NCBI RefSeq assembly: GCF_003626755.1
Contig: NZ_RBCJ01000002.1
Coordinates: forward strand, 1-64,000
Source of the DNA: Ulvibacterium marinum
Lineage (GTDB): Bacteria > Bacteroidota > Bacteroidia > Flavobacteriales > Flavobacteriaceae
Length of the DNA stretch: 64,000 nt
Direction of reading: 5' to 3'
This document shows positions 1-64,000 of this stretch, in pieces. The stretch's first letter is position 1. The number at the start of each line of letters is the position of its first letter. The position numbers and the translations under genes were made by a program. The notes below the pieces were generated by a model, which was not told the DNA's origin, did no database searches, and worked only from the letters and a program-made list of their open reading frames with translations.

Positions 1-1
1 C

Positions 2-112
2 GGCTGGGACGGTACCTTTCGGGGCGTAGCCATGCCCTCATCGGACTACTGGTTCCGCTACGAGCTCCAGGGAGGAAGGGCCTTTACCGGGCATTTTACC
101 TTAAAACGGTAA
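2..112 (+). CDS. C-terminal tail of a T9SS type B sorting-domain protein (partial)
   Basis: Only the last 36 codons are inside the window, in the frame ending with TAA at 110-112. They encode a GWDGTFRG...PSSDYWFRYEL...FTGHFTLKR tail. This matches the gliding-motility-associated (CHU_C, type B) C-terminal sorting signal, which characteristically has GWDGT, then LPSSDYWF, and ends in F-L-K-R. Such domains send large secreted adhesins or enzymes through the type IX secretion system of Bacteroidota. The body of the protein lies to the left of the window, so its function cannot be told. Confidence in the sorting-domain call is high because the motif order and the terminal KR are diagnostic. Confidence 0.85.
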   Translation, partial: GWDGTFRGVAMPSSDYWFRYELQGGRAFTGHFTLKR

Positions 113-226
113 GAGCAAAACAATTTCGTACTTACACCTAGAATATTGCTACATGAAGCCAATCTGTCTGGCGGATTGAACAATCGTTAAATTGGGCTGG
201 TTTGCATCTGTTGACGGTATCAAATG

Positions 227-252
227 AAAAAGCCCCATAAGATATGGGCTTT
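227..252 (-). terminator. Rho-independent terminator-like hairpin
   Basis: AAAGCCC pairs with GGGCTTT around an AT/AT pair, one bulged C and a five-base loop. Read on the minus strand it is followed by a T run, so it fits as the terminator of the minus-strand gene at 323-1000. The flank resembles that of the hairpin at 1105-1128. Confidence 0.6.
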
Positions 253-322
253 CGCAGCGAGAGGGCAAACTGGCTAAGTTTAATTGATACCAGAGTCCAA
301 AACAAGAGATGCTCTAGCCATT

Positions 323-1000
323 CTATTCGGATGTGATTACCAGTTTTTTTGGACTAAGTTCAAATACTTCATCAGGGACAATGGATTTTTTGATGCTGGT
401 CGCTTCTGAAATGGATTTGTAAAGCCCTTCATAAGTATTCTCGTTTCGAATGCTGATAGCCTTTGCTAATTGGACATATCTATTCCAAAACCCGGAATTA
501 TAATCCTTATACATTTTAGGGTTCAATTTATACTTTGTGCTGTAGTAATGCATTCCTTGGATAATTAACGGTGGATAATCAGGATGAGTTGTCTCATATT
601 TAAGGACCACATATGCACATTTTTTTCCGAGTACTCTTCTTTTATCCTTTTTGTTCTTTCTTATTTCAAGTAGCGTGCTATTATTTTCTACCAAAGGCGT
701 TTTTACGATCGTATCCTTTTTTTCAAACTCCAAATAAATGTATCCTTCGTCCAAGCGAACTATCTCTTTGGACCATCCATATTCTGCGCTTGAGTTGTAA
801 ATAATTACATACTTGTCTTCCTTGATATGGGCGGTAAATGAATCACCGAATTCCTTTTTTAAGTATTCGACAGGGAGATGCGGTGTATATGAATCGTATT
901 CAATTTTAAATTCAATTTGGCCTTCAAAATACTTTTGGGAATATAGTGCTCTGGAAGAAAAAAGTAAAAAAAAAATGACTAAAGGAAGTATGCTTTTCAT
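323..1000 (-). CDS. Secreted protein of unknown function (GLPGLI/DUF4412-like)
   Basis: 225 aa with a clear Sec signal peptide (residues 1-21, ending ...SRALYSQ). The mature part opens YFEGQIEFKIEYDS, the way many Bacteroidota exported beta-rich proteins of the GLPGLI/DUF4412 type begin. No catalytic motif is visible. Lys is abundant and two Cys are separated in the middle (near KKCAYVVLKYE), a segment typical of the family. It stands alone, is transcribed leftward, and ends before the hairpin at 227-252. The ATG at 998-1000 is directly upstream of the signal peptide. The family assignment rests on overall look only; the role is unknown. Confidence 0.65.
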   Translation of the reverse strand: MKSILPLVIFFLLFSSRALYSQKYFEGQIEFKIEYDSYTPHLPVEYLKKEFGDSFTAHIKEDKYVIIYNSSAEYGWSKEIVRLDEGYIYLEFEKKDTIVKTPLVENNSTLLEIRKNKKDKRRVLGKKCAYVVLKYETTHPDYPPLIIQGMHYYSTKYKLNPKMYKDYNSGFWNRYVQLAKAISIRNENTYEGLYKSISEATSIKKSIVPDEVFELSPKKLVITSE

Positions 1001-1104
1001 GGGGTAAAGGTATAGAAAAATAGAACTGGGACATAGGCCATAAAATGATGTTATTTTTCAAATTGTCTTGTTCCGTTTCCCAATGTTTGACCATGATAAT
1101 TAAG

Positions 1105-1128
1105 AAAGCCCCTATTGGTAGGGGCTTT
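1105..1128 (-). terminator. Strong hairpin terminator behind a tRNA-like remnant
   Basis: A perfect 10-bp stem, AAAGCCCCTA / TAGGGGCTTT, with a TTGG loop. On the minus strand it follows a sequence that looks like the 3' end of a tRNA gene (1130-1194) and is followed by T-rich sequence. It is near-identical in design to the hairpin at 227-252. Confidence 0.65.
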
Positions 1129-1129
1129 T

Positions 1130-1194
1130 GTAGCAAGAGGGAGACTTGCCTGCCCGTCTACTGTCGGGAACTCCTGACCTCAAGGTTATGAACT
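1130..1194 (-). pseudogene. Decayed tRNA-Met-like fragment
   Basis: On the minus strand the segment reads GTTCATAACCTTGAGGTCAG (anticodon-arm-like, CAT anticodon), then GAGTTC, then an extra stretch of about 20 bases, then AAGTCTCC and CTCTTGCTACA, which look like the second half of the T arm and the acceptor 3' strand. No matching 5' acceptor or D arm can be found upstream, so this is not a working tRNA. It is best read as the remnant of a tRNA-Met gene with its terminator still attached. Such remnants are typical scars of tRNA-targeted integration or gene turnover. The reading is by eye. Confidence 0.4.
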
Positions 1195-1625
1195 CAAATT
1201 ATAGGTCCGCCCTGGATCTCATAGCTTCAATCCCCACGAAGGCGGGCAAATGATGTGGACTTCCTATTAAACCTTTTCCGCTTGCATTTTTCGATAATCG
1301 GCATTGTTGTGAGGTTTCTAGCCAGATATTTGCCGGAGTTTAACCGTTTTGTCGGCTTCTGCCAACAATCATCGATTCGGATCACAAAGGGAAACTACCT
1401 ACACGTTGGCTATTTGGATTAGACGGAATAAATTATTCTTACCCTGCCATCCGGTACCAATTGACCCGCCTCGAATTGGTTTTTCATTGTGCACTAATCT
1501 ATCCCATAGGCTTCGAAAAAGGAGCCTACCATTACGACCGTGGCCCCTTTTAAAAGTTTCTTTTTTGATATAAATATTGGGGCAAATGGACTTTTAAAGA
1601 TATTGAAATCCTTACTTTTAGCCTA
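1195..1625. other. Non-coding stretch with no recognisable gene
   Basis: No frame gives a convincing protein. A short in-frame stretch around 1450-1550 (..YPIGFEKGAYHYDRGPF, then stop) has protein-like composition and could be further debris of the gene remnant that follows, but it cannot be assigned. Confidence 0.5.
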
Positions 1626-1850
1626 TTGCTTTCAAGCTTTGATGTAATAAGATTGGCTATTGTGATTCTATGTTTTGTTTGCGTTCAAATGGTTTCCGTA
1701 AAGGTAGTCCCTTCCTCTATTTTTATGGAGGGTAGGATACTACAATGCAATAGCGAATCAGTAGTATGGGCCCAGAGCAATGTTACGGAACCCAACTTGT
1801 TCAAAGGTGCAGGTTTGCCCGTTTCCGTTTTTAGCCCTGAAGAGTATTAG
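1626..1850 (+). pseudogene. 3' remnant of a sialate O-acetylesterase-like gene
   Basis: The last 30 or so codons read VWAQSNVTEPNLFKGAGLPV and then a short tail. This lines up with the conserved C-terminus of sialate O-acetylesterase-family lipases/esterases (pattern: RYAWA..P..NLYN.EGLP..PF). No catalytic domain or start is present upstream and the preceding codons do not resemble the family, so this is a truncated relic rather than a gene. Its place beside a sialidase-fold gene and a sugar-utilisation locus fits the loss of an old accessory esterase. The match is from memory of the family pattern. Confidence 0.45.
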
Positions 1851-1882
1851 GAATTTTTTAACTCATTGGAATACAGTTTCTT

Positions 1883-3463
1883 ATGAAATTATTGGTTTTG
1901 TTATGTCTAGCAATAGGTTTGGTCTTTTCCTGTAATCAAAAGGACAAGGCGAAAAAAGCAAAGTTTGATAATCTACCCGTTACGAATCTTACTGGGAAGG
2001 AGTTGGCGCAAATTCATTGTGCTAGTTGCCATGCTTTTGTAGAACCGGAATTGCTTCCCAGGGCCAGCTGGAAGGACGATGTACTTCCCGCCATGGGCAA
2101 TCGTTTGGGAATATTTAATGGAGACCGACAACCGGATAGTATTTTTGGCTCTCCACGCGGTCGTGCTATCATTAATCAGGCTAAAATATTTCCTGAGAAA
2201 CCTTTGTTGGCCCGGGCAGATTGGCTAAAACTGACCCAATACTATATTGAAAATTCCTCGGACTCCCTGATTCCGGCAATAAAGTACAAACCGATTAACA
2301 TGGGACTTGAACATTTTAAATATAAGGAGCCCCAATATGCCAGTAGGCCACCATTTACATCCATGGTAAAAATACGTTCAGGGAACAAGGGACTTGTATT
2401 CGGTGATAGCAAGCCGAGAGGAAGTAGATTGACTTTTTTAACTCCCGATCTAAAAAAGGAGTTTGACGTATCCTTTCAAAATACTCCTGTCGATTTTTAT
2501 GAAAAAAGGGACACGATATATCTAACCACTATCGGTAGAAACATCTTTCCCAACGATTTCATGGACGGGGGTATCCAAAAAGTACCTTTCCATCATGAGG
2601 GTTCGCCTCCAAGCCCTGGGACAACCATTGTATCGGGGCTTCAACGGCCGGTGGATATGGCCTATGGCGATTTAACCGGCAATGGGCTAGAAGATATTGT
2701 GGCATGTGAATTTGGCAATCTTACAGGCAAATTAACATGGTTTAAGAATCTGGGGAATAACACGTATCAAAGAAACATTTTAAAGAAAAGTCCCGGTGCT
2801 ATTTCGGCAATTATCAAAGACTACAACAAGGACGGACACAACGATATTTTTGTGCTCATGGCACAGGGCGATGAGGGGGTGTTCTACTATGAAAACTTGG
2901 GTGATGGGACTTTTTCCGAAAAACGGATACTTGTTTTTTCCCCGCTCAACGGCAGTCAATACATTGAACTTGCCGATTTTAACCAGGATGGCCTTGATGA
3001 TATTGTTTATGTATGTGGGGACAATGCGGATAAAACCCCCATATTGAAGGACTATCATGGTGTTTATGTCTATATCAATGATGGAAGCTTCGCCTTTAAA
3101 GAGAAATACTTTTATCCCCTCAATGGGGCATATAAGGCCATGGCAAGGGACTATGACCTTGATGGTGACCTGGACATTGCCGCTATATCCTTCTTCCCGG
3201 ATTATCTGGATCGGCCCGAGGAAAGCTTTGTTTATTTGAAGAATCATGGCAATTTGAAGTTTGAGGCATACACCTTTCCCCAATCCCCCCAAGGGCGTTG
3301 GGCCGTAATGGATGCCGGTGATATTGATGCGGATGGAGATATTGACCTGGCACTTGGCTCGTTTGTCTATTTTCTGGCCAAGGGAGACACAACGGGGCTT
3401 AGTAAGAGATGGTTAACAGAAAGTCCTTCTGTTATTTTGTTGGAAAATACGATAAAACCATAA
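1883..3463 (+). CDS. Lipoprotein with N-terminal cytochrome c and FG-GAP/VCBS propeller
   Basis: 526 aa. A lipoprotein signal is present (LVFSC, lipidated Cys at 17). A single haem c motif CASCH is at residues 46-50, and a possible distal Met sits in PAMGNRLG near 71. The C-terminal 300 residues carry repeated FG-GAP/VCBS calcium-binding loops: DYNKDGHNDI, DFNQDGLDDI, DYDLDGDLDI and DIDADGDIDL. These loops make a surface beta-propeller. Such cytochrome/FG-GAP lipoproteins recur beside Bacteroidota polysaccharide loci, but no reaction is established; electron transfer to a periplasmic or surface partner is inferred. The next gene on the same strand, 66 bases on, is a sialidase-fold protein, so the two may be co-transcribed. 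Confidence 0.8.
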   Translation: MKLLVLLCLAIGLVFSCNQKDKAKKAKFDNLPVTNLTGKELAQIHCASCHAFVEPELLPRASWKDDVLPAMGNRLGIFNGDRQPDSIFGSPRGRAIINQAKIFPEKPLLARADWLKLTQYYIENSSDSLIPAIKYKPINMGLEHFKYKEPQYASRPPFTSMVKIRSGNKGLVFGDSKPRGSRLTFLTPDLKKEFDVSFQNTPVDFYEKRDTIYLTTIGRNIFPNDFMDGGIQKVPFHHEGSPPSPGTTIVSGLQRPVDMAYGDLTGNGLEDIVACEFGNLTGKLTWFKNLGNNTYQRNILKKSPGAISAIIKDYNKDGHNDIFVLMAQGDEGVFYYENLGDGTFSEKRILVFSPLNGSQYIELADFNQDGLDDIVYVCGDNADKTPILKDYHGVYVYINDGSFAFKEKYFYPLNGAYKAMARDYDLDGDLDIAAISFFPDYLDRPEESFVYLKNHGNLKFEAYTFPQSPQGRWAVMDAGDIDADGDIDLALGSFVYFLAKGDTTGLSKRWLTESPSVILLENTIKP

Positions 3464-3529
3464 AGTGTCCGTCACTTTGTAACGACCACTTTGGAAAAAT
3501 ATAAACCACTTTCATAAATGTGATACATA

Positions 3530-4579
3530 ATGGAATCCTATTCTCGAAATTTCAATGTCCTGATTCTCGTTGTTCTTTTATCTTCTACAGGCATCATAGC
3601 CCAAAATTCACCAGAGCACGATGCCATCCTATTCGTGGAACGTATTTGGGATCGGGCGGCACATAACGCCTTCACCAGTAGTATACATTTCAATGGAAAG
3701 CTGTACTGTGCATTCCGGGAAGGAAATGGGCATGTTTCGGATATCAACGGAAGTATACGGGTAATTTCATCCGAAGATGGCCAAAATTGGTTGTCGGTGG
3801 CTTTGATCAGTGAACTTGGTATTGACTTGAGGGACCCTCAATTGTCCGTAACCCCTGATAATAGGATTATGTTGAATATTGGCGGCTCAAAATATACGGG
3901 TGGTAAATTGGAAGGTATGCGCCCAAAGGTAAGCTTTTCGGATAATCAAGGCACATCGTTCTCAGATCCGCAAAATGTTAGGTTGGATGAGAGGATAAAG
4001 ACCAAAAAGGACTGGTTATGGAGAGCAACTTGGCACAAAGGTAAAGTCTATGCAGGGGTATACCAACCTACAAAAGAGAAATCGGTTCAGCTCGTAGTAA
4101 GCGAAGATGGAATCAACTATGATTACATTACCACCTTTGCAGTCGCCCATGGAAATGAGACTACCCTTAGGTTTAGGTCAAATGATCAAATGGTAGCGAT
4201 AGTAAGACGGGGGAGCAACAATAACGGTGCCATAGGTTTTAGTGATCCGCCCTATGAAAATTGGAAATGGAATGCCCTGGATAAGAAATTGGGAGGACCC
4301 GATGTGCTATTGCTTGAAACAGGAACCATCCTTTGCGCCACTAGGGAGTATAATTTAGGTTCGGAAAGCAAGACTATCCTTATAAAGGTTGATCCAGAAG
4401 GCGCTACAACAAAACTCTTAACCCTACCCAGTGGAGGGGATTGCAGTTATCCAGGGCTTGTTTTAAAGGATAGTACCTTGTTTGTTTCGTATTACTCCTT
4501 GCATGAAGAAAAAACAGCAATATATCTGGCCCGTATTGCCATGGCAAACGCAATGTTTGAGAACGGCAACGGACAGTAA
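3530..4579 (+). CDS. Exported sialidase-fold (BNR/Asp-box) protein
   Basis: 349 aa with a Sec signal peptide (about 1-24, ending GIIAQ). Asp-box-like repeats are visible: SSEDGQNW, SFSDNQGTSF and SEDGINYDY. Together with FNGKLYCAFREGNGH they indicate a six-bladed sialidase-type propeller. A clear arginine triad cannot be confirmed by eye, so sialidase activity (GH33) is not assured; Bacteroidota use this fold for several exo-hydrolases and binding proteins. It follows the cytochrome/FG-GAP lipoprotein on the same strand and converges with the Gfo/Idh gene at 4658. A second, more divergent sialidase-fold lipoprotein is at 61102-62196. Confidence 0.65.
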   Translation: MESYSRNFNVLILVVLLSSTGIIAQNSPEHDAILFVERIWDRAAHNAFTSSIHFNGKLYCAFREGNGHVSDINGSIRVISSEDGQNWLSVALISELGIDLRDPQLSVTPDNRIMLNIGGSKYTGGKLEGMRPKVSFSDNQGTSFSDPQNVRLDERIKTKKDWLWRATWHKGKVYAGVYQPTKEKSVQLVVSEDGINYDYITTFAVAHGNETTLRFRSNDQMVAIVRRGSNNNGAIGFSDPPYENWKWNALDKKLGGPDVLLLETGTILCATREYNLGSESKTILIKVDPEGATTKLLTLPSGGDCSYPGLVLKDSTLFVSYYSLHEEKTAIYLARIAMANAMFENGNGQ

Positions 4580-4657
4580 AAATATAAAGGTAAATTGGAA
4601 AAATTCGGATTATTGCTGATAGCCGTATTCGACTTGCCCCTTTTACACCAATTATTC

Positions 4658-6142
4658 CTAAACTACTTTGGGTACTACATAACCCTTTCTATAATCCCGA
4701 CTTAGCATTTTATTTGCTTCCTTGTCACGTACAAATGATTCGGCCTTGCCGTCTATCTTCAATTCCCTACCCAATCTGTAAGCAATATTGGCTATGAGGG
4801 GCAGTACCGAAGATTTGTGCCCAATCTCAATAGGGCAACTCAATGCCGACCTATCATTATTGCGTATAGATGAAATAAAGTTGTCAAAAATACCTTCCCC
4901 ACCACTTCCGGTCAGGTTCGATGCGTCGTAGGAGTCATCTTTTTCCCCAGAAGTTAGTCCGGGCTCGTTCTTTCTTCCAAAGAAGGTCTGCCAGTTGCCA
5001 CCAGCATCGATTTGCATCCAACCTTCCGTGCCCAAGATGATAGTTCCAATTTTAATAGGTCGGGTATCGCTATTGGCCGATATTCTTCCATCTCCGGTGA
5101 TATTGATATCGGGCAGTAATACGCCCTCAGGATTAGTAAATATGCCTCTTGTACCGAATTCCAATATTTTACCATCGGCATATTCAAAGAGCGATGTTTG
5201 AGTATTGGGTGTCTCCTGGGCCGAATTATAGCCGTAGTAACCCCCCATGGAATTTACGCGAACGGGCAGTTCGTCCTTGCCCAAGGCCCAGCGCGCAACA
5301 TCAAATTGATGTGGTCCTTGGTTGCCTGTATCCCCGTTTCCATAATCCCAATGCCAATGCCAATTGTAGTGAAATCGATTTCTGTTAAAAGGCCTTTCCG
5401 GTGCAGGCCCCAACCACATATCATAATGAACCTTTTTAAGGTAAGCTTCGGTATAGGGCGGTTCGTAATGGCTCGATTCTAGGTTCATCCTAAATTTTTC
5501 GCCCGCCTTCATGGGCCCATCGGGGTATTTACCGATATCGGCCCTGGGTTTAAAACAGAGTCCGCGGGTCATATATACCTCGCCCAGCTTACCGTCCCTA
5601 ATAAATTTGATGGCCCTCTGGGTATTTGTAATGGATCGGTTTTGAAACCCTACCTGTACCAATACATTGTATTTGTTGGCGGCTTCTATCATTTTTTGCC
5701 CTTCATAAACATTATGACAAGAAGGTTTTTCAACATATACATGTTTACCCGCCTGGGCACCCCAAATGGTGGAAAGGGCATGCCAATGGTTTGGCGCGGC
5801 TACGGAAACGGCATTGATTTCCTGATCATCAAAAACCCTGCGCATATCCCATACGGCTTCCGGGCGGTACCCTCCAAAGGCCTCCACCTCGTCCAAGCGT
5901 CTTTTAAAGAGATTTTCGTCAATATCCACCAAATATTTAAGGTGAATATTTTTCATTTTACCAAAATTATGAATGTGGCTTCCTCCTCTACCACGAATAC
6001 CGATAACGGCCATTTGCAATCGGTCGTTGGCTCCTAGGATTCGGCTATATGATAAAGCACTGGTGGACGTTAAGAGGGCCGCACCCGCAAGTCCGGTAGA
6101 TCCTTTTTTGATGAACTTTCTTCGACTAAGTTTTTTTTTCAT
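4658..6142 (-). CDS. Tat-exported Gfo/Idh/MocA-family oxidoreductase
   Basis: 494 aa. The N-terminus has a twin-arginine signal (SRRKFIKKG, residues 6-14) followed by a hydrophobic stretch. The Rossmann nucleotide site GIRGRGG is at 48-54 and the catalytic EKP lysine motif is at 138-140. The mid region carries NGDTGNQGPHQFDVARWALG, the substrate-site signature of the exported Bacteroidota subgroup. The fold binds NAD(P) tightly and oxidises, or transiently oxidises, a sugar hydroxyl; export with bound cofactor by Tat is typical. Some exported relatives (GH109) act as glycosidases through such a redox step, but this protein is not clearly GH109. It is transcribed alone and leftward, divergent from the epimerase at 6726. 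Confidence 0.8.
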   Translation of the reverse strand: MKKKLSRRKFIKKGSTGLAGAALLTSTSALSYSRILGANDRLQMAVIGIRGRGGSHIHNFGKMKNIHLKYLVDIDENLFKRRLDEVEAFGGYRPEAVWDMRRVFDDQEINAVSVAAPNHWHALSTIWGAQAGKHVYVEKPSCHNVYEGQKMIEAANKYNVLVQVGFQNRSITNTQRAIKFIRDGKLGEVYMTRGLCFKPRADIGKYPDGPMKAGEKFRMNLESSHYEPPYTEAYLKKVHYDMWLGPAPERPFNRNRFHYNWHWHWDYGNGDTGNQGPHQFDVARWALGKDELPVRVNSMGGYYGYNSAQETPNTQTSLFEYADGKILEFGTRGIFTNPEGVLLPDINITGDGRISANSDTRPIKIGTIILGTEGWMQIDAGGNWQTFFGRKNEPGLTSGEKDDSYDASNLTGSGGEGIFDNFISSIRNNDRSALSCPIEIGHKSSVLPLIANIAYRLGRELKIDGKAESFVRDKEANKMLSRDYRKGYVVPKVV

Positions 6143-6725
6143 GTGCTACTATTTTGTGTTTGTAATAAACGGAATCCCTAGGAATCATACTTCAAGAATT
6201 CTGTCATTTTTTGAAGCTTGATATACCTTTCGGAAAGGATATGCGCTTGGCAAAACCTCGTCATTGTCATTACAGTTTTGCACAATACTAAAAATATATA
6301 TTTGTTTTATGTCATGACCATGTAAGTTGTTAAATTAAATCCATTCTATGGACGTTATGCCCATCCAAGGGAAAAGGGAAAATATTTCGTGTATTTTGGG
6401 CAAAATAGAAGAAGCGGTCGCCGTGAGCGCCACCCTATATTTGTTGATGCCCGATCAGAAAAAAAAGGAATACTTGTGGGGACAGGATCGTAGCGGACTC
6501 TGGGATGGTCAATGGATAGGCATTGCAGCAAAGAATTGGGAATTCGTATGCGCTTTGTTGGCAGTCCGGCCCGTGTTTAAGATTGCATCTACCCTGCATA
6601 GACATTGGGTTTAGTCCCTTGTTAATGGGATAATGGAGAGTTCTCCTAGTAGATAGGGCAATAATAGGGGTTTTATGGACCAATAGGGTCTTGAATGGTC
6701 CCTTCTTCAAATTAAATCTGTAAGT
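6143..6725. other. Long divergent intergenic region
   Basis: 583 bases separate the start of the Gfo/Idh gene (minus) from the epimerase gene (plus). A promoter candidate lies at 6277-6304. An 88-codon open frame at 6348-6614 has no recognisable domain or ribosome-binding context. The region is more likely a long 5' leader or regulatory space than a gene, but a small protein cannot be excluded. Confidence 0.45.
6277..6304 (+). promoter_or_regulatory. Bacteroidota-type promoter candidate
   Basis: A TTTG at 6277-6280 is followed after 16 bases by TATATTTG at 6297-6304. This fits the Bacteroidota -33 TTTG / -7 TAnnTTTG consensus, with slightly short spacing. It would transcribe rightward toward the epimerase gene, leaving a leader of about 410 bases. 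Confidence 0.4.
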
Positions 6726-8003
6726 ATGCCCGATTATAAAGGTAAATTGTTAGCACTCAAATCAGAGGCCGAAAAACACTTGAACCAAGAACTGTTGCCG
6801 TTTTGGTTAGACCGTTGTAAGGATACGGCCAATGGTGGTTTTATCACCCATTTTGATAAAATGGGAGAGGACAGCGGTGAGGATGAAAAATCAATGCTGG
6901 CTCAGGCCCGCTGCGTGTACACCTTTTCTTCGGCACACAGGGCAGGCTATGGCGAGGGAAAATGTCTTGAATATGCCAAACACGGCGTTGATTTTCTAAT
7001 TGACAAGTTTTGGGACGATATCCATGGCGGCTTTTTTTGGACTACCGATAGGGCCGGCCAGGTGACCATTGATGAAAAAATCGCCTACGGACACAGTTTC
7101 ATTATCTATAGCTTTAGTGAATATACCTTGGCATCAGAGGATCCAAGAGGACTTGAGTATGCCGAAAAATGCTTTGACCTTTTACAAAAACATGCAGTAG
7201 ATACCTTTTATGGAGGCTATTATGAAATGTTTCGTAGAGATTGGACCCTCAAAGGACCCGGTGCATCGGGCGGGGATCGAAAAACATTGGATGTGCATAT
7301 GCATCTTATGGAGGCTTTTACCACCCTTTATGAGTGCAGCGGAAAAGAGGTGCATCGGCGTAAGCTCCTGGAGATAATCCATGTATTGAACCAAAGAATA
7401 GTCCATCCCAAATACCTAACAGGCATTCCGCAATTTACGGTAGATTGGAAAGTGGCCCCACAGATTAAGTTCGACATCGTTTGGGGATGGGATCGTTTCA
7501 CACAGGATGGTGTTAAGGCCGATGCCGAGGATAATACCAGCTATGGCCATAATGTGGAGTTCGCCTGGTTGTTGATGCACAGCCTTGAAATAGCCGACAT
7601 CCCTTTTTCGGAGTATGAGACACTAATTCGTAAGCAGTACGACCATGCCCTGGCCGATGGCATCGATTGGGAGTTTGGCGGGGTCTATGTAGAAGGATCG
7701 CATGCCGGTGGAGTAACGGACCGTGAAAAGGAGTTCTGGCAAAATGCAGAGATGCTCATTGCACTTCTGCAGGCTTGTTTGGTGTTTGATGCTGAAAAAT
7801 ATCTACCCGCATATGAAAATGTGCATCGCTTTGTGTTCGATAAGATAATCGACCATAAGGTAGGAGAGTGGCGTCCCCTTTTAACCCGACAAGGCGAGCC
7901 TATATGGGAACATATGAGCCACAGTTGGAAAGTCAATTACCATTCGGTGCGCGCCATAATACAATCCATTGAACGGATTAGGGTTTTGATTGGCAGATTA
8001 TGA
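6726..8003 (+). CDS. AGE-family epimerase (cellobiose/N-acylglucosamine 2-epimerase type)
   Basis: 425 aa, the usual length for cytoplasmic (alpha/alpha)6-barrel AGE enzymes, with no signal peptide. Family landmarks: QARCVYTFS with Arg 62, HGGFFW at 100-105, YGHSFIIY at 121-128, VHMHLMEAF at 190-198, SYGHNVEFAW at 272-281 and WKVNYHS with His 406. The conserved His residues drive reversible epimerisation at C2 of a reducing sugar (mannose/glucose end, or ManNAc/GlcNAc). The sequence looks closer to the cellobiose/mannobiose epimerase side, but the substrate cannot be decided by eye. It stands alone on the plus strand and overlaps by 6 bases, tail to tail, with the phosphoesterase gene at 7998. 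With the mannosidase and amino-sugar genes nearby, a role in converting a released mannose or glucose sugar is plausible. Confidence 0.8.
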   Translation: MPDYKGKLLALKSEAEKHLNQELLPFWLDRCKDTANGGFITHFDKMGEDSGEDEKSMLAQARCVYTFSSAHRAGYGEGKCLEYAKHGVDFLIDKFWDDIHGGFFWTTDRAGQVTIDEKIAYGHSFIIYSFSEYTLASEDPRGLEYAEKCFDLLQKHAVDTFYGGYYEMFRRDWTLKGPGASGGDRKTLDVHMHLMEAFTTLYECSGKEVHRRKLLEIIHVLNQRIVHPKYLTGIPQFTVDWKVAPQIKFDIVWGWDRFTQDGVKADAEDNTSYGHNVEFAWLLMHSLEIADIPFSEYETLIRKQYDHALADGIDWEFGGVYVEGSHAGGVTDREKEFWQNAEMLIALLQACLVFDAEKYLPAYENVHRFVFDKIIDHKVGEWRPLLTRQGEPIWEHMSHSWKVNYHSVRAIIQSIERIRVLIGRL

Positions 8004-8981
8004 TTTTCCATGGCCTTTTGTCTTAAGACGTTCGGCTTCCCATCCATGGTCGATGTATTCCCATGAAAAGGTATCCCCCGCAATTTTGACTTTCACAAAA
8101 CCTTCTTTGGTATTATGCCTTCTGCCTTTCCAGCCGTTTCCGGCTATGGAGCCTCCCGTAAGAAAGTGAAACCTATCATTTATAAAACCAAATTCCTTCC
8201 AATGGATATGGCCCTGTAGCACCAACTTTAAATTGTGGTTTTCAAGAAGTGTAAATACCTCGTGGGCATTGCCCACCTGTCTACTGCTCGGCTTACCGTG
8301 CAACTGACCGTAGGTACATATCATAGGGATATGGGTAGTTATTATTACTGGGGTTTCAGGGGCAACGGTCTTCAGGTGTGCCTCAAGCCACTGAAGCTGG
8401 TCTTTGTTAAAGACCCCTCTATAGCGTTTGTTTTCGGTAACATCTAGGGAGTTGAGAGTAATAAAATGCCACCCTTTATGGTCAAACGCATAATAGGTCT
8501 CGCCAAAATGTCTTTCCCACATACCATATTTGTAATCCGGATGTTCTTCCGTTTCCGGACTCTCTTCATAGATGGCGAACAGATCATGATTGCCAATACA
8601 ATTATAAACCGGCATTTTAAATTTTTGTTCCATTTTTTTATAAAGCTGGAACAAGGCCTCGCTTTTTTCAAAATTACCCCGCATTACATCGAATACCAGA
8701 TCGCCTCCGGTTATCACAAAATCGGGATTAAGGGCATTTACCTTGTCAATGGCCATTTGAAAACCTTTTGGGGCGTTCATTTCGGGTTTTAGGTGTATAT
8801 CGGTCAAAAACACAAATTCGAAAGCATCTTCCTTCTTGGTCCCGTTAGGACTTTTGGGGCTGTTGGCGTAGGTAGGATGTAAAAAAGGGATCGCGGCTGC
8901 TGCTGCTCCGGATCGAAGTAAAAATTTTCTCCTGCCGATAGTATTATTCTTTTTCAAAATAGGTAGTTTTTGGAATGTCAT
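7998..8981 (-). CDS. Tat-exported calcineurin-like metallophosphoesterase
   Basis: 327 aa. A Tat motif GRRKFLL (16-22) precedes a hydrophobic Ala-rich segment. The five metallophosphoesterase blocks are all present: TDIH (D61, H63), GGD (D94), GNHD (130-133), TTHIP and GHIHW. They bind a di-metal centre that hydrolyses phosphomono- or diesters, here in the periplasm. The ATG at 8979-8981 lies inside the preceding glycosidase gene, a 38-base overlap that implies translational coupling at the end of the operon 13220 to 7998. No closer in-frame ATG exists before the Tat motif. The natural substrate is unknown; a phosphorylated sugar or lipid head group is a contextual guess. Confidence 0.8.
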   Translation of the reverse strand: MTFQKLPILKKNNTIGRRKFLLRSGAAAAAIPFLHPTYANSPKSPNGTKKEDAFEFVFLTDIHLKPEMNAPKGFQMAIDKVNALNPDFVITGGDLVFDVMRGNFEKSEALFQLYKKMEQKFKMPVYNCIGNHDLFAIYEESPETEEHPDYKYGMWERHFGETYYAFDHKGWHFITLNSLDVTENKRYRGVFNKDQLQWLEAHLKTVAPETPVIITTHIPMICTYGQLHGKPSSRQVGNAHEVFTLLENHNLKLVLQGHIHWKEFGFINDRFHFLTGGSIAGNGWKGRRHNTKEGFVKVKIAGDTFSWEYIDHGWEAERLKTKGHGKS

Positions 8982-11400
8982 TTTTTAGTATCCAAATCTC
9001 GGAGACCTGTGTTCCTCTTTCACCCTCTCCACATGTCCAAGTGATATGGATTTTACCATCCTCAAGACAGGTCTCGGGAATCTTGAATTCGTAAATGGGT
9101 TGCATGCCGGTTTTTATGAAGTCATGAACTAATACATTGTCAATGGTCATTTTAACTCTGGACGGAAACCTTCCGGTATAGGCAACCCGTACGGAATAAG
9201 ATTCGTTAGAGTCCAGATCTTCATAGGTCATTTCAAGTGGGTTATCATAAAGGGTGGAGATCTGGTTCGTCCAAGCGAGTGGGGTATACCTGCCGTCAAA
9301 GCCCTTGGCAGAAACCTCGTGTACCCATTCTTCTCCACTTAGGCCAACCCCGAAAGCGACCCGGGGCGAAGCAAGGTTCCCAGGGTCGTACCGCCTATCT
9401 TTTCCCTTGGTTACACGTTTCCAACTTTGGGGAGACCCTAAGTTGTCATAAAAACCCCCGGGACCTGGATCGGTACGTTGCAGCATGGTTTGTATCGCCT
9501 TACGCCTTTCAGATTCGTTGGGCAGGTTTTTTATGGCCATTAATTGATCCGCGAACCATAGTACATCGTTCAATGGCTCGTCGATCGTATCTATAAAATT
9601 ACCCCGCCCGGGCATTGCCCCATGTTGCTCTATGGTCAATTGGGCGCCAATGCTAGTGAAGAGGTTGTCCGCCAGTTGAAGACAACGCGCTTTCCATTGT
9701 GGCATAATAGGGGTTTCAACTGCTCTTGCCAACGTTTTTAGAGCTGTTCCAATTGCGGTTTGGCTGCCCAAGGTTTTGGCCGATGTTAAGATATCCCGTG
9801 CTCGTTGTTCCAATTCGGTTTCATAGAGCAACCTTCGGTATTGGTAAGCATCGAAATACGCTCGGAGCAGGCCCATTTGAAACCTAAAATTGGCAAGGAC
9901 CTCCTTGGGAGCCTTTTTTTCAAGAGCTTGCCATTGGTGTAGTGTTCGTAGGACCAAGTGGTTTCCCAATAAAGGCCCGTCAAGGTTATTTTCCAATGCC
10001 AATAGCCCTTGGGCAACCCCTTCGGTGTAGTCAGGGCCTATAAAATACCTGGCATAATCGCGTAAGGTTTCTATAACCGGTGTTTCGGGATTCCAATCTT
10101 GGTCGCTCCATACAATCTTGTTCACGTCATCGTTGGTACCTTCCGAATAGCTTATGCTTCCTTGGGCATATTCGTCCAGGGCGTTGTGTATAAACTTTTG
10201 ATCGTAGGGCCGCGGATTAATACATTCTCGTCCCAAAGTAATGGCATATGCCAGGTCCCATTTGGGCACAGGATATTGGCTGCTTAAACTATGGGTGATG
10301 TCCGGGTACCGACGAATGGGAATATCGGGATGGATGCGTTCTCGGATTTCTTGAATCGGGGTCTTGATCCAAGGACCAAAAACGATGCCACCAAACCAAT
10401 CGTACCCCTGGTTTATATGGGCATAAAAGGCATCATACCACTTTTTTGTCGGCCTAAAAACTTGTGGTGAAACCCATACTTTTGCTTTGGGATGGTATTT
10501 ATGAAGAACCGAGGCGACCTTGTCCAACCACCTGAAAAGGTTATCAGGAGTAAGGTCCCCGGGATCTCCGCCGGGAACAAAAAGGGCATCCAATCGTTTT
10601 ACCTGTTTGAAGACCCTATGCCGTTCATCAATTTCGACCTGTAAAGAATCAGAATGGGTATAGTCCATACCCATATTGGGATACCACATCCAAACGTCCA
10701 CTCCATAGCTGTCGCAAATCCTTGACTGCTCGGCAATCATTTCAATGGCCGGCATTTCCATGTGAACGCTGCTGAAATCGTCATCCGTTCGGGGAGGTAC
10801 GATTTCGATACTATTGGCACCAAAAATGACGAGGTCACGAATATACCTATCGAATTGGGCAACCGAGAAAGCATCGTAGGCATTGGTTTTGGGCCTGTAG
10901 CCAAGTTGGTGCCCTCGAATGGGGTTTTTGGGTGTAGATGCCAGTTTTAGCTGTTCGGGTATCAATACGCTACCAGGGGATAATATCGCTTTGCGCAATA
11001 ACTTGCCGACTCCGTATAAGGTTCCACGTTCATCATGACCAATAACCAGAACGGTCCGTAATTTAGGCAGATTTAACAGCTTGTACCCTTCTGGGCCGAT
11101 AGCGTCCATTTTCGTAAGAGGCTCTAGCAGGCTTTTGGGTAATTTCTTTAATTCGCCTTCTATACCGACCAGGATTTTGGGACGGGAATTTGTAGACCAT
11201 TTTTTAGCGATAGGTAAGCTAATGTTGCTTTTCAGGGCGATTTCCTCCTGTAGCACTAGAACTGCCCTTTGTGCCAGTTTGCCCTTGCAACTGAGACAAG
11301 CGATTTCCGATTTGGAAAAATCGTTTGTTTGGGCTTTTAGGTATAGGCCACCGGACAATAAAAACCAAATAACAATAAAGGGTACCCGTATAGCTCTCAT
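8944..11400 (-). CDS. Exported alpha-glucuronidase-superfamily (GH67N-like) glycosidase candidate
   Basis: 818 aa with a Sec signal peptide (about 1-24, ending LKAQ). Residues 25-150 look like the GH67/GH84/GH20-type N-terminal domain, ending IGHDERGTLYGVGKLLR. A TIM-barrel-like region then opens with IRGHQLGYR at 161-169 and continues with FGANSIEIVPP, VPGGDPGD, YPDITH and YSEGTNDDVNK, which are acidic and could hold catalytic carboxylates. The C-terminal 130 residues look like a beta-sandwich. It is not a clear member of GH67 or GH115, since their usual catalytic motifs are not seen. A paralogue with the same motif order is at 26416. It lies between the HpcH/HpaI aldolase and the phosphoesterase in one operon. 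Confidence 0.65.
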   Translation of the reverse strand: MRAIRVPFIVIWFLLSGGLYLKAQTNDFSKSEIACLSCKGKLAQRAVLVLQEEIALKSNISLPIAKKWSTNSRPKILVGIEGELKKLPKSLLEPLTKMDAIGPEGYKLLNLPKLRTVLVIGHDERGTLYGVGKLLRKAILSPGSVLIPEQLKLASTPKNPIRGHQLGYRPKTNAYDAFSVAQFDRYIRDLVIFGANSIEIVPPRTDDDFSSVHMEMPAIEMIAEQSRICDSYGVDVWMWYPNMGMDYTHSDSLQVEIDERHRVFKQVKRLDALFVPGGDPGDLTPDNLFRWLDKVASVLHKYHPKAKVWVSPQVFRPTKKWYDAFYAHINQGYDWFGGIVFGPWIKTPIQEIRERIHPDIPIRRYPDITHSLSSQYPVPKWDLAYAITLGRECINPRPYDQKFIHNALDEYAQGSISYSEGTNDDVNKIVWSDQDWNPETPVIETLRDYARYFIGPDYTEGVAQGLLALENNLDGPLLGNHLVLRTLHQWQALEKKAPKEVLANFRFQMGLLRAYFDAYQYRRLLYETELEQRARDILTSAKTLGSQTAIGTALKTLARAVETPIMPQWKARCLQLADNLFTSIGAQLTIEQHGAMPGRGNFIDTIDEPLNDVLWFADQLMAIKNLPNESERRKAIQTMLQRTDPGPGGFYDNLGSPQSWKRVTKGKDRRYDPGNLASPRVAFGVGLSGEEWVHEVSAKGFDGRYTPLAWTNQISTLYDNPLEMTYEDLDSNESYSVRVAYTGRFPSRVKMTIDNVLVHDFIKTGMQPIYEFKIPETCLEDGKIHITWTCGEGERGTQVSEIWILKNDIPKTTYFEKE

Positions 11401-11411
11401 AGTTGGATCGG

Positions 11412-12230
11412 TTAGATGTTTGGTCCGGAATCTTCCATGAAATTCAAAGTATCGCCACTAGCTTGTTTGATCTGTTTGAGGTCTGCCTTTAGCTTTTCGG
11501 CAAAAAGGAACAAATCCGAACTATGTAGCACAATGTTGGCTCCTTCTTTCACCCATTTGATCTGCTGGTCAGGGTGCTTCGGAAAATGAATCCCGGCCGC
11601 AATCTGTTTGTTTCGTGCTTTTTTAATGATGTTTTGTACAGTGGCCTCAAAAACGGGGTGATCATACTGTTCGGGCAGACCTAGGTTTATGGAAAGGTCG
11701 TGGGGCCCTATAATAACGGCATCCAAACCTTTGACAGCCAATAGGTTATCAATATTGTTTAGCGCAGCGCTACTTTCAATATTGATCAGGCATAGGCCAT
11801 CTTGGTTGTAAGCACTCAGATACGCCTCCAATTCGGGTGTAAGGACTTCTTTTCCGGAGAGCACATTTTGTAAACGGAACCCCTTTAAAGGGCGGAGTTT
11901 CGTGGCTCCGACCAATTGTTTTACCTCTTCCGTATTTTCAATATATGGGGCGAGCACGCCTATGGCACCGGCATCTTTTGCCATGCAGGCCAAATAGGGG
12001 TCAGGACTGGGAATACGGACAATGGGCGACAGGTTTAGAGCGGCGTAGGTTTGACACATGGTAGTCAATTGGGCTCTATTCAAGGGGATATGCTCCGTGT
12101 CGATAAAAACAAAATCCAGCCCCGCTCCCTTTACCGCTTTGGGCCATATGGCCGAGGGAGATACAATACAGGTACCGTAAATGGTTTTGTTTCCGTGTAA
12201 TTTTTTGTTTAACGATTCAAACTTTTCCAT
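11412..12230 (-). CDS. HpcH/HpaI-family aldolase (2-keto-3-deoxy acid type)
   Basis: 272 aa, typical length, cytoplasmic. Key landmarks: DFVFIDTEH with catalytic His 47, the metal-ligand region NIESSAAL near 150, IGPHDLSINLG near 175, and AAGIHF near 218. The family uses Mg/Mn to cleave 2-keto-3-deoxy (or 4-hydroxy-2-oxo) acids into pyruvate and an aldehyde. Eleven bases separate its stop from the start of the GH67N-like gene, and the upstream D-2-hydroxyacid dehydrogenase ends 18 bases before its start, so the three form one unit. This suggests catabolism of an acid-sugar breakdown product, with the aldehyde or hydroxy acid passed to the dehydrogenase. Confidence 0.85.
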   Translation of the reverse strand: MEKFESLNKKLHGNKTIYGTCIVSPSAIWPKAVKGAGLDFVFIDTEHIPLNRAQLTTMCQTYAALNLSPIVRIPSPDPYLACMAKDAGAIGVLAPYIENTEEVKQLVGATKLRPLKGFRLQNVLSGKEVLTPELEAYLSAYNQDGLCLINIESSAALNNIDNLLAVKGLDAVIIGPHDLSINLGLPEQYDHPVFEATVQNIIKKARNKQIAAGIHFPKHPDQQIKWVKEGANIVLHSSDLFLFAEKLKADLKQIKQASGDTLNFMEDSGPNI

Positions 12231-12248
12231 AACAACAAAATGGTTTGG

Positions 12249-13220
12249 TCAGGGGTTTACCACATTGATTGGATTTCCTTGCAGAAAAGCCTTTAAGTTA
12301 CCCACTGCGATGTTCATGAGCCTTGTTCGCGATTCTTTGGGTGCCCAAGCTATGTGGGGCGTAATAAGGCAATTATCTGCGGTCAGTAAGACGTTGTCGG
12401 GCGACATGGGCTCCTGATTCACTACATCGATTGCCGCCCAAGCCACCTTGCCCGTGCTCAACCCAGTTTTAAGATCGTTTTCAACGATAAGTGGCCCTCT
12501 GGCAGTATTAATGATCATAACCCCATCCTTCATTTTGGCAATGTTTGCGTTATTGATTATTCCTTCGGTCTCCGCCGTCAAAGGGCAGTGCAAACTAATG
12601 ATATCCGATTGGGCCAAAAGCGTGTTCAAATCGGTATAGCGACAGTTGGGAGTTTCCAGTTCGGGCCGTTTTCTATTGGCTGTTGCCAAAACGTGCATGC
12701 CAAAGGCGTTGGCCAATCGTCCAGTGGCCTGCCCAATACGTCCAAAACCAATTATTCCCATGGTCTTACCAGCAAGTTCTATCAGGGGAAAATCCCAAAA
12801 GGAAAAATCCTTACTTTCTGACCATCGACCTTGCTTTACGGCCCTATTATGGGCTCCTATCTGATGGCAAAGCTCCAATACGAGTGCCATGGTCATTTGA
12901 GCTACTGCGGTGGTGCCATAGCTGGGTACATTGGTTACCGTAATGCCAAGAGACCTTGCGGCCTTTACATCCACTACATTAAAACCCGTGGCCAGTAACC
13001 CTATGTATTTTAGATTGGGTGCCTTTTGAAGAACGGCTTTGGGCAAGGGGGTCTTGTTCGTAAAAATGACCTCGGCTTCACCGATAACCTCAAGAATTTT
13101 GTCGTTCGCATATTCGGTTCGGTCGTATATGGTAAGTGCCCCCAAGGTGCGAAGATCATCCCAACTTAAATCTCCGGGATTTAGGGTATAGCCGTCAAGA
13201 ACCGTTAGTTTTAAACTCAT
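12249..13220 (-). CDS. D-2-hydroxyacid dehydrogenase (hydroxypyruvate/glyoxylate reductase type)
   Basis: 323 aa, cytoplasmic. NAD(P) site GFGRIGQATG is in the middle of the protein, and the catalytic triad is visible as NTARG (Arg), NQEP (Glu) and TPHIAW (His). The LDH-like D-2-hydroxyacid fold reduces hydroxypyruvate or glyoxylate, or oxidises D-glycerate or a related acid. It heads the leftward operon that continues with the HpcH/HpaI aldolase, the GH67N-like glycosidase and the phosphoesterase. The exact acid substrate is not determined. It starts 233 bases from the divergent GH92 gene, a spacing that can hold both promoters. Confidence 0.85.
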   Translation of the reverse strand: MSLKLTVLDGYTLNPGDLSWDDLRTLGALTIYDRTEYANDKILEVIGEAEVIFTNKTPLPKAVLQKAPNLKYIGLLATGFNVVDVKAARSLGITVTNVPSYGTTAVAQMTMALVLELCHQIGAHNRAVKQGRWSESKDFSFWDFPLIELAGKTMGIIGFGRIGQATGRLANAFGMHVLATANRKRPELETPNCRYTDLNTLLAQSDIISLHCPLTAETEGIINNANIAKMKDGVMIINTARGPLIVENDLKTGLSTGKVAWAAIDVVNQEPMSPDNVLLTADNCLITPHIAWAPKESRTRLMNIAVGNLKAFLQGNPINVVNP

Positions 13221-13453
13221 GGTAAAAGGAATTCTTTAGATAAATAGTATTTCGTAGAGATGCTTGCGTTCGTCCTCTTAAATTAGGCCCTTCCCCACAA
13301 ATATAGGCAAACCCCTTTCGGAACAGCTACCTAAAATTTATCTTGAATACATGACATATTAACCTATAGGAAATTTTATATGATCTAGCTTTGTTTTTTG
13401 TGTTAAAATCATACATGTTTGTCATGTAGCCATTTTTAAATTTTCTAAGAGAA

Positions 13454-15817
13454 ATGCCCTATTCAAAAGCTGTACTTCCTTTGCTAATTATGTTTTTTTC
13501 GGTCAGTTTGGCTTGTCAGGCCCAGACCAAAAACCCTGTAGATTATGTAGATCCCTTTATTGGTACCGATTTCTTTGGTCACACTTTTCCAGGGGCGTCC
13601 TTGCCCAATGCCATGGTACACTTGAGTCCCGATGTACATACAGAAGGATGGACATATTGCGCGGGATACGTGTATTCGGAAAGCTCTATAATGGGTTTTA
13701 GCCACACCCACTGGAGTGGTGTAGGTATGGTTAATGGAGGAGAAGTACTCTTGATGCCGACTACGGCGAATAAACTTCAGATCGTTCCGGGGACCTTGGA
13801 AGATCCGGATGCTGGATATCGCTCAAGATTCGAGCATAAGGATGAAACGGCTTCCCCAGGCTACTATTCGGTTTTTCTTAAGGATGCCGATGTAAAAGCG
13901 GAATTGACATCCACACAAAGAGCTGGTTTTCATCGGTATACTTTTCCCGAATCGGAAACTTCTCGGATAATTCTGGACCTGGGCCATCAGATTGGCGAAG
14001 GAGCTGAAGAAGGAATTTCGGAACTTAAGATTATAGATGATTATCAAATTGAAGGATCCAAGGCGGCAGGTTTGGGCAAGGTTTATTTTGTAGCAGAATT
14101 TAGCAAGCCATTTTTATACTATGGCACTTTTGATGCCAGTTATAAGACCCCCGAGTCCAACGGCAGTATTTTTCCTTATAAAAACGCTGAGGCTGGTGAT
14201 AAGATTGGGGCTTTTGTACAATATCATACCAAAGCGGGCGAAGAAGTATTGGTCAAGGTAGGTATTTCCTATACCAGTGTGGAGGGTGCGCGTAAAAATC
14301 TCAAAAAGGAAATTAAGGGTTGGGATTTTGATGAGGTGCATAAGCAGGCCGAGGAAATTTGGAGCTCGGAATTGTCACGGATCAAGGTCGATAATGGAAC
14401 CGATACCCAGAAACAGCTATTCTACACGGCCCTTTACCGCTCCTTATTGTCACAGTATATTTCTCAAGACGTTGATGGTATGTATTTTGGGGCTGATGGG
14501 GAAATCCATAAGGCTAAGGACCATGATTTTTATGGATCTTTTTCCTGTTGGGACACCTACCGCACCCAACATCCCTTAATGACCCTTATAGCTCCTGAAC
14601 ATGTGGACGATTATATAAAATCTATTGCAGCCAAGGTAGAGAACTATGGATGGTTGCCGGCACAGCATTTTTTGAACGTTTATGGCGAGTCTATGGTCGG
14701 TGACCATTTGGTGCCTGTAATCGCCGATGCCTACGCCAAGGGATTTCGCGATTTTGATAGTAACCTGCTGTACAAAGCTATGCGCAAAAAAGCCCTAGAA
14801 CGCCCAAAACCCCCGGTACCCGATCATATGGGGCGCTCCGGGCTACAATACTACAAGGAAGTAGGCTATGCTCCCATAGATAAAGTTACGGAGGCCGTAC
14901 CCAATACGCTTGAACTAGCTTATGATGATTGGTGTATTGCCCAATTGGCCAAAACCTTGGGGAAATCCAAGGATTACGAACTTTTTAGAAAACGGGCCTA
15001 CAACTATCAAAATGTCTGGGATAAACAAACCCAGTTTATGAGGCCTAAGACCTATGATGGCAGTTGGTTGCCCGAACTAAAGGACAACGTTCAAGAAATT
15101 GTTAGGGAGGGGGACCATGCGTATTATCGGTACTTTGACCCACTTTTGGTAGGTAGGCGCCCAAACCGGCATTATACCGAATCGAACGCATGGCAGTATA
15201 TTTGGTCCGTACAGCACGATGTTAAGGGGCTTATTGATCTTTTTGGCGGAAAGGCTCCCTTTATTAAAAAACTGGACACATTTTTTGAAATGAGCCCACT
15301 TATTAGCCCTCCAAAATATGTGGGTGTTGTAGGAACTATGGGCCAGTACGTTCATGGCAACCAGCCCTCGCATCATGTGGCCTATTTGTATAATTATGCC
15401 GGGCAGCCTTGGAAGACCCAATTTCGGGCCCGCCAAATCACGGAGCAATTGTATAGGCCGGGGCCTGGTGGCCTTTGTGGAAACGAAGATATGGGTTCGC
15501 TTTCCTCGTGGTATATATTCAGTGCCATGGGTTTTTATCCCGTAACACCCGGCAGCCCCGTATATAGTATAGGTAGCCCTCTCCTGGACCAAGTAAGTAT
15601 CAATTTGCCGAAAGGGAAAAAATTCACCATTAAGGCGATTAACAATACCAAGGATAATAAATACATACAGTCCGCTAGCTTAAACGGGAACAATTTTGAG
15701 CGCACCTGGATCGGTCATGACGAGATTCTTGATGGCGGAGTCCTTGTCTTTACAATGGGATCTACACCCAATAAAAAATGGGGGATAAACGGACCACCGT
15801 CTTCGATGAGTAAATGA
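13454..15817 (+). CDS. Exported GH92 alpha-mannosidase
   Basis: 787 aa, a full-length GH92. Sec signal peptide 1-23 (ending ACQAQ). The N-terminal domain opens VDYVDPFIGTD and carries the conserved GFSHTHWSGVG; the (alpha/alpha)6 domain holds FSCWDTYRTQHPL. The catalytic-acid block GNEDMGSLSSWY starts near residue 675, followed by GFYPVTPGSP. GH92 enzymes are Ca-dependent inverting exo-alpha-mannosidases acting on N-glycans, yeast mannan or mannose phosphodiesters. The protein is periplasmic or surface-exposed. It starts the rightward group 13454-19674 with the propeller/helical lipoprotein and the YidR-like protein. The linkage preference is unresolved. Confidence 0.9.
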   Translation: MPYSKAVLPLLIMFFSVSLACQAQTKNPVDYVDPFIGTDFFGHTFPGASLPNAMVHLSPDVHTEGWTYCAGYVYSESSIMGFSHTHWSGVGMVNGGEVLLMPTTANKLQIVPGTLEDPDAGYRSRFEHKDETASPGYYSVFLKDADVKAELTSTQRAGFHRYTFPESETSRIILDLGHQIGEGAEEGISELKIIDDYQIEGSKAAGLGKVYFVAEFSKPFLYYGTFDASYKTPESNGSIFPYKNAEAGDKIGAFVQYHTKAGEEVLVKVGISYTSVEGARKNLKKEIKGWDFDEVHKQAEEIWSSELSRIKVDNGTDTQKQLFYTALYRSLLSQYISQDVDGMYFGADGEIHKAKDHDFYGSFSCWDTYRTQHPLMTLIAPEHVDDYIKSIAAKVENYGWLPAQHFLNVYGESMVGDHLVPVIADAYAKGFRDFDSNLLYKAMRKKALERPKPPVPDHMGRSGLQYYKEVGYAPIDKVTEAVPNTLELAYDDWCIAQLAKTLGKSKDYELFRKRAYNYQNVWDKQTQFMRPKTYDGSWLPELKDNVQEIVREGDHAYYRYFDPLLVGRRPNRHYTESNAWQYIWSVQHDVKGLIDLFGGKAPFIKKLDTFFEMSPLISPPKYVGVVGTMGQYVHGNQPSHHVAYLYNYAGQPWKTQFRARQITEQLYRPGPGGLCGNEDMGSLSSWYIFSAMGFYPVTPGSPVYSIGSPLLDQVSINLPKGKKFTIKAINNTKDNKYIQSASLNGNNFERTWIGHDEILDGGVLVFTMGSTPNKKWGINGPPSSMSK

Positions 15818-16021
15818 ACCCAAGAGGAGTTCAAGAAAAACCCTATACTATCCTAACGTTTTTTGATGGAATCTGATTTAATGATGTTGTTCTAGATAAA
15901 ATAACATTGTTTGTGCGCAAAATTTAAGAAGGAAAGCCATTCGAAATTGAGTTAATTTGTAGAGGAACGTACCGTTCTGGGCTAACCAAAAGTTTAATTT
16001 TCCTATGGCAACCACATCCTT

Positions 16022-18256
16022 ATGAGAAATGTATTCCAATTTTGTTTTGTATCGGTTTTTTTGCTCGTTAGCTGTAATCAAGTCTCCGAAAAGGGCCAAA
16101 AACCAATGGGCCAAATGCCCGTTTACCAAGATGTTCCCTATTTGCAAGATTTCGCCATAAAATATGACCTTACCGATGATGTTCTTTTGCTGGCCGCCTA
16201 TGCGGACAGAAATGGTACAATTCAGGCAATCTCCTCTAATGGGCTGTACCGTACGCATGATGGTCAGTTTTTATATCCAGGTGTTTTAACGCCTGATAAG
16301 ACCTATCGCCCGCTAAGGGATAAAAAGTTGTCCGGCATGACTTTGTATAAAAATCAATTTGTGTATCTGGACGATAAAGCCGTGTTAAGCAATGCCTGGG
16401 CAGGAAATTTATATCTAAAACACGATTTACCCAATGCGAATATCATTGCCGCGGGAGGTGATTTTCTATTTCTGATCAGTGATGGTACTACGCTCCAGTT
16501 TTTATCCATGGCCAAAACGCCTTGGCAAGGGCAATTGGAAGGGGACATTGTTCAGGATATTCTGTTTGATGCGTCCCGTGAAAAATTCTGGGTTTTGGGT
16601 CAAAATACGGTTTCTAGCTTCAATATAAGTACAAGTGAACTTAAAACCGTGCTCCGGGGATCCGATTTTACCTCCTTCGCGATTTTGGACAATAAGGTAA
16701 TCATTGGCACCAATTCGGGGTATTTTGCGATGGATGCAATATCCGGTGAGCGAGTGGGTGACAAACAGACCAAATTGCCGGTAATAGAGATAACGGATCT
16801 GGAAGCTATAGATGGGGACCTTTGGTTTGGTTCAGCCCAGGGTGCGTTTAAGTTACGGAAAGATGGTAAATTCGATTATTATTATGGGAAGCGTTGGCTC
16901 CCGGGGAATAAAGTAGTACATATTTCAAAGGGTACCGATGGCTCCATACTAGTAGTTACCGATGCCGGACTTGGCCAGATCGTATTCAAGGAAATGACAC
17001 TTTTTGATAAGGCCCAATACTATGATAAACAAGTGCGCAACAGACATATTCGCTTGGGTTTTAATGCCTCTTTAACGGACTTGGAGCGAGGTAATATTGA
17101 TTCGGGGCGACTTACGGATTCCGATAATGACGGGCTTTGGACTACCATGTACCTTGCAGGGGAGGTCTTTCGGTATGCCGTTACCCAATCCGAAGAGGCC
17201 CTGCAAAATTGTAGGGAATCCATGGAGGCTATGGAACGCCTCTTCAGTATTAATCCTGTTCCCGGGTTTCCCTCACGTTCTTTTGAAAGGAGCGGCTATA
17301 TCGAGGTTTTGAACGACCCACATCGCTGGCAACATACCGATGATCCCGAATGGGATTGGAAGGCCACCACAAGTAGTGATGAAGCCATAGGCCATATTTT
17401 TGCCTATGGTGTTATGGCCGAGCTTATGGACAATGACCTAAAGGATAGGGCGATTACCCTAATAGACACTTTAATGAGCCATGTGGTACAAAACGATCTG
17501 TATATGGTAGATTTTGATGGGAAACCTACTACTTGGGGCAAATGGAACCCTGAGTATGTGAATGCCAGGCCAAAGATGGTGGGAGACCGAAAATTAAACG
17601 CCTCCAACATTATTGGTATGCTACAGACGGCCTATTATTTTACCGGGAAGGAAAAGTACAAGGAAAAGGCATTTGATCTTATGGATAACCATGGATATTT
17701 CGAAAATCTGATGCGGCCCATCAAAGAAATAGGGCCTGCCCCGGACGATGCAGACGACTGGAGCAAAATGTTGTCCGAATCCTGGAACCATTCTGATGAT
17801 GAAATGTATTATGTAGGGTACTGGGGGCTGTACAACTATGCTTTTAACGATACTTTAAAGGCAAACTACAAAAAGGCCATTATAGATCATTGGGAAGTGG
17901 AACGGCCCGAAAAAGAAGGGGCTTGGAACATTATGACCGCACTTACCGGAACTCCTGAATTTGATTTGGAAGAAGCGGCTTGGTACCTTAGGGAACATCC
18001 TATGGATCTTGTAACATGGGATATTAAAAACAGCCACCGAAAGGATATCGATTTTGTTCCGCCAAATTTTAGGGAACAGACCATCCGTGAAGTTCTGCCT
18101 CCTGATGAACGGCCCATACAACGGCATAACTCCAACATGTTCCGATTGGATAAGTTAGGGAGGGATGGCAGGCAAGAATATTCGGCCGGAGATATTTGGT
18201 TATTGCCTTATTGGATGGGAAGGTATTTAAAGGTGATAAGTGAACCACAACTTTAA
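16022..18256 (+). CDS. Lipoprotein: regulator-type beta-propeller fused to a helical putative catalytic domain
   Basis: 744 aa. Lipoprotein signal LLVSC (Cys 16). Residues about 40-330 form propeller blades of the two-component-regulator type (repeats such as DLWFGSAQGAFKL). Residues about 345-744 form an all-helical domain shared with 24121-26400 and 29748-30971. Common motifs are TTSSDEAIGH (near 450), D-G...TWGKWNPE (near 500), TGKEKY, and the C-terminal WLLPYWMGRYL. No kinase or DNA-binding part exists, so it is not a regulator; the propeller probably binds glycan and the helical domain may act on it. Reaction unknown. It follows GH92 by 204 bases and precedes the YidR-like gene by 38. 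Confidence 0.7.
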   Translation: MRNVFQFCFVSVFLLVSCNQVSEKGQKPMGQMPVYQDVPYLQDFAIKYDLTDDVLLLAAYADRNGTIQAISSNGLYRTHDGQFLYPGVLTPDKTYRPLRDKKLSGMTLYKNQFVYLDDKAVLSNAWAGNLYLKHDLPNANIIAAGGDFLFLISDGTTLQFLSMAKTPWQGQLEGDIVQDILFDASREKFWVLGQNTVSSFNISTSELKTVLRGSDFTSFAILDNKVIIGTNSGYFAMDAISGERVGDKQTKLPVIEITDLEAIDGDLWFGSAQGAFKLRKDGKFDYYYGKRWLPGNKVVHISKGTDGSILVVTDAGLGQIVFKEMTLFDKAQYYDKQVRNRHIRLGFNASLTDLERGNIDSGRLTDSDNDGLWTTMYLAGEVFRYAVTQSEEALQNCRESMEAMERLFSINPVPGFPSRSFERSGYIEVLNDPHRWQHTDDPEWDWKATTSSDEAIGHIFAYGVMAELMDNDLKDRAITLIDTLMSHVVQNDLYMVDFDGKPTTWGKWNPEYVNARPKMVGDRKLNASNIIGMLQTAYYFTGKEKYKEKAFDLMDNHGYFENLMRPIKEIGPAPDDADDWSKMLSESWNHSDDEMYYVGYWGLYNYAFNDTLKANYKKAIIDHWEVERPEKEGAWNIMTALTGTPEFDLEEAAWYLREHPMDLVTWDIKNSHRKDIDFVPPNFREQTIREVLPPDERPIQRHNSNMFRLDKLGRDGRQEYSAGDIWLLPYWMGRYLKVISEPQL

Positions 18257-18294
18257 ATCGTATAATGCTGGGTTATAGTTACAGTCGTATAAAA

Positions 18295-19674
18295 ATGGCC
18301 AGGCAGTTAAGGATCATCGCACAGTTGTGGATATCACTTTGCTTGGTTGGGTTCCTCGCTTCATGTACCAAGGATAGTTATAGGACGGAGCGTCAGCTTA
18401 CGATTGATTTCTCCCAAAACCATGATCTGGATAATAACGATAACTTTTCACCGGACGACCAATGGCTGGTGTATGATACAAGAACAGAGGAAGGTGGGAT
18501 AGGCGGAAATGGCAAAATTGAAAAGGTACATGTAGTTACCGGCGAGCAGGTAACGCTTTACGAGTTAGACCACAACAAGGCCTTTGGTCCCGGAGTTGGT
18601 GCCGTAAGCTACAGTCACACCAACAATCAAGTGGTTTTTATTCACGGACTTTTGAATGCGTCTACCGACTATCCGTATGAACAGTGGAGGAGGACCGGGG
18701 TAATCGTGGAGGACGATGCTCCCGGTATTCCTTTGTTTATGGATGCCAGGGACGTTTCCTTTCCATTTAACCCCGGAGCGTTACGGGGAGGAACACATCG
18801 TCATGAATGGAGCGGTGATGGCCAATGGATCGGTTTTACCTATAACGATGCCCTAATGAAAAAAAGGGAAGATTCTACCGGGGTAAACTACAATTTGAGG
18901 ACCATTGGCGTATCAAAAAACGAGAAGAAGGTAATTGTAAAGGACTCGTTAAAGGGAGATAATTTTTCGGGCGATTGGTTCAGTGCAGTGGTGGTTCAGG
19001 TAGAACCGAATCCAAGGAACGGCAGTGATGAAATCAGTAGGGCGGAGGCCGATAGTTGGGTAGGAACTTATGGTTATAGTAAGGACGATGGTACAAAACA
19101 AAGGGCAAGGGCCTTTATTGGCACTGTAAATGATGCAACCGGAAAGGAAGTTAAGGAAGTCTATTTGGTAGACATTCCGGAATGTCTTTCATGTATTGGG
19201 GAAGATGGCCCACTTGAGGGTACCAAAACAAGCTTTCCATCGCCTCCTGCCGGAACAGTCCAACGGAGACTGACCTATACCGTGAAATCCAAATTCCCTG
19301 GGTGTGAAGGTGTTGTGCGATCCTCGTATGACGGTGCTTTATTGGCCTTTCTGGCTTATGATGACAATAACATCAAACAAGTGTTTACAATTTCACCTAA
19401 GGGCGGTACCCCGGTACAGCAGACCTTTCACCCCAGTGATGTACAAAGCGGGGTGCGTTGGCACCCTAAAGAATATCGTATTGGTTATGTTTGGAATAAT
19501 GCGGTAGTAAGTCGTAAAATAGGGGAGAGGGCGTTTGAAATCTGGACCAAACCTTCAACCGAACCTCCTATGAATCTTGTTTGGTCGCACGATGGAAACA
19601 CAATTGCCTATAATAAAATTGTGACCAACACTAAGGGCAGATCCGCAAAACAGATTTTTGTCATTGATCTTTAG
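18295..19674 (+). CDS. YidR-like (DUF3748) beta-propeller lipoprotein
   Basis: 459 aa from the chosen ATG, which gives a clean lipoprotein signal (MARQLRII...FLASC). An in-frame ATG ten codons earlier (18265) is possible but puts a poor leader before the signal. Sequence blocks RQLTIDFSQNHDLDNND, DDQWLVYDTR, HVVTGEQ, FIHGLLNAS, GALRGGTHRHEWS and IGFTYND follow the order of E. coli YidR/DUF3748, a TolB-like propeller of unknown role. It is the last gene of the rightward group with GH92 and the propeller/helical lipoprotein, so a sugar-related periplasmic role is likely. It converges with the lyase gene at 19695. Confidence 0.75.
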   Translation: MARQLRIIAQLWISLCLVGFLASCTKDSYRTERQLTIDFSQNHDLDNNDNFSPDDQWLVYDTRTEEGGIGGNGKIEKVHVVTGEQVTLYELDHNKAFGPGVGAVSYSHTNNQVVFIHGLLNASTDYPYEQWRRTGVIVEDDAPGIPLFMDARDVSFPFNPGALRGGTHRHEWSGDGQWIGFTYNDALMKKREDSTGVNYNLRTIGVSKNEKKVIVKDSLKGDNFSGDWFSAVVVQVEPNPRNGSDEISRAEADSWVGTYGYSKDDGTKQRARAFIGTVNDATGKEVKEVYLVDIPECLSCIGEDGPLEGTKTSFPSPPAGTVQRRLTYTVKSKFPGCEGVVRSSYDGALLAFLAYDDNNIKQVFTISPKGGTPVQQTFHPSDVQSGVRWHPKEYRIGYVWNNAVVSRKIGERAFEIWTKPSTEPPMNLVWSHDGNTIAYNKIVTNTKGRSAKQIFVIDL

Positions 19675-19694
19675 CCTATACGAAAAAGTTTAGA

Positions 19695-20621
19695 TCACTT
19701 CTTGGAATCGATATTCCCCCTTAACGCCTTCAATTGATTTTCAAGTCCAATAATGTTCATAATATGCCCGTCAGCGATTTTTTGATGAAGGGCATCAAAT
19801 TCCAGAATGGGTTTTCGACTATTAGGAGTATTGTAAATGCCCTGTTTGAATAAGAGACGCTTAAAAAAGTGAATGGAAATATCCAGATGCTGATTGGAAA
19901 AGGCCAAAACGGGTAAAATCCGTTGGAACAACTCTTGCGCCTCTTCAATTTTGCCGCTGCTGTAAAGGCGATATATTTCGGTATAGCTATAGTGCATTCC
20001 CGTGGGCATAAATGCGTGGACTCCGCGTTGTAGTCCCTCCAACATTTGGGATACGGCCCAGCCGCCGCTTAAATTCAAGCGTCCTTGGGTCAACTTCAAT
20101 ATTCTTGAATACTTAATACCTGCGGGTACGGTTTCGATCTTTAAGCAACGAAAAGCTTCGCATTTATCAAACAGGTTACAAATAAGGCTATCCGGGAGGC
20201 CGTTACCGGAAAAGTCCCAGTCTTGGAGCATTATCATTTCCGGACCCAAATGGGCCAGTTCTGAAAAATGGGTTTTAAATTGGGCATCATTCTCATATGG
20301 AATCTGAAAAAGTACATTTTTGCAACCCAAGGCCAGGTGTGATTTTAATAACTTTTTACTTGCGGCAAGGTCATTCGCCCCTATTCCTGCAATTACAGGC
20401 ACCCCTTCGGAAACTTCTAGGACGGTAGCTACCATTTCAAGTCGTTCGGAAGGACTCAATTTGTAGACTTCCGAAGCCATGGCCGGCACCAAAAATCCAG
20501 CCACACCTGCTTGTAAGGCGTACCTAACGTTCTTTTTCAAAGCAGGAAAATCTATAGTATCCTCTTTGGTAAAGGGGGTATTTAAGACGGTAACGATACC
20601 GTGGAGTGGAAAAAGTTCCAT
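19695..20621 (-). CDS. DapA/NanA-family class I aldolase-like protein
   Basis: 308 aa from the first ATG. An in-frame TTG ten codons earlier (20651) could also start it. Schiff-base Lys 171 (161 from the ATG used here) lies in CLKIET, and the fold opens GIVTVLNTPFT...D..ALKKNV, typical of the DHDPS/N-acetylneuraminate lyase superfamily. The usual YN.P block with the catalytic Tyr is replaced by MLQDWDFSGN, so the classical mechanism is altered. Likely role: retro-aldol cleavage or dehydration of a keto-deoxy sugar acid in the cytoplasm. It is the last gene of the minus-strand SusC operon direction, 191 bases beyond the transporter gene, so it may have its own promoter. Confidence 0.7.
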   Translation of the reverse strand: MELFPLHGIVTVLNTPFTKEDTIDFPALKKNVRYALQAGVAGFLVPAMASEVYKLSPSERLEMVATVLEVSEGVPVIAGIGANDLAASKKLLKSHLALGCKNVLFQIPYENDAQFKTHFSELAHLGPEMIMLQDWDFSGNGLPDSLICNLFDKCEAFRCLKIETVPAGIKYSRILKLTQGRLNLSGGWAVSQMLEGLQRGVHAFMPTGMHYSYTEIYRLYSSGKIEEAQELFQRILPVLAFSNQHLDISIHFFKRLLFKQGIYNTPNSRKPILEFDALHQKIADGHIMNIIGLENQLKALRGNIDSKK

Positions 20622-20812
20622 TGTTTTTACGTATTGTATTCCTTTATTCAATTAAATCCAAGGGTGCGTTTTTAAAAAAATAGAATTTTTAGATTGGCCC
20701 GTAAACCTTATGGTAGCTAATAAAACAAAGCAGATAAGACATAGGAAGTTCGTTTTTTGATTTCACGACACTGGCGTTTTCTAGTCTGGTTTCAATTTAA
20801 ACATTTAATTGG

Positions 20813-22036
20813 CTATTCGGTTATTTTCGGATCCTGCTTTCCGGCTTTGTACCCATGTAGGGCATAGTACCCAATAAAGGCATAACATACCAGAGGAAGC
20901 ACATAGGAGAGATGTAACCCTACTTCGGGAATATCGGCAAGCATCCCTTGAAGCAAGGGCAATAGGGCACCTCCTACCGGGGCCATGACAAGGATGCCGG
21001 ACGCTTTGTTGGTATATTCGCCTAAACCATCAATGGACAGGGCAAAGATATTGGACCACATGATAGAATTAAAAAGCCCGACCGCGAGCATGGACCACAT
21101 GGCCAACCAGCCATTGCTGGTAAGGGTTACAGCCAGAAGTCCCACGGCCGCAAGGGCAGAAATGAAGAGTACTTTTTGGGCACTGACCTTCCGTAGAATG
21201 GCCGATCCTAAAAACCGTCCGATCATAAGTCCCCCCCAATACAGGGCGATATAGTTGGCGGCCTTTTTTTCTTCAAGCCCCGCGATATGGGGCTCGCCCA
21301 AAAAATTGACTATAAAGCTGCCAATGGCTACCTCTGCTCCTACATAGAGCATTAAAGCTATGGCCCCAAGGCGTAGTTGACGAAAACGTAACACATTGAT
21401 TTTTAGCTTTTTTGTTGATGGACTTATTACTTGGGGCAGTTTTAATAGTGCAAATATCCCCGCAATGGCAAAGGCGAAAAGGGCAAGGCCCACGTAAGGC
21501 CCTTCAACGGCGGCCGCAGCTTCTTTTGGGGTGGCATAGCTCCCGAGTATAAACAATCCACCGAACAGAGGGGCCAAAGTGGTGGCCAAGGAATTAACGC
21601 CTTGTGCCAGATTTAAACGGCTGGAGGCCGTTTCCGGCGGACCTAAAATAATGACATAAGGGTTGGCCACCACCTGAAGGATAACACAGCCGGTAGCCAT
21701 GGTAAAAAGCCCGAACAAAAACAACGGATAGGAAATGGCCCAGGATGCAGGCAAAAAAAGTAATGCGCCCAAACCAATGGTGAGCAATCCCGCTGAGATA
21801 CCTTTCTTATAACCGATCCGCTCAATGAGCATGCTTGCCGGAATGGCCATCATAAAATAGGCCCCAAAAAAGCAAAATTGAATCAGCATGGTCTCGGTAT
21901 AGTCCATGGTGAACAGCCCCTTAAAATGGGGGATAAGAATATCATTCAGCGAAACAATGCCTCCCCAGATAAAAAATAGTAACGTCATTAGGGCAAAAGC
22001 ACCTCTATAGGAGGTTGAACGACTGGTATTTTCCAT
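20813..22036 (-). CDS. MFS sugar:H+ symporter of the FucP/NagP/GluP type
   Basis: 407 aa with about 12 predicted membrane helices. It opens ALMTLLFFIWGGIVSLNDILIPHFK, the helix-1 signature of the FucP family (fucose, glucose/galactose and N-acetylglucosamine permeases), with GYKKG in the first cytoplasmic loop and NPYVIILGPPETASSRLNLAQ (split across helices) later. It brings a monosaccharide across the inner membrane. The SIS isomerase and ROK kinase genes directly upstream suggest an amino sugar or hexose that is phosphorylated after uptake. It is separated from the SIS gene by 97 bases. Confidence 0.85.
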   Translation of the reverse strand: MENTSRSTSYRGAFALMTLLFFIWGGIVSLNDILIPHFKGLFTMDYTETMLIQFCFFGAYFMMAIPASMLIERIGYKKGISAGLLTIGLGALLFLPASWAISYPLFLFGLFTMATGCVILQVVANPYVIILGPPETASSRLNLAQGVNSLATTLAPLFGGLFILGSYATPKEAAAAVEGPYVGLALFAFAIAGIFALLKLPQVISPSTKKLKINVLRFRQLRLGAIALMLYVGAEVAIGSFIVNFLGEPHIAGLEEKKAANYIALYWGGLMIGRFLGSAILRKVSAQKVLFISALAAVGLLAVTLTSNGWLAMWSMLAVGLFNSIMWSNIFALSIDGLGEYTNKASGILVMAPVGGALLPLLQGMLADIPEVGLHLSYVLPLVCYAFIGYYALHGYKAGKQDPKITE

Positions 22037-22133
22037 AAATTGGGTTTTAGGTTAACGTTAGGGTATCGGGACGGAATCGACTATACTTTTTCTTCATCTT
22101 TCCGTATATTTTAGGCTCTAAACCTAGCCATAT

Positions 22134-22763
22134 TTAAAAAAAAGTCTCTTCGAGCGTGATGCATAAAGCATGGTATATGGGTAAGTGGTATTCTTGTACT
22201 TCGGCAGTTTGCACGGCCGGCACACATATGGCCACATCACAAAGATTCTTTAGCTCACCACCCATTTCTCCTATCAGCCCAAGGGTCGATACCCCTTTTG
22301 CCTTGGCCACGATACAGGCATCGATTACGTTTTGTGAATTGCCAGAAGTGCTGATTGCCAAAAGGACATCTCCCTTTTTTCCTAGGGCTACGACTTGTTG
22401 AGCAAAGACAAAATCTCCCCCAATATCGTTTAAAATGGCCGATAATAATGCTCCATGGGCATTTAAGGAAACGGCTGGCAGGGCACCTTCAAGTGTCGAG
22501 GCCAAAAGGTCTCCCCGGGTTTCCGAAATGGCCCTTAGATTTTTTGCCAACTCTGAATCCACAGTCCGTTTTTTGGAAAAGGACTTCATTAACTCACCCA
22601 CAATGTGATCGGCATCCGATGCACTTCCCCCATTACCACACAGCAATAGTTTACCTCCCTTTTTATAAGATTCAATGAGGAGTTCGGCAGCGGAACGTAT
22701 TTCGTTTTCACAAAATGCCAAAGGTGGGTAACGCTTAATAAGGGTTTTTAGAATGCTATTCAT
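22134..22763 (-). CDS. SIS-domain sugar-phosphate isomerase (GmhA-like)
   Basis: 209 aa, single SIS domain, cytoplasmic. It has the GmhA/DiaA-type nucleotide-like phosphate loop CGNGGSASDADHI (residues about 42-54) and a second phosphate-binding stretch ISTSGNSQNV. The catalytic Glu/His of heptose isomerases may be matched by E in VGELM and H in EYHLPIYHAL. GmhA interconverts sedoheptulose 7-phosphate and heptose phosphate, but relatives in sugar loci act on other sugar phosphates. Its stop-start spacing of 20 bases to the ROK kinase upstream supports sequential action: kinase, then isomerase. The substrate is not determined. Confidence 0.8.
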   Translation of the reverse strand: MNSILKTLIKRYPPLAFCENEIRSAAELLIESYKKGGKLLLCGNGGSASDADHIVGELMKSFSKKRTVDSELAKNLRAISETRGDLLASTLEGALPAVSLNAHGALLSAILNDIGGDFVFAQQVVALGKKGDVLLAISTSGNSQNVIDACIVAKAKGVSTLGLIGEMGGELKNLCDVAICVPAVQTAEVQEYHLPIYHALCITLEETFF

Positions 22764-22783
22764 AAGCCTGATTTATTCAAAGA

Positions 22784-23758
22784 TTACTGCATGGCAACGC
22801 CCAGGGCCGCATAGTCCCCGATCTTATCCCCTAGTTTGGCGGGCACAATTTCACAGGCATCGAATGCCGCTGTGATAGCTTCACGTTTCAAAACCTTTAG
22901 GACCAACGGGCGTAGCAAAGCTTCGTTACGGGCATAAATACTGCCAATTACAATACGTTCGGGGTTAATAATATCTACTAAAAGTGCCAATCCTTTACCT
23001 AGGTATTGGGCGGTTGTTTCAATAATTTCCATGGCCAATGGGTCTCCCGCATAGGCCGCTTCAAAAATGGTTTTTGCATCAAGTATATCCAAATCCGTAA
23101 CTGAACTGCAAAAACCGACATTTATAGCTTGTTCTAGTTTTTCGCGTACACGGATCTTGGCCAGTTGGGCTATTCCCCCACCACTGCAAAAGCCTTCAAA
23201 GGAACCGGCCTTGCCAAAACCTATAGGCCCTGAATCGGCCATGCGTACGTGGCCAATTTCACCGGCAAGATCGTTTGCGCCCGAATAGATTTGGCCATTA
23301 AGGATGAGGCCGGCACCCATGCCTGTGCCAAAGGTGAGAAAAATCATATTTTCAACACCCTGGCCCGCACCCATTTTCCATTCCGCCAAGGCACCGGCAT
23401 TGGCATCATTCTGTAGGACTACAGGAACCCCAAATTCATCTTCAAATTGGTCTACGATACCCACCTCGTTCCAGCCCGGTAAATTGGGCGGCGATTTAAT
23501 GATACCCTTTTTTGAATCCAAAGGCCCCCCACAACTAACACCTATTTTGAGCAAACCCTTGGGGCCATACCGTGTCATCAAGGTTTTGATGTGCGCCTTA
23601 AATTCCTCCAAAATGGCCTTATGCCCCCGATCTGCCTTAGTTTCAAAGCGTTTTTTGTCCACAAGCCTACCTTTGGCATCCCCCAATACTATGGCACACT
23701 TAGTACCGCCAATATCCAGCCCCAAATAATACGAATCAATTTTTAGAGTTTCGTGCAT
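22784..23758 (-). CDS. ROK-family sugar kinase
   Basis: 324 aa. The ATP-binding DIGGTKCAIV is at about 15-24, the catalytic/sugar site QNDANAGALAEW in the middle, then FLTFGTGMGAGLI. The ROK zinc loop is atypical: after GEIGH it reads GPIGFGKAGSFEGFCSGG and lacks the three Cys of the usual C.CG..GC motif, as in a known Bacteroidota subtype. It phosphorylates a hexose or acylhexosamine in the cytoplasm with ATP. It lies upstream of the SIS isomerase and permease; a 360-base gap with one small ORF precedes it. Whether it prefers glucose, mannose, GlcN or ManNAc is open. Confidence 0.85.
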   Translation of the reverse strand: MHETLKIDSYYLGLDIGGTKCAIVLGDAKGRLVDKKRFETKADRGHKAILEEFKAHIKTLMTRYGPKGLLKIGVSCGGPLDSKKGIIKSPPNLPGWNEVGIVDQFEDEFGVPVVLQNDANAGALAEWKMGAGQGVENMIFLTFGTGMGAGLILNGQIYSGANDLAGEIGHVRMADSGPIGFGKAGSFEGFCSGGGIAQLAKIRVREKLEQAINVGFCSSVTDLDILDAKTIFEAAYAGDPLAMEIIETTAQYLGKGLALLVDIINPERIVIGSIYARNEALLRPLVLKVLKREAITAAFDACEIVPAKLGDKIGDYAALGVAMQ

Positions 23759-23765
23759 AACCGGT

Positions 23766-23951
23766 TTATTTTGAACCGAATAATAAATCTATCGAGGCCT
23801 GTAATCGCGAATAATCCGAAAAACCATCTTTTTCTTTTAAACTAGCACTGCTTGAAATGACTCCGATCGCGTTTTCCTTACCAAAAAACAAGTGCATCAG
23901 GGCGGAATCGATTCCGCCCAAAAAGGTCGTTATGGTTCCTTGGGCTTGCAT
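23766..23951 (-). CDS. Small hypothetical ORF upstream of the ROK kinase
   Basis: 61 codons, ATG at 23949-23951, ending 7 bases before the kinase start. It contains GTITTFLGGIDSALMHLFFGK, which has a moderately hydrophobic stretch, and nothing recognisable. It may be a real small protein, the tail of a deleted gene, or only leader sequence between the lipoprotein gene at 24121 and the kinase. Evidence is limited to its position, in the operon direction and immediately before the kinase. The rest of the 362-base gap 23759-24120 shows no other gene. Confidence 0.25.
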   Translation of the reverse strand: MQAQGTITTFLGGIDSALMHLFFGKENAIGVISSSASLKEKDGFSDYSRLQASIDLLFGSK

Positions 23952-24120
23952 ACTATTTTTGGTACTTCATATTGAAAAATGGCTTCGACTTGCCCTAAGA
24001 TACTCATTGTTTTATGACTCACAGACCGGTTCCTCAAGATTGTTTTTCTCCTGTTCAAAGTATTCTCTTCCAGCATATCCATGGTTACTATTTTATAATT
24101 ATTGGAGGTATTGTTCCCTC

Positions 24121-26400
24121 TTATTGAATTAAATTTAAATAGCGTCCCATCCAATACGGCAGTAACCAAAAAACGGGTTCTCTTAATTGATGGGGATTCC
24201 CACTTATTGCATGGTAAGGGTTCCGATCCCAGCGGATGGTCCTATACTCACTTGGAGGCCTTAACTCGTTTACTTGCAAATCTTCCAAGATCGGCTCACG
24301 AACTACTTGTAAATCCTCCCTTTTTCCGTTGTCTATCCTCCAATCGATTAAATCCAAAGGGGCATCCTTTAAAAAGAAAATGGAACTTTCCAGTTCATCC
24401 GTACCCTTGGTAAAAAGATTATAGGTGAAATTGACAAATGGACTCTTGGCCCCTTTGTTTTTATGGAACCATTGGTCCAGATGCGTTCTATATTCCTTTT
24501 GTAATCCCTTATCTTCCTCCGTGCTCATTAAGGGCGGGTAGCAATACAAGGCAAGATAGGTATCAAAGTAAGTCTCCCAAGCCGGATTGGTGGTATACAG
24601 TTCTTTTGCATTTTCGAGGTATTTCTCCTCATGTATTAATTTGAGGTACTCTTTTTGATACTTTTCATCTTTTGTAATATGATAAGCGAACTTTAAAAAG
24701 GAAAGCAGTTCCAAAGAATTCAATGCCTTTTCGGGATTCCAATCCAAATCACGATTCAAAAGGTCCGGTGACCAGACGCCCCATTTGGTATGCGTATCGT
24801 CTACCCCCACAAGGTTAAAATCATTGCGTATAAGATGGTCCATTATTTTACTAAAATGATGAGCCACCCTTTCTTTTTCATCCTCGTCCGCAACCAGGGT
24901 ATAATACCAATAGTAACCGAACAAATGCCCGCATAGTTCATCGCTGCTCGTATCTCCCTTCCATTTCCATTTACCATCCTTGGAGACATGCCATCGTTTT
25001 TCAACACTCTTCTGTCTCGGATTGGCTATTCTTTCCTCGGCCCTTTGTTTCGCATTGTAGGTTCGGTTCATATCATGCGATTTTTTCCAAGAAACCGGGA
25101 TAATGGTCCTCGCGAAAAAACCGTCTATTTGGGTCACCTCTCGGAGGTAATGCAAAAACTCGAACGCCTTTTTAGCACGTTCTTTGGCCTCAGGGCTTTT
25201 TGTTACGGCATATCGAAACGATTCCATGGCCAGGTACATGGCCGTGTACTCGCCATCATTGTCATCATCTTCCCTTTCAATAACCGTGGTATCCCCGGCT
25301 ATGGGCAGTCTGGATCGGGCAATTATCCAGGGTTCCCTTACATGATGGTCCATTAAGGCTTTATAAAAGAAATCGGCCTTGCCGGCCAAGGTCATTGTCC
25401 GATTTTTTATGGCGCTAATACCCTTTGCCGTAGCTATCCAGGCCGTACCGGAGGCATCAAAGGAGATATCCCGTACCTGATCGGACAATAACCACCTTTG
25501 TCCCAACAAGACCGAATAGTCCTTGGAGCTTGGTTCAAATCTTGAAATTCCATAGTTGGTTCCAACCCACATTCGGCCATCCGGACCTTTCCTTACAGCG
25601 GTAACATCTCCACTTGGAATACCATCTTTTGGTAATTTCTCGCCGATTTTCTGGTTCTGATCCCTAAGGGTAACGCCGCCCATACCACCCACCCATAATA
25701 TATTATCATGGTCAAAGTCTAGGCCTTTTACCGCCGCACTGATCAAATCCTCGTTGCCCTGGAAAGCTTTGGTCCCGTTTTCCGCACAATGAAAAAGACC
25801 AACATCCGTGCCTATCCACAGTCCACTTCTGCCATCGGATAGTACGGCCCGTATACTTTTAGGGACATGATATTCTTTTTTTTGCCATTGGCCCTTATTA
25901 AACAACCAGATTCCATCTGGTCCCAAGGCATATACACCTTCTTTGGCGACGGCCAGTTTGCCAATGGGAAAGTCCAACCCTTGTGTTTTACGTGTTTTTT
26001 GGGAGGAATAGGTGTACACGCCGTTCCAAGTGGCCAGCCATAAGGTTCCTTCCATATCCATTTTAAGATCATAGGCAGGACCTTGATTCGCACCTTGAAT
26101 CATTAATTGCCACGTTTTGGCGTCTTTCTTTTTTTGATACACTCCATGTTTGGTCGCTGCCCATAAGGTACCCGTTTTGTCCGAGTAAACCGCTCTTACG
26201 TCATTGGCCTCCGGAATGCGCTTGTCAATGATAAAAGGCTCATGGTATTCCTGAAGAAAGGGTTTATCCACATACGCGTTTACTCCAGCGGATAAATCCT
26301 TGTTCCCTTTTTCTTTTTCTGAAGAACCACAGGAACCCAATAAAATGATAAATATGTATAATCCCAGCTTTTGCAGGCCGTTGCGATATGGTTTTTTCAT
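24121..26400 (-). CDS. Lipoprotein: regulator-type beta-propeller fused to a helical putative catalytic domain (second copy)
   Basis: 759 aa. Lipoprotein signal LLGSCG (Cys 24). Residues about 60-340 carry Reg_prop blades such as TLWAATKHGVYQ, TLWLATWNGVYTY, LWIGTDVGLFH and MWVGTNYGISRF. Residues 360-759 carry the same helical domain as 16022-18256, with GDTSSDELCGH, a DDTHTKWGVWSPD block, TKDEKY, and LPYWMGRYLNLIQ at the very end. It lacks histidine kinase and DNA-binding domains. It lies in the SusC-led operon right after the GH67N-like gene (15-base spacing). It probably works outside the cell or in the periplasm on the imported glycan; the reaction is not known. Confidence 0.7.
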   Translation of the reverse strand: MKKPYRNGLQKLGLYIFIILLGSCGSSEKEKGNKDLSAGVNAYVDKPFLQEYHEPFIIDKRIPEANDVRAVYSDKTGTLWAATKHGVYQKKKDAKTWQLMIQGANQGPAYDLKMDMEGTLWLATWNGVYTYSSQKTRKTQGLDFPIGKLAVAKEGVYALGPDGIWLFNKGQWQKKEYHVPKSIRAVLSDGRSGLWIGTDVGLFHCAENGTKAFQGNEDLISAAVKGLDFDHDNILWVGGMGGVTLRDQNQKIGEKLPKDGIPSGDVTAVRKGPDGRMWVGTNYGISRFEPSSKDYSVLLGQRWLLSDQVRDISFDASGTAWIATAKGISAIKNRTMTLAGKADFFYKALMDHHVREPWIIARSRLPIAGDTTVIEREDDDNDGEYTAMYLAMESFRYAVTKSPEAKERAKKAFEFLHYLREVTQIDGFFARTIIPVSWKKSHDMNRTYNAKQRAEERIANPRQKSVEKRWHVSKDGKWKWKGDTSSDELCGHLFGYYWYYTLVADEDEKERVAHHFSKIMDHLIRNDFNLVGVDDTHTKWGVWSPDLLNRDLDWNPEKALNSLELLSFLKFAYHITKDEKYQKEYLKLIHEEKYLENAKELYTTNPAWETYFDTYLALYCYPPLMSTEEDKGLQKEYRTHLDQWFHKNKGAKSPFVNFTYNLFTKGTDELESSIFFLKDAPLDLIDWRIDNGKREDLQVVREPILEDLQVNELRPPSEYRTIRWDRNPYHAISGNPHQLREPVFWLLPYWMGRYLNLIQ

Positions 26401-26415
26401 TGCTGATGCTACTCG

Positions 26416-28770
26416 CTATTGTTTTAGAATCCAGACATCGGTTATCCGAGATTGCTGTCTCCAGTTAAGATGGTCCTCATCCGGTTTATCGAAGGTTATG
26501 TTTAGTTTACCATCCGTTATTAACTCTTTGGGAAGCGGAAATTCCTTGAATTGTTCAAATCCCTTTTCGTATTTGCTAGGTTTTAAGAGCTCGCCATTTG
26601 CCCTTAAAAGAGCTTCCCCATAACCGGAAACGCGAATGATATACTCCGAATTAGGGTCCAACCCGTAATACGCCAAGGTGGGACTGAACTGAAAGAGTTG
26701 TGTGGAGAGCCGTTTTCTACTAAGACCGTTATTTTCCCACAGGTAATCTATAGCATCATCGGTCTTAGAGGTCACATGTTTGGCGTCAGCGCTGGAAATG
26801 TTGTCATAGAAGCTTCCTGAACCTGGATCTTCATAGGTTCTAAGGAATTCCAACCGCTTTAATTTTTCATCTTCGGTTTTTAGAAGGCTAATTTTTTTGA
26901 ATTCATCCTCAAGCCACCATCGGTTGTTCAATGGATGGTCGATAAAGTCGAGAATGGCGCCCCTTTCGGAACCGCTGGCATTGTACTTTTCCACACTTGT
27001 TTGGGCTCCTACCGAATGGAACAGGGCTTCGGCATATTCAAAGACCTTATTCTTCAAATGTTGGGATATGGGTTCGTTATCTGCTTTTTGCATATGGGCC
27101 AGTGCTTTTTCCATCGCTTTTTCGGCCCCCATTTCCGGGGCTGCCTTGAATATTTCGTAAGCCTCTGACTCCAATTTCTTTTCGTATGCCGAACGATCTT
27201 GGATATAGGCGTCATAGTAGGCGCGCATAATTAACTGCTGCCACCGCCAATTATCCCGTAGCCCAGGATTTCCAGTCTCCAAGCCTTGCCAAAGGGCCAA
27301 GGTTTTTTGAACCGTGGGATTATCCGATAACGGCCCCTCCCAGTTTTTTTCAAGGGCAAAGATGCCCTCTGCCGCTGTTTCCGCCACTTCCGAGCCAAAG
27401 AAGAAACGACAATACTCCGTAATCGTCTTGTTTAAATCGATGTTTGGATTCCATCCCAATTGACTCCATACGACTTTGTTGACATCATCATGGGAACCAT
27501 CCGAATAGGTAATAAACCCATCCGTATGTTGCGTGTCCTCATTAAAGAGTTTGGCGTAGTGCCGGGGTTGGGGGTTGCAGGGCTCCCGACCTAAGGTCAA
27601 TGCAAAAGCCTGATCCCAATTAGCCGCAGGGTAGTGACAGCGTACGGTATGGGTAATATCTGGATAAAACCGATGCTTGTATTTTTTAGGCAGTAATTGG
27701 CGTTCCAATGCAATGGGAGGGCTGCTGGGCCCGTAAACCAATCCCGTGAGCCAATCTGGATCGTGTTCTTCTAGATAATTGAAAAAGTATTCCGCCTTTT
27801 CCTCTTCAAAGCCTTGCAACGAAACCCAAATACCCGCCTTAGGATGGTGCTTTTTAAGTATTTCCGAAAGGTCTTGCAAGTAGGGCATAAGATCCGATGG
27901 ATGGTTGTCGCCAGGGTCGCCCCCTGGTACAAAAACCCCATCAAGCCGTGGACATCTTGCGTAAAAGGCCTCTTGTTGGGCAAGGCCTTCCTTATGTGCA
28001 TCCTTTTCCGTTAAATCCCGTGGTGCCGGGGTCCAAGCCCAATAATCGGCCTGGTACTTGTTGCAAATTTTGCTGAGTTCCACTTCCATTTTTTGGGGAT
28101 GAACCTTAAAATGGACACTGGAATTGGGGTCTTGAAAAGGAATGTTCTCAAAACTATTGGCTCCGAACAATACCTGTTCCCGAAAGTGCTGATCAAATTG
28201 TTCCACGGTCCATGAATCCCAAGAATTGGCCGTATTTCGATAACCAAATTGATGTCCCCGAATGGCGTATTTCGGCGATTCTGAAAAATCGGTATCCCTG
28301 GCAATTTGTAACTGCCCATTCCCTATTTGCGCCGTACGGAGGAGTTTGCCTAGTCCATAAAGTATACCACGGACGTCTGCCCCTATAACCCAGAGGATGT
28401 CTTTTCCGTTTTTCTGAATATGTACCAGGCGATATGCTTCGGCCGGCATTGTTTCCATATCTTGAACCTCAGGTAATGGCTCTCCGAACAAATCAGGGTC
28501 GTCTTGCAAGGCAAGACCTATGATAGTTCCGTTTTCCCAATTCTTGCCCATTTCAAGCTTCGGGCCATTGCGTTTGTGGAGCTCTTCGAACAAAATAGTT
28601 TTAGAGGTACTTCTAAACTGTTCCTCAAGGGTTGTACTTATTAGGAGGGTGGCCTTCGAAAATTTCAATATATCAGAATCCTTTTTACTACATGCGTTGG
28701 TGAAGGGTACTAGCAGTAAGCATAGGAGTAGTTTAAGAATATGGCAACGTGCGATACTTGAATTCATCAT
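26416..28770 (-). CDS. Lipoprotein alpha-glucuronidase-superfamily glycosidase candidate (second copy)
   Basis: 784 aa. Lipoprotein signal FTNACSK. A GH67N-like N-terminal domain (about 40-155, ending IGADVRGILYGLGKLLR) is followed by a barrel-like region with AIRGHQFGYR, FGANSFENIP, VPGGDPGD, WVSLQGF, YPDITHTV and YSDGSHDDVNK. Every block has a counterpart in 8944-11400, so they are paralogues; the present copy is lipid-anchored, the other has a Sec signal. The C-terminal part is a beta-rich domain ending DVWILK. The first two codons are both ATG. Likely an exo-glycosidase of the SusCD operon; the sugar released is unknown, with a uronic acid or hexosamine the best guess. Confidence 0.65.
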   Translation of the reverse strand: MMNSSIARCHILKLLLCLLLVPFTNACSKKDSDILKFSKATLLISTTLEEQFRSTSKTILFEELHKRNGPKLEMGKNWENGTIIGLALQDDPDLFGEPLPEVQDMETMPAEAYRLVHIQKNGKDILWVIGADVRGILYGLGKLLRTAQIGNGQLQIARDTDFSESPKYAIRGHQFGYRNTANSWDSWTVEQFDQHFREQVLFGANSFENIPFQDPNSSVHFKVHPQKMEVELSKICNKYQADYWAWTPAPRDLTEKDAHKEGLAQQEAFYARCPRLDGVFVPGGDPGDNHPSDLMPYLQDLSEILKKHHPKAGIWVSLQGFEEEKAEYFFNYLEEHDPDWLTGLVYGPSSPPIALERQLLPKKYKHRFYPDITHTVRCHYPAANWDQAFALTLGREPCNPQPRHYAKLFNEDTQHTDGFITYSDGSHDDVNKVVWSQLGWNPNIDLNKTITEYCRFFFGSEVAETAAEGIFALEKNWEGPLSDNPTVQKTLALWQGLETGNPGLRDNWRWQQLIMRAYYDAYIQDRSAYEKKLESEAYEIFKAAPEMGAEKAMEKALAHMQKADNEPISQHLKNKVFEYAEALFHSVGAQTSVEKYNASGSERGAILDFIDHPLNNRWWLEDEFKKISLLKTEDEKLKRLEFLRTYEDPGSGSFYDNISSADAKHVTSKTDDAIDYLWENNGLSRKRLSTQLFQFSPTLAYYGLDPNSEYIIRVSGYGEALLRANGELLKPSKYEKGFEQFKEFPLPKELITDGKLNITFDKPDEDHLNWRQQSRITDVWILKQ

Positions 28771-29014
28771 ACTTAGGCTTCAAATCGTTTTATCGAACAG
28801 GTTTCATGATATGAAGTTAGCTACTACATGTAATGGGGTAGGTGATACACAAATCTATCTTAAAATTCCTGAGAAGCTTTATGATATATTATTCGTTCCT
28901 CATGTTATTTTACCCGAATCGTCCCATATTTCCATTTCCGTTGGCAGATTGGCAAATATAACATCGGCGGACAACCGAGATTCGTAGAAAGCCCTTGGGT
29001 TAGGAAAAGGTGGC

Positions 29015-29731
29015 TTATTCAATATCCTTTGCGCAACGGAAACCTACGGGATAGGCCCGTATATCCTCTGGTAACAAGTAGTAACGTTGCGTAGTCCGCA
29101 AAAAGGACTGGTTGTTAAAATTGGAGCCTCCCCGCATAACCTTGTATGTCTCGCCGTATTCTTCCATAGGTGTTTGGTTTCCGGGATAGGGCTGGTACCA
29201 ATCATTGGTCCACTCCCAGACTCCACCGGCCATATCATAGCACCCATATGGGCTTTCGGGTTTGGCTATGGCCGTTCCACGGGTACTCTTTTGATCCCAG
29301 ACCACATAGGTGCTATCATAGGTATCTCCCCAGGGAAACATACGGCCATCCGTGCCCCGCGCCGCTTTTTCCCACTCCTTTTCCGTGGGCAATCGTTTTC
29401 CGGCCCATTTGGCATAGGCATCGGCCTGTGACCAAGTAACTACGGCCGCGTTACTCTTCTTGTCTTCAGGAAAACGAAACGTCGGGTCGAACTGGGCAAA
29501 TTCGGCATTGCTTATCTCGTAGCGATCAATGAAGAAGGCTTTGGTAGAAGCGATGTGTTTGGGCCTTTCATCCGGATCTCCGATTTCGCTGCCCATGATA
29601 AACGTTCCCGCTGGAACATAAACCATGCCTTTAGGTGGTTCGGGTGGTTTAGGTAAAGTTTGTGAAAAGGTAATAAAAGTCCCAAGGACATAGAATACCA
29701 ATAGGCCGAGGTGTTTTGAAAAAAAGTGCAT
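29015..29731 (-). CDS. Exported SUMF1/FGE-fold protein without the FGE cysteine pair
   Basis: 238 aa from ATG 29729-29731, which begins a clean signal peptide (MHFFSKHLGLL...). A start ten codons upstream (29761) would overlap the preceding gene. The FGE-sulfatase fold is clear: MVYVPAGTFIMGS, EISNAEFAQF, RLPTEKEWEKAARG, MFPWGD, YGCYDMAGGVWEWTND, KVMRGGSN and GFRC. The catalytic Cys pair of true formylglycine-generating enzymes, normally after the RGGS block, is missing (RTTQRYYLLPED), so it should not activate sulfatases; indeed no sulfatase gene is in the window. It probably binds sugar or peptide. It sits between two proteins of the SusC operon. Confidence 0.75.
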   Translation of the reverse strand: MHFFSKHLGLLVFYVLGTFITFSQTLPKPPEPPKGMVYVPAGTFIMGSEIGDPDERPKHIASTKAFFIDRYEISNAEFAQFDPTFRFPEDKKSNAAVVTWSQADAYAKWAGKRLPTEKEWEKAARGTDGRMFPWGDTYDSTYVVWDQKSTRGTAIAKPESPYGCYDMAGGVWEWTNDWYQPYPGNQTPMEEYGETYKVMRGGSNFNNQSFLRTTQRYYLLPEDIRAYPVGFRCAKDIE

Positions 29732-29747
29732 AATAGTGGTATTGTGG

Positions 29748-30971
29748 TTACCAGTTTTCATCGATCAAGTTATAGTATCTTCCAAACCAATAGTTCCGTA
29801 TCATGGCGGCGGCAGTACCTTCTTCCTCGGCCACCACTTGTTTATAGGTACCGTCCTCTTGCGGCACGTTGAATGTCCTGGTTTTACGATCAAAACCCCA
29901 CATGTCCTTTATAGTCTGGATGCGATGGTCGTTCAGTACATTTTCATCCATAAGTACTTGATAGACCATGATAAACCATATGGAACTTTCAAAGCTGAAT
30001 TCCATATCCTTCCAATCATGCCAGTGACGGTTAAGGTTCATACGATATTTGATCAGCAAGTTAGGGTCTTCTTCGTAGCGCATCACCATATAAAGTGACC
30101 TTGCCGCGTGGTAATCGTCTCCCGGGTTTCGCCACTCCTTGGGAAACAAGAGTTTTGAATTTATTTGATCGTCATCGTAGTGATAGCGATCAATGAGCAT
30201 ATGATAGGCTGCGGAATACCGCTCCTTGCCCGTGATTTTATGGGCCACTTTAAGGCCTGCCAACATAATCAATGAATTGAGCGCTTGATGCGGAAGGTCT
30301 GGGCAGAGATTGCCCCACAGGGTCATTTTTCCGTCCAAATCGGTCAGTTTAAAATTGTCATCAATGATCCTGCCCACAAAACGATCGATAAGTTGGGCTA
30401 CTTGTTCTTTGTGTGCTCTGTCGGCGCAAAGTTCCCAATAGGTGCCCAATCCATAAAAAATAGAGGTGAACTTGTCAATGCTAAGGTCACCTAACCACCG
30501 ATACTCGGGCATGGAGGTAGATCGGTGCCATTCGTTGTACCATAGCACCTTTTCATGCCAAAGGGGCTTGTCCGTCTTGTTGTAACTTCGGGCAAAAAGC
30601 CCATCTACACCGGTAACCCTTTCCAATTTTAGTATGGCCTCAAAAATTTGATCGGCAATACGCCTGTCCTTGGGGTCTTTGGTAATGGCGTACTTATGGG
30701 AATACGCGGCCAGCATTTCACTAGTGGGATCAAGACAATCGGCTTGTTTACCTATTAGGGGCTTTTCAAGACCTGCTGGCGGAAAAAACACCCGTTGCAT
30801 AATAGCCCCTTCGTTCCAGTGGTTACCCAACATTAATGCATCGAACATTTCCACCTTTTTGTGCAGGGGATCCGTTTTTCTGGGAAAGGCATTGACTTTT
30901 TGTCCCTTTACGGGTACCCACGGCCCACAAAGGCAATTCATGAGTAATATAAATAAAAATCGTTTCCGCAT
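29748..30971 (-). CDS. Exported stand-alone helical-domain protein (propeller-less homologue)
   Basis: 407 aa with a Sec signal peptide (ending PVKGQ). It has no propeller. It aligns along its length with the C-terminal domain of 16022-18256 and 24121-26400: SEMLAAYSHKYAITKDP, VDGLFARSYN, LGDLSIDKFT, LTDLDGKMTLWGN, LNSLIML..., TGKERY and YWFGRYYNLI at the C-terminus. The shared Asp, Trp and Gly positions suggest a common active site in an (alpha/alpha)-barrel-like enzyme. It is the first gene after SusD, the position usually held by a surface glycan-binding protein or key enzyme, so a direct role on the SusCD ligand is likely. The reaction is unknown. Confidence 0.65.
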   Translation of the reverse strand: MRKRFLFILLMNCLCGPWVPVKGQKVNAFPRKTDPLHKKVEMFDALMLGNHWNEGAIMQRVFFPPAGLEKPLIGKQADCLDPTSEMLAAYSHKYAITKDPKDRRIADQIFEAILKLERVTGVDGLFARSYNKTDKPLWHEKVLWYNEWHRSTSMPEYRWLGDLSIDKFTSIFYGLGTYWELCADRAHKEQVAQLIDRFVGRIIDDNFKLTDLDGKMTLWGNLCPDLPHQALNSLIMLAGLKVAHKITGKERYSAAYHMLIDRYHYDDDQINSKLLFPKEWRNPGDDYHAARSLYMVMRYEEDPNLLIKYRMNLNRHWHDWKDMEFSFESSIWFIMVYQVLMDENVLNDHRIQTIKDMWGFDRKTRTFNVPQEDGTYKQVVAEEEGTAAAMIRNYWFGRYYNLIDENW

Positions 30972-30988
30972 GCTCGTAAAGATAAAAC

Positions 30989-31008
30989 TGCCCGGGTTTC
31001 CCCGGGCA
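30989..31008 (-). terminator. Hairpin between susD and the downstream enzyme genes
   Basis: A perfect 8-bp GC-rich stem, TGCCCGGG / CCCGGGCA, with a four-base loop lies between the stop of susD (31067) and the start at 30971. Read on the minus strand it is followed by a TTTTAT run. It may act as an intercistronic attenuator or RNA-stabilising structure that keeps SusC/SusD expression above that of the downstream genes. Confidence 0.55.
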
Positions 31009-31066
31009 ATTTAAAACTAACTCAAAACAACATCAAATCAATTTACGATGTTTTTTAATTACCGTA

Positions 31067-32761
31067 CTACCATGGCTCCGTAACGCCTTGCAGTATCCAA
31101 GGCTTGGACCATTGGCTATCCCCTGAATCGTTTGAGGGATTACTCTCCGTAAACCCTGTGGTCTCCAAGCGGCCAACGGCATCCAGCCAATTGGCTCCAT
31201 TAGAATTTTTATCCGAATCATCGTATACAAAGCGAACGGGAATAACACTGGAAACCGCCCAAGGTCCGGGGGCCAGATCAGGAAGTCCTGTACGCCTCCA
31301 ATCCAAATAGGCCTCGGAAGCCGCGGTGAAGGAAGCAATCCATTTTTGCCACATAATTTGCTCCAAGGTGCCATCATAGGCTATTTCGGGCTGGGCTATG
31401 TAATCGTCATATTGATCATCGATGCCCCAGGCTTCAAACGAGGCCCGTATACCTTCTTCATATAATGCTCCCGCATCCCCTGAGCCCCATCCTCTTTGGG
31501 CGGCCTCGGCCTTTAAAAAGCTAAGCTCGGAATAGGAGAACATACGGGATTTCAGGTAATCCCCGGAGCGCTCCCTAAATTGGACGTTCAACTCGGAGGT
31601 GTGTACGCTGGACACTTCCCTGTCCGTATTGGGGTTTAGGTTATACGCCACGGGATCCGCATTGAGTACCGATACGGGAAGGCCTACATATACGCTACTG
31701 GTGTCTATAAGTACGTTATTCCCGTCTGCAGCGATATCGAACCAAGTGTCCGGGTCATAAATAAAATAGTTGTTATTGGCCAAGGAATCCTGATTGATGT
31801 ACCGAATACCAGAAAGAATGGTATCCCTCACGTTATTTGGAATCTCGTCACTGGGCTGCACTTGAATAGGGATGGCTACGGGTGCAAACCAAATATCCTG
31901 TCTGGGATCGTTCCATTCCTTTAACAAATCCACCAAGGTGGCACAGGGACGGATCCGAGTAAATCCGGAGGAGTTTCCTTCCTGAAAGAAATTAGGCCAG
32001 GAATCGTCATCGTTGTTGCCAAGGAAAGGAATGGACAACTCCTCGTCCACACTCTCGAACATGGGCTTGGATAGCGTAGCTTCTACCCCGCTTTGGGCAA
32101 ATGAGGGATCTTTTTCGCTCAATCGCATGTAGTAGCGAAGCGTCATGGCATTGGCAAATTTTTCCCATCGCTCCACATCGCCATTAAAGAAAATATCACT
32201 AGTAACGCCAACACCAGCTGGCGGATTGGTCCCAAAAATGGCCGCGGCCTCTTGGAACATCTCAATAATTCCTTTGTAAATGTCTTCAGAGGAATCGTAT
32301 ACCGGGGTGGGATACTCAATGGGATTCAGGGATTGACTAAAGGGAACGTCGCCGTAGTAATCCACCAAAAGGCCATAGTTATATGCTTGCAGTACCTTAA
32401 CAACCCCAATAAGAAAATTATTGGATTGTTCCGTAGCTAGGTCCTCGGCCAATTGCAGGGTTCTTAGGTTATCGTAAAAGTCGGGCCAGTCAGTATCGCC
32501 GGAGCCGTCCCATTCATATTTATGGTCACCCCAGCCCTGCTTTTGGGTGTGCTGCATCCAGGCTCCCAAGTATTGGGAATACCCATCCTCGGTAGTATTC
32601 CGTAGTAAGGATACCATAACGTTGGTGACCAAAAAGTTGGGGTCACCTTCATTAAGCCCTACCCCATTGGGGTTTTCATTAATATCGGTAATGTCTTCAC
32701 AGGATGACAATACCATAACTGCGGCCATGGCACCCAAGACAATTTGTTTTAGATATTTCAT
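31067..32761 (-). CDS. susD: SusD/RagB-family glycan-binding lipoprotein
   Basis: 564 aa. Lipoprotein signal VMVLSSC (Cys 21), then EDITDINENPNG, the usual SusD start. Further family features: helical TPR-like segments around LQLAEDLATEQSN and YNYGLLVDYYGDVPFSQS, a block with RYYMRLSEKDP, and MWQKWIASFTAASEAYLDWRRTG near the C-terminus. SusD caps the SusC channel on the cell surface and binds the oligosaccharide. It is 33 bases downstream of susC, so one transcription unit. The set of aromatic residues that would name the ligand cannot be read off. This is the SusD-like 2 type by the DWRRTGLP block. Confidence 0.9.
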   Translation of the reverse strand: MKYLKQIVLGAMAAVMVLSSCEDITDINENPNGVGLNEGDPNFLVTNVMVSLLRNTTEDGYSQYLGAWMQHTQKQGWGDHKYEWDGSGDTDWPDFYDNLRTLQLAEDLATEQSNNFLIGVVKVLQAYNYGLLVDYYGDVPFSQSLNPIEYPTPVYDSSEDIYKGIIEMFQEAAAIFGTNPPAGVGVTSDIFFNGDVERWEKFANAMTLRYYMRLSEKDPSFAQSGVEATLSKPMFESVDEELSIPFLGNNDDDSWPNFFQEGNSSGFTRIRPCATLVDLLKEWNDPRQDIWFAPVAIPIQVQPSDEIPNNVRDTILSGIRYINQDSLANNNYFIYDPDTWFDIAADGNNVLIDTSSVYVGLPVSVLNADPVAYNLNPNTDREVSSVHTSELNVQFRERSGDYLKSRMFSYSELSFLKAEAAQRGWGSGDAGALYEEGIRASFEAWGIDDQYDDYIAQPEIAYDGTLEQIMWQKWIASFTAASEAYLDWRRTGLPDLAPGPWAVSSVIPVRFVYDDSDKNSNGANWLDAVGRLETTGFTESNPSNDSGDSQWSKPWILQGVTEPW

Positions 32762-32794
32762 TATAATATTCTTTTTATGAGTTATAAAAATCGC

Positions 32795-35700
32795 TTAGAA
32801 GCCAAAATTAAGTCGCACACCAACGGGAATGGCAAATGGGTTGGCATTATAGCGTTCTATACCTTGTTTGAACAAAACTCCGGTGTCGCCCACACCTCCG
32901 GTAGAAGGTTGGAAGGCTACTTCGGGGTCTATGCCGATATCCGCCGCGGTCCAAAGAATAATGTTTCGGCTGAACAGGGATATCGAGGCCTTGGTAAACC
33001 CTATGCTTTTCAGGTATTTATTAGGCAATGCATACGTAAAGGAAATTTCCCGTAGTTTAACGAAATCGGCATCAAAGGTGGCGTTACGGGTAAAGTCCCA
33101 GCCGTAGTGATCTTGATATCGCGTAGTAATGGTTCCGGGACCGCCAAGGTTTTCACCAATAATGTTCCCGTCATCATCCACAATAACCCCGGGCATAAAG
33201 ACCCCATCGTTTAGAGTAATACCTCCTTCCGTATGCTCCAGACCTCCCATTTCTGCGGTAGGGCCTCCTACCAATACATAGAAATCACCGTCCGGGGATA
33301 GGTATTGATCCGCATTGGCCCTTAAGAAGCCGGGAACATCGTCCACTCCGCTCAGATCTACTAATTTGTCCAACCAGCGTTGGGTGCGCATATCCGATTC
33401 ATTGTAACGATAGGTCTGGGAAACGAATTGTCCGCCCTTGCGCCAGTCGAAGTTCATGGATAGGGTGAAGTTCTTGTAGGATATACTTGTTGTCATCCCC
33501 GCATTGAAGTCAGGATTAAAATTACCGATTACATCCGCAACCCTGTTCCCATCGGCATCTTGAAGCGTTCTATCACTACTTTCAAAACCACCTTGATCGA
33601 TTACCGGCCATCCAAAATACTCGGAATTGGGATCTTCTATACGTACCATTCGGGCGTCCACTATTTGGCCTATTTCATCGCCTTCCCAGGAATAGGCACC
33701 ACCTCTGGCATCATTCCACAATCGTATAAAGGGCGTACCCTCGGGGAGGTCAACGATTTTAGAGACATTGGTGTTAAAGATAAAGCTCATGTCCCAATTC
33801 CAAACGTCATTGTCTACTATAGTAAGACCAAGGGAGGCCTCAAAACCTTCACTGCTGGTCTCACCGGCGTTGATAAGCTGTGAGGAGTACCCGGTGGATG
33901 AAGGGAAATCTACGTTAAAAATCTGGTTGGTGTTTCGGGCACTATAGTAGGTCGCATCTGCCCGCAATCGATTTTGAAAAAAGGCCAGTTCTATACCAGC
34001 TTCCCAAGATTTACTAAGTTCGGCGGAATAACTCGGGTTCAGCAAAGTGCCCGGTACGGAAAGTGTAGGTGCCGAGCCCCAATAACCCCCATTGCTCAAT
34101 ACGTTGGTTATTGCATAGGGGTTTGTATCATTACCCACCTCGGCATATCCGGAGCGTAGTTTTAACAAGGATACTTTAGGTCCTAAATCTACCAGTTCGT
34201 TCACCAATAGACTGGCGGATATCGAAGGGTAGAAAAAGGAATTGTTCCCTTCGGGCAAGGTACTGGACCAATCGTTTCGAGCCGTAAGATCTATAAAAAG
34301 CGTATTGGCAAAACCTAGGTTCAAAACACCATATAAACTATTTATCTTTCTATGCGATTCTTCGTTCTCGTACCTGAGGTTTCCAGGTGCAATATTGGAG
34401 ATGCGGAAAAGGTTGGGTACCTCTAGACCCGTCCTATTTTGGTTCCCTATGAGGGAGTTGGCGCTCTTGGCATCCCGAATATTACCCCCGGCCGAAACCG
34501 AAAAGTCCCAGTTATCATAGGCCTTGCGGTATGATAAAAGGAAGTCGGCATTTATTTCACGTTGATCGATGTTTTGAAGTCCATAGGTACCATTTATGGC
34601 TCGATCATAGCCACTGGATATTTTGGTTTCCCGTTCTTCGTTATACCCATCATAGGTATAGCGCCCCATTAGGTTGAGTCCGGGCAACAACTCCCAATCT
34701 ACTTTAATATTGCCAAAGATTCTATTTCGTTTAAAACTGTTTAGGGCTTCGTTGGCCAGGAAATAAGGGTTGTTTTGACTAATGTCCGTGGGGTCTTCTC
34801 CAAAGGAATAGGGCGAGTGTTGTCTTAACCCTTCAAAACCGTCCAACCAGTAATCCTCCATTTGCCGAACGTCAATATGAGGGGATAGTTGATACAGGGC
34901 ATGAATTGGATTTACGCCACGATCCCCCCCAGGTCGGTTATTGGAACCGTTTTTCACATAGTTCAAATTTGAGGAGACCGTAACCTGCTCGCTCAGTTTT
35001 ACGGAAGAATTAAGGCTGATCCCTGTCCTTTTAAGATCGGTGTTGGGAACAAAGCCGGTATTGTCCATGTTGTTTACCGATAGTCGGTAACTTATATTTT
35101 CACTACTGTTTTCAATGGATATGTTTTGGGTAGCGGTAACGGCCGTCTGAAAAAAGTTTTCAGGATTGCTGTACGACCTTAATTCCCGGGCCACGGGTAC
35201 ACCGGATTCGATTTCCTGTTGGGAATAGGGCCATTGAATGGCATTAATGCCCTTGTCCAATTCGGGTCCTGCCCAGGCGGATGCGCCCTCATTGATCAAA
35301 AGGGCCCCAAAGGCGTTTGAAGGAAAGTTATCTTCCGTATAAGGACGATCCCCGGAAGCAAAACGCCTGTGAGAATTTATATAGCGGAAGGGAATGTCGA
35401 AAACCGTACTTGAGGTTACGGTTATGCCCAACCCTTTTTTCGCCTTACCTGATTTGGTCGTAATCAATACCACCCCATTACCGGCACGTGATCCATATAA
35501 AGCCGCGGCACTGGCCCCTTTTAATATGGAAACATTTGCGATATCGTCCGGATTGATATCCGATATGGGATTTCCGAAGTCTACGGTGTTCCGATCTCCG
35601 AATCCACTAACGTTGTTAAGGGTGTTAAAAATGGGTGTACCATCGATAACGAATAAAGGCTGGTTGTCCCCCGTTAAGGAATTCGCCCCACGGATGACCA

Positions 35701-36193
35701 TGTTTACGGAAGAACCTGGTCCCCCAGTAGAGTTGATGGACACCCCGGAAACCTTTCCGGATAAGGCGTTAAGTGCATTTTCTTGGGGCACGTTGTCCAG
35801 AGCATCACCGTCTACCTCACTAACAGCGTAGCCCAGCGATTTCTTTTCCCTTGTGATACCCAAGGCCGTAACCACAACCTCGTCCAGAGCTTCGGATGAA
35901 GTGATCATGGTAACGTTAATGGTAGGTCTACCTCCTACGACCACCTCTTGGGTCTCCATACCAAGGTAGGAAAAAACAAGTACAGATTGGGCGTTGGGTA
36001 CATTAATGGTGTAGTTTCCATCAAAATCGGAGCTTACACCGGTTGTGGTTCCTTTAATGACAACAGATACCCCTGGAAGCAGTTCGCCATCATCGCTGGA
36101 TACCACCCCTGAAACCTGCTGCTGGCCGTACAGATATACTGTAAACACGCTGCAGAAGAAGAGTGCTAAAAAACTTAGGTTTTTTCTTTTCAT
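32795..36193 (-). CDS. susC: SusC/RagA-family TonB-dependent transporter
   Basis: 1132 aa. Signal peptide 1-24 (ending LYGQQ), then a carboxypeptidase-like domain (QVSGVVSSDDGELLPGVSV, residues about 25-110), the plug with LFVIDGTPI and the SusC signature KGASAAALYGSRAGNGVV, and a 22-strand barrel ending GVRLNFGF with terminal Phe. It imports oligosaccharide across the outer membrane powered by TonB/ExbBD. It is the first gene of the operon 36193 to 19695 or 20813. No anti-sigma or ECF gene and no hybrid two-component system lies nearby, so its regulator must be elsewhere. No STN domain is seen at the N-terminus, consistent with absence of sigma/anti-sigma control. Confidence 0.95.
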   Translation of the reverse strand: MKRKNLSFLALFFCSVFTVYLYGQQQVSGVVSSDDGELLPGVSVVIKGTTTGVSSDFDGNYTINVPNAQSVLVFSYLGMETQEVVVGGRPTINVTMITSSEALDEVVVTALGITREKKSLGYAVSEVDGDALDNVPQENALNALSGKVSGVSINSTGGPGSSVNMVIRGANSLTGDNQPLFVIDGTPIFNTLNNVSGFGDRNTVDFGNPISDINPDDIANVSILKGASAAALYGSRAGNGVVLITTKSGKAKKGLGITVTSSTVFDIPFRYINSHRRFASGDRPYTEDNFPSNAFGALLINEGASAWAGPELDKGINAIQWPYSQQEIESGVPVARELRSYSNPENFFQTAVTATQNISIENSSENISYRLSVNNMDNTGFVPNTDLKRTGISLNSSVKLSEQVTVSSNLNYVKNGSNNRPGGDRGVNPIHALYQLSPHIDVRQMEDYWLDGFEGLRQHSPYSFGEDPTDISQNNPYFLANEALNSFKRNRIFGNIKVDWELLPGLNLMGRYTYDGYNEERETKISSGYDRAINGTYGLQNIDQREINADFLLSYRKAYDNWDFSVSAGGNIRDAKSANSLIGNQNRTGLEVPNLFRISNIAPGNLRYENEESHRKINSLYGVLNLGFANTLFIDLTARNDWSSTLPEGNNSFFYPSISASLLVNELVDLGPKVSLLKLRSGYAEVGNDTNPYAITNVLSNGGYWGSAPTLSVPGTLLNPSYSAELSKSWEAGIELAFFQNRLRADATYYSARNTNQIFNVDFPSSTGYSSQLINAGETSSEGFEASLGLTIVDNDVWNWDMSFIFNTNVSKIVDLPEGTPFIRLWNDARGGAYSWEGDEIGQIVDARMVRIEDPNSEYFGWPVIDQGGFESSDRTLQDADGNRVADVIGNFNPDFNAGMTTSISYKNFTLSMNFDWRKGGQFVSQTYRYNESDMRTQRWLDKLVDLSGVDDVPGFLRANADQYLSPDGDFYVLVGGPTAEMGGLEHTEGGITLNDGVFMPGVIVDDDGNIIGENLGGPGTITTRYQDHYGWDFTRNATFDADFVKLREISFTYALPNKYLKSIGFTKASISLFSRNIILWTAADIGIDPEVAFQPSTGGVGDTGVLFKQGIERYNANPFAIPVGVRLNFGF

Positions 36194-36241
36194 TGTTTGT
36201 TTAGTTTTAAATATTGTGTCGGCAGTTTTAAAAATTTAAGT

Positions 36242-36249
36242 CAAAGCTA
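36242..36249 (-). promoter_or_regulatory. Candidate -7 box of the susC promoter
   Basis: On the minus strand the sequence reads TAGCTTTG, a full match to TAnnTTTG. It lies 49 to 56 bases before the susC start codon, and an A/T-rich TTTTCAC-like -33 region follows at about the right distance. This gives a short leader of about 40 bases. Confidence 0.45.
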
Positions 36250-36816
36250 TTTTAAAATTCCTGTGAAAACATAAAGTATATTATTAGTTATCTATGACAT
36301 TTTGACCTTGATTTGCGATATGTTAAAATAACTCAATTTTTAGGTTAATATAATATTAGTTTTAAGCAATAAACTTTAAAGTCCCGAATTCTTAAACTTG
36401 TCCTAAGGCTCTTTTTTTCAAGCTGTTGTGCCTGGCAAAAAATGGAAAATACCATTCTGGAATTTGGAATTAGAGGGTTCGGATAAATTGTAGGTTTTGC
36501 ATATTATTTTTGTTTTTCCTATGTATCGCTCGCATTCGAATCCAAACTAATGGGTTTTTAATCCACAGTGTTTCGATTTGTAGGCTTTTAATGGTCTTCA
36601 GGGGAAGCGTTTAGCAGATGGCAAACGACCTTGTACAGGAAAATGAGCACTAACCAGGATGAAATTTCAAGGACATAAATCTTGACCCAAAATGGGTGAA
36701 AACGAGCCTAGAACATATACTAGGGTTTATATACCATAAAAAGACAATAAGATTTAATAAAACAAATTCTTCTTATTCGATTTAATTTGTATTTCCAACC
36801 CATAAAACCTTCCCAT
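36250..36816. other. Divergent regulatory region between susC and the symporter operon
   Basis: About 570 bases of A/T-rich DNA without any credible open frame. It should hold the rightward promoter of the symporter operon and the binding site for an unknown PUL regulator, but no clear inverted repeat or second full promoter match was found by eye. Confidence 0.5.
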
Positions 36817-38322
36817 ATGTTGGCCGGAATCGATTATTTTATAGTAATAGCCTATATCGTTGGAATGCTGTTGCTGGGGCTTTATTTCAAGAAATTTGTC
36901 AATAATTCCGAAGACTATTTTCTGGGGGGGAAAAGTTTGCCCTTTTGGGCAATCGGTATGTCTATCGTGGTTTCGGACATTGGAGCACTGGATTTTGTCG
37001 GGGTATCCGGCCAAGCCTATAGATACGGTGTGGCGGTAGGTAATTTTGATTGGGTGGGCTCCGTACCCGCAATGCTCTTGGCCGCATTTATATTTATTCC
37101 CTATTTCTGGCGCGGTGGAATGTACACCATTCCCGAATACCTCGGCAGAAGGTACAATAAGTCGGTGCGTACCATTGCTTCGGCTACCTGGATCTTGTTC
37201 TTTGCCCTGGACCTAGGTGTATTGTTTTGGGCCAGTGCGGTTCTTTTAAACGTATTGATGGGTTGGCCTATATGGATATCCATACTGTCTACTGCCGGTG
37301 TTGTGGGCCTCTATACCTATTTTGGTGGAATTACGGCAGTGATCATGACGGACGTAGTTCAAATGATCATCATGTTCATAGGAGGTTTTGCCTTGGTTTT
37401 TCTTAGTCTTGATGCGGTGGGCGGATGGGAAAATCTGGTAGAGAAAGTGAATACCATGGGACCGGAATACCGAAGCCATTTCGATATTATCCAACCTGTG
37501 GATACCACATCGCCCTTTCCGTGGACCGGAATTTTGTTCGGCCTAACTTTTGTAATGGCCAATGCCTACATGATAGGAAACCAATCCATTGTCCAACGTT
37601 GTCTTACGGCCAAAAACGAATGGCATGCCAAGGCAAGCATGATTTTTGGTTCGGCCTTAAAGATGTTTATCCCTATATTGGTCTTGTTCCCTGGTTTAAT
37701 GGCCGTTGTGGTCCATCCGGATTTGGCCGATGGAGACCAGGCGTTGCCCATGATGATTAAAAGTATTCTGCCCCCCGGCCTGGTGGGCCTCATGTTCGCC
37801 GCATTTTTTGCAGGCCTAATGTCCAGTGTGGATTCTTTACTGAATTCAACTGCGACCTTATTTACCAAGGATATTTACGAACCGTTCATTAAAAAGGACG
37901 GAGATGACAAGCACTATTTAAAAGTAGGTAGGATAACCACATTGGTGTTATTGATTATTGGGGTTGCAACGGCTCCCATCAGTAGTGATTTCCCGGGCAT
38001 TTATGTTGCCATACAAACCTTTATGTCCTACTTCCAAGGACCGTTGTTCGCAATTCTAATACTCGGTATTTTCTGGAAACGCACCACACAATGGGGTGGG
38101 CTTTCGGCTTTGGTCATCGGTATTGGTTTCGCTATTTTCCTTAATGTATTCAAAACGGAATTCTTTACCATTGAAGATCCCTTTTTGTACATTTCATGGT
38201 GGTCATTTCTTTTGGGCTTTATTATCAATGTAGTAGTTAGCCTAATGACCAAAAAGCATACGGCCCTTGAATTGGAAGGTTTGGTGTTCAGTGCCCGAAT
38301 TTTAACTAAAAGCAAAACATAG
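36817..38322 (+). CDS. Sodium:solute symporter (SSS family)
   Basis: 501 aa, about 13 membrane helices. The chosen ATG gives MLAGIDYFIVIAYIVGMLLLGLYF, the standard SSS helix 1; the longer frame back to 36787 would start with TTG. Family signature blocks are GGKSLPFWAIGMSIVVSDI, GVSGQAYRYG, YTIPEYLGRRY, FVMANAYMIGNQSIVQRCL and GLMSSVDSLLNS. SSS members in sugar loci import sugars or inositol with Na+. It leads the rightward operon 36817-44524, with two tiny membrane proteins right behind it. A sodium-coupled importer plus the FucP-type permease imply at least two different products enter the cell. Confidence 0.85.
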   Translation: MLAGIDYFIVIAYIVGMLLLGLYFKKFVNNSEDYFLGGKSLPFWAIGMSIVVSDIGALDFVGVSGQAYRYGVAVGNFDWVGSVPAMLLAAFIFIPYFWRGGMYTIPEYLGRRYNKSVRTIASATWILFFALDLGVLFWASAVLLNVLMGWPIWISILSTAGVVGLYTYFGGITAVIMTDVVQMIIMFIGGFALVFLSLDAVGGWENLVEKVNTMGPEYRSHFDIIQPVDTTSPFPWTGILFGLTFVMANAYMIGNQSIVQRCLTAKNEWHAKASMIFGSALKMFIPILVLFPGLMAVVVHPDLADGDQALPMMIKSILPPGLVGLMFAAFFAGLMSSVDSLLNSTATLFTKDIYEPFIKKDGDDKHYLKVGRITTLVLLIIGVATAPISSDFPGIYVAIQTFMSYFQGPLFAILILGIFWKRTTQWGGLSALVIGIGFAIFLNVFKTEFFTIEDPFLYISWWSFLLGFIINVVVSLMTKKHTALELEGLVFSARILTKSKT

Positions 38323-38326
38323 AACT

Positions 38327-38542
38327 ATGCTCAATTTTGACTGGCTTTCAGGAATTTCACAGGAAACGGCCAAACTGATTTTTTTTAGCCTCTATCTGCT
38401 CATTGGCGTATTGGTTCTCCTATTGCCCGACGAATATGTATATGAGGGAATCCCAAAAGAGAACCGTCATTGGTGGAACAATTTAAAACTTTGGTCCTGG
38501 ACCGTATTGGCCATATTGGCCGTTGTTTACTACCAATTTTAA
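38327..38542 (+). CDS. Small two-helix membrane protein behind the SSS symporter
   Basis: 71 aa. Two hydrophobic helices are visible (residues about 17-35 and 53-68), separated by a charged, Trp-rich loop (EYVYEGIPKENRHWWNN). It starts 4 bases after the symporter stop, so it is translated with it. No family is recognised. It may be an accessory subunit of the transporter, comparable in size and layout to small subunits found beside other solute symporters; that is inference. Confidence 0.6.
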   Translation: MLNFDWLSGISQETAKLIFFSLYLLIGVLVLLLPDEYVYEGIPKENRHWWNNLKLWSWTVLAILAVVYYQF

Positions 38543-38568
38543 TCCTAACCCTCCTTGAAACAAATACT

Positions 38569-38790
38569 ATGGATCGTAATGCCAAAATTAAAACCGCCCA
38601 AATAAACCAAGCCCTAGGTTTTTTCATCTTCGCATTCGGTATTATAATTACCATAGCCATGGCTTTTACCGAAACTTTTGTCCAGCAAATGACAGATTTG
38701 GTCGCAGGTCTTGTCTTAATGGCTATTGGAGGAGGTATGATGTGGAGGTCAAAAAGGATTCTTAAGCATCGAAAGCGAGCAAATGAATAG
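38569..38790 (+). CDS. Second small two-helix membrane protein
   Basis: 73 aa from ATG 38569. The open frame extends back to 38470, but the extension runs through the end of the previous gene and lacks coding character. It has two hydrophobic segments (about 16-35 and 43-58) and a basic tail (RSKRILKHRKRANE). It starts 26 bases after the previous small gene and overlaps the start of the GH2 gene by 8 bases, so it belongs to the same operon. No family is recognised. Confidence 0.55.
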   Translation: MDRNAKIKTAQINQALGFFIFAFGIIITIAMAFTETFVQQMTDLVAGLVLMAIGGGMMWRSKRILKHRKRANE

Positions 38791-41419
38791 TATGGATTTA
38801 GTGAAAACTTTCAGAAGTCGTCTGTCCGAAAATTGGAAAATACAGTCTTCAAAAGATATTTTGGAAAGGGGTGATGTTGTTTCAACGCCCGGTCATGACA
38901 AAAAAGCATGGATTCCGGCCCAGGTTCCGGCTACGGTTCTTGGCATTCTGGTCACGAATGAAATAATTGAAGATCCGTATTTCGGGGAGAATCTGAAAAA
39001 GATTCCGAAGGCGCTTTTTGAGGTGCCATGGTGGTATGCCACCCGTTTTACACTGGATGATTCCCATTCTAGGGCATTCGCTACACTTCTTTTTGATGGA
39101 ATAAACTATAAGGCCAATGTTTGGCTCAACGGCAAGCAGATTGCAGATTCAGATTCCATCGATGGTGCCTATCGCAGAACCGAGTTTGATGTAAGTAAAT
39201 ATATCGTAACCGGGGAAAATGTGTTGGCTATTGAAGTAGTGCCTCCAAGACCCGGAGATTTCAGTATCGGTTTTGTGGATTGGAATCCCCCGGCGCCAGA
39301 TGGTAATATGGGGGTCTTTAGGCCCGTTACACTGGAAATTCATCAAGGGGTACGTATCAAAGATCCCTTTGTACGGACCAAAATAGATTTGCCCCATTTA
39401 ACGAAAGCAAAACTCACTGTTTCGACTGAATTAAAAAACGATGCCCACAAACCGCTTACTGGGATTCTTAAAGGAACCATAGCGCAATGTATATTTGAAA
39501 AAGAGATAACCATCCCTGCAGGAACAACAATAGAGACTCGGTTTACTTCTGAGGAGTTCCCGCAGTTGGTATTTGAAAATCCAAGGCTTTGGTGGCCCGT
39601 GAATTTGGGGGAACCCGAGTTGTACGAACTGCAATTGGAGTTCAAAATAGATAATGAAATTTCCAGTTTAAGCCATACCAGTTTTGGTATTCGTGAAGTG
39701 GAGGACTATTGGTTGAACGATATTCATCGCGGTTTTAAGATCAATGGTCAAAAAGTACTGATCAAAGGTGCCGGGTGGACGGATGACCTGCTTCTGATGG
39801 ATACCGATGAAAATTTGGAGGCCGAGGTCAAATATGTGAAACAGATGAACCTCAATTGCATCCGCTTGGAAGGTTTTTGGGGAAAGGACCATACAATTTA
39901 CGATCTCTGTGATGCACACGGTATTTTACTAATGGTAGGTTGGAGCTGCCATTGGGAACATGAAATACACATGGGCGTACCTGTAGACGAACGCTTTGGC
40001 GGGGTGTACAAACAGGAGCATATTGAACATGTGGCGCAAGCTTGGGAAGAGCAGGTTCTTTGGCTAAGGAATCACCCCAGTATCTTTGTTTGGACCGTAG
40101 CCAGTGATAAGGTCCCAATAACCGCCTTGGAACAAAGGTATATAGCAACTTTTGCAAAATACGACCCCACTCGGCCGTATTTGAACTCCACTGGAGGTGT
40201 TGGTAGTGATCAGCATGTTATCGGTAGTGAGGACGTTATAAGTGAAATCAGCGGTTCGTCGGGGGTTAAGATGTTGGGCCCTTATGCGTACACCGCTCCT
40301 GTATATTGGTTTACCGATACAAATTTTGGAGGGGCCTACGGATTTAACACCGAGACCGGACCAGGTGCCCAGGTCCCAACATTACGCAGTTTAAAAAGAT
40401 TTATTCCTGAGGATAAGCTATGGCCCATCAATGAAACTTGGAATTACCACTGCGGGCTCTATGAGTTCGCAGACCTCGATCGTTTTGTGAAAGCCATTAA
40501 CCAACGTTATGGCGAGCCTGATTCCCTAAAATCTTTTGATAAAAAGGCGCAGGTGATGAACTATGAGCTCATGCGGCCCATGTTTGAAGCCTTTCAAGTA
40601 TACAAACAACGATCTACCGGAATAATCCAGTGGATGCTAAATGCAGCATGGCCTAAGATGTACTGGCAATTGTATGACTATTATTTGATGCCCACCGGGG
40701 CTTTTTATGCCACACAAAAGGCCCTTTCACCCTTGCATCTCATTTACAATTACGGGAATCATACCATTTATGCAATCAATGACCATTTGAAGGAAGTTAA
40801 AAACCTAAAGGCGTGTATACGGGTATACAATAGTTCCTCGGAGCTGCTTTTGAAAGAACATGTTCCCTTCAATGCCCCGGCGGATAGCTCCCTTTCCTTG
40901 TTTGAGGTGGATGTATTGAAAAACTTTTCAACGACCTATTTTCTAGATTTACGTTTGTTCGATGAAGACGAAAGGGAAATCGGGATTAATTTTTATTGGC
41001 TGTCTACCGAAGAGGAAGTCCTGGACTATGAGGCTAATTTAGGGGAATTCGCTTATCATACCCCAAGTAAGAAATTTGCAGATTTTCGTATGCTCAATGG
41101 CCTCCCACAGGTTGATGTGGTTATTGATAGTCATTTAAAAAAGCAAGGTGAGGAGCAGGTCTTTACCGCCCAATTGGAAAATATTGGGGATGCCATAGCT
41201 TTTGTGGTTAACCTGGATATCGTTGAGCAGGGAACGGACAAACCTATACTTCCCATATTTTGGGAGGACAATTTTGTAAGCCTGCTCCCCGGCGAAAAAA
41301 GATGCTTGCAAGCCACTTTTAAAAGTGATGCCGTTCCAGAATTAGAAGTGAACGGTTGGAATTTAAACAGAATACGTAATGGAAAAACTAGCGATACTAG
41401 GAGGGAAGCCCTGCCGTGA
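38783..41419 (+). CDS. GH2 glycosidase resembling exo-beta-D-glucosaminidase
   Basis: 878 aa. GH2 jelly-roll and sandwich domains come first (ANVWLNGKQI, GVFRPVTLEIHQ), then a TIM barrel starting VLIKGAGWTDDLLL and IRLEGFWGKDH. The pattern follows exo-beta-D-glucosaminidases (CsxA type) rather than beta-mannosidases: LRNHPSIF, VASDKVP with a likely acid/base Asp 442, SGVKMLGPY, and GFNTETGPGAQVP with nucleophile Glu 524. Such enzymes trim terminal beta-linked glucosamine. No signal peptide is seen, so it should act in the cytoplasm on an imported oligosaccharide. ATG 38783 overlaps the previous gene; an ATG three codons later is also possible. It overlaps the aminotransferase start by 41 bases. 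Confidence 0.75.
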   Translation: MNSMDLVKTFRSRLSENWKIQSSKDILERGDVVSTPGHDKKAWIPAQVPATVLGILVTNEIIEDPYFGENLKKIPKALFEVPWWYATRFTLDDSHSRAFATLLFDGINYKANVWLNGKQIADSDSIDGAYRRTEFDVSKYIVTGENVLAIEVVPPRPGDFSIGFVDWNPPAPDGNMGVFRPVTLEIHQGVRIKDPFVRTKIDLPHLTKAKLTVSTELKNDAHKPLTGILKGTIAQCIFEKEITIPAGTTIETRFTSEEFPQLVFENPRLWWPVNLGEPELYELQLEFKIDNEISSLSHTSFGIREVEDYWLNDIHRGFKINGQKVLIKGAGWTDDLLLMDTDENLEAEVKYVKQMNLNCIRLEGFWGKDHTIYDLCDAHGILLMVGWSCHWEHEIHMGVPVDERFGGVYKQEHIEHVAQAWEEQVLWLRNHPSIFVWTVASDKVPITALEQRYIATFAKYDPTRPYLNSTGGVGSDQHVIGSEDVISEISGSSGVKMLGPYAYTAPVYWFTDTNFGGAYGFNTETGPGAQVPTLRSLKRFIPEDKLWPINETWNYHCGLYEFADLDRFVKAINQRYGEPDSLKSFDKKAQVMNYELMRPMFEAFQVYKQRSTGIIQWMLNAAWPKMYWQLYDYYLMPTGAFYATQKALSPLHLIYNYGNHTIYAINDHLKEVKNLKACIRVYNSSSELLLKEHVPFNAPADSSLSLFEVDVLKNFSTTYFLDLRLFDEDEREIGINFYWLSTEEEVLDYEANLGEFAYHTPSKKFADFRMLNGLPQVDVVIDSHLKKQGEEQVFTAQLENIGDAIAFVVNLDIVEQGTDKPILPIFWEDNFVSLLPGEKRCLQATFKSDAVPELEVNGWNLNRIRNGKTSDTRREALP

Positions 41420-42662
41420 TATAGAGGTACGCCCATGGCCGAAGTGGCCCGTCTGGGGCAAGGAAGAAGAAAATGCATTGATAGAAGTGCTAAACAGTGG
41501 TGTTTGGTCCTATAACGGTCCGAAAGAAACCGAGTTCAATCGACTTTTTGCCGAGTTCACCGGTACAAAATATTCCATTTGCACGGTAAACGGTACGGTT
41601 ACCATGCAGCTTGCCCTAGAGGCAATGGGAATAGGAGTACGCGATGAAGTCATAGTTCCCGCCATTACCTGGCAGGCTACGGCAGCAACAGTAATAGATG
41701 TAAATGCAACACCTATTTTGGTAGACGTCCTGGAAGACACCTGGTGTATTGACCCCGCAGAAATCGAAAAGGCGATAACCCCAAGAACCAAGGCCATAAT
41801 GCCGGTACACCTTTATGGGGCTTTTGCCGATATGGACGCCATTATGGAAATCGCCAAGAAACACGATCTGTATGTGATTGAAGATTGTGCCCATAAGCAC
41901 GGGGGGGAATGGAACGGGAAAAAGGCAGGAAGTATCGGCGATGTGGGTAGCTTTAGTTTTCAATTGTCCAAACACCTCACCGCCGGAGAGGGGGGTGCTG
42001 TTACCACGGACGACCCAGGTTTGGCGGAAAAATTGGATGCCCTTAGAAACTGCGGCCGTAGACCCGAGGGAGATTCCCTCATTGGAGCGGATAAGGGTAT
42101 TGGGGACTATGGCGACGATGGTAATTTCATTCAGTCCGGAAACCTAAGGATTACCGAGTTTCAAGCTGCTATCTTAGTAGAAGGCCTAAAACGATTGCCC
42201 GAACAAAACGCAAACAGAGATGCCAACGGGGCCTATTTAAATGGCCTTTTAAAAGAAATTCCTGGTATAACCCCTTTAAAAAGAGATTCCAGGGAAACCA
42301 AAAAAGCGTATTTTAATTTTGCTTTTCGATACGATACAAATGCATTTAAGGGATTGTCCATAGAAAAATTCAGAACTGCCTTGGAAGCGGAATTGGGTAT
42401 TGTGGTAGATGCCTGCTATGAGCCTTTGAGTAACTGTGCACTTTATGTACCGCATACCAAACCGGCGAGGCATAAATTAAACGATGCCTATTGGGCTGCT
42501 ATAGACCCTAAGAGATTTAAGCTACCCAAAGCGGAACGTATTTTTAAAGAGGAGTCCGTTTGTTTGCATCATAAAATCCTTATGGGGACAAAAGCGGATA
42601 TGGACTTAATTGCGATAGCAATCCGAAAAATCTATGATAGTGCTGAAGAAATAATGATTTAA
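41379..42662 (+). CDS. DegT/DnrJ/EryC1-family PLP aminotransferase (inosose/AHBA type)
   Basis: 427 aa. The N-terminal LAILGGKPCR...WPKWPVWGKEEE is typical of the L-glutamine:scyllo-inosose aminotransferase/AHBA-synthase branch. The PLP Lys 198 is in SFQLSKHLTAGEGG, the DCAHKHGGEW block before it carries the cofactor Asp, and RNCGRRPEGD follows. These enzymes transfer an amino group to a keto sugar or keto-cyclitol, or run in reverse. It starts inside the GH2 gene and is followed 7 bases later by a phosphodiesterase gene. Together with the Gfo/Idh enzyme downstream, the pair resembles inositol- or amino-sugar-converting couples. The substrate is unknown. Confidence 0.8.
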   Translation: MEKLAILGGKPCRDIEVRPWPKWPVWGKEEENALIEVLNSGVWSYNGPKETEFNRLFAEFTGTKYSICTVNGTVTMQLALEAMGIGVRDEVIVPAITWQATAATVIDVNATPILVDVLEDTWCIDPAEIEKAITPRTKAIMPVHLYGAFADMDAIMEIAKKHDLYVIEDCAHKHGGEWNGKKAGSIGDVGSFSFQLSKHLTAGEGGAVTTDDPGLAEKLDALRNCGRRPEGDSLIGADKGIGDYGDDGNFIQSGNLRITEFQAAILVEGLKRLPEQNANRDANGAYLNGLLKEIPGITPLKRDSRETKKAYFNFAFRYDTNAFKGLSIEKFRTALEAELGIVVDACYEPLSNCALYVPHTKPARHKLNDAYWAAIDPKRFKLPKAERIFKEESVCLHHKILMGTKADMDLIAIAIRKIYDSAEEIMI

Positions 42663-42669
42663 ATTAACG

Positions 42670-43515
42670 ATGGAAAGTGTGGATTTTTTTAGGAATTTAT
42701 CGATGTTACTTTCCTTTGTTTTTTTAAGCTTATCCGCAACCGGGCAATCAAAAGTTTCTCATGTCTTGCCGCTACAAGGTATTTGTGCTCATCGTGGTGC
42801 TATGCAAACACATCCCGAAAATACAATCGCTGCCTTTAAGGAAGCTATCAGAGTTGGTGTGCAAATGATTGAATTCGATGTACGATTGACAAAGGACGAC
42901 GAGCTAATAATAATGCATGATGAAACTGTCGATAGAACAACAAACGGCTCAGGTTTTGTAAATGACTTGACACTTTCCGAACTACGGAAACTTGATGCCG
43001 GATCATGGAAATCTGAAGAATTCACTGGCGAAAAAGTACCGACATTAAAGGAAGTACTTCAAATAATGCCAAAAAACATTTGGCTCAATATTCACTTAAA
43101 GGGAGGAAAGAAATTAGGTGTCGAGACTGCAAAACTGGTTATTTCCGAAAAACGAGAGCATCAGGCAGTAATTGCCTGTGAAAGGCAATCCGCAAAAGGT
43201 GTTAGAAAGGTTGATTCGGAAATCAAGATTTGCAATATGGAACGTTTGTCATCAAGATCAAAATACATTGCTGCTACCAAAAAACGAGATTATGTATTTA
43301 TCCAATTGAAAAAAAGTCGAGATAATAATTATTTAAAGAATGATGTTGAGGACTTAAAGAAAAATGACATTCATGTTAATTATGTTCAGGCTGATGAGGC
43401 GAAGGAAATAAGTGCGCTATTAGATCTTGGAGTCGATTTTATTTTTACGGACGATTTGGTGCCTATGGTTCGTGTTTTTAATAGGTATACGGCACTTCAT
43501 AAAAGTAGAAAATGA
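42670..43515 (+). CDS. Exported glycerophosphodiester phosphodiesterase
   Basis: 281 aa. An N-terminal hydrophobic signal (ending LSATGQ) precedes the GDPD fold. Active-site residues are all present: HRG (His 41, Arg 42), PENT at 49-52, EFD (Glu 68, Asp 70) and MHDE (His 83). GDPDs cut phosphodiesters such as glycerophospho-alcohols with a divalent metal; relatives include phospholipases D on sphingolipids. The second half is on the short side but ends with DFIFTDD, the usual final strand. It starts 7 bases after the aminotransferase stop and the downstream Gfo/Idh ATG follows its stop by one base. Its presence in the sugar operon suggests a phosphodiester in the substrate. Confidence 0.85.
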   Translation: MESVDFFRNLSMLLSFVFLSLSATGQSKVSHVLPLQGICAHRGAMQTHPENTIAAFKEAIRVGVQMIEFDVRLTKDDELIIMHDETVDRTTNGSGFVNDLTLSELRKLDAGSWKSEEFTGEKVPTLKEVLQIMPKNIWLNIHLKGGKKLGVETAKLVISEKREHQAVIACERQSAKGVRKVDSEIKICNMERLSSRSKYIAATKKRDYVFIQLKKSRDNNYLKNDVEDLKKNDIHVNYVQADEAKEISALLDLGVDFIFTDDLVPMVRVFNRYTALHKSRK

Positions 43516-43516
43516 C

Positions 43517-44524
43517 ATGAAGACCATAAAAATAGCACTTATCGGTGCAGGCTATATCGCGGACTACCATATCCGTGGCCTTCAGTGTGTTCCAGAAGTT
43601 GAAATTGTGGCCGTTGTGGCAAGAACCAATGAAAGTGCCCAAAAGTTTGCACTTAAATACGGTGTTGCGTATTCGTATAGCGATGTTTCAAAGGTTGCAA
43701 ATGACCCCAACATTGATGGAGTAATTATATCCACCCCCAACCAATTTCACGCACCCTATGCCTTGGATTGTCTAAAAAACGGGAAAGCCGTTTTTCTTGA
43801 AAAACCAATGGGAATCAATGCCCAAGAAGGAAGGCAAATTGGCAAGGTTGCCAAGGAATATGGCCAATTGGTCATGGTAGGCCATATGTGGCGGTTTGAT
43901 ACGGATACGGATTATGTAAAAGACGCCGTAGCTTCGGGAAAACTTGGAAAAATCTTTAAGACCAAGGGATATGGCATTCATGAGAATTGGGGGCCCTCAG
44001 GATGGTTTACAAAAAAAGAATTAGCCGGCGGTGGGGCTTTGGCGGATATGGGCGTGCATGCCATTGATTCCATACGCTACGTGCTTGGGGATCCCAAACC
44101 TGTAAAGGTCTACGCAAGAATTGCCACGAATTTCGGGGAATATGATGTGGACGATACCGGAATTTTGGTCATTACTTGGGATAATGGAACGGAAAGTATC
44201 ATTGAAAGCGGTTGGTGGCACCCGCATATGGACGGGCCAGAGGCCGGGGCCGGGGTCTTTGGGACCAAGGGATACGCCAGTTTATTCCCTACTTTTTTGA
44301 AAATCACAAAGGGGGAGGAATCGTTTGAGAAAATTGTACCGGATCTTCCGAAGCGTGAAGAACATTGCGACCAGATTATCTATACCCGGCAAATGGAACA
44401 TTTTGTTGAATGTATTAGAAATAAGGAAACCCCTGTTCCCGGTATTCTGGAGGGTCAGATAGTACTGGATATTGTGGATGCGGCGTATGAGTCTGCAAAG
44501 ACCGGGGAAGTGGTCCATCTTTAA
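43517..44524 (+). CDS. Gfo/Idh/MocA-family dehydrogenase (inositol dehydrogenase-like)
   Basis: 335 aa. ATG 43517 was chosen; the longer frame back to 43427 would overlap the phosphodiesterase gene by 89 bases and adds a non-family leader. The Rossmann site ALIGAGYIADYHIRG opens the protein, the EKP lysine motif is at 95-97, and GGGALADMGVHAIDSIRY holds the substrate-side His and Asp. There is no signal, so it is cytoplasmic. Typical of myo-inositol/glucose-type NAD-dependent dehydrogenases. It closes the operon 36817-44524 and could supply or use the keto sugar of the aminotransferase. Confidence 0.85.
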   Translation: MKTIKIALIGAGYIADYHIRGLQCVPEVEIVAVVARTNESAQKFALKYGVAYSYSDVSKVANDPNIDGVIISTPNQFHAPYALDCLKNGKAVFLEKPMGINAQEGRQIGKVAKEYGQLVMVGHMWRFDTDTDYVKDAVASGKLGKIFKTKGYGIHENWGPSGWFTKKELAGGGALADMGVHAIDSIRYVLGDPKPVKVYARIATNFGEYDVDDTGILVITWDNGTESIIESGWWHPHMDGPEAGAGVFGTKGYASLFPTFLKITKGEESFEKIVPDLPKREEHCDQIIYTRQMEHFVECIRNKETPVPGILEGQIVLDIVDAAYESAKTGEVVHL

Positions 44525-44538
44525 ATGTGTTCCAGTGA

Positions 44539-44547
44539 CCCCCCCCC
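44539..44547. repeat. Poly-C tract of nine bases
   Basis: Nine consecutive C lie in the 71-base gap between the convergent genes ending at 44524 and 44596. It is a slippage-prone homopolymer but does not lie in a gene or an evident promoter. Confidence 0.8.
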
Positions 44548-44595
44548 ATTTGGATCCATAGATTTTTAATCAATCCTTAATGAGCCAATAGGCCT

Positions 44596-45765
44596 TTACT
44601 TTTCAGGCAATTGCTCCAGTAGAAAGCGTTTTAGATTCTCGCCCATAACAGCTCGGATTTCCGTTTCCGTAAAGCCTTGGTCAACCATTTCCTGTACGAT
44701 CAAAGGTAATCCGGTAACATCGATAGGTGTTGTGGCAGCGCCTTCAAAATCCGAACCTAGGGCCACATATTTTATGCCTACCAGGTCGCGCACATATTTC
44801 ATTGCGTCTACAATGTCCTTGACCTCGCCTGCGATGGCCCCTTTAAAAAAACCGATACCAATAAGACCATCTGATGCCGCAATACTCTTAATCTGGTCAT
44901 CCGATAAATTACGGGGACTGTCCTTGGTTCCCTTTACGCCCGTATGTGATACCAAGGTAGGTTTTGTGGTGAGATCTAGGATGTCATTAATCATTTTGGG
45001 AGAAACATGGGCCAGGTCGATGATCATGTTCAGTCGATCCATCTCCTTGATTACGGCCCGACCAAAATCGGTTAACCCTTCCCCGGATATTCCGTGGGCC
45101 GACCCTCCAAGCTCGTTATCAAAAAAATGGGTAGGAGCCATCATTCGTACCCCTTCGTCATAGAGTTTTTGTACATTTTCCAATTTGCCTTCCAGGCAAT
45201 GTGCCCCTTCTATTCCTAAAAATCCACCGATGATCGATGGATCGGCCTTCCTCAAGGCGATGAGGCGTTTAAGGTCGTTTTGGGAGGTTACCACCATGAA
45301 TTTCTCGTCGTACGCTTCGGAATACCCATGTAAGGACCTTGCTTGATATTCCGCTCGGTTGTACAGGCTAAACCATTTACCGGGTCCCCTTCCCTGTAAA
45401 AAATTAAGCAAGGTAATCATATCAAAAGTATCCCCGCTATTCTCCCGAAAGTTCTGGCCTTTTGGCGATTTGGTGACTATGGTAAATGCCTGCAGGGCCA
45501 TATTTGCCTCTTGCATCCTGGGAAAATCAAAATGGGCAAAGTCTACCCTGCGCGTCATATCGCGATCCCAAAGCAGGGCATCGCAATGCAGGTCACCTAT
45601 AAAATCAAGGGAATCGTAAAGCCTTTGGGTCTCCGGGCTTACCATTATGGCGTTAGTGTATTGTACGGGGTTCGTATCCTTCTCCAAGAGCACCGGTGCG
45701 ATCAAAACAGCCAATAGGTAAATAAGCAACAGGGAACCTAAAATGTACCTTAATTTTTTTTTCAT
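44596..45765 (-). CDS. Membrane dipeptidase (renal dipeptidase family, M19)
   Basis: 389 aa with an N-terminal hydrophobic segment (about 7-27) that anchors it or acts as signal. Zinc-site motifs: DFIGDLHCDALLW (His, Asp), GIEGAH with bridging Glu, IDLAHVSP with His, SHTGVKG, and GSDFEGA. M19 enzymes hydrolyse dipeptides, including D-amino-acid ones, in the periplasm. It is a single-gene leftward unit, convergent with the Gfo/Idh operon; a metabolic link to the glycan locus is not apparent unless the substrate is a glycopeptide. Confidence 0.85.
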   Translation of the reverse strand: MKKKLRYILGSLLLIYLLAVLIAPVLLEKDTNPVQYTNAIMVSPETQRLYDSLDFIGDLHCDALLWDRDMTRRVDFAHFDFPRMQEANMALQAFTIVTKSPKGQNFRENSGDTFDMITLLNFLQGRGPGKWFSLYNRAEYQARSLHGYSEAYDEKFMVVTSQNDLKRLIALRKADPSIIGGFLGIEGAHCLEGKLENVQKLYDEGVRMMAPTHFFDNELGGSAHGISGEGLTDFGRAVIKEMDRLNMIIDLAHVSPKMINDILDLTTKPTLVSHTGVKGTKDSPRNLSDDQIKSIAASDGLIGIGFFKGAIAGEVKDIVDAMKYVRDLVGIKYVALGSDFEGAATTPIDVTGLPLIVQEMVDQGFTETEIRAVMGENLKRFLLEQLPEK

Positions 45766-46015
45766 GATATGGGATATTTAATCGGAGTTTTGGAGCTTTT
45801 TATAAACTTATCTTTTTCGTTAATAGGAGGTAGGAAGGAGAACGTAAGGTACGAATGGTAGACCACTATTTTAAAACAGTGGAGAAGTTACGCATAGTAT
45901 GCGGTTTAAAAAAACAACTGACTCCCCAATCCTGGTTTATAATAGCAACTATCGCTACATTTTGTAATTTCGGCAAGGATACGGTCTTACGAGTACTTCA
46001 AAGTAGAAATCAACC

Positions 46016-46657
46016 ATGATAACAACCATAATTTTTGATATGAACGGCGTAATAACCGATGATGAAGATTGTCATGAATTGGCCACAAAAAAAGCATTTG
46101 ACCAAGTGGGTGTTGCGGTAACCCCGGAAATCTATAGAACGTTCTTTTTAGGAAGACCGGATACTACGGCATTTAGAGAGTTGTTCACGGAATTTCAAGT
46201 CAAGGAAAGGACAATAGAAGATCTAATTTCAATAAAGACGCTATTGTATTTAGAATTAATTAAGGATAACTTAGAAATATATCCAGGTGTAGTCCAATTG
46301 ATTCATAGCCTACATCCAAGATACACTTTGGCGCTTACCACCAGTTCTACCTTTGCGGAGATGAGCACGGTTATGGATAAACTTCAGATAGGAGAATTTT
46401 TTAAAGCAAAAGTCACTGCGGAAAATGTACGGCGGGGCAAACCTGATCCGGAACCCTATCTTTTAACTGCCAAACGGCTGGGAGTAGATTGCCAAAATTG
46501 CCTGGTCATCGAGGATTCCGAAAATGGGGTACGATCGGCAAAAGCAGCAGGGATGCAGTGTATTGCAATTACAAATACTGAAAAAGCCTCTAATCTTCAA
46601 CTCGCGAATCATATAGTGGATCACTATTCAGAAATTACGGATATTCTTTTAAAATGA
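46016..46657 (+). CDS. HAD hydrolase (beta-phosphoglucomutase/phosphatase type) with altered active site
   Basis: 213 aa, cytoplasmic HAD of subfamily I with a helical cap. Nucleophile Asp 8 is in IIFDMNGVITDDE. The usual Asp two residues on is Asn 10, which should weaken the acid/base step of classical phosphatases and mutases. The other motifs are intact: TTSSTF (motif II), the Lys of GKPDP (motif III) and EDSENG (motif IV). It stands alone between a dipeptidase gene and an ABC-ATPase pseudogene. Its role might be dephosphorylation or isomerisation of a sugar phosphate in the locus; the N10 change argues for checking this. Confidence 0.75.
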   Translation: MITTIIFDMNGVITDDEDCHELATKKAFDQVGVAVTPEIYRTFFLGRPDTTAFRELFTEFQVKERTIEDLISIKTLLYLELIKDNLEIYPGVVQLIHSLHPRYTLALTTSSTFAEMSTVMDKLQIGEFFKAKVTAENVRRGKPDPEPYLLTAKRLGVDCQNCLVIEDSENGVRSAKAAGMQCIAITNTEKASNLQLANHIVDHYSEITDILLK

Positions 46658-46659
46658 GG

Positions 46660-46975
46660 AATCTTTAGGTATTTGTCCTTGACTAGAGCTCTATGCATTC
46701 GAATACGATTTGACCGTCGAACAAAATTAATCACATGATGTGCTGAGTGCGATTCTCGATGGGAATAGGTAACCATGATTATGGTAGTACCCTCTTGATT
46801 CAATTGGGTCAACAGGTTCATGACCTCGACGCCGTTTTTAGAGTCAAGGTTGCCAGTGGGCTCATCGGCAAGTATTAACTTGAGATTGGTTGCCACGACC
46901 CGATAAATGGCCACACGCCGTTGTTGCTCTCCGGATAACTGGTGGAGATAGTGCTTTTACGGCATCCGATTTTCA
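46660..46975 (-). pseudogene. ABC-transporter ATPase fragment (LolD/MacB-like)
   Basis: On the minus strand a segment reads HQLSGEQQRR (ABC signature, with one Gly lost), then LKLILADEPTGNLDS (Walker B and D-loop), and TTIIMVTYSH, where the H-loop His is Tyr. Upstream, the Walker A half is absent and a stop sits directly before KHYLHQL. This is the decayed second half of a LolD/MacB-type lipoprotein or macrolide exporter ATPase. The 3' end runs into the antisense of the HAD gene. Confidence 0.7.
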
Positions 46976-47186
46976 TTCGTCCCAAAACCTTATGTTCAGA
47001 TGGTTTCTTTTGAGTTTTTGTAGTACTTACATGAGTAGGGAATATCACATTAAATACTTATCTTATAACTTTCAAAATAGGCGCTAATCCATAAAAAATT
47101 CTTTTGGACACAACCTAGGAGATCGTTGAAACCAAGGAGTTCAGGTCGGCGGGTTTTTATGTATCCTTCGAATAATTGTTTAAAAT

Positions 47187-47759
47187 TTGGAAAACCTCAA
47201 GAACAAAATTCTATCCTTTACCCATGTCGATGCGGCTGAGATAGATTATCTCTTCCAGTTCTACAGAAAGATTCGACTAAAAAAAGGAGAGACCCTTATC
47301 CGTCCCGGAGAAGAGGCACATAGTTTTTATTATTTAAATACCGGTTGCATTAACTATTACAAAATTGAGGAGGGCGAGGTTAGAGTACTTGAATTCTACA
47401 CGGAAGACGTTTTTTTTGCCGATTTGTATGCTTATGTATTGAACAAACCGACCACTTCTTTTTTACAGGCCACAGAGGATACGCTGGTTTATGCTATAGA
47501 TAAGGCCGATGTGGAACACTGTTTTAGAAAATCCCATCAATTGGAAAGATTTGGGAGGTTGTCCATGCAAGATGCATTTGTAAGGACCTTTACACGTGTG
47601 GAGCGATTGAACAACAGAACCAATGAAGAACGCTACCTTAGGCTTTTACGCAAACGTCCCGAGCTTTTTCAACGGGTTCCTCAATACCTAATTGCTTCGT
47701 ATTTGGGCCTAACACCTGTTGGCCTTTCAAAAATTAAAAAACGGCTGGTAAAGAGCTGA
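47187..47759 (+). CDS. Crp/Fnr-family transcriptional regulator (TTG start)
   Basis: 190 aa. The cyclic-nucleotide-type effector domain (GETLIRPGEEAHSFYYLNTG) is followed by a C-terminal helix-turn-helix (YLIASYLGLTPVGLSKIKKR). An in-frame stop TAA lies at 47181-47183, and no ATG exists before residue 120 or so, so TTG 47187 is the only reasonable start. Such Bacteroidota regulators often lack classical cAMP-binding residues. It lies 96 bases upstream of the first acyl-CoA dehydrogenase on the same strand and probably controls that cluster; the effector is unknown. Confidence 0.8.
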   Translation: MENLKNKILSFTHVDAAEIDYLFQFYRKIRLKKGETLIRPGEEAHSFYYLNTGCINYYKIEEGEVRVLEFYTEDVFFADLYAYVLNKPTTSFLQATEDTLVYAIDKADVEHCFRKSHQLERFGRLSMQDAFVRTFTRVERLNNRTNEERYLRLLRKRPELFQRVPQYLIASYLGLTPVGLSKIKKRLVKS

Positions 47760-47855
47760 TGGTTATGGCCTATCTACGGTTTTATTAAACAGGTTTAATG
47801 ATTTTGAACCAGTATTACCTTTATCTTAGAAAACAGAATTTAAAACCGGAAAAGT

Positions 47856-49667
47856 ATGGCACAGCAATATGTTGACATGGATACCCTAAAATTTTTGTTG
47901 TATAGGGTACATGACCTTCAAACTGTCCTGGACCAGGCCCGTTATGCCGATTACGACCAAGCCTCTGTGGATCTTTTTTTGAACGCTACCAAAGACTTTT
48001 CGGATAAGGAACTGTTTCCTTTTTTTCGTGAAATGGATGCGGCCCCGGCCCATTTTAAGGAGGGTGAAATCATAGTGCACCCACAGGTGGAAAAATACAT
48101 GAAAAAGGCCGGTGAAATGGGCCTTATTGCTGCTTTGTTCGATTATGAGGTAGGAGGGTTGCAAATGCCGAATACTGTAGTGTCCGCCGCAGCCTATATT
48201 CAGGAGACTGCCAACAACCATCTACCCGGTTATGTGGGGTTGACCAATGGGGCCGCGGAGTTGATCATACACTTTGGCAGTAAGGCGCTGAACGAAACTT
48301 ATGTGCCAAAAATGCTAACGGGTGATTGGGGTGGTACCATGTGCCTTACAGAACCCCAGGCAGGCAGTTCCTTGTCGGATATTATCACGGTGGCCGAACA
48401 GGCAGAGGATGGCTATACCATCTCCGGACAAAAAATATTCATATCTGGGGGCGATTATCGGGAAGCCGAAAATATTGTCCATCTGGTATTGGCACGGATT
48501 AAGGGTGCTCCTGCCGGTACCAAGGGAATATCCCTCTTTGTAGTACCTAAAAAACGGAGAACCGAGAACGGGGACCTAATATCCAATGATGTAAATACGG
48601 TAGGTGATTTCCAGAAAATGGGCCAAAAAGGATATTGTACCACGCATCTTTCCTTTGGGGATGAAAAGGATTGTAAAGGATGGCTAGTAGGGGAGGCCAA
48701 CCAGGGTTTAAAATATATGTTCATGATGATGAACGGGGCCCGGATTGCCGTGGGCCGCGGCGCGGCCGCAATCACCATGGCGGCGTATCAAGCGTCCTTG
48801 GCCTATGCCAAGGAAAGGCCACAAGGACGTAGTCTGACCCGCACAGGAAAAAAAGATGTTTCCCAGGAGCAGACCTTGATTATTAACCACCCGGATGTAA
48901 AACGCATGTTGTTGTTCCAAAAGGTGGTTTCCGAAGGGGCCTTGAGTCTGGTGTTGTTGACGGCTAAGTATCATGACCTCTCCACTACCCATGCAGACCC
49001 CAAAGAGCGGGAGAAGTATCTGTTGTTATTGGAAATGCTTACCCCCATTGTTAAGACTTATCCTTCGGAAATGGGCTCCGTTTCGGTGAGCAACGGCCTT
49101 CAAGTACTTGGAGGATACGGATTTTGCACCGATTTTATTCTACAGCAATATTTTAGGGACATTCGTATTTTTCCAATTTATGAAGGTACTACAGGTATCC
49201 AATCCCTTGATCTTTTGGGAAGGAAAGTCACCATGGAGAATGGGAAGGGGGTTCTGCTTTTGTCCGAGGAGATTGGAAAAACGATCAGGGAGGCTTTGGG
49301 CATTGATACCCTCGCGCCCTACGCCAAACAGTTGAGCGGTAAACTGGAACTTTCCCAAGAAGTGCTTCAGTTTCTTATTCCATTTGTCAAAAAGGGAGAT
49401 TACCAGCGTTTCCTATCTGATGCTACTGTATTTATGGAGTTTTTCGGGAATATTGTCGTAGGCTGGTTGTGGCTGAATATCTCCATCCAGGCGGAAAAAG
49501 CTTTGGTGTCAGGAGAAACACAGTATACAGGGGATTTTTATACCAGTAAGATTCATGCCATGAAGTTTTACTTTAAATACGAACTACCAAAAACTACGGC
49601 ACTTGCCGAGATTTTAACAAATAAAGAGGTACTCACTGTAGCTGAGGAAAATTCATGGTTTGCATAA
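47856..49667 (+). CDS. Acyl-CoA dehydrogenase, long type with C-terminal extension
   Basis: 603 aa; about 200 more than classical ACADs, as in the FadE5-like group with a C-terminal helical domain. Landmarks: MCLTEPQAGSS (FAD and substrate loop), ISGGDYREAE, the mid-protein GARIAVGRGAAAI, VLGGYGFCTDF, and IYEGTTGIQ with the catalytic Glu. It makes trans-2-enoyl-CoA from acyl-CoA using FAD. It heads the plus-strand acyl-CoA cluster, directly downstream of the Crp/Fnr gene. Chain-length preference cannot be read. Confidence 0.88.
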   Translation: MAQQYVDMDTLKFLLYRVHDLQTVLDQARYADYDQASVDLFLNATKDFSDKELFPFFREMDAAPAHFKEGEIIVHPQVEKYMKKAGEMGLIAALFDYEVGGLQMPNTVVSAAAYIQETANNHLPGYVGLTNGAAELIIHFGSKALNETYVPKMLTGDWGGTMCLTEPQAGSSLSDIITVAEQAEDGYTISGQKIFISGGDYREAENIVHLVLARIKGAPAGTKGISLFVVPKKRRTENGDLISNDVNTVGDFQKMGQKGYCTTHLSFGDEKDCKGWLVGEANQGLKYMFMMMNGARIAVGRGAAAITMAAYQASLAYAKERPQGRSLTRTGKKDVSQEQTLIINHPDVKRMLLFQKVVSEGALSLVLLTAKYHDLSTTHADPKEREKYLLLLEMLTPIVKTYPSEMGSVSVSNGLQVLGGYGFCTDFILQQYFRDIRIFPIYEGTTGIQSLDLLGRKVTMENGKGVLLLSEEIGKTIREALGIDTLAPYAKQLSGKLELSQEVLQFLIPFVKKGDYQRFLSDATVFMEFFGNIVVGWLWLNISIQAEKALVSGETQYTGDFYTSKIHAMKFYFKYELPKTTALAEILTNKEVLTVAEENSWFA

Positions 49668-49736
49668 AGGGAACTGTGGAACGATCAGTTGAAAAAAGAG
49701 GGAGCCATTTTAAAGGCAACCAGCTAACAAGGAATT

Positions 49737-50513
49737 ATGGATAACATAAAAGCAAAATTCGATTTAAAGGGTAAAGTAGCCGTTGTAACGGGGTCGAGCA
49801 AGGGCATTGGAAAATCCATCGCGGGGGGCTTGGCCGAAAATGGGGCCAAGGTGGTGGTAAGTAGCAGAAAACAGGAAGCGGTGGATGTAGTTGCGGATGA
49901 GTTTAAAGCGGATGGTCTTGATGCTGTGGGTATACAATGCCATATTGGGGATTCCGAACAGCGGCAAGCCCTTATCGCCAAAACATTAGAGCAGTATGGT
50001 AGCATCGATATCCTGGTAAACAACGCGGCCATCAATCCGTATTATGGCCCCTTGGAAGGTTCGGATGAAAAGGTATTCGATAAAATAATGGAGGTGAACG
50101 TTAAAGCACCCTGGGTACTTTCTAACCTGGCCCTGCCCCATATGATAGAAAGAGGAGGTGGTAGCATCATCAATATATCCTCGGTAGAGGGCTTACGACC
50201 AGGGTTTGGTTTAGGGCTTTACAGTGCTACCAAATCCGCCTTGATTATGCTTACCAAGAATCAGGCAAAAGAATGGGGGCGCTATGGAGTAAGAGCCAAT
50301 GTATTGTGTCCGGGATTGATCAAAACCAAGTTCAGTGAAGGATTATGGACCAATGAAAATCTGGTCAGCGGATTTAAGAAGGCCCTGCCCTTGAACCGTA
50401 TAGCAGCGCCTGATGAAATGGCAGGTATAGTAATGCTTTTGGCTTCCGACGCCGGATCCTATATGACGGGAGGGGTATATGTGGCCGATGGGGGATATAT
50501 GATTTCGGGTTAG
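49737..50513 (+). CDS. SDR oxidoreductase (DHRS4-like)
   Basis: 258 aa. NAD(P) loop TGSSKGIGKS (18-27), NNAAINPYYG, catalytic Ser in NISSVEG, YSATKSAL (Tyr/Lys), and the C-terminal MTGGVYVADGGY. The NAAINPYYGPL stretch and SEGLWTN resemble the peroxisomal DHRS4 group, which oxidises or reduces hydroxy/oxo groups. It is between the two acyl-CoA dehydrogenases and probably converts a hydroxy-acyl intermediate. It starts 69 bases after the first dehydrogenase and ends 21 bases before the next gene. Confidence 0.85.
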   Translation: MDNIKAKFDLKGKVAVVTGSSKGIGKSIAGGLAENGAKVVVSSRKQEAVDVVADEFKADGLDAVGIQCHIGDSEQRQALIAKTLEQYGSIDILVNNAAINPYYGPLEGSDEKVFDKIMEVNVKAPWVLSNLALPHMIERGGGSIINISSVEGLRPGFGLGLYSATKSALIMLTKNQAKEWGRYGVRANVLCPGLIKTKFSEGLWTNENLVSGFKKALPLNRIAAPDEMAGIVMLLASDAGSYMTGGVYVADGGYMISG

Positions 50514-50534
50514 GTAGGGATAAACAACGTAAAT

Positions 50535-51752
50535 ATGAATTTTCAGCACAGCGAAAAGTCCATTGCGCTTCAAAAGCAATTAAAGCGTTTTATAGCAGAA
50601 CATATCCATCCCATTCAAGAGGAGGTGCAAGCATTTCATTTGGACCCTTCCAATGCCTGGAAAAAATGGCCCGGTCTTTATGGTTTAAAGGAAAAGGCTA
50701 AGGGGGAAGGATTGTGGAATTTGTTTTTACCCAAACCATATGGGGGTCTGAGCCCAGGGCTTACCAATTTGGAGTATGCCCCTCTGGCCGAGATTATGGG
50801 AAGAATCCCTTGGTCTTCCGAGGTCTTTAACTGTAGTGCGCCGGATACCGGAAACATGGAGGTTTTGGCGAAATATGGGAACCAGCAACAACAGGAAACA
50901 TGGTTGCGGCCGTTGATGAACGGCACTATACGATCTACCTTTTTGATGACCGAACCGGAGGTGGCCTCTTCCGACGCTACCAATATTGAAACGGCCATTG
51001 TTGCCGATGGCGATGATTATGTTATTATGGGAAGAAAATGGTGGGCATCCGGGGCTATGGACCCGCATTGTAGGATTGCTATTGTGATGGGGAAAACGGA
51101 TTTCAATGCACCAAGGCATGTACAACAAAGCATGGTCTTGGTTCCTCTGGACACCCCAGGGCTAAAAATAGAACGGCCCTTGTCCGTTTTTGGATATAAC
51201 GACTCCCCGGAAGGGCATGCGGAAATTGTTTTGGACAAGGTGCGGGTGCCCAAGGAAAATCTTTTGGTCGGTGAGGGCAAGGGATTTGAGATTGCCCAAG
51301 GGCGTCTGGGACCGGGAAGGGTACACCACTGTATGCGTTTGATAGGTATGGCGCAACACGCTTTGGAGTTAATGTCCCAAAGGGCCGTTGAAAGAAGTCC
51401 GTTCGGGAGATCTTTGGATACCTTTAGCAGTATCCGTCAGGAAATTGCCCGTTCGGCCTGTGAGATAGAACAAACGAGACTTTTGGTGCTCTCAGCGGCA
51501 GACAAAATGGATAGGGTAGGAAACAAGGAGGCCAAAGATCTCATTGCCATGATCAAGATCGTAGCACCCAATATGGCATTAAAGGTAATTGATAGGGCCA
51601 TACAGATTATGGGCGGTATGGGTGTCAGTGGGGATACCCCCCTAGCTTATTTTTATGCATCTGCCCGGACCTTACGATTGGCAGATGGGCCCGATGAGGT
51701 GCATCTAAGCCAATTGGGAAAAAGTACGATAAAAAAATACATAAAGACCTGA
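50535..51752 (+). CDS. ACAD10/11-like acyl-CoA dehydrogenase
   Basis: 405 aa. It matches the dehydrogenase half of ACAD10/ACAD11 very closely: [69 protein letters not shown], and [11 protein letters not shown], where the usual catalytic Glu is Asp, as in that group. In animals this half is fused to a kinase; here the kinase is the next gene, 2 bases on. In ACAD10/11 the reaction is thought to start from a phosphorylated 4-hydroxyacyl-CoA and end in enoyl-CoA. This gives the cluster a strong functional anchor. Confidence 0.9.
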
Positions 51753-51754
51753 AC

Positions 51755-52834
51755 ATGTCGCACAAAGAGTTGACAAGGGCCGTTCGAAAAGGGGAGGAGA
51801 TCCATGAAGAAAATTTAAAACGATTCTTGAGGCAAGCGGGACTTTTGGATGATGAAAATAGCGAGCTTGTGGTACGCCAGTTTTATAATGGATATTCCAA
51901 TCTCACCTATCTCCTAAAAATTGAACAAAAGGAATATGTGCTTCGGCGCCCCCCCTTTTCTGCACCAAAACGAGGCCATGACATGGGCCGGGAATTTAAA
52001 GTGCTCTACCATTTGAACAAGGTATTCTCCAAAACCCCTCGGGCCTATGTCCATTGTGAGGATTTGGATGTACTGGGTGCGCCTTTTTATATAATGACCA
52101 AGGTAGAGGGTATAATTTTAACTGCCGGAGAGGCTAAAGAACGGAAGATATCACCCCCTGAATTTAGGACGATAGCAAATACTTGGTTAGACACCTTTGT
52201 GGAATTACACCAGGTAGATTATAAAACAGCTGGACTTGAAACTTTGGGAAGACCGGAGGGTTACGTAGAACGGCAGGTCATAAATTGGGGAAAGCAATAC
52301 CTTGCCGCAGCAACGGAAGAGGTTCCATCGGCATGGAAGGTAATGGCATGGATGGAGGAACGGCAGCCTAGGCAATATCAATATAGTTTGATCCATAATG
52401 ATTATAAGTACGATAACATCGTTTTCGAAAATGACCAATGGACAAGGGTAGCGGCCATATTGGACTGGGAAATGTGTACTCTGGGAGACCCCTTGATGGA
52501 TTTGGGAACTTCACTAGGGTATTGGACCACTTTGGATGACGCCGATTTTATGAGACACATGCTCCCTTCCCCAACGATGATGCAAGGCAACCCCTCCCGG
52601 ACAGAAATGGTACAGCAATATGCAGTAAAAAGCGGAAGGGAAATAGACAATTTGACCTTCTATTTTGCCTATGGGCTCTTTAAGGTCGCGGTTATCGCCC
52701 AACAAATCTATTACCGCTTTAAACATGGGCATACGACCGATCCGCGCTTTGCCCAACTAAACAGGGTTTCGGCCGTTTGCTGCGATACGGCCTGGCAGGC
52801 TATACAGAAAAATCGAATAGATGGGCTCTACTAA
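51755..52834 (+). CDS. APH-fold phosphotransferase (ACAD10/11 kinase-domain type)
   Basis: 359 aa. Aminoglycoside-phosphotransferase/choline-kinase fold: YVLRRPPF (Lys/Arg region), a lid, then HNDYKYDN (catalytic HxDxxxxN) and LDWEMCTLGDPLMDLG (metal Asp). It resembles the N-terminal kinase half of human ACAD11 and the LvaA-type phosphotransferase of Pseudomonas putida levulinate catabolism. It would phosphorylate a hydroxyacyl-CoA. It starts 2 bases after the ACAD10/11-like gene and is followed by the small DUF1330-like gene. Confidence 0.85.
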   Translation: MSHKELTRAVRKGEEIHEENLKRFLRQAGLLDDENSELVVRQFYNGYSNLTYLLKIEQKEYVLRRPPFSAPKRGHDMGREFKVLYHLNKVFSKTPRAYVHCEDLDVLGAPFYIMTKVEGIILTAGEAKERKISPPEFRTIANTWLDTFVELHQVDYKTAGLETLGRPEGYVERQVINWGKQYLAAATEEVPSAWKVMAWMEERQPRQYQYSLIHNDYKYDNIVFENDQWTRVAAILDWEMCTLGDPLMDLGTSLGYWTTLDDADFMRHMLPSPTMMQGNPSRTEMVQQYAVKSGREIDNLTFYFAYGLFKVAVIAQQIYYRFKHGHTTDPRFAQLNRVSAVCCDTAWQAIQKNRIDGLY

Positions 52835-52904
52835 GAGTGTAAGCCCAATGGAATAATACTATGGTAGAGCAAAAGTATCTAAGGTAAACCAGGAAAAATT
52901 TAAG

Positions 52905-53237
52905 ATGCTCTCCGCTTTGCCCCCAGATGAGGAAGTTAGGATGTTGAATTTATTGAAGTATAAAGATATTGTGACAGAAACTGGACTTTCTGGAGCCACC
53001 TCCTATAGGGAATATACGAAGGCCGAAGACATGTTTTTTGGCACACCGCAGTCTACCCTCATTGGACCGGAAGATGAGGGACTTTGGGATGATGTGCCCA
53101 TCTTAAAATATAGGAACCCCGGTAGTTTTTTTAGAATGGTTCGAGAAGAGGGGTATCCTTGGGAATTACGGGAGCAGGCCTTGTTGGATTCCAGGTTGAT
53201 TTATTTTAGGTCGAATCCTGCCAAAAGATTGAAATAG
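52905..53237 (+). CDS. DUF1330-like small protein, 5' end uncertain
   Basis: 110 aa from ATG 52905. DUF1330 features: LNLLKYKDI and DDVPILKYRNPGSFFRMV. Family members usually have 12-18 more residues before the LP.DEEVRMLNLL block. The expected lead, VNQEKFK, is coded just upstream, but in that frame there is no start. An ATG at 52861 would give the right N-terminus if one base were added near 52881. So either the gene is shortened at the 5' end, or the sequence lost a base there. The role may be as a small partner of the phosphotransferase, as LvaB is to LvaA; inference only. Confidence 0.6.
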   Translation: MLSALPPDEEVRMLNLLKYKDIVTETGLSGATSYREYTKAEDMFFGTPQSTLIGPEDEGLWDDVPILKYRNPGSFFRMVREEGYPWELREQALLDSRLIYFRSNPAKRLK

Positions 53238-53261
53238 TGACAGTGAACAAAAGTGGAGAAC

Positions 53262-54017
53262 ATGGAATTGATGAATAAAGTAGTGGTCGTTACTGGTGCG
53301 GGTAGCGGTATTGGTGCGGCAACGGCCACGCTTATGGCAGCACATGGTGCGAAGGTAATGGTAGCTGACATTAACTTAAAAAGTGCCCAAAAAGTTGCGG
53401 ACGATATTACAAAAATGGGCGGGGAGGCGGTACCGTTTCAAGTGAACGTAACACAGTTTAACGAAGTAGAATCTCTCATCGTGGAAGTAGTTAAAAACCA
53501 GGGTTCATTGGACGTTATGGTGAACAATGCGGGTATTGGGGGCAAAAATCAAAAAAGGACGGCCGAGCATACCCTGGAAGATTGGCATAACGTAATTGCG
53601 GTAAATCAAACAGGAGTGTTTTATTGTATGAAAGTGGCCCTAGGACAGATGATGGAACAAGGGTACGGAAACATTGTGAATATCGCTTCCTTGGCCGGCC
53701 TAAAACCTTCGGGCAATAACCTCTCTTACAGTGCCAGCAAATTTGCTGTTGTTGGGATGACCAAATCGGCCGCTTTGGAATACGGACGAAAAAATATCAG
53801 AATCAATGCGGTTTGCCCGGGATATACCCAATCGCCCCTTCTGGATCAGCTATTGTCCAGCCGTTCGGAGATGAGGGATAGACTTAGGGGTAAGATTCCA
53901 ATGGACAGGTTTGGGGAGGCCACTGAAATTGCCGAAGCCGTTGTTTGGCTGGCCTCGGACAAGTCAAAATACATTACTGGCCAGACGATTACCTTGGATG
54001 GCGGGATATCGCTGTAA
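53262..54017 (+). CDS. SDR oxidoreductase (3-oxoacyl/hydroxyacyl type)
   Basis: 251 aa from ATG 53262; a GTG three codons upstream is less likely. TGAGSGIGAA loop, NNAGIGG, catalytic Ser in NIASLAG, YSASKFAV (Tyr/Lys), and TGQTITLDGG near the end. Cytoplasmic, NAD(P)-dependent; acts on a beta- or other hydroxyacyl intermediate by context. It ends 24 bases before the isomerase gene. The cluster has three SDRs, so their substrate roles cannot be separated by sequence reading. Confidence 0.85.
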   Translation: MELMNKVVVVTGAGSGIGAATATLMAAHGAKVMVADINLKSAQKVADDITKMGGEAVPFQVNVTQFNEVESLIVEVVKNQGSLDVMVNNAGIGGKNQKRTAEHTLEDWHNVIAVNQTGVFYCMKVALGQMMEQGYGNIVNIASLAGLKPSGNNLSYSASKFAVVGMTKSAALEYGRKNIRINAVCPGYTQSPLLDQLLSSRSEMRDRLRGKIPMDRFGEATEIAEAVVWLASDKSKYITGQTITLDGGISL

Positions 54018-54041
54018 TAATCGGTTTGAAAGAAATTTAGA

Positions 54042-54815
54042 ATGAATACGCTAAAGCTTGAAAAAAAACAAGAATATACCATAGTTCAGATGCATCGCGG
54101 TAAGGTGAATGCCATTGACCATGAGATGGTTCAAGAGCTCCGTCAGGTGTTCCGGGATATTGAAAATGACGAGGCAGTAAAGGGGGTGATCCTAAGTGGA
54201 CAGCCCCACTATTTTTCAGCGGGTCTGGATTTGATCGAACTATTTCGATACAACGAAAAACAAATCAACAATTTTTTTCGCGCTTTTGGGGCACTTTACC
54301 TAGAACTGGCGAAGTTTACCAAACCCTTTATTTCTGCAATTACGGGGCACGCCCCGGCTGGAGGCTGTGTACTGGCCGTGACCAGCGATAACCGATATAT
54401 GGCCGAGGGGGAGCCCTACCGTATAGGTCTTAATGAGGTTGCGGTAAACATACAGATTTCCCAAAACCTTACGGAAGCCTACGCCTTCTGGATGGGTTCT
54501 GGTTTGGCAAATCGATATATCCTGGAAGGAAAACTGCTCACCGGTTCTGAAGCCGTCTCCGGAGGTCTGGTGGATTTATTGGTCCCCTTGGATCAGGTGG
54601 TAGACCATGCTGAGATGAAAATGCAACACTATCTAAAAACGGACCAAGAAATTTGGGTCAACACAAAAAGGAAACTTCGGAAGCATTGGCACAGTAAACT
54701 TGATCCAGACGGACAAAGCTCATTTAAGGAGGCGGTAACCTTATGGTGGAAACCTGAGATTCGGGCCAAGATGGAAGCCCATATAAAAAGCTTTTCCAAT
54801 AAAAAGAAAACCTAA
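54042..54815 (+). CDS. Crotonase-fold delta3-delta2-enoyl-CoA isomerase (ECI1-like)
   Basis: 257 aa. Oxyanion-hole segments are SAGLDL (59-64) and APAGGC (104-109). The IGLNE stretch has Glu 132 where mitochondrial ECI1 carries its catalytic Glu, and the single catalytic Glu fits an isomerase rather than a hydratase with two Glu. This moves double bonds of unsaturated acyl-CoAs into the 2-position for further oxidation. It starts 24 bases after the SDR and is followed after 3 bases by the MDR gene. Function as hydratase cannot be excluded. Confidence 0.8.
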   Translation: MNTLKLEKKQEYTIVQMHRGKVNAIDHEMVQELRQVFRDIENDEAVKGVILSGQPHYFSAGLDLIELFRYNEKQINNFFRAFGALYLELAKFTKPFISAITGHAPAGGCVLAVTSDNRYMAEGEPYRIGLNEVAVNIQISQNLTEAYAFWMGSGLANRYILEGKLLTGSEAVSGGLVDLLVPLDQVVDHAEMKMQHYLKTDQEIWVNTKRKLRKHWHSKLDPDGQSSFKEAVTLWWKPEIRAKMEAHIKSFSNKKKT

Positions 54816-54818
54816 AGA

Positions 54819-55823
54819 ATGAATAAACAATTGCTCTTTGTAAAAAGACCGGTAGGTAAGGCCGATGCCTCTACCTGGTCCTTGGTAACCGGCCCCATTC
54901 CCGAAATAAAGAAGGGCGAAATTTTGGTGAAACAACACTATGTTTCTTTAGACCCGGCGATGCGCGGCTGGATGAATGATACCAAATCCTATATAGCGCC
55001 CATGGAAATCGGTTCCGTGATGCGGGCCGCAGCGGTTGGTGAAGTCGTTGCTGCGAAGAACCATCCTAAGTTTAAAGTTGGCGATTTCGTATCCGGGATG
55101 GGAGGTGTACAACAATACGCCGTTTCGGATGGAAAGGGATACTATGCAGTGGATCCCAAATTGGCACCATTGCCCACCTATATAGGTGCTTTGGGTATGC
55201 CTGGCATGACTGCCTATTTTGGTATTCTGGAAGTAGCTAAGGTCAAAACGGGAGATGTGGTGGTGGTCTCCGGTGCTGCAGGTGCCGTTGGAAGTATCGT
55301 TGGTCAGATTGCCAAGATCAAAGGATGTACGGTTATCGGTATTGCCGGTGGCCCGGTTAAATGCAAGTACATTGTAGAAGAGTTGGGTTTTGATGGCGCC
55401 ATTGACTACAAAAACGAAGATATTAAGGAAAGGTTGAAAGAGGAAACCCCCAAAGGCCTGGACGTTTATTTTGATAATGTGGGCGGTGAAATCCTAGACC
55501 TTGCCTTGGGCAGGTTACGGCTTAATGCCCGGGTGGTCATCTGTGGGGCCATATCGCAATACAATAACAAAAATGCCATAAAGGGTCCAAGTAACTACCT
55601 TTCTTTGTTGGTCAACCGGGCCACCATGCAAGGAATGATAGTATTCGATTGGGCCAGTAGATATGGTGAGGGAGCAAAGGCCATGGGTACTTGGATGGCC
55701 CAGGGAAAATTAAAAAGTAAGGAAGCCATTTATGAAGGAATAGCGAATTTTCCGGAGACCTTTGATCGCTTGTTTTCTGGGGAAAAACTAGGCAAATTGG
55801 TATTAAAGATAATTGAAGATTAA
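54819..55823 (+). CDS. NADPH-dependent MDR reductase (CurA/PTGR type)
   Basis: 334 aa, zinc-free medium-chain reductase. SLDPAMRGWMNDTKSYI and the NADPH loop VVVSGAAGAVGS are diagnostic of the leukotriene B4 12-hydroxydehydrogenase/prostaglandin reductase/CurA group. It saturates alpha,beta-double bonds of ketones or enoyl compounds. It lies between the enoyl-CoA isomerase and a second MDR gene with 3 to 6 base gaps, so it is co-translated; it may reduce unsaturated intermediates. Confidence 0.88.
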   Translation: MNKQLLFVKRPVGKADASTWSLVTGPIPEIKKGEILVKQHYVSLDPAMRGWMNDTKSYIAPMEIGSVMRAAAVGEVVAAKNHPKFKVGDFVSGMGGVQQYAVSDGKGYYAVDPKLAPLPTYIGALGMPGMTAYFGILEVAKVKTGDVVVVSGAAGAVGSIVGQIAKIKGCTVIGIAGGPVKCKYIVEELGFDGAIDYKNEDIKERLKEETPKGLDVYFDNVGGEILDLALGRLRLNARVVICGAISQYNNKNAIKGPSNYLSLLVNRATMQGMIVFDWASRYGEGAKAMGTWMAQGKLKSKEAIYEGIANFPETFDRLFSGEKLGKLVLKIIED

Positions 55824-55829
55824 GGAAGG

Positions 55830-56804
55830 ATGAAGGCAATACGATGTAAGGCATATGGACCGCCATCTACCTTGGTCCTGGAAGAATTGGAAAGCTTAAG
55901 GCCCAGGGCCAAAGAAGTCGTTGTGCAGGTAAAAGCGTGTGGGATTAATTTTCCGGATACGCTTATTATTCAAGGACTATATCAATTTAAACCGAAGCTT
56001 CCTTTTACACCAGGAAGCGATATTGCGGGTGTGATACAAGAAGTAGGGGAAGAGGTGCTGCATTTGAAACAAGGGGATGAGGTCTTCGGGTTTGTAGTTT
56101 ACGGGGCTTTGGCCGAAGAGGTTGTTGTCCCCGCCAATTCCTGTTTTCTTAAACCAAAGAAAATGGATTACCCGGTGGCTGCATCCTTTATGATGGCTTA
56201 TGGCACCTCCTATCATGCCTTAAAGGACCGCGCCATGCTCAACGAGGGCGAGACATTGTTGGTGTTGGGCGCCTCCGGAGGGGTAGGCCTGGCGGCAGTA
56301 GAGCTAGGTAAATTGATGGGAGCAAAGGTCATTGCCGCGGCCTCCACCGATGAAAAACTGGAGCTTTGCCAAGCATATGGGGCGGATCAGATCATAAACT
56401 ACACCAAAGTAGATTTGAAGTCAACGATCAAGGAGTTGACCGGGGGTAGAGGTGCCGACGTAATTTATGACCCGGTAGGTGGCAATTATTCCGAGGCTGC
56501 CTTTAGGGGAATTGCCTGGAATGGCAGATTCCTGGTCGTTGGATTTGCCGCAGGGACCATTCCCAATATCCCTTTAAACCTTCCCTTATTAAAAGGAGCC
56601 TCGGTGGTAGGGGTGTTTTGGGGAAATTTTGCCATGGGAAACCCAAAGGCCAATATGAAAAATGCCATGACCTTAATGAAATGGTATGACGAAGGCAAAC
56701 TTAAACCTCACATTCATAACATCTACGATTTGGAGGATACTCCAAAGGCATTGCAGGAGATGATGGAAAGAAAAGTAAAGGGCAAACTGGTCGTCCGTAT
56801 GTAG
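55830..56804 (+). CDS. Zinc-free NADPH:quinone-type oxidoreductase (QOR-like MDR)
   Basis: 324 aa. CGINFPDTLIIQGLYQ, PGSDIAGV and the dinucleotide loop LLVLGASGGVGLAA identify the QOR group. Zn ligands are absent. These enzymes reduce quinones or enoyl substrates with NADPH. It is the sixth gene of the same plus-strand run after the phosphotransferase; a 42-base gap then precedes the next SDR. The physiological substrate is likely an enoyl-CoA or enone of the pathway. Confidence 0.88.
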   Translation: MKAIRCKAYGPPSTLVLEELESLRPRAKEVVVQVKACGINFPDTLIIQGLYQFKPKLPFTPGSDIAGVIQEVGEEVLHLKQGDEVFGFVVYGALAEEVVVPANSCFLKPKKMDYPVAASFMMAYGTSYHALKDRAMLNEGETLLVLGASGGVGLAAVELGKLMGAKVIAAASTDEKLELCQAYGADQIINYTKVDLKSTIKELTGGRGADVIYDPVGGNYSEAAFRGIAWNGRFLVVGFAAGTIPNIPLNLPLLKGASVVGVFWGNFAMGNPKANMKNAMTLMKWYDEGKLKPHIHNIYDLEDTPKALQEMMERKVKGKLVVRM

Positions 56805-56846
56805 AACAAAAGCTCAAGACGAGTGTATAAACCATAAATTTTTCAA

Positions 56847-57584
56847 ATGAGACTAAAAGATAAAATAGCCATCGTTACCGGTGGTTCGCGAGGAATAGGA
56901 CAGGCAGTGGCCGAACTTTTTGCAAAAGAGGGGGCCAGGGTAATTATCATGGATTTATTGCCCCAAGGACAGGAGGTTGCGGACGGTATTAATGAGAATG
57001 GCGGTAAGGCCGAATACCATAAGGTTTCCGTAACTGATAAAACGGCAGTGGAAACCCTTTTTGAACAAATAAACCAAAACTATGGCAAAATCGATATTCT
57101 GATCAATAATGCCGGAATTACGAGGGATCGTACACTGGAAAAAATGAGTGAGGATGAATGGGATGCCGTTATCCGGGTAAATCTAAAAGGCGTCTTTTTG
57201 TGTACACAGGCCGCGGTGCCCTATATGAAAGCGAATAAATATGGTAGAATTGTAAGCGCGGCATCCAATGTTGGTCTACGCGGTAATTTTGGGCAAACCA
57301 ATTATGCCGCCACCAAAGCGGGGGTCATTGCCATGGCCAAAACTTGGACGGTAGAATTTGGAAAACATGGGATTACGGCAAATGCCGTTGCCCCGGGTTT
57401 TACCATGACCGATATGGTGAAGGAAATCCCAGAACAACACTTTGAAGCCATTAAGGCAAGTATTCCTTTACAGACCGTGGCACAGCCCATTGATATTGCT
57501 TACGGATACCTGTATTTGGCATCGGACGAAGCACGTTTTGTCTCGGGAATTTGTTTGACCATTGACGGAGGAACTTCACGATAG
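56847..57584 (+). CDS. SDR oxidoreductase (FabG/acetoacetyl-CoA reductase type)
   Basis: 245 aa. TGGSRGIGQA loop, NNAGITRDRTLEKM (typical of FabG/PhaB), catalytic Ser in SAASNVG, and YAATKAGV (Tyr/Lys). Likely a 3-oxoacyl-thioester reductase or, in this context, a 3-hydroxyacyl-CoA dehydrogenase. It is followed 9 bases later by a MaoC-like hydratase, a typical pair for (R)-3-hydroxyacyl-CoA metabolism. Confidence 0.88.
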   Translation: MRLKDKIAIVTGGSRGIGQAVAELFAKEGARVIIMDLLPQGQEVADGINENGGKAEYHKVSVTDKTAVETLFEQINQNYGKIDILINNAGITRDRTLEKMSEDEWDAVIRVNLKGVFLCTQAAVPYMKANKYGRIVSAASNVGLRGNFGQTNYAATKAGVIAMAKTWTVEFGKHGITANAVAPGFTMTDMVKEIPEQHFEAIKASIPLQTVAQPIDIAYGYLYLASDEARFVSGICLTIDGGTSR

Positions 57585-57593
57585 ATCAATAGC

Positions 57594-58058
57594 ATGGCAA
57601 AACTGGAACTGGATAATTTTGAAGCTTTTAGGGCATGGGAGGGAAAATCCCTTCCTCTTGCGGACTGGCTTACCGTTACCCAAGAAATGATAAACGATTT
57701 TGCCAAGGCCACCATGGATTTTCAATGGATACATGTGGATGTGGAAAAGGCAAAAAAACACTCTCCTTTTAAAAAACCTGTGGCCCATGGCTTCATGTCC
57801 GTTTCCCTTCTTTCCAAAATGTTAGGGGATGTGGTTCGCATAAAATCTACTACAATGGGGGTAAACTATGGATTGAACAAAGTACGTTTTCCTTGTCCTG
57901 TTCTTGTGGATAACCGTCTTAGGTTGGCCGGCGAAATTCAAAAAATAGAGGACTATGGGGAAACGGGCCTAAAGATTACCTGGAACTGTGTTGTGGAAAT
58001 TGATGGAATCGACAAACCCGCTTGCGTTGCAGAATTCATTAGCCTGATGTTCGAATAG
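57594..58058 (+). CDS. MaoC-like hot-dog hydratase
   Basis: 154 aa. The DFQWIHVDVEKAK and VAHGFMSVSLLSKML stretches hold the Asp/His catalytic pair of the (R)-specific enoyl-CoA hydratase family (hydratase 2 pattern: D..H.D..A, .HG). It adds water to trans-2-enoyl-CoA. It is the last gene of the cluster, 9 bases after the SDR, and converges with the ceramidase-like gene at 58126. Confidence 0.85.
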   Translation: MAKLELDNFEAFRAWEGKSLPLADWLTVTQEMINDFAKATMDFQWIHVDVEKAKKHSPFKKPVAHGFMSVSLLSKMLGDVVRIKSTTMGVNYGLNKVRFPCPVLVDNRLRLAGEIQKIEDYGETGLKITWNCVVEIDGIDKPACVAEFISLMFE

Positions 58059-58125
58059 TCCCTAATACGAGTGCTGCATGCTGAATTGGTATAATGTTTC
58101 CAAGATTGGAACAAGTTTTACCGGA

Positions 58126-59682
58126 TTACTCTAGATCTTGGATTACTTCCACTAAGGAATTATAGATAAAGGGACCCGTTTCCGGACCCAAGGAGTTTTC
58201 CTCCCCATAGGTATCGTGCGGATCATTGTAAAGATAGGGTTTGCCCGTATCCCATTCACTTTTGGGAATAATATACCCGATCTCATCATTGGACAGGCCA
58301 AGGTAAAATATGTACCTGTCTTTTATTAAATCCTGAATCGGTGGAATTTCCAAGGGTTGAATGTCAAACTCCCTACCTTCTGGGGCCTCAATACCACCGA
58401 ATACGAGTTCTGGATAAATTTCCCCGGGAATACTTAAAAATAGGGCAGGCCCCACCCGTATCGCGCCTACTTCCGTTCTGGTCTTAAAATACTCGGGCAT
58501 GCCCAATTTTATGAGGCCAATGCCACTGGCAATTTTGAAAGTAGTGTTGTCCAGGTCCGGAAATACCGTTTTTGCCCGTACCGAAATATTCGAGCTGCTT
58601 ACAGTATCCCCCTTCTTTTTAAGGGCCTCCAAGGATAATAAGGCGATTTGATCACCAAGTGCTTTGGTTTTCTCAAAGGTAGGTTCCGCGTAGGCCTCAC
58701 CCGTAAAAGGATCTGTGATGGAAATGGAAGGATGCGGGGCCATAAGCCCACCAACAACCCCCGAAAAATAGATGGCCACCCCGCCCAGGCCATCCTCCAT
58801 TTTTTCAGAACCATTAAAAACCCCGTTCTCCATGGCTTCCCGAACATAATGTGGAAAGTCTGAACTGATTAATAGGTTTTGGCTCCAGAGCGTTTCCGGA
58901 TGATTCGACCAATTGACCAACGTACCTAGGGTGGTATCGTTTTCGGCATCTAATACCTGCATTACGTGAATGCCCGTAGCCTTTACTATAGGTTTTCGGG
59001 TATCCTTCATCAGGGCCGCGTCCTTTCCGGAGAGGTCTTCGGCAAAAACCAGTTTTGCAGGTCTAATACTTTTTGCAGCTTCAATAATGGCTGCAACAGT
59101 TTGCTCCTTTACATATTCCATCATATCGGGGTTTACTCCCGAATTGAACATGTTTTCCCCCCAAATGCCAATTAGATCATTGCTTTCATGGGTGTGGGTA
59201 GAGGAGAGCAAGGTATAGTCAATGTCCAGTTCTTTGGGAATTCGGTTTCTAATATCGATGACGTCGCCATGTAAAAATCCAATGGCGTCCATAGAAATCA
59301 TGGCAATTCTGCTTTTTCCATCATCCAGGACCATGACCCTGGACCATACGTCGTCATGAACGCCTTGGGCCGGCTTGGCATTGCTCATCCCTGCGATCCA
59401 GAAAGCATCGAATTTTCCGTTGTTGTTATTGTCGTTATAGGTATCTCCCTCATCCTCATTGTATTTGTTATTGCCATTGGCATCGTTCCAGGTATCCACA
59501 ATCGTTGGGGTTATCGGTTTCTTGGCAAATCCGGCCTGGATAATACCCGGCGTTTTGTTTTCAATCCGTACATCAATGGTATAATCCGGGTGCCGATCGC
59601 GCCAATTATAAATAACAATACAACTGGCAACTACAATTACTAATAGGATAACCAACCCCAATCCCTTTAAAATCCTTTTCAT
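58126..59682 (-). CDS. Neutral ceramidase-like membrane-anchored hydrolase with Ca-binding-like insert
   Basis: 518 aa. An N-terminal transmembrane segment (about 7-26) anchors it outside. The neutral/alkaline ceramidase N-terminal domain is seen in AGFAKKPITP, GVHDDVWSRVMVL, and SSTHTHESNDLIG, with the His pair of the zinc site. An Asp/Asn-rich loop (residues about 65-92; DANGNNKYNEDEGD, DNNNNGKFD) resembles a dockerin or thrombospondin-type calcium loop. Canonical ceramidases are longer, with an extra C-terminal immunoglobulin-like domain, so amidase activity on ceramides is not assured. It is 12 bases downstream of a second ceramidase-like gene. Confidence 0.7.
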   Translation of the reverse strand: MKRILKGLGLVILLVIVVASCIVIYNWRDRHPDYTIDVRIENKTPGIIQAGFAKKPITPTIVDTWNDANGNNKYNEDEGDTYNDNNNNGKFDAFWIAGMSNAKPAQGVHDDVWSRVMVLDDGKSRIAMISMDAIGFLHGDVIDIRNRIPKELDIDYTLLSSTHTHESNDLIGIWGENMFNSGVNPDMMEYVKEQTVAAIIEAAKSIRPAKLVFAEDLSGKDAALMKDTRKPIVKATGIHVMQVLDAENDTTLGTLVNWSNHPETLWSQNLLISSDFPHYVREAMENGVFNGSEKMEDGLGGVAIYFSGVVGGLMAPHPSISITDPFTGEAYAEPTFEKTKALGDQIALLSLEALKKKGDTVSSSNISVRAKTVFPDLDNTTFKIASGIGLIKLGMPEYFKTRTEVGAIRVGPALFLSIPGEIYPELVFGGIEAPEGREFDIQPLEIPPIQDLIKDRYIFYLGLSNDEIGYIIPKSEWDTGKPYLYNDPHDTYGEENSLGPETGPFIYNSLVEVIQDLE

Positions 59683-59694
59683 TTTCTGTTTTGT

Positions 59695-61101
59695 TTACAA
59701 TCTTGAATCTGTAAGCTCATTGGCCAATTTAAAGTTCAGTTCCATTAAATAATCCCCCATACTCGGGCCGTACCATCCCATTAACCTTGCCTCATAGGTG
59801 TCATAATAGTAATATTTTTGGGGCACGATATAACCTAAATACTGACCGTTAAAACTGGTAAGGGCCGAATTGTATCCGGCCAGTTCCAAGGCATTTTTCA
59901 AATCTAATCCGTATTCACCGCTTAATTCGTAGGGCATGGCGATCCAAACGAAATCATTCAGTCGAATGCCCTGCAAATGGATGGAATTCATTTTGGCCAG
60001 TAATTTGCTTCCGGCCCATGGCGAAAGTCGTAGACGATCGGAGACGTAAAAGGCCTGTAGCTCGGGAATTTCTATTTCAGTATTTATGGCCGTGAGGGTT
60101 ACTATGGAATCGTATTGCATTTTAGCGAGTAACACTTGGGCCGAATCGGCCAAGCTCTCGCCAATATATTTCGATTTCTGAAATTTCTCCCCTTTCCCCT
60201 TGTTGGAATGGCTGCCTACCGTTCCGGCAAAAAACATGGCCAAATCTATACCCTGGGCCTCCAAGCTTCTTTGAAAGTAACCGGGATAATCACCACTGAA
60301 GGTATCGTTCCAGGGGCCAATCGTAGTGGCATGCGCCCCAAAAATCCCAATTACTGCTTTTTTACCATTTTCTTGAGCAAAGCTTACCATGTCCAGTTTG
60401 TCGTTTAGCCTTCCCGTTTTCCCAATAATACGATTGCGTATCAAATGAGGGGCCTTTATAAAGCCCGAGGAAAACTTTGCAGGCTTTTTGTCTTTTCGGG
60501 CATTCTGTATCAATCGGGTCAATTTCCCACTAAGCCATGTCACAACTTCGGGTCGAAACTCGCCCATAAAACTTTCCCCAACAAATCCGGGGATACAGTT
60601 TCCAATACTCGCATGGGTATGTGTTGCGCCAAATATGATCTGCTCCCTTGGTATTTCTCCTTGTAGATTGGATTTTACCTGAAGTACCACTAGTTCAGGG
60701 ACAAGAACCATATCGGCACTTAAAAATACAAGTTCCTTTCCGTCTACCTCAATCGCTATAGCCTTGGCAAAGAGGGAATCATGAATGCCCACGGCTATTT
60801 GCCCATCCCCATAACCGGCCATTTTTATGGCATTAAACTCATCTTTTGAAACATCCGGGGAGACCTCCGTATACTTGGGTGTAATATTAATACGGGCAAA
60901 ACCTGCCCAAAGCTGCCCTTCGGTCTTCGTTTTTTTCTCGAAGGCCGTATCCATTTTTGCTACGGTATTCTTGTAGTAGGTGCTTTCAAAATAGGGATCG
61001 GTTTCAATGGTATTGGTCGAAAAATAGATAAGTAAAACGAGTAATAGGGCCAATACGGCAAAGACCCGTAACAATCTCCGTTGCCACCTTTTAGTACGCA
61101 T
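59695..61101 (-). CDS. Neutral ceramidase-like membrane-anchored hydrolase
   Basis: 468 aa with an N-terminal anchor (about 9-28). Ceramidase-type motifs are GFARINITPKY, GYGDGQIAVGIHDSLFAKA, GATHTHASIGNCIPG (zinc His pair), GAHATTIG (third His) and SGDYPGYFQ. It lacks the C-terminal domain of secreted ceramidases. It may cleave an amide or ester in a lipid-like or glycan substrate on the outer face. The previous sialidase-fold gene ends one base before its start, and it is followed by the second member of the family, so three genes form a tight unit. Confidence 0.7.
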   Translation of the reverse strand: MRTKRWQRRLLRVFAVLALLLVLLIYFSTNTIETDPYFESTYYKNTVAKMDTAFEKKTKTEGQLWAGFARINITPKYTEVSPDVSKDEFNAIKMAGYGDGQIAVGIHDSLFAKAIAIEVDGKELVFLSADMVLVPELVVLQVKSNLQGEIPREQIIFGATHTHASIGNCIPGFVGESFMGEFRPEVVTWLSGKLTRLIQNARKDKKPAKFSSGFIKAPHLIRNRIIGKTGRLNDKLDMVSFAQENGKKAVIGIFGAHATTIGPWNDTFSGDYPGYFQRSLEAQGIDLAMFFAGTVGSHSNKGKGEKFQKSKYIGESLADSAQVLLAKMQYDSIVTLTAINTEIEIPELQAFYVSDRLRLSPWAGSKLLAKMNSIHLQGIRLNDFVWIAMPYELSGEYGLDLKNALELAGYNSALTSFNGQYLGYIVPQKYYYYDTYEARLMGWYGPSMGDYLMELNFKLANELTDSRL

Positions 61102-62196
61102 CTATTGTATTTTTGTAGGATCTATAACTACATATTTCACGGTTTTCCGGTTCCAGGTATAGACCAGGTGTATTTTGCCATCTTCCGCTTGTATTATTGT
61201 AGGATAGGAGTATTCTTCACCTTCCCTGTCCGTTGTTTCGCGTAAGGGTTCCAGTTCAATGGACCGGTCCCAGTTTTTTCCATCCTTTGAAATTCCCAAG
61301 CTTAAAGGCACACGATCTCCCCAATTTTTATCGGTAGGATTGTAAATAAGGATATGGCGACCGTCCTTTAAGGTTACCCCGTCTACACCCGAATTGGGAT
61401 TGGGAAGTGGGGTTGCTGTCATTTCGCTCCAGGTATTGCCATAATCTTCAGACCAGTTTTGTGAAACTACCTCGTTTTTGGTACGACTTAGCAATTGTAA
61501 CTTTCCATTTCCATGGTTTAATACCACGGGCTGAATGGCCCCGAATTTTTTTGGGTCGTTCAAAGGCACAGTTTTAGACCAGGTCTTGGCACTATCCATA
61601 CTTTGCTCCACATGGATGGTCCAATCCCCGGAAGTACTTTCATTGCTTGAAGGCGAAATTATAGTGCCGTTCTTTAGTTGAATAGGCTGATTTTTTATGG
61701 GGCCCAAAATACCATCAGGAAGCTTTACGGGTTCGGACCAGGTTTTACCATCATCTATAGAGGTCATATAAAGCCCCCACCATTCTTGCGGACTGGGGCC
61801 TACCTTATAGAAAAGATATAGGGGTTGCCCATGAGGTTTAAACAAAACGGGATTCCAGCAGGGATAGCGCGTGCCATCTTCCTGTACCCCATTAACCACC
61901 TCCTTGGGCTTGGTCCAAGACCCATTGGTGTTTCGGGATACCCAGATACCCACATCCTTATTTTTTTCCTTAGTGCCACCAAACCAGGAAGCAATGACCG
62001 TTCCGTTGCTTATTTCCACCGTGGAGGCATGGCATTCCGGAGTTAGGGCGTCCGCTATTTCGTAAATGAACTCTTGGGTCAAAACAGCAGGGTGATCCGT
62101 TGAGATTCGTGGAGGGAAATTGACAGATTCACTCTTTTTGGTCTCCTTACAGCCAAGAAGAAGAAGTAACATAATACAAGGTAATAACAATTTCAT
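61102..62196 (-). CDS. Sialidase-fold (Asp-box) lipoprotein
   Basis: 364 aa. Lipoprotein signal LLLLLGC (Cys 16). Four Asp boxes: SIDDGKTW, SMDSAKTW, SEDYGNTW and SKDGKNW, so a full six-bladed sialidase propeller. Conserved features TPECHASTVEI, WNPVLF and EYSYPTIIQAEDG are typical of a large Bacteroidota exo-sialidase-like subgroup found in many non-sialic polysaccharide loci. It is not clear whether it cuts sialic acid. It lies after the esterase gene with 25 bases between, and directly before the ceramidase-like genes. Confidence 0.75.
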   Translation of the reverse strand: MKLLLPCIMLLLLLGCKETKKSESVNFPPRISTDHPAVLTQEFIYEIADALTPECHASTVEISNGTVIASWFGGTKEKNKDVGIWVSRNTNGSWTKPKEVVNGVQEDGTRYPCWNPVLFKPHGQPLYLFYKVGPSPQEWWGLYMTSIDDGKTWSEPVKLPDGILGPIKNQPIQLKNGTIISPSSNESTSGDWTIHVEQSMDSAKTWSKTVPLNDPKKFGAIQPVVLNHGNGKLQLLSRTKNEVVSQNWSEDYGNTWSEMTATPLPNPNSGVDGVTLKDGRHILIYNPTDKNWGDRVPLSLGISKDGKNWDRSIELEPLRETTDREGEEYSYPTIIQAEDGKIHLVYTWNRKTVKYVVIDPTKIQ

Positions 62197-62221
62197 AGTT
62201 CTATGTCAAATTGGTATGAGT

Positions 62222-63178
62222 TCAATTCTTTGGGATGTGTTTTTCAAAAAATCGATCCATATGATATTGGGCATAAGCGTTCACTTTAACCGATGCATCC
62301 AGTGTATGGGGCCAACCTTCCAGTTTATGATAGTAGGAAGGAACCCCCAACTCTTCTAGTTTTTCATGAAGCCTGTCCGATTGTTCGTAGGGGACAAGTT
62401 CATCCAAAGTACCATGGAAGGTAATTGTTGGCGGTGCCATTTTTGTAATAAAATACAAGGGGGAGGCTGCCTTGTACAATTCCGGGGCTTCCTGTTCGCT
62501 CTTACCAATAAAATATTCAACCGTAGGTTTATCCTTTTCGGCAACGTCTATCAAGTCGCAAGGGCCATAAAAGTTAACAAGAGCTTGTACCTTGGGGGTA
62601 AATGGATCCTTATCCGATGCAGTTTTGGAGCTATTGGTAAAGGCATTCATCATGGCTAGGTGCCCTCCGGCAGACCCGCCCACAAGGGCTACTTTTCCGG
62701 GGTCTATATGGAATGCATCGGCGTTTTGTTTCAGCCATACCACGGCATCTTGTACATCCAAAAGTTGTGCTGGAAATTTGGCGACGCCAGCGAGCCTATA
62801 TTGAACGGTAGCCGTAACATATCCCTTCTCGGCGTAGCTGGTCAAATAGACCAAATAGTCATCTTTATTTCCTTTTTTCCAAGAACCCCCATGAATAAAG
62901 ATAATTAGAGGGGCCTTGCCCTTGAGACTCTTGGTATGATAAATATCCAACTTTAAAGCGATGGAATCCAATGTTTTATAGGTAACATCCTTGTATTCCT
63001 TGATGGTTTCCGGAATAGGAAAATCGGTTTCAACAATTTTTAGGGTCCCTGCTGCGTAAGCCATTTTGAGCATAGCATTGCTGGAATACCCTTTTGGGGG
63101 AATGGACACATGCTGTTCGCTCTTGCAGCCGGACAGTAAGGCCATTAACCCTATAAAAATCAATACTTGCTTTTTCAT
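62222..63178 (-). CDS. Lipoprotein alpha/beta-hydrolase (carboxylesterase type)
   Basis: 318 aa from ATG 63178; the two preceding in-frame codons are TTG. The lipoprotein signal is LMALLSGC. The HGGSW oxyanion motif and GGSAGG nucleophile elbow (Ser in VALVGGSAGGHLA), with the Asp/His at DELVP and WPHTLD, fit the BD-FAE/esterase group that removes acyl or acetyl groups from sugars. Surface or periplasmic. It is between the BASS transporter and the sialidase-fold gene, so it is likely to deacylate the same substrate. Confidence 0.8.
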   Translation of the reverse strand: MKKQVLIFIGLMALLSGCKSEQHVSIPPKGYSSNAMLKMAYAAGTLKIVETDFPIPETIKEYKDVTYKTLDSIALKLDIYHTKSLKGKAPLIIFIHGGSWKKGNKDDYLVYLTSYAEKGYVTATVQYRLAGVAKFPAQLLDVQDAVVWLKQNADAFHIDPGKVALVGGSAGGHLAMMNAFTNSSKTASDKDPFTPKVQALVNFYGPCDLIDVAEKDKPTVEYFIGKSEQEAPELYKAASPLYFITKMAPPTITFHGTLDELVPYEQSDRLHEKLEELGVPSYYHKLEGWPHTLDASVKVNAYAQYHMDRFFEKHIPKN

Positions 63179-63204
63179 CAACAATAATTGTGTAAAAGGT
63201 TGAC

Positions 63205-64000
63205 CTAGTCCAACAGTATTTCGCCTTTGCCGCCCAAACGGTTTCTAAGTAAGATTACTATCGCTGCGGTCCCGAACATCAACAATCCATAAACAGCGGG
63301 CACTATGGCAAACTCCGCATTGTTCAAGGCAATGGTTGCAAGGGTTATGGCCAGGGTTCCGTTTTGGATCCCGGATTCAATGGAAATACTAATGGCCTGC
63401 GGTTGTTTCAGCTTAAACAGTAAAGCCAATACGAAACCTATACCCATGGTAAAGATATTCAGCAGTATGGCCGGTAATCCCGCCTCGCTTAGATAATCCA
63501 TAAGGGTATCCTTAATACTATAGGTAACTCCTATGACGACAAGGATGAATATAACGGCAGATGCCACTTTTACCGGTTTTTCCATTTTTAGGGCAAAAGC
63601 GGAAAACTTGGCCCTAACCCACATGCCGATACTTACGGGAATAAGGACAACGACCAATAACTGCTTGATCATGGTAAATGCATCGACTGATACTTCTTGG
63701 CCCTGGCCCGCGAACTCGTTCATGGCAAAACCCATAATAAAAGGAATCGTAATTATGGTAAGTAAACTGGCCACGGCAGTCAAAGAAACCGACAGTGCCA
63801 AATCTCCCTTGGCCAAATGGGTCAACAGATTGGATGTTGGTCCCCCGGGGCAGGCAGCCAATAACATTACTCCTATGGCCGTTACAGGAGATAAGTCCAG
63901 ACCAATTGTTATTAAATATCCCAAGATGGGGAGGATGATAATCTGACTTGTAAGCCCAATAATCATGGCCTTTGGATACAAAACTACTTTCTTAAAATCG
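63205..64000 (-). CDS. BASS-family (bile acid:Na+ symporter-like) transporter, 5' end outside window
   Basis: At least 265 codons in the frame running to the window edge (the Met at 63979-63981 is internal; the frame continues with DFKKVVLYPKA). Eight or more membrane helices and the ACPGGPTSN cross-over motif plus ESGIQNGTLA mark the BASS family. These import organic acids or sterol-like anions with Na+. It precedes the esterase gene by 26 bases on the same strand, and may import an acidic or lipid-like product of the esterase and ceramidase-like enzymes. Confidence 0.85.
   Translation of the reverse strand, partial: DFKKVVLYPKAMIIGLTSQIIILPILGYLITIGLDLSPVTAIGVMLLAACPGGPTSNLLTHLAKGDLALSVSLTAVASLLTIITIPFIMGFAMNEFAGQGQEVSVDAFTMIKQLLVVVLIPVSIGMWVRAKFSAFALKMEKPVKVASAVIFILVVIGVTYSIKDTLMDYLSEAGLPAILLNIFTMGIGFVLALLFKLKQPQAISISIESGIQNGTLAITLATIALNNAEFAIVPAVYGLLMFGTAAIVILLRNRLGGKGEILLD

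Follow-up and report, generated by a model that had tools for sequence, protein, structure and literature searches.

In marine flavobacteria there is an unnamed protein family, apparently exported and often encoded close to genes for sugar uptake, that combines a sensor-type propeller with an enzyme-like helical barrel. Three members are encoded in the window (the whole 64-kb stretch of DNA analysed here), where the sequence-only reading had placed them and where strands can now be added (Table 1), and their common C-terminal domain is unclassified in the libraries searched (Pfam, NCBIfam and PDB sequences). The explanation that we favor, at a probability just short of even, is that these proteins form a new exported family of the glycoside hydrolase type, built on an alpha/alpha toroid, which would act on a mannose- or uronate-containing glycan with the propeller as a partner; the enzymatic role is what we infer from fold, conservation and neighborhood.

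Table 1. Genes and domains of the window, with positions and principal features
Feature	Positions	Strand	Remarks
GH92 alpha-mannosidase-type gene	13454..15817	+	Directly upstream of copy A; PF07971 E 2.2e-180
Copy A	16022..18256	+	744 aa; N-terminal propeller part and helical-toroid domain (residues 325-743)
Copy A, C-terminal helical domain	16994..18253	+	Residues 325-743 of copy A
Copy B	24121..26400	-	759 aa; seven-bladed Reg_prop-type propeller (48-336); helical-toroid domain (336-759)
Copy B, C-terminal helical domain	24124..25395	-	Invariant R431, S485, D487, T538, W540, Y594, D613, Y749
Large unclassified protein, "GH67N-like"	26416..28770	-	15 bp upstream of copy B
FGE-sulfatase-domain protein	29015..29761	-	Next gene after copy C; PF03781 E 6.2e-46
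Copy C	29748..30971	-	407 aa; helical domain alone, without propeller; signal-type start by eye
SusD homologue	31067..32761	-	Directly upstream of copy C; PF12771 E 1.5e-81
SusC-type TonB-dependent transporter	32795..36193	-	Named by eye from translation

Copies and family members

The domain spans 375 to 424 residues in A, B and C, and the weakest pair is A and C (BLASTP E 9e-17, 69 bits, 23% identity over 378 columns). B and C share 28% over 444 columns (122 bits), while A and B align over 792 columns that cover the propeller as well (221 bits, 26%). Copy C as the sole query in the 5.9-Mb genome recovers B (E 2e-24) and A (E 4e-12). Three copies had been noted at the outset; the genome actually carries at least five, two more paralogs of the domain sitting outside the window.

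We found 66 members in all. The alignment of 64 domains, comprising A, B/D, C, E and F types (58 propeller-bearing and 6 C types), omits L099, identical in DNA to L087, and the truncated L033; one residue count kept the truncated member and used 65. In a genome survey the domain was matched in 17 of 397 genomes, one of which (G062, E 4e-4, in a 2438-aa frame) is probably a chance match, leaving 16 of 397, and since at most four candidates were scored per genome, the true copy numbers may exceed those counted in this survey. No match to the domain came from the other two genomes of the same genus (G001 and G002), and copy A had no match in the plasmid collection.

Export of A, B and C was assessed from the N-termini by eye, and the starts of A (LVSC) and B (LGSC) are lipoprotein-like. 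A crude lipobox-like pattern, applied with the starts taken as given, is present in just 18/58 long members and 2/6 C types, which counts against an exported glycosidase.

The description of the domain as uncharacterised was borne out: Pfam searches with A, B, C and 12 domains of a first member set found nothing credible for it, no NCBIfam match over cut-off for A, B and C, and no match to PDB sequences in a phmmer search with C. Several candidates were rejected. The best PDB hit of a 12-domain profile (E 0.16) was a TPR-like repeat, and the NCBIfam matches of B lay mostly in the propeller and far under the cut-offs. DUF2750 appeared in 2/12 domains and in 4/23 and 1/24 proteins (best E 4e-5), and in four E-type domains alone it scored 17.9-23.2 against a 27-bit cut-off over about 58 residues; other stray Pfam rows in the scans of the 12 domains and of the 24-protein set were taken as chance.

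Predicted fold and conserved residues

The domain is predicted to be a helical alpha/alpha toroid, as modeled in copy C with middling confidence (mean pLDDT 66, below 50 at residues 320-390), and the nearest folds are GH76, AGE-type epimerases, GH9 and GH125. With model C, the best VIA row was 7tem (Z 19.9 over 298 residues, 3.9 A), with cellobiose 2-epimerases and GH76 at Z about 17 and with epimerases and a terpene cyclase also among the rows. Foldseek gave 4mu9 (3.6e-5), 7tem (4.8e-5) and the GH76 structure 4v1s (1.0e-4), although its top rows have TM-scores of only about 0.5, with rmsd between 6 and 9 A; GH88 was represented by 3wiw alone, at rank 30. Fold searches with model B, in which residues 685-743 are mostly below pLDDT 50, were filled by the propeller, so that they barely tested its toroid.

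Eleven columns are invariant across the whole 64-domain alignment, whatever the type, and ten of these are polar or aromatic; the eight residues listed for copy B in Table 1 never vary. The motif blocks first picked out by eye are real, S-x-D, T-x-W and the Tyr of the terminal YW.GRY being kept in 64/64 domains and the Asn of LNS in 59/64. D487 (64/64) is followed by E488 in 56/64. We assessed a putative pocket by conservation and secondary structure. At the N-ends of alternate helices we find 4/10 of the invariant polar or aromatic residues and 38/414 of the remaining positions (p 0.011 in a Fisher test that was post hoc and uncorrected). Once the leading loops are counted in, the face test loses significance (8/10 versus 236/414, p 0.20), and this speaks against a glycosidase. 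The helical domain is conserved better than the propeller in 5/5 comparisons (31.5 versus 15.7% identity for A-B, 77.5 versus 65.1% for B-B).

The propeller

At its N-terminus, copy B is predicted to have one seven-bladed propeller, closest to those of hybrid two-component sensors: the first 15 Foldseek rows all come from BT4663, BT4673 and BT3049, and Z is 29-30 over about 270 residues against such sensors, with unrelated WD40 propellers close behind (Z 27.5-28.3). The claim that two copies carry regulator-type propellers held for B by Pfam (Reg_prop E 1.5e-18, over cut-off). In copy A, Pfam finds no Reg_prop, and the propeller is assigned because of the full-length similarity to B and a match to an N-terminal profile. 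This profile was built from 53 long members, including A, and matches 59/59 of them. With a limit of E 0.01, Reg_prop was present in 18/23 proteins of one member set and 10/24 of another, the two sets sharing one protein. Pfam detects no kinase or DNA-binding part, in line with the earlier reading, and the ORF of copy B ends with the toroid. Close to the propeller's end, 59/59 propeller-bearing members have an Arg-Trp, and the propeller is thus not freely exchangeable; of the proposal that a sensor-type propeller was reused as a module, the nearness to hybrid two-component sensors stands and the free swapping does not.

Genomic context

Copy C does lie right after susD, 95 bp downstream on the same strand. 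Among 46 loci of family members, which differ in length and are not independent because many are near relatives, susC/susD homologues occur in 20 and a GH92 gene in 8. Where the member is nearest to A the counts are 14/21 and 7/21, respectively; where it is nearest to B or D (with F types counted here), only 5/23 loci have susC/susD, a further point against a glycosidase. The neighbors include GH67N-like, HpcH-aldolase-like and DapA-like genes, none of whose matches reached the curated cut-off, and the protein at 26416-28770 is called GH67N-like because of its paralogue at 8944-11400. Among the 20 neighbors scanned, a minority of all neighbors, none was named as a GH88/105-type enzyme.

Discussion

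What stands of the initial proposal of a new exported glycan-active family is the unclassified toroid, the invariant Asp, Arg and Tyr residues, and susC/susD in 20/46 loci; what is doubtful is a single activity for all copies. If there is a catalytic cleft, it would be formed by Asp487 and Asp613 with Arg431 and Tyr594/Tyr749, on that end of the toroid from which the inner helices start. The seven-bladed propeller probably has a common ancestry with hybrid two-component sensors, may bind or position the glycan, and would touch the toroid through its conserved last blades. A more specific account, somewhat less likely than not, is that the sensor propeller of a hybrid two-component system became the permanent partner of a toroid catalytic domain in a new glycosidase family. 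Propeller and toroid would then form a common cleft by way of the invariant Arg-Trp in the last blades and the DxDNDG loop, while the propeller-free copy C, having neither, would have become a separate enzyme or a glycan-binding protein behind SusD. If the family is enzymatic, toroids that Pfam does not name, of which five copies occur here, do part of the work of degrading glycans in such marine flavobacteria as Arenibacter, Maribacter and Kriegella, and the fusion would illustrate an exchange of parts between sensor propellers and enzymes.

GH88, AGE and GH76 are toroid families that resemble one another, and profile comparisons between them serve as controls: GH88-AGE 31%, GH76-GH88 13% and GH76-AGE 2%. 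These values show low sensitivity, so the profile negatives exclude little. GH76 (4mu9 BT_3782, 4v1s BT2949 and 6shm ShGH76) has the same fold in the top Foldseek rows for model C and has GH92 genes in its locus, as do some loci of the present family. Even with E allowed up to 1, PF03663 matches none of A, B, C and the 12 domains, and the profile comparison with GH76, represented by one sequence only, gave 0.5%; that with ten 700-aa frames weakly matching PF03663, which we take to be YyaL, gave <1%. According to PMC9213526, the adjacent acids of GH76 are DD, with Glu second in BT2949, and judging by sequence alone they look like D487-E488 of our family, a pair located where a helix starts. Unlike GH76, our family has a propeller, and the position of the second acid holds Lys in 6/6 C types and Gln in 2 domains outside them. 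PF07470 (GH88/GH105) likewise has no match to A, B, C or the 12 domains, and the profile comparison with 13 GH88 sequences (0.53%) is a weak test. The best structural row by Z, 7tem (YPO2471), is an exported toroid of about 400 residues, but its identity to the family is 11-13% and it has no assigned function; our literature search found no paper naming it. Among the titles and abstract openings listed, none described the domain; PMC11036162 mentions a hypothetical six-hairpin protein in Maribacter, for which we found no link to the family.

Hybrid two-component sensors have two propellers. Copy B, by contrast, has one and lacks Y_Y_Y, kinase and regulator parts by Pfam, carrying a toroid after the propeller, although the propeller fold and Reg_prop repeats are alike in BT4663, BT4673 and BT3049. 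This likeness fits non-catalytic binding or sensing, in which propeller and toroid would both bind glycan, as in a surface glycan-binding protein or a sensor minus its signaling half. The location of copy C right behind SusD, a position often occupied by glycan-binding proteins, and the loss of several polar residues in C types point the same way. We consider it unlikely, since ten polar or aromatic residues, two Asp among them, are invariant in 64 domains, more than we judge binding usually needs, and since the toroid is better conserved than the propeller.

Toroids also serve enzymes other than hydrolases, lyases among them, which weighs against a glycosidase, and a polysaccharide lyase acting on a uronic-acid glycan through a Tyr/His/Asn/Arg set would be consistent with Y749 and R431 (each 64/64), H353 (61/64) and N561 (59/64), as well as with the GH67N-like, HpcH-aldolase-like and DapA-like neighbors, whose matches are under curated cut-offs; the lack of a GH88/105-type enzyme among the 20 scanned neighbors argues against it, and we regard a lyase as rather improbable. 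An AGE-type sugar epimerase or isomerase seems very improbable even though AGE epimerases are among the nearest folds of model C (cellobiose 2-epimerases at Z about 17) and the profile comparison with 19 AGE sequences gave 89.5% over 112 columns, above its controls (<1% for eight unrelated locus families, 31% for GH88). Against it, that match is to a helical-hairpin repeat, which can be aligned in other registers too, and PF07221 has no match to A, B, C or the 12 domains. AGE epimerases use a pair of catalytic His. Three His are common in propeller-bearing members (H353 55/58, H492 54/58 and H522 52/58), but two of them are absent from C types, and the apparent export, odd for AGE-type enzymes, and the propeller also set the family apart. 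CAZy may contain families missing from Pfam, and there is a slight chance that the domain already has a CAZy number absent from Pfam and NCBIfam; the lack of a credible match in Pfam and PDB sequences, or of one over cut-off in NCBIfam, makes this improbable.

Under the glycosidase explanation that we favor, copy C would be a paralogue that has diverged, either towards another specificity or into a binding-only form. In a tree whose long branches, including that of the C clade, may be wrongly placed, this clade keeps the eight invariant residues and lacks both the DxDNDG loop and the acid after D487. D382 is present in 58/58 propeller-bearing domains versus Cys in 6/6 C types, E488 in 56/58 versus Lys in 6/6, and H492 in 54/58 versus Ile in 6/6; the H522 position holds Arg in 6/6 C types, and D696 is missing from them as well. 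The absence of E488, D382, H492 and D696 weighs against a glycosidase, and since C differs at positions that propeller-bearing copies keep, one activity common to A, B and C is doubtful; copy C may be specialised or binding-only. Copy C overlaps the FGE-like ORF by 14 bp, and an FGE-sulfatase-domain gene lies beside the C type in 5/5 other C loci.

Results and Discussion

Copies A, B and C, the three proteins of the window in which the sequence-only reading had seen a common C-terminal helical domain, do share it, with pairwise scores (221 bits A-B, 122 bits B-C and 69 bits A-C) far from chance. Paralog D, beyond the window, is 58% identical to B. The source genome is 5.9 Mb, and its nearest named relatives in the scan were marine Flavobacteriaceae such as Kriegella, Maribacter and Arenibacter. 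The distribution of the family is patchy: with the own genome counted in each, matches occurred in 17 of 397 Flavobacteriaceae genomes (one probably by chance) and in 7 of the 395 genomes sampled across the phylum, and the two other genomes of its genus in the family scan gave none.

Coordinates of family members and neighbouring genes
Feature	Position	Strand	Remark
Copy A	16022-18256	+	intact ORF; common domain 419 residues
Copy B	24121-26400	-	intact ORF; common domain 424 residues
Copy C	29748-30971	-	intact ORF; common domain 375 residues
Paralog D	84633-86948		same contig as A, B, C
Paralog E	92889-95090		same contig as A, B, C
FGE-sulfatase-domain protein	29015-29761	-	14-bp overlap with copy C
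Large protein, 818 aa	8944-11400	-	GH67 N-terminal match below threshold (21 vs 24.3 bits)
Large protein, 784 aa	26416-28770	-	no match in Pfam scan, no relative in PDB search
F type	L087:7240-9369
F type	L096:9337-11478
F type	L097:8426-10609
F type	L098:6294-8423

The best reading of the family is that of a new and unnamed branch within the alpha/alpha toroid superfamily, joined to a sensor-type propeller; the interpretation given in the sequence-only reading is partly supported. Its members are probably glycoside hydrolases; the catalytic role itself, proposed there as an inference, we infer at close to even confidence. Structure prediction, suggested earlier as a check, gave a helical toroid for copy C (14 sequences, pLDDT 66, pTM 0.75, mostly confident at about 80-310). 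At the head of the VIA-align rows stood 7tem (Z 19.9, 298 residues, 3.9 A), an uncharacterised exported protein, followed by cellobiose 2-epimerases, GH76, GH9 and GH125 at Z 15-18. The top Foldseek rows were 4mu9, 7tem, GH76 4v1s and epimerases (E 4e-5 to 2e-4, TM about 0.5, rmsd 6-9 A); 4mu9 belongs to GH76 according to PMC9213526. The predicted model of B (23 sequences, pLDDT 77.6) has 27 strands in 48-336, consistent with seven blades of four strands each provided that the ring is closed by the first strand, and helices thereafter. Its first 15 Foldseek rows were propellers of three two-component-type sensors (Z 29-30), with unrelated WD40 propellers near behind (Z 27.5-28.3).

Pfam found Reg_prop in B and no credible match in A or C; NCBIfam gave none above cut-off for all three, and neither 12 toroid domains scanned singly nor PDB sequence searches with the toroid yielded a credible family or relative. 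DUF2750 in four E-type domains fell below its cut-off. Compared as a profile, the family scored 89.5% against AGE epimerases over 112 columns and <1% against GH88, a single GH76 sequence, 700-aa toroid-like frames and eight unrelated locus families; as yardsticks, GH88 against AGE scored 31% and GH76 against AGE 2%. Other registers of the AGE alignment are possible too, at lower strength, as expected for hairpin repeats. We read this as superfamily kinship.

Eleven columns were invariant in the 64 aligned domains of 66 members found in fetched loci (B numbering: K341, T400, L419, R431, S485, D487, T538, W540, Y594, D613 and Y749). Ten of these are polar or aromatic, and four of the ten mark the N-ends of alternate helices (post hoc p 0.011; p 0.20 in a wider test including leading loops). 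The toroid was more conserved than the propeller in five of five comparisons. An R-W pair close to the propeller end was present in 59/59 propeller-bearing members (next residue L or M in 56, F or I in three), and its columns were invariant in two full-length alignments (23 and 24 rows). Loops of the DxDNDG kind often bind calcium; one was found in 49 of the 59 propeller-bearing members and in none of six C types.

In the maximum-likelihood tree a branch separates these six C types, which have no propeller, from all other members (support 100/100, 200/200 bootstrap trees). The branch is 3.66 long and the tool cautions that such long branches may be misplaced, so C may have lost the propeller or may never have had it. 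D487, D613, R431 and Y749 are retained in C types, but in all six D382 is replaced by Cys, E488 by Lys and H492 by Ile. The four F types, with shorter N-terminal parts, are likewise set apart by a branch; they adjoin A types or lie one gene off, and none is beside A in the window.

Neighbours were counted by homology to named window genes at >=90 bits, in loci of 10-20 kb that are not independent. Of 46 fetched loci with a member, susC/susD homologues were present in 20, GH67N-like genes (homologues of the large proteins) in 14 and GH92 genes in 8; where the member is nearest to A (21 loci) the values were 14, 12 and 7, and in five C loci 4, 5 and 3. Only 5 of 23 loci with a member nearest B or D held susC/susD, and Arenibacter B types were mostly among other genes. 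The GH92 neighbours point to alpha-mannosides, and the GH67N-like and aldolase-like neighbours to uronates, neither being proof. The two large proteins may form a second unclassified enzyme family. The FGE-like gene was retained beside C in 5/5 other C loci, which suggests joint function.

In one Bacteroidia MAG contig, a GH57-domain gene (L036:1974-3728, +; PF03065, 33 bits) is flanked by a GH92 gene and a member nearest A. An oxidoreductase at 4658-6142 (-) matched glycoside 3-dehydrogenase BT_2158 below threshold (132 vs 750 bits), which could hint at 3-keto-sugar chemistry. The epimerase at 6726-8003 (+) scored 692 bits to Runella glucose 2-epimerase 8h1k, with no signal peptide evident by eye.
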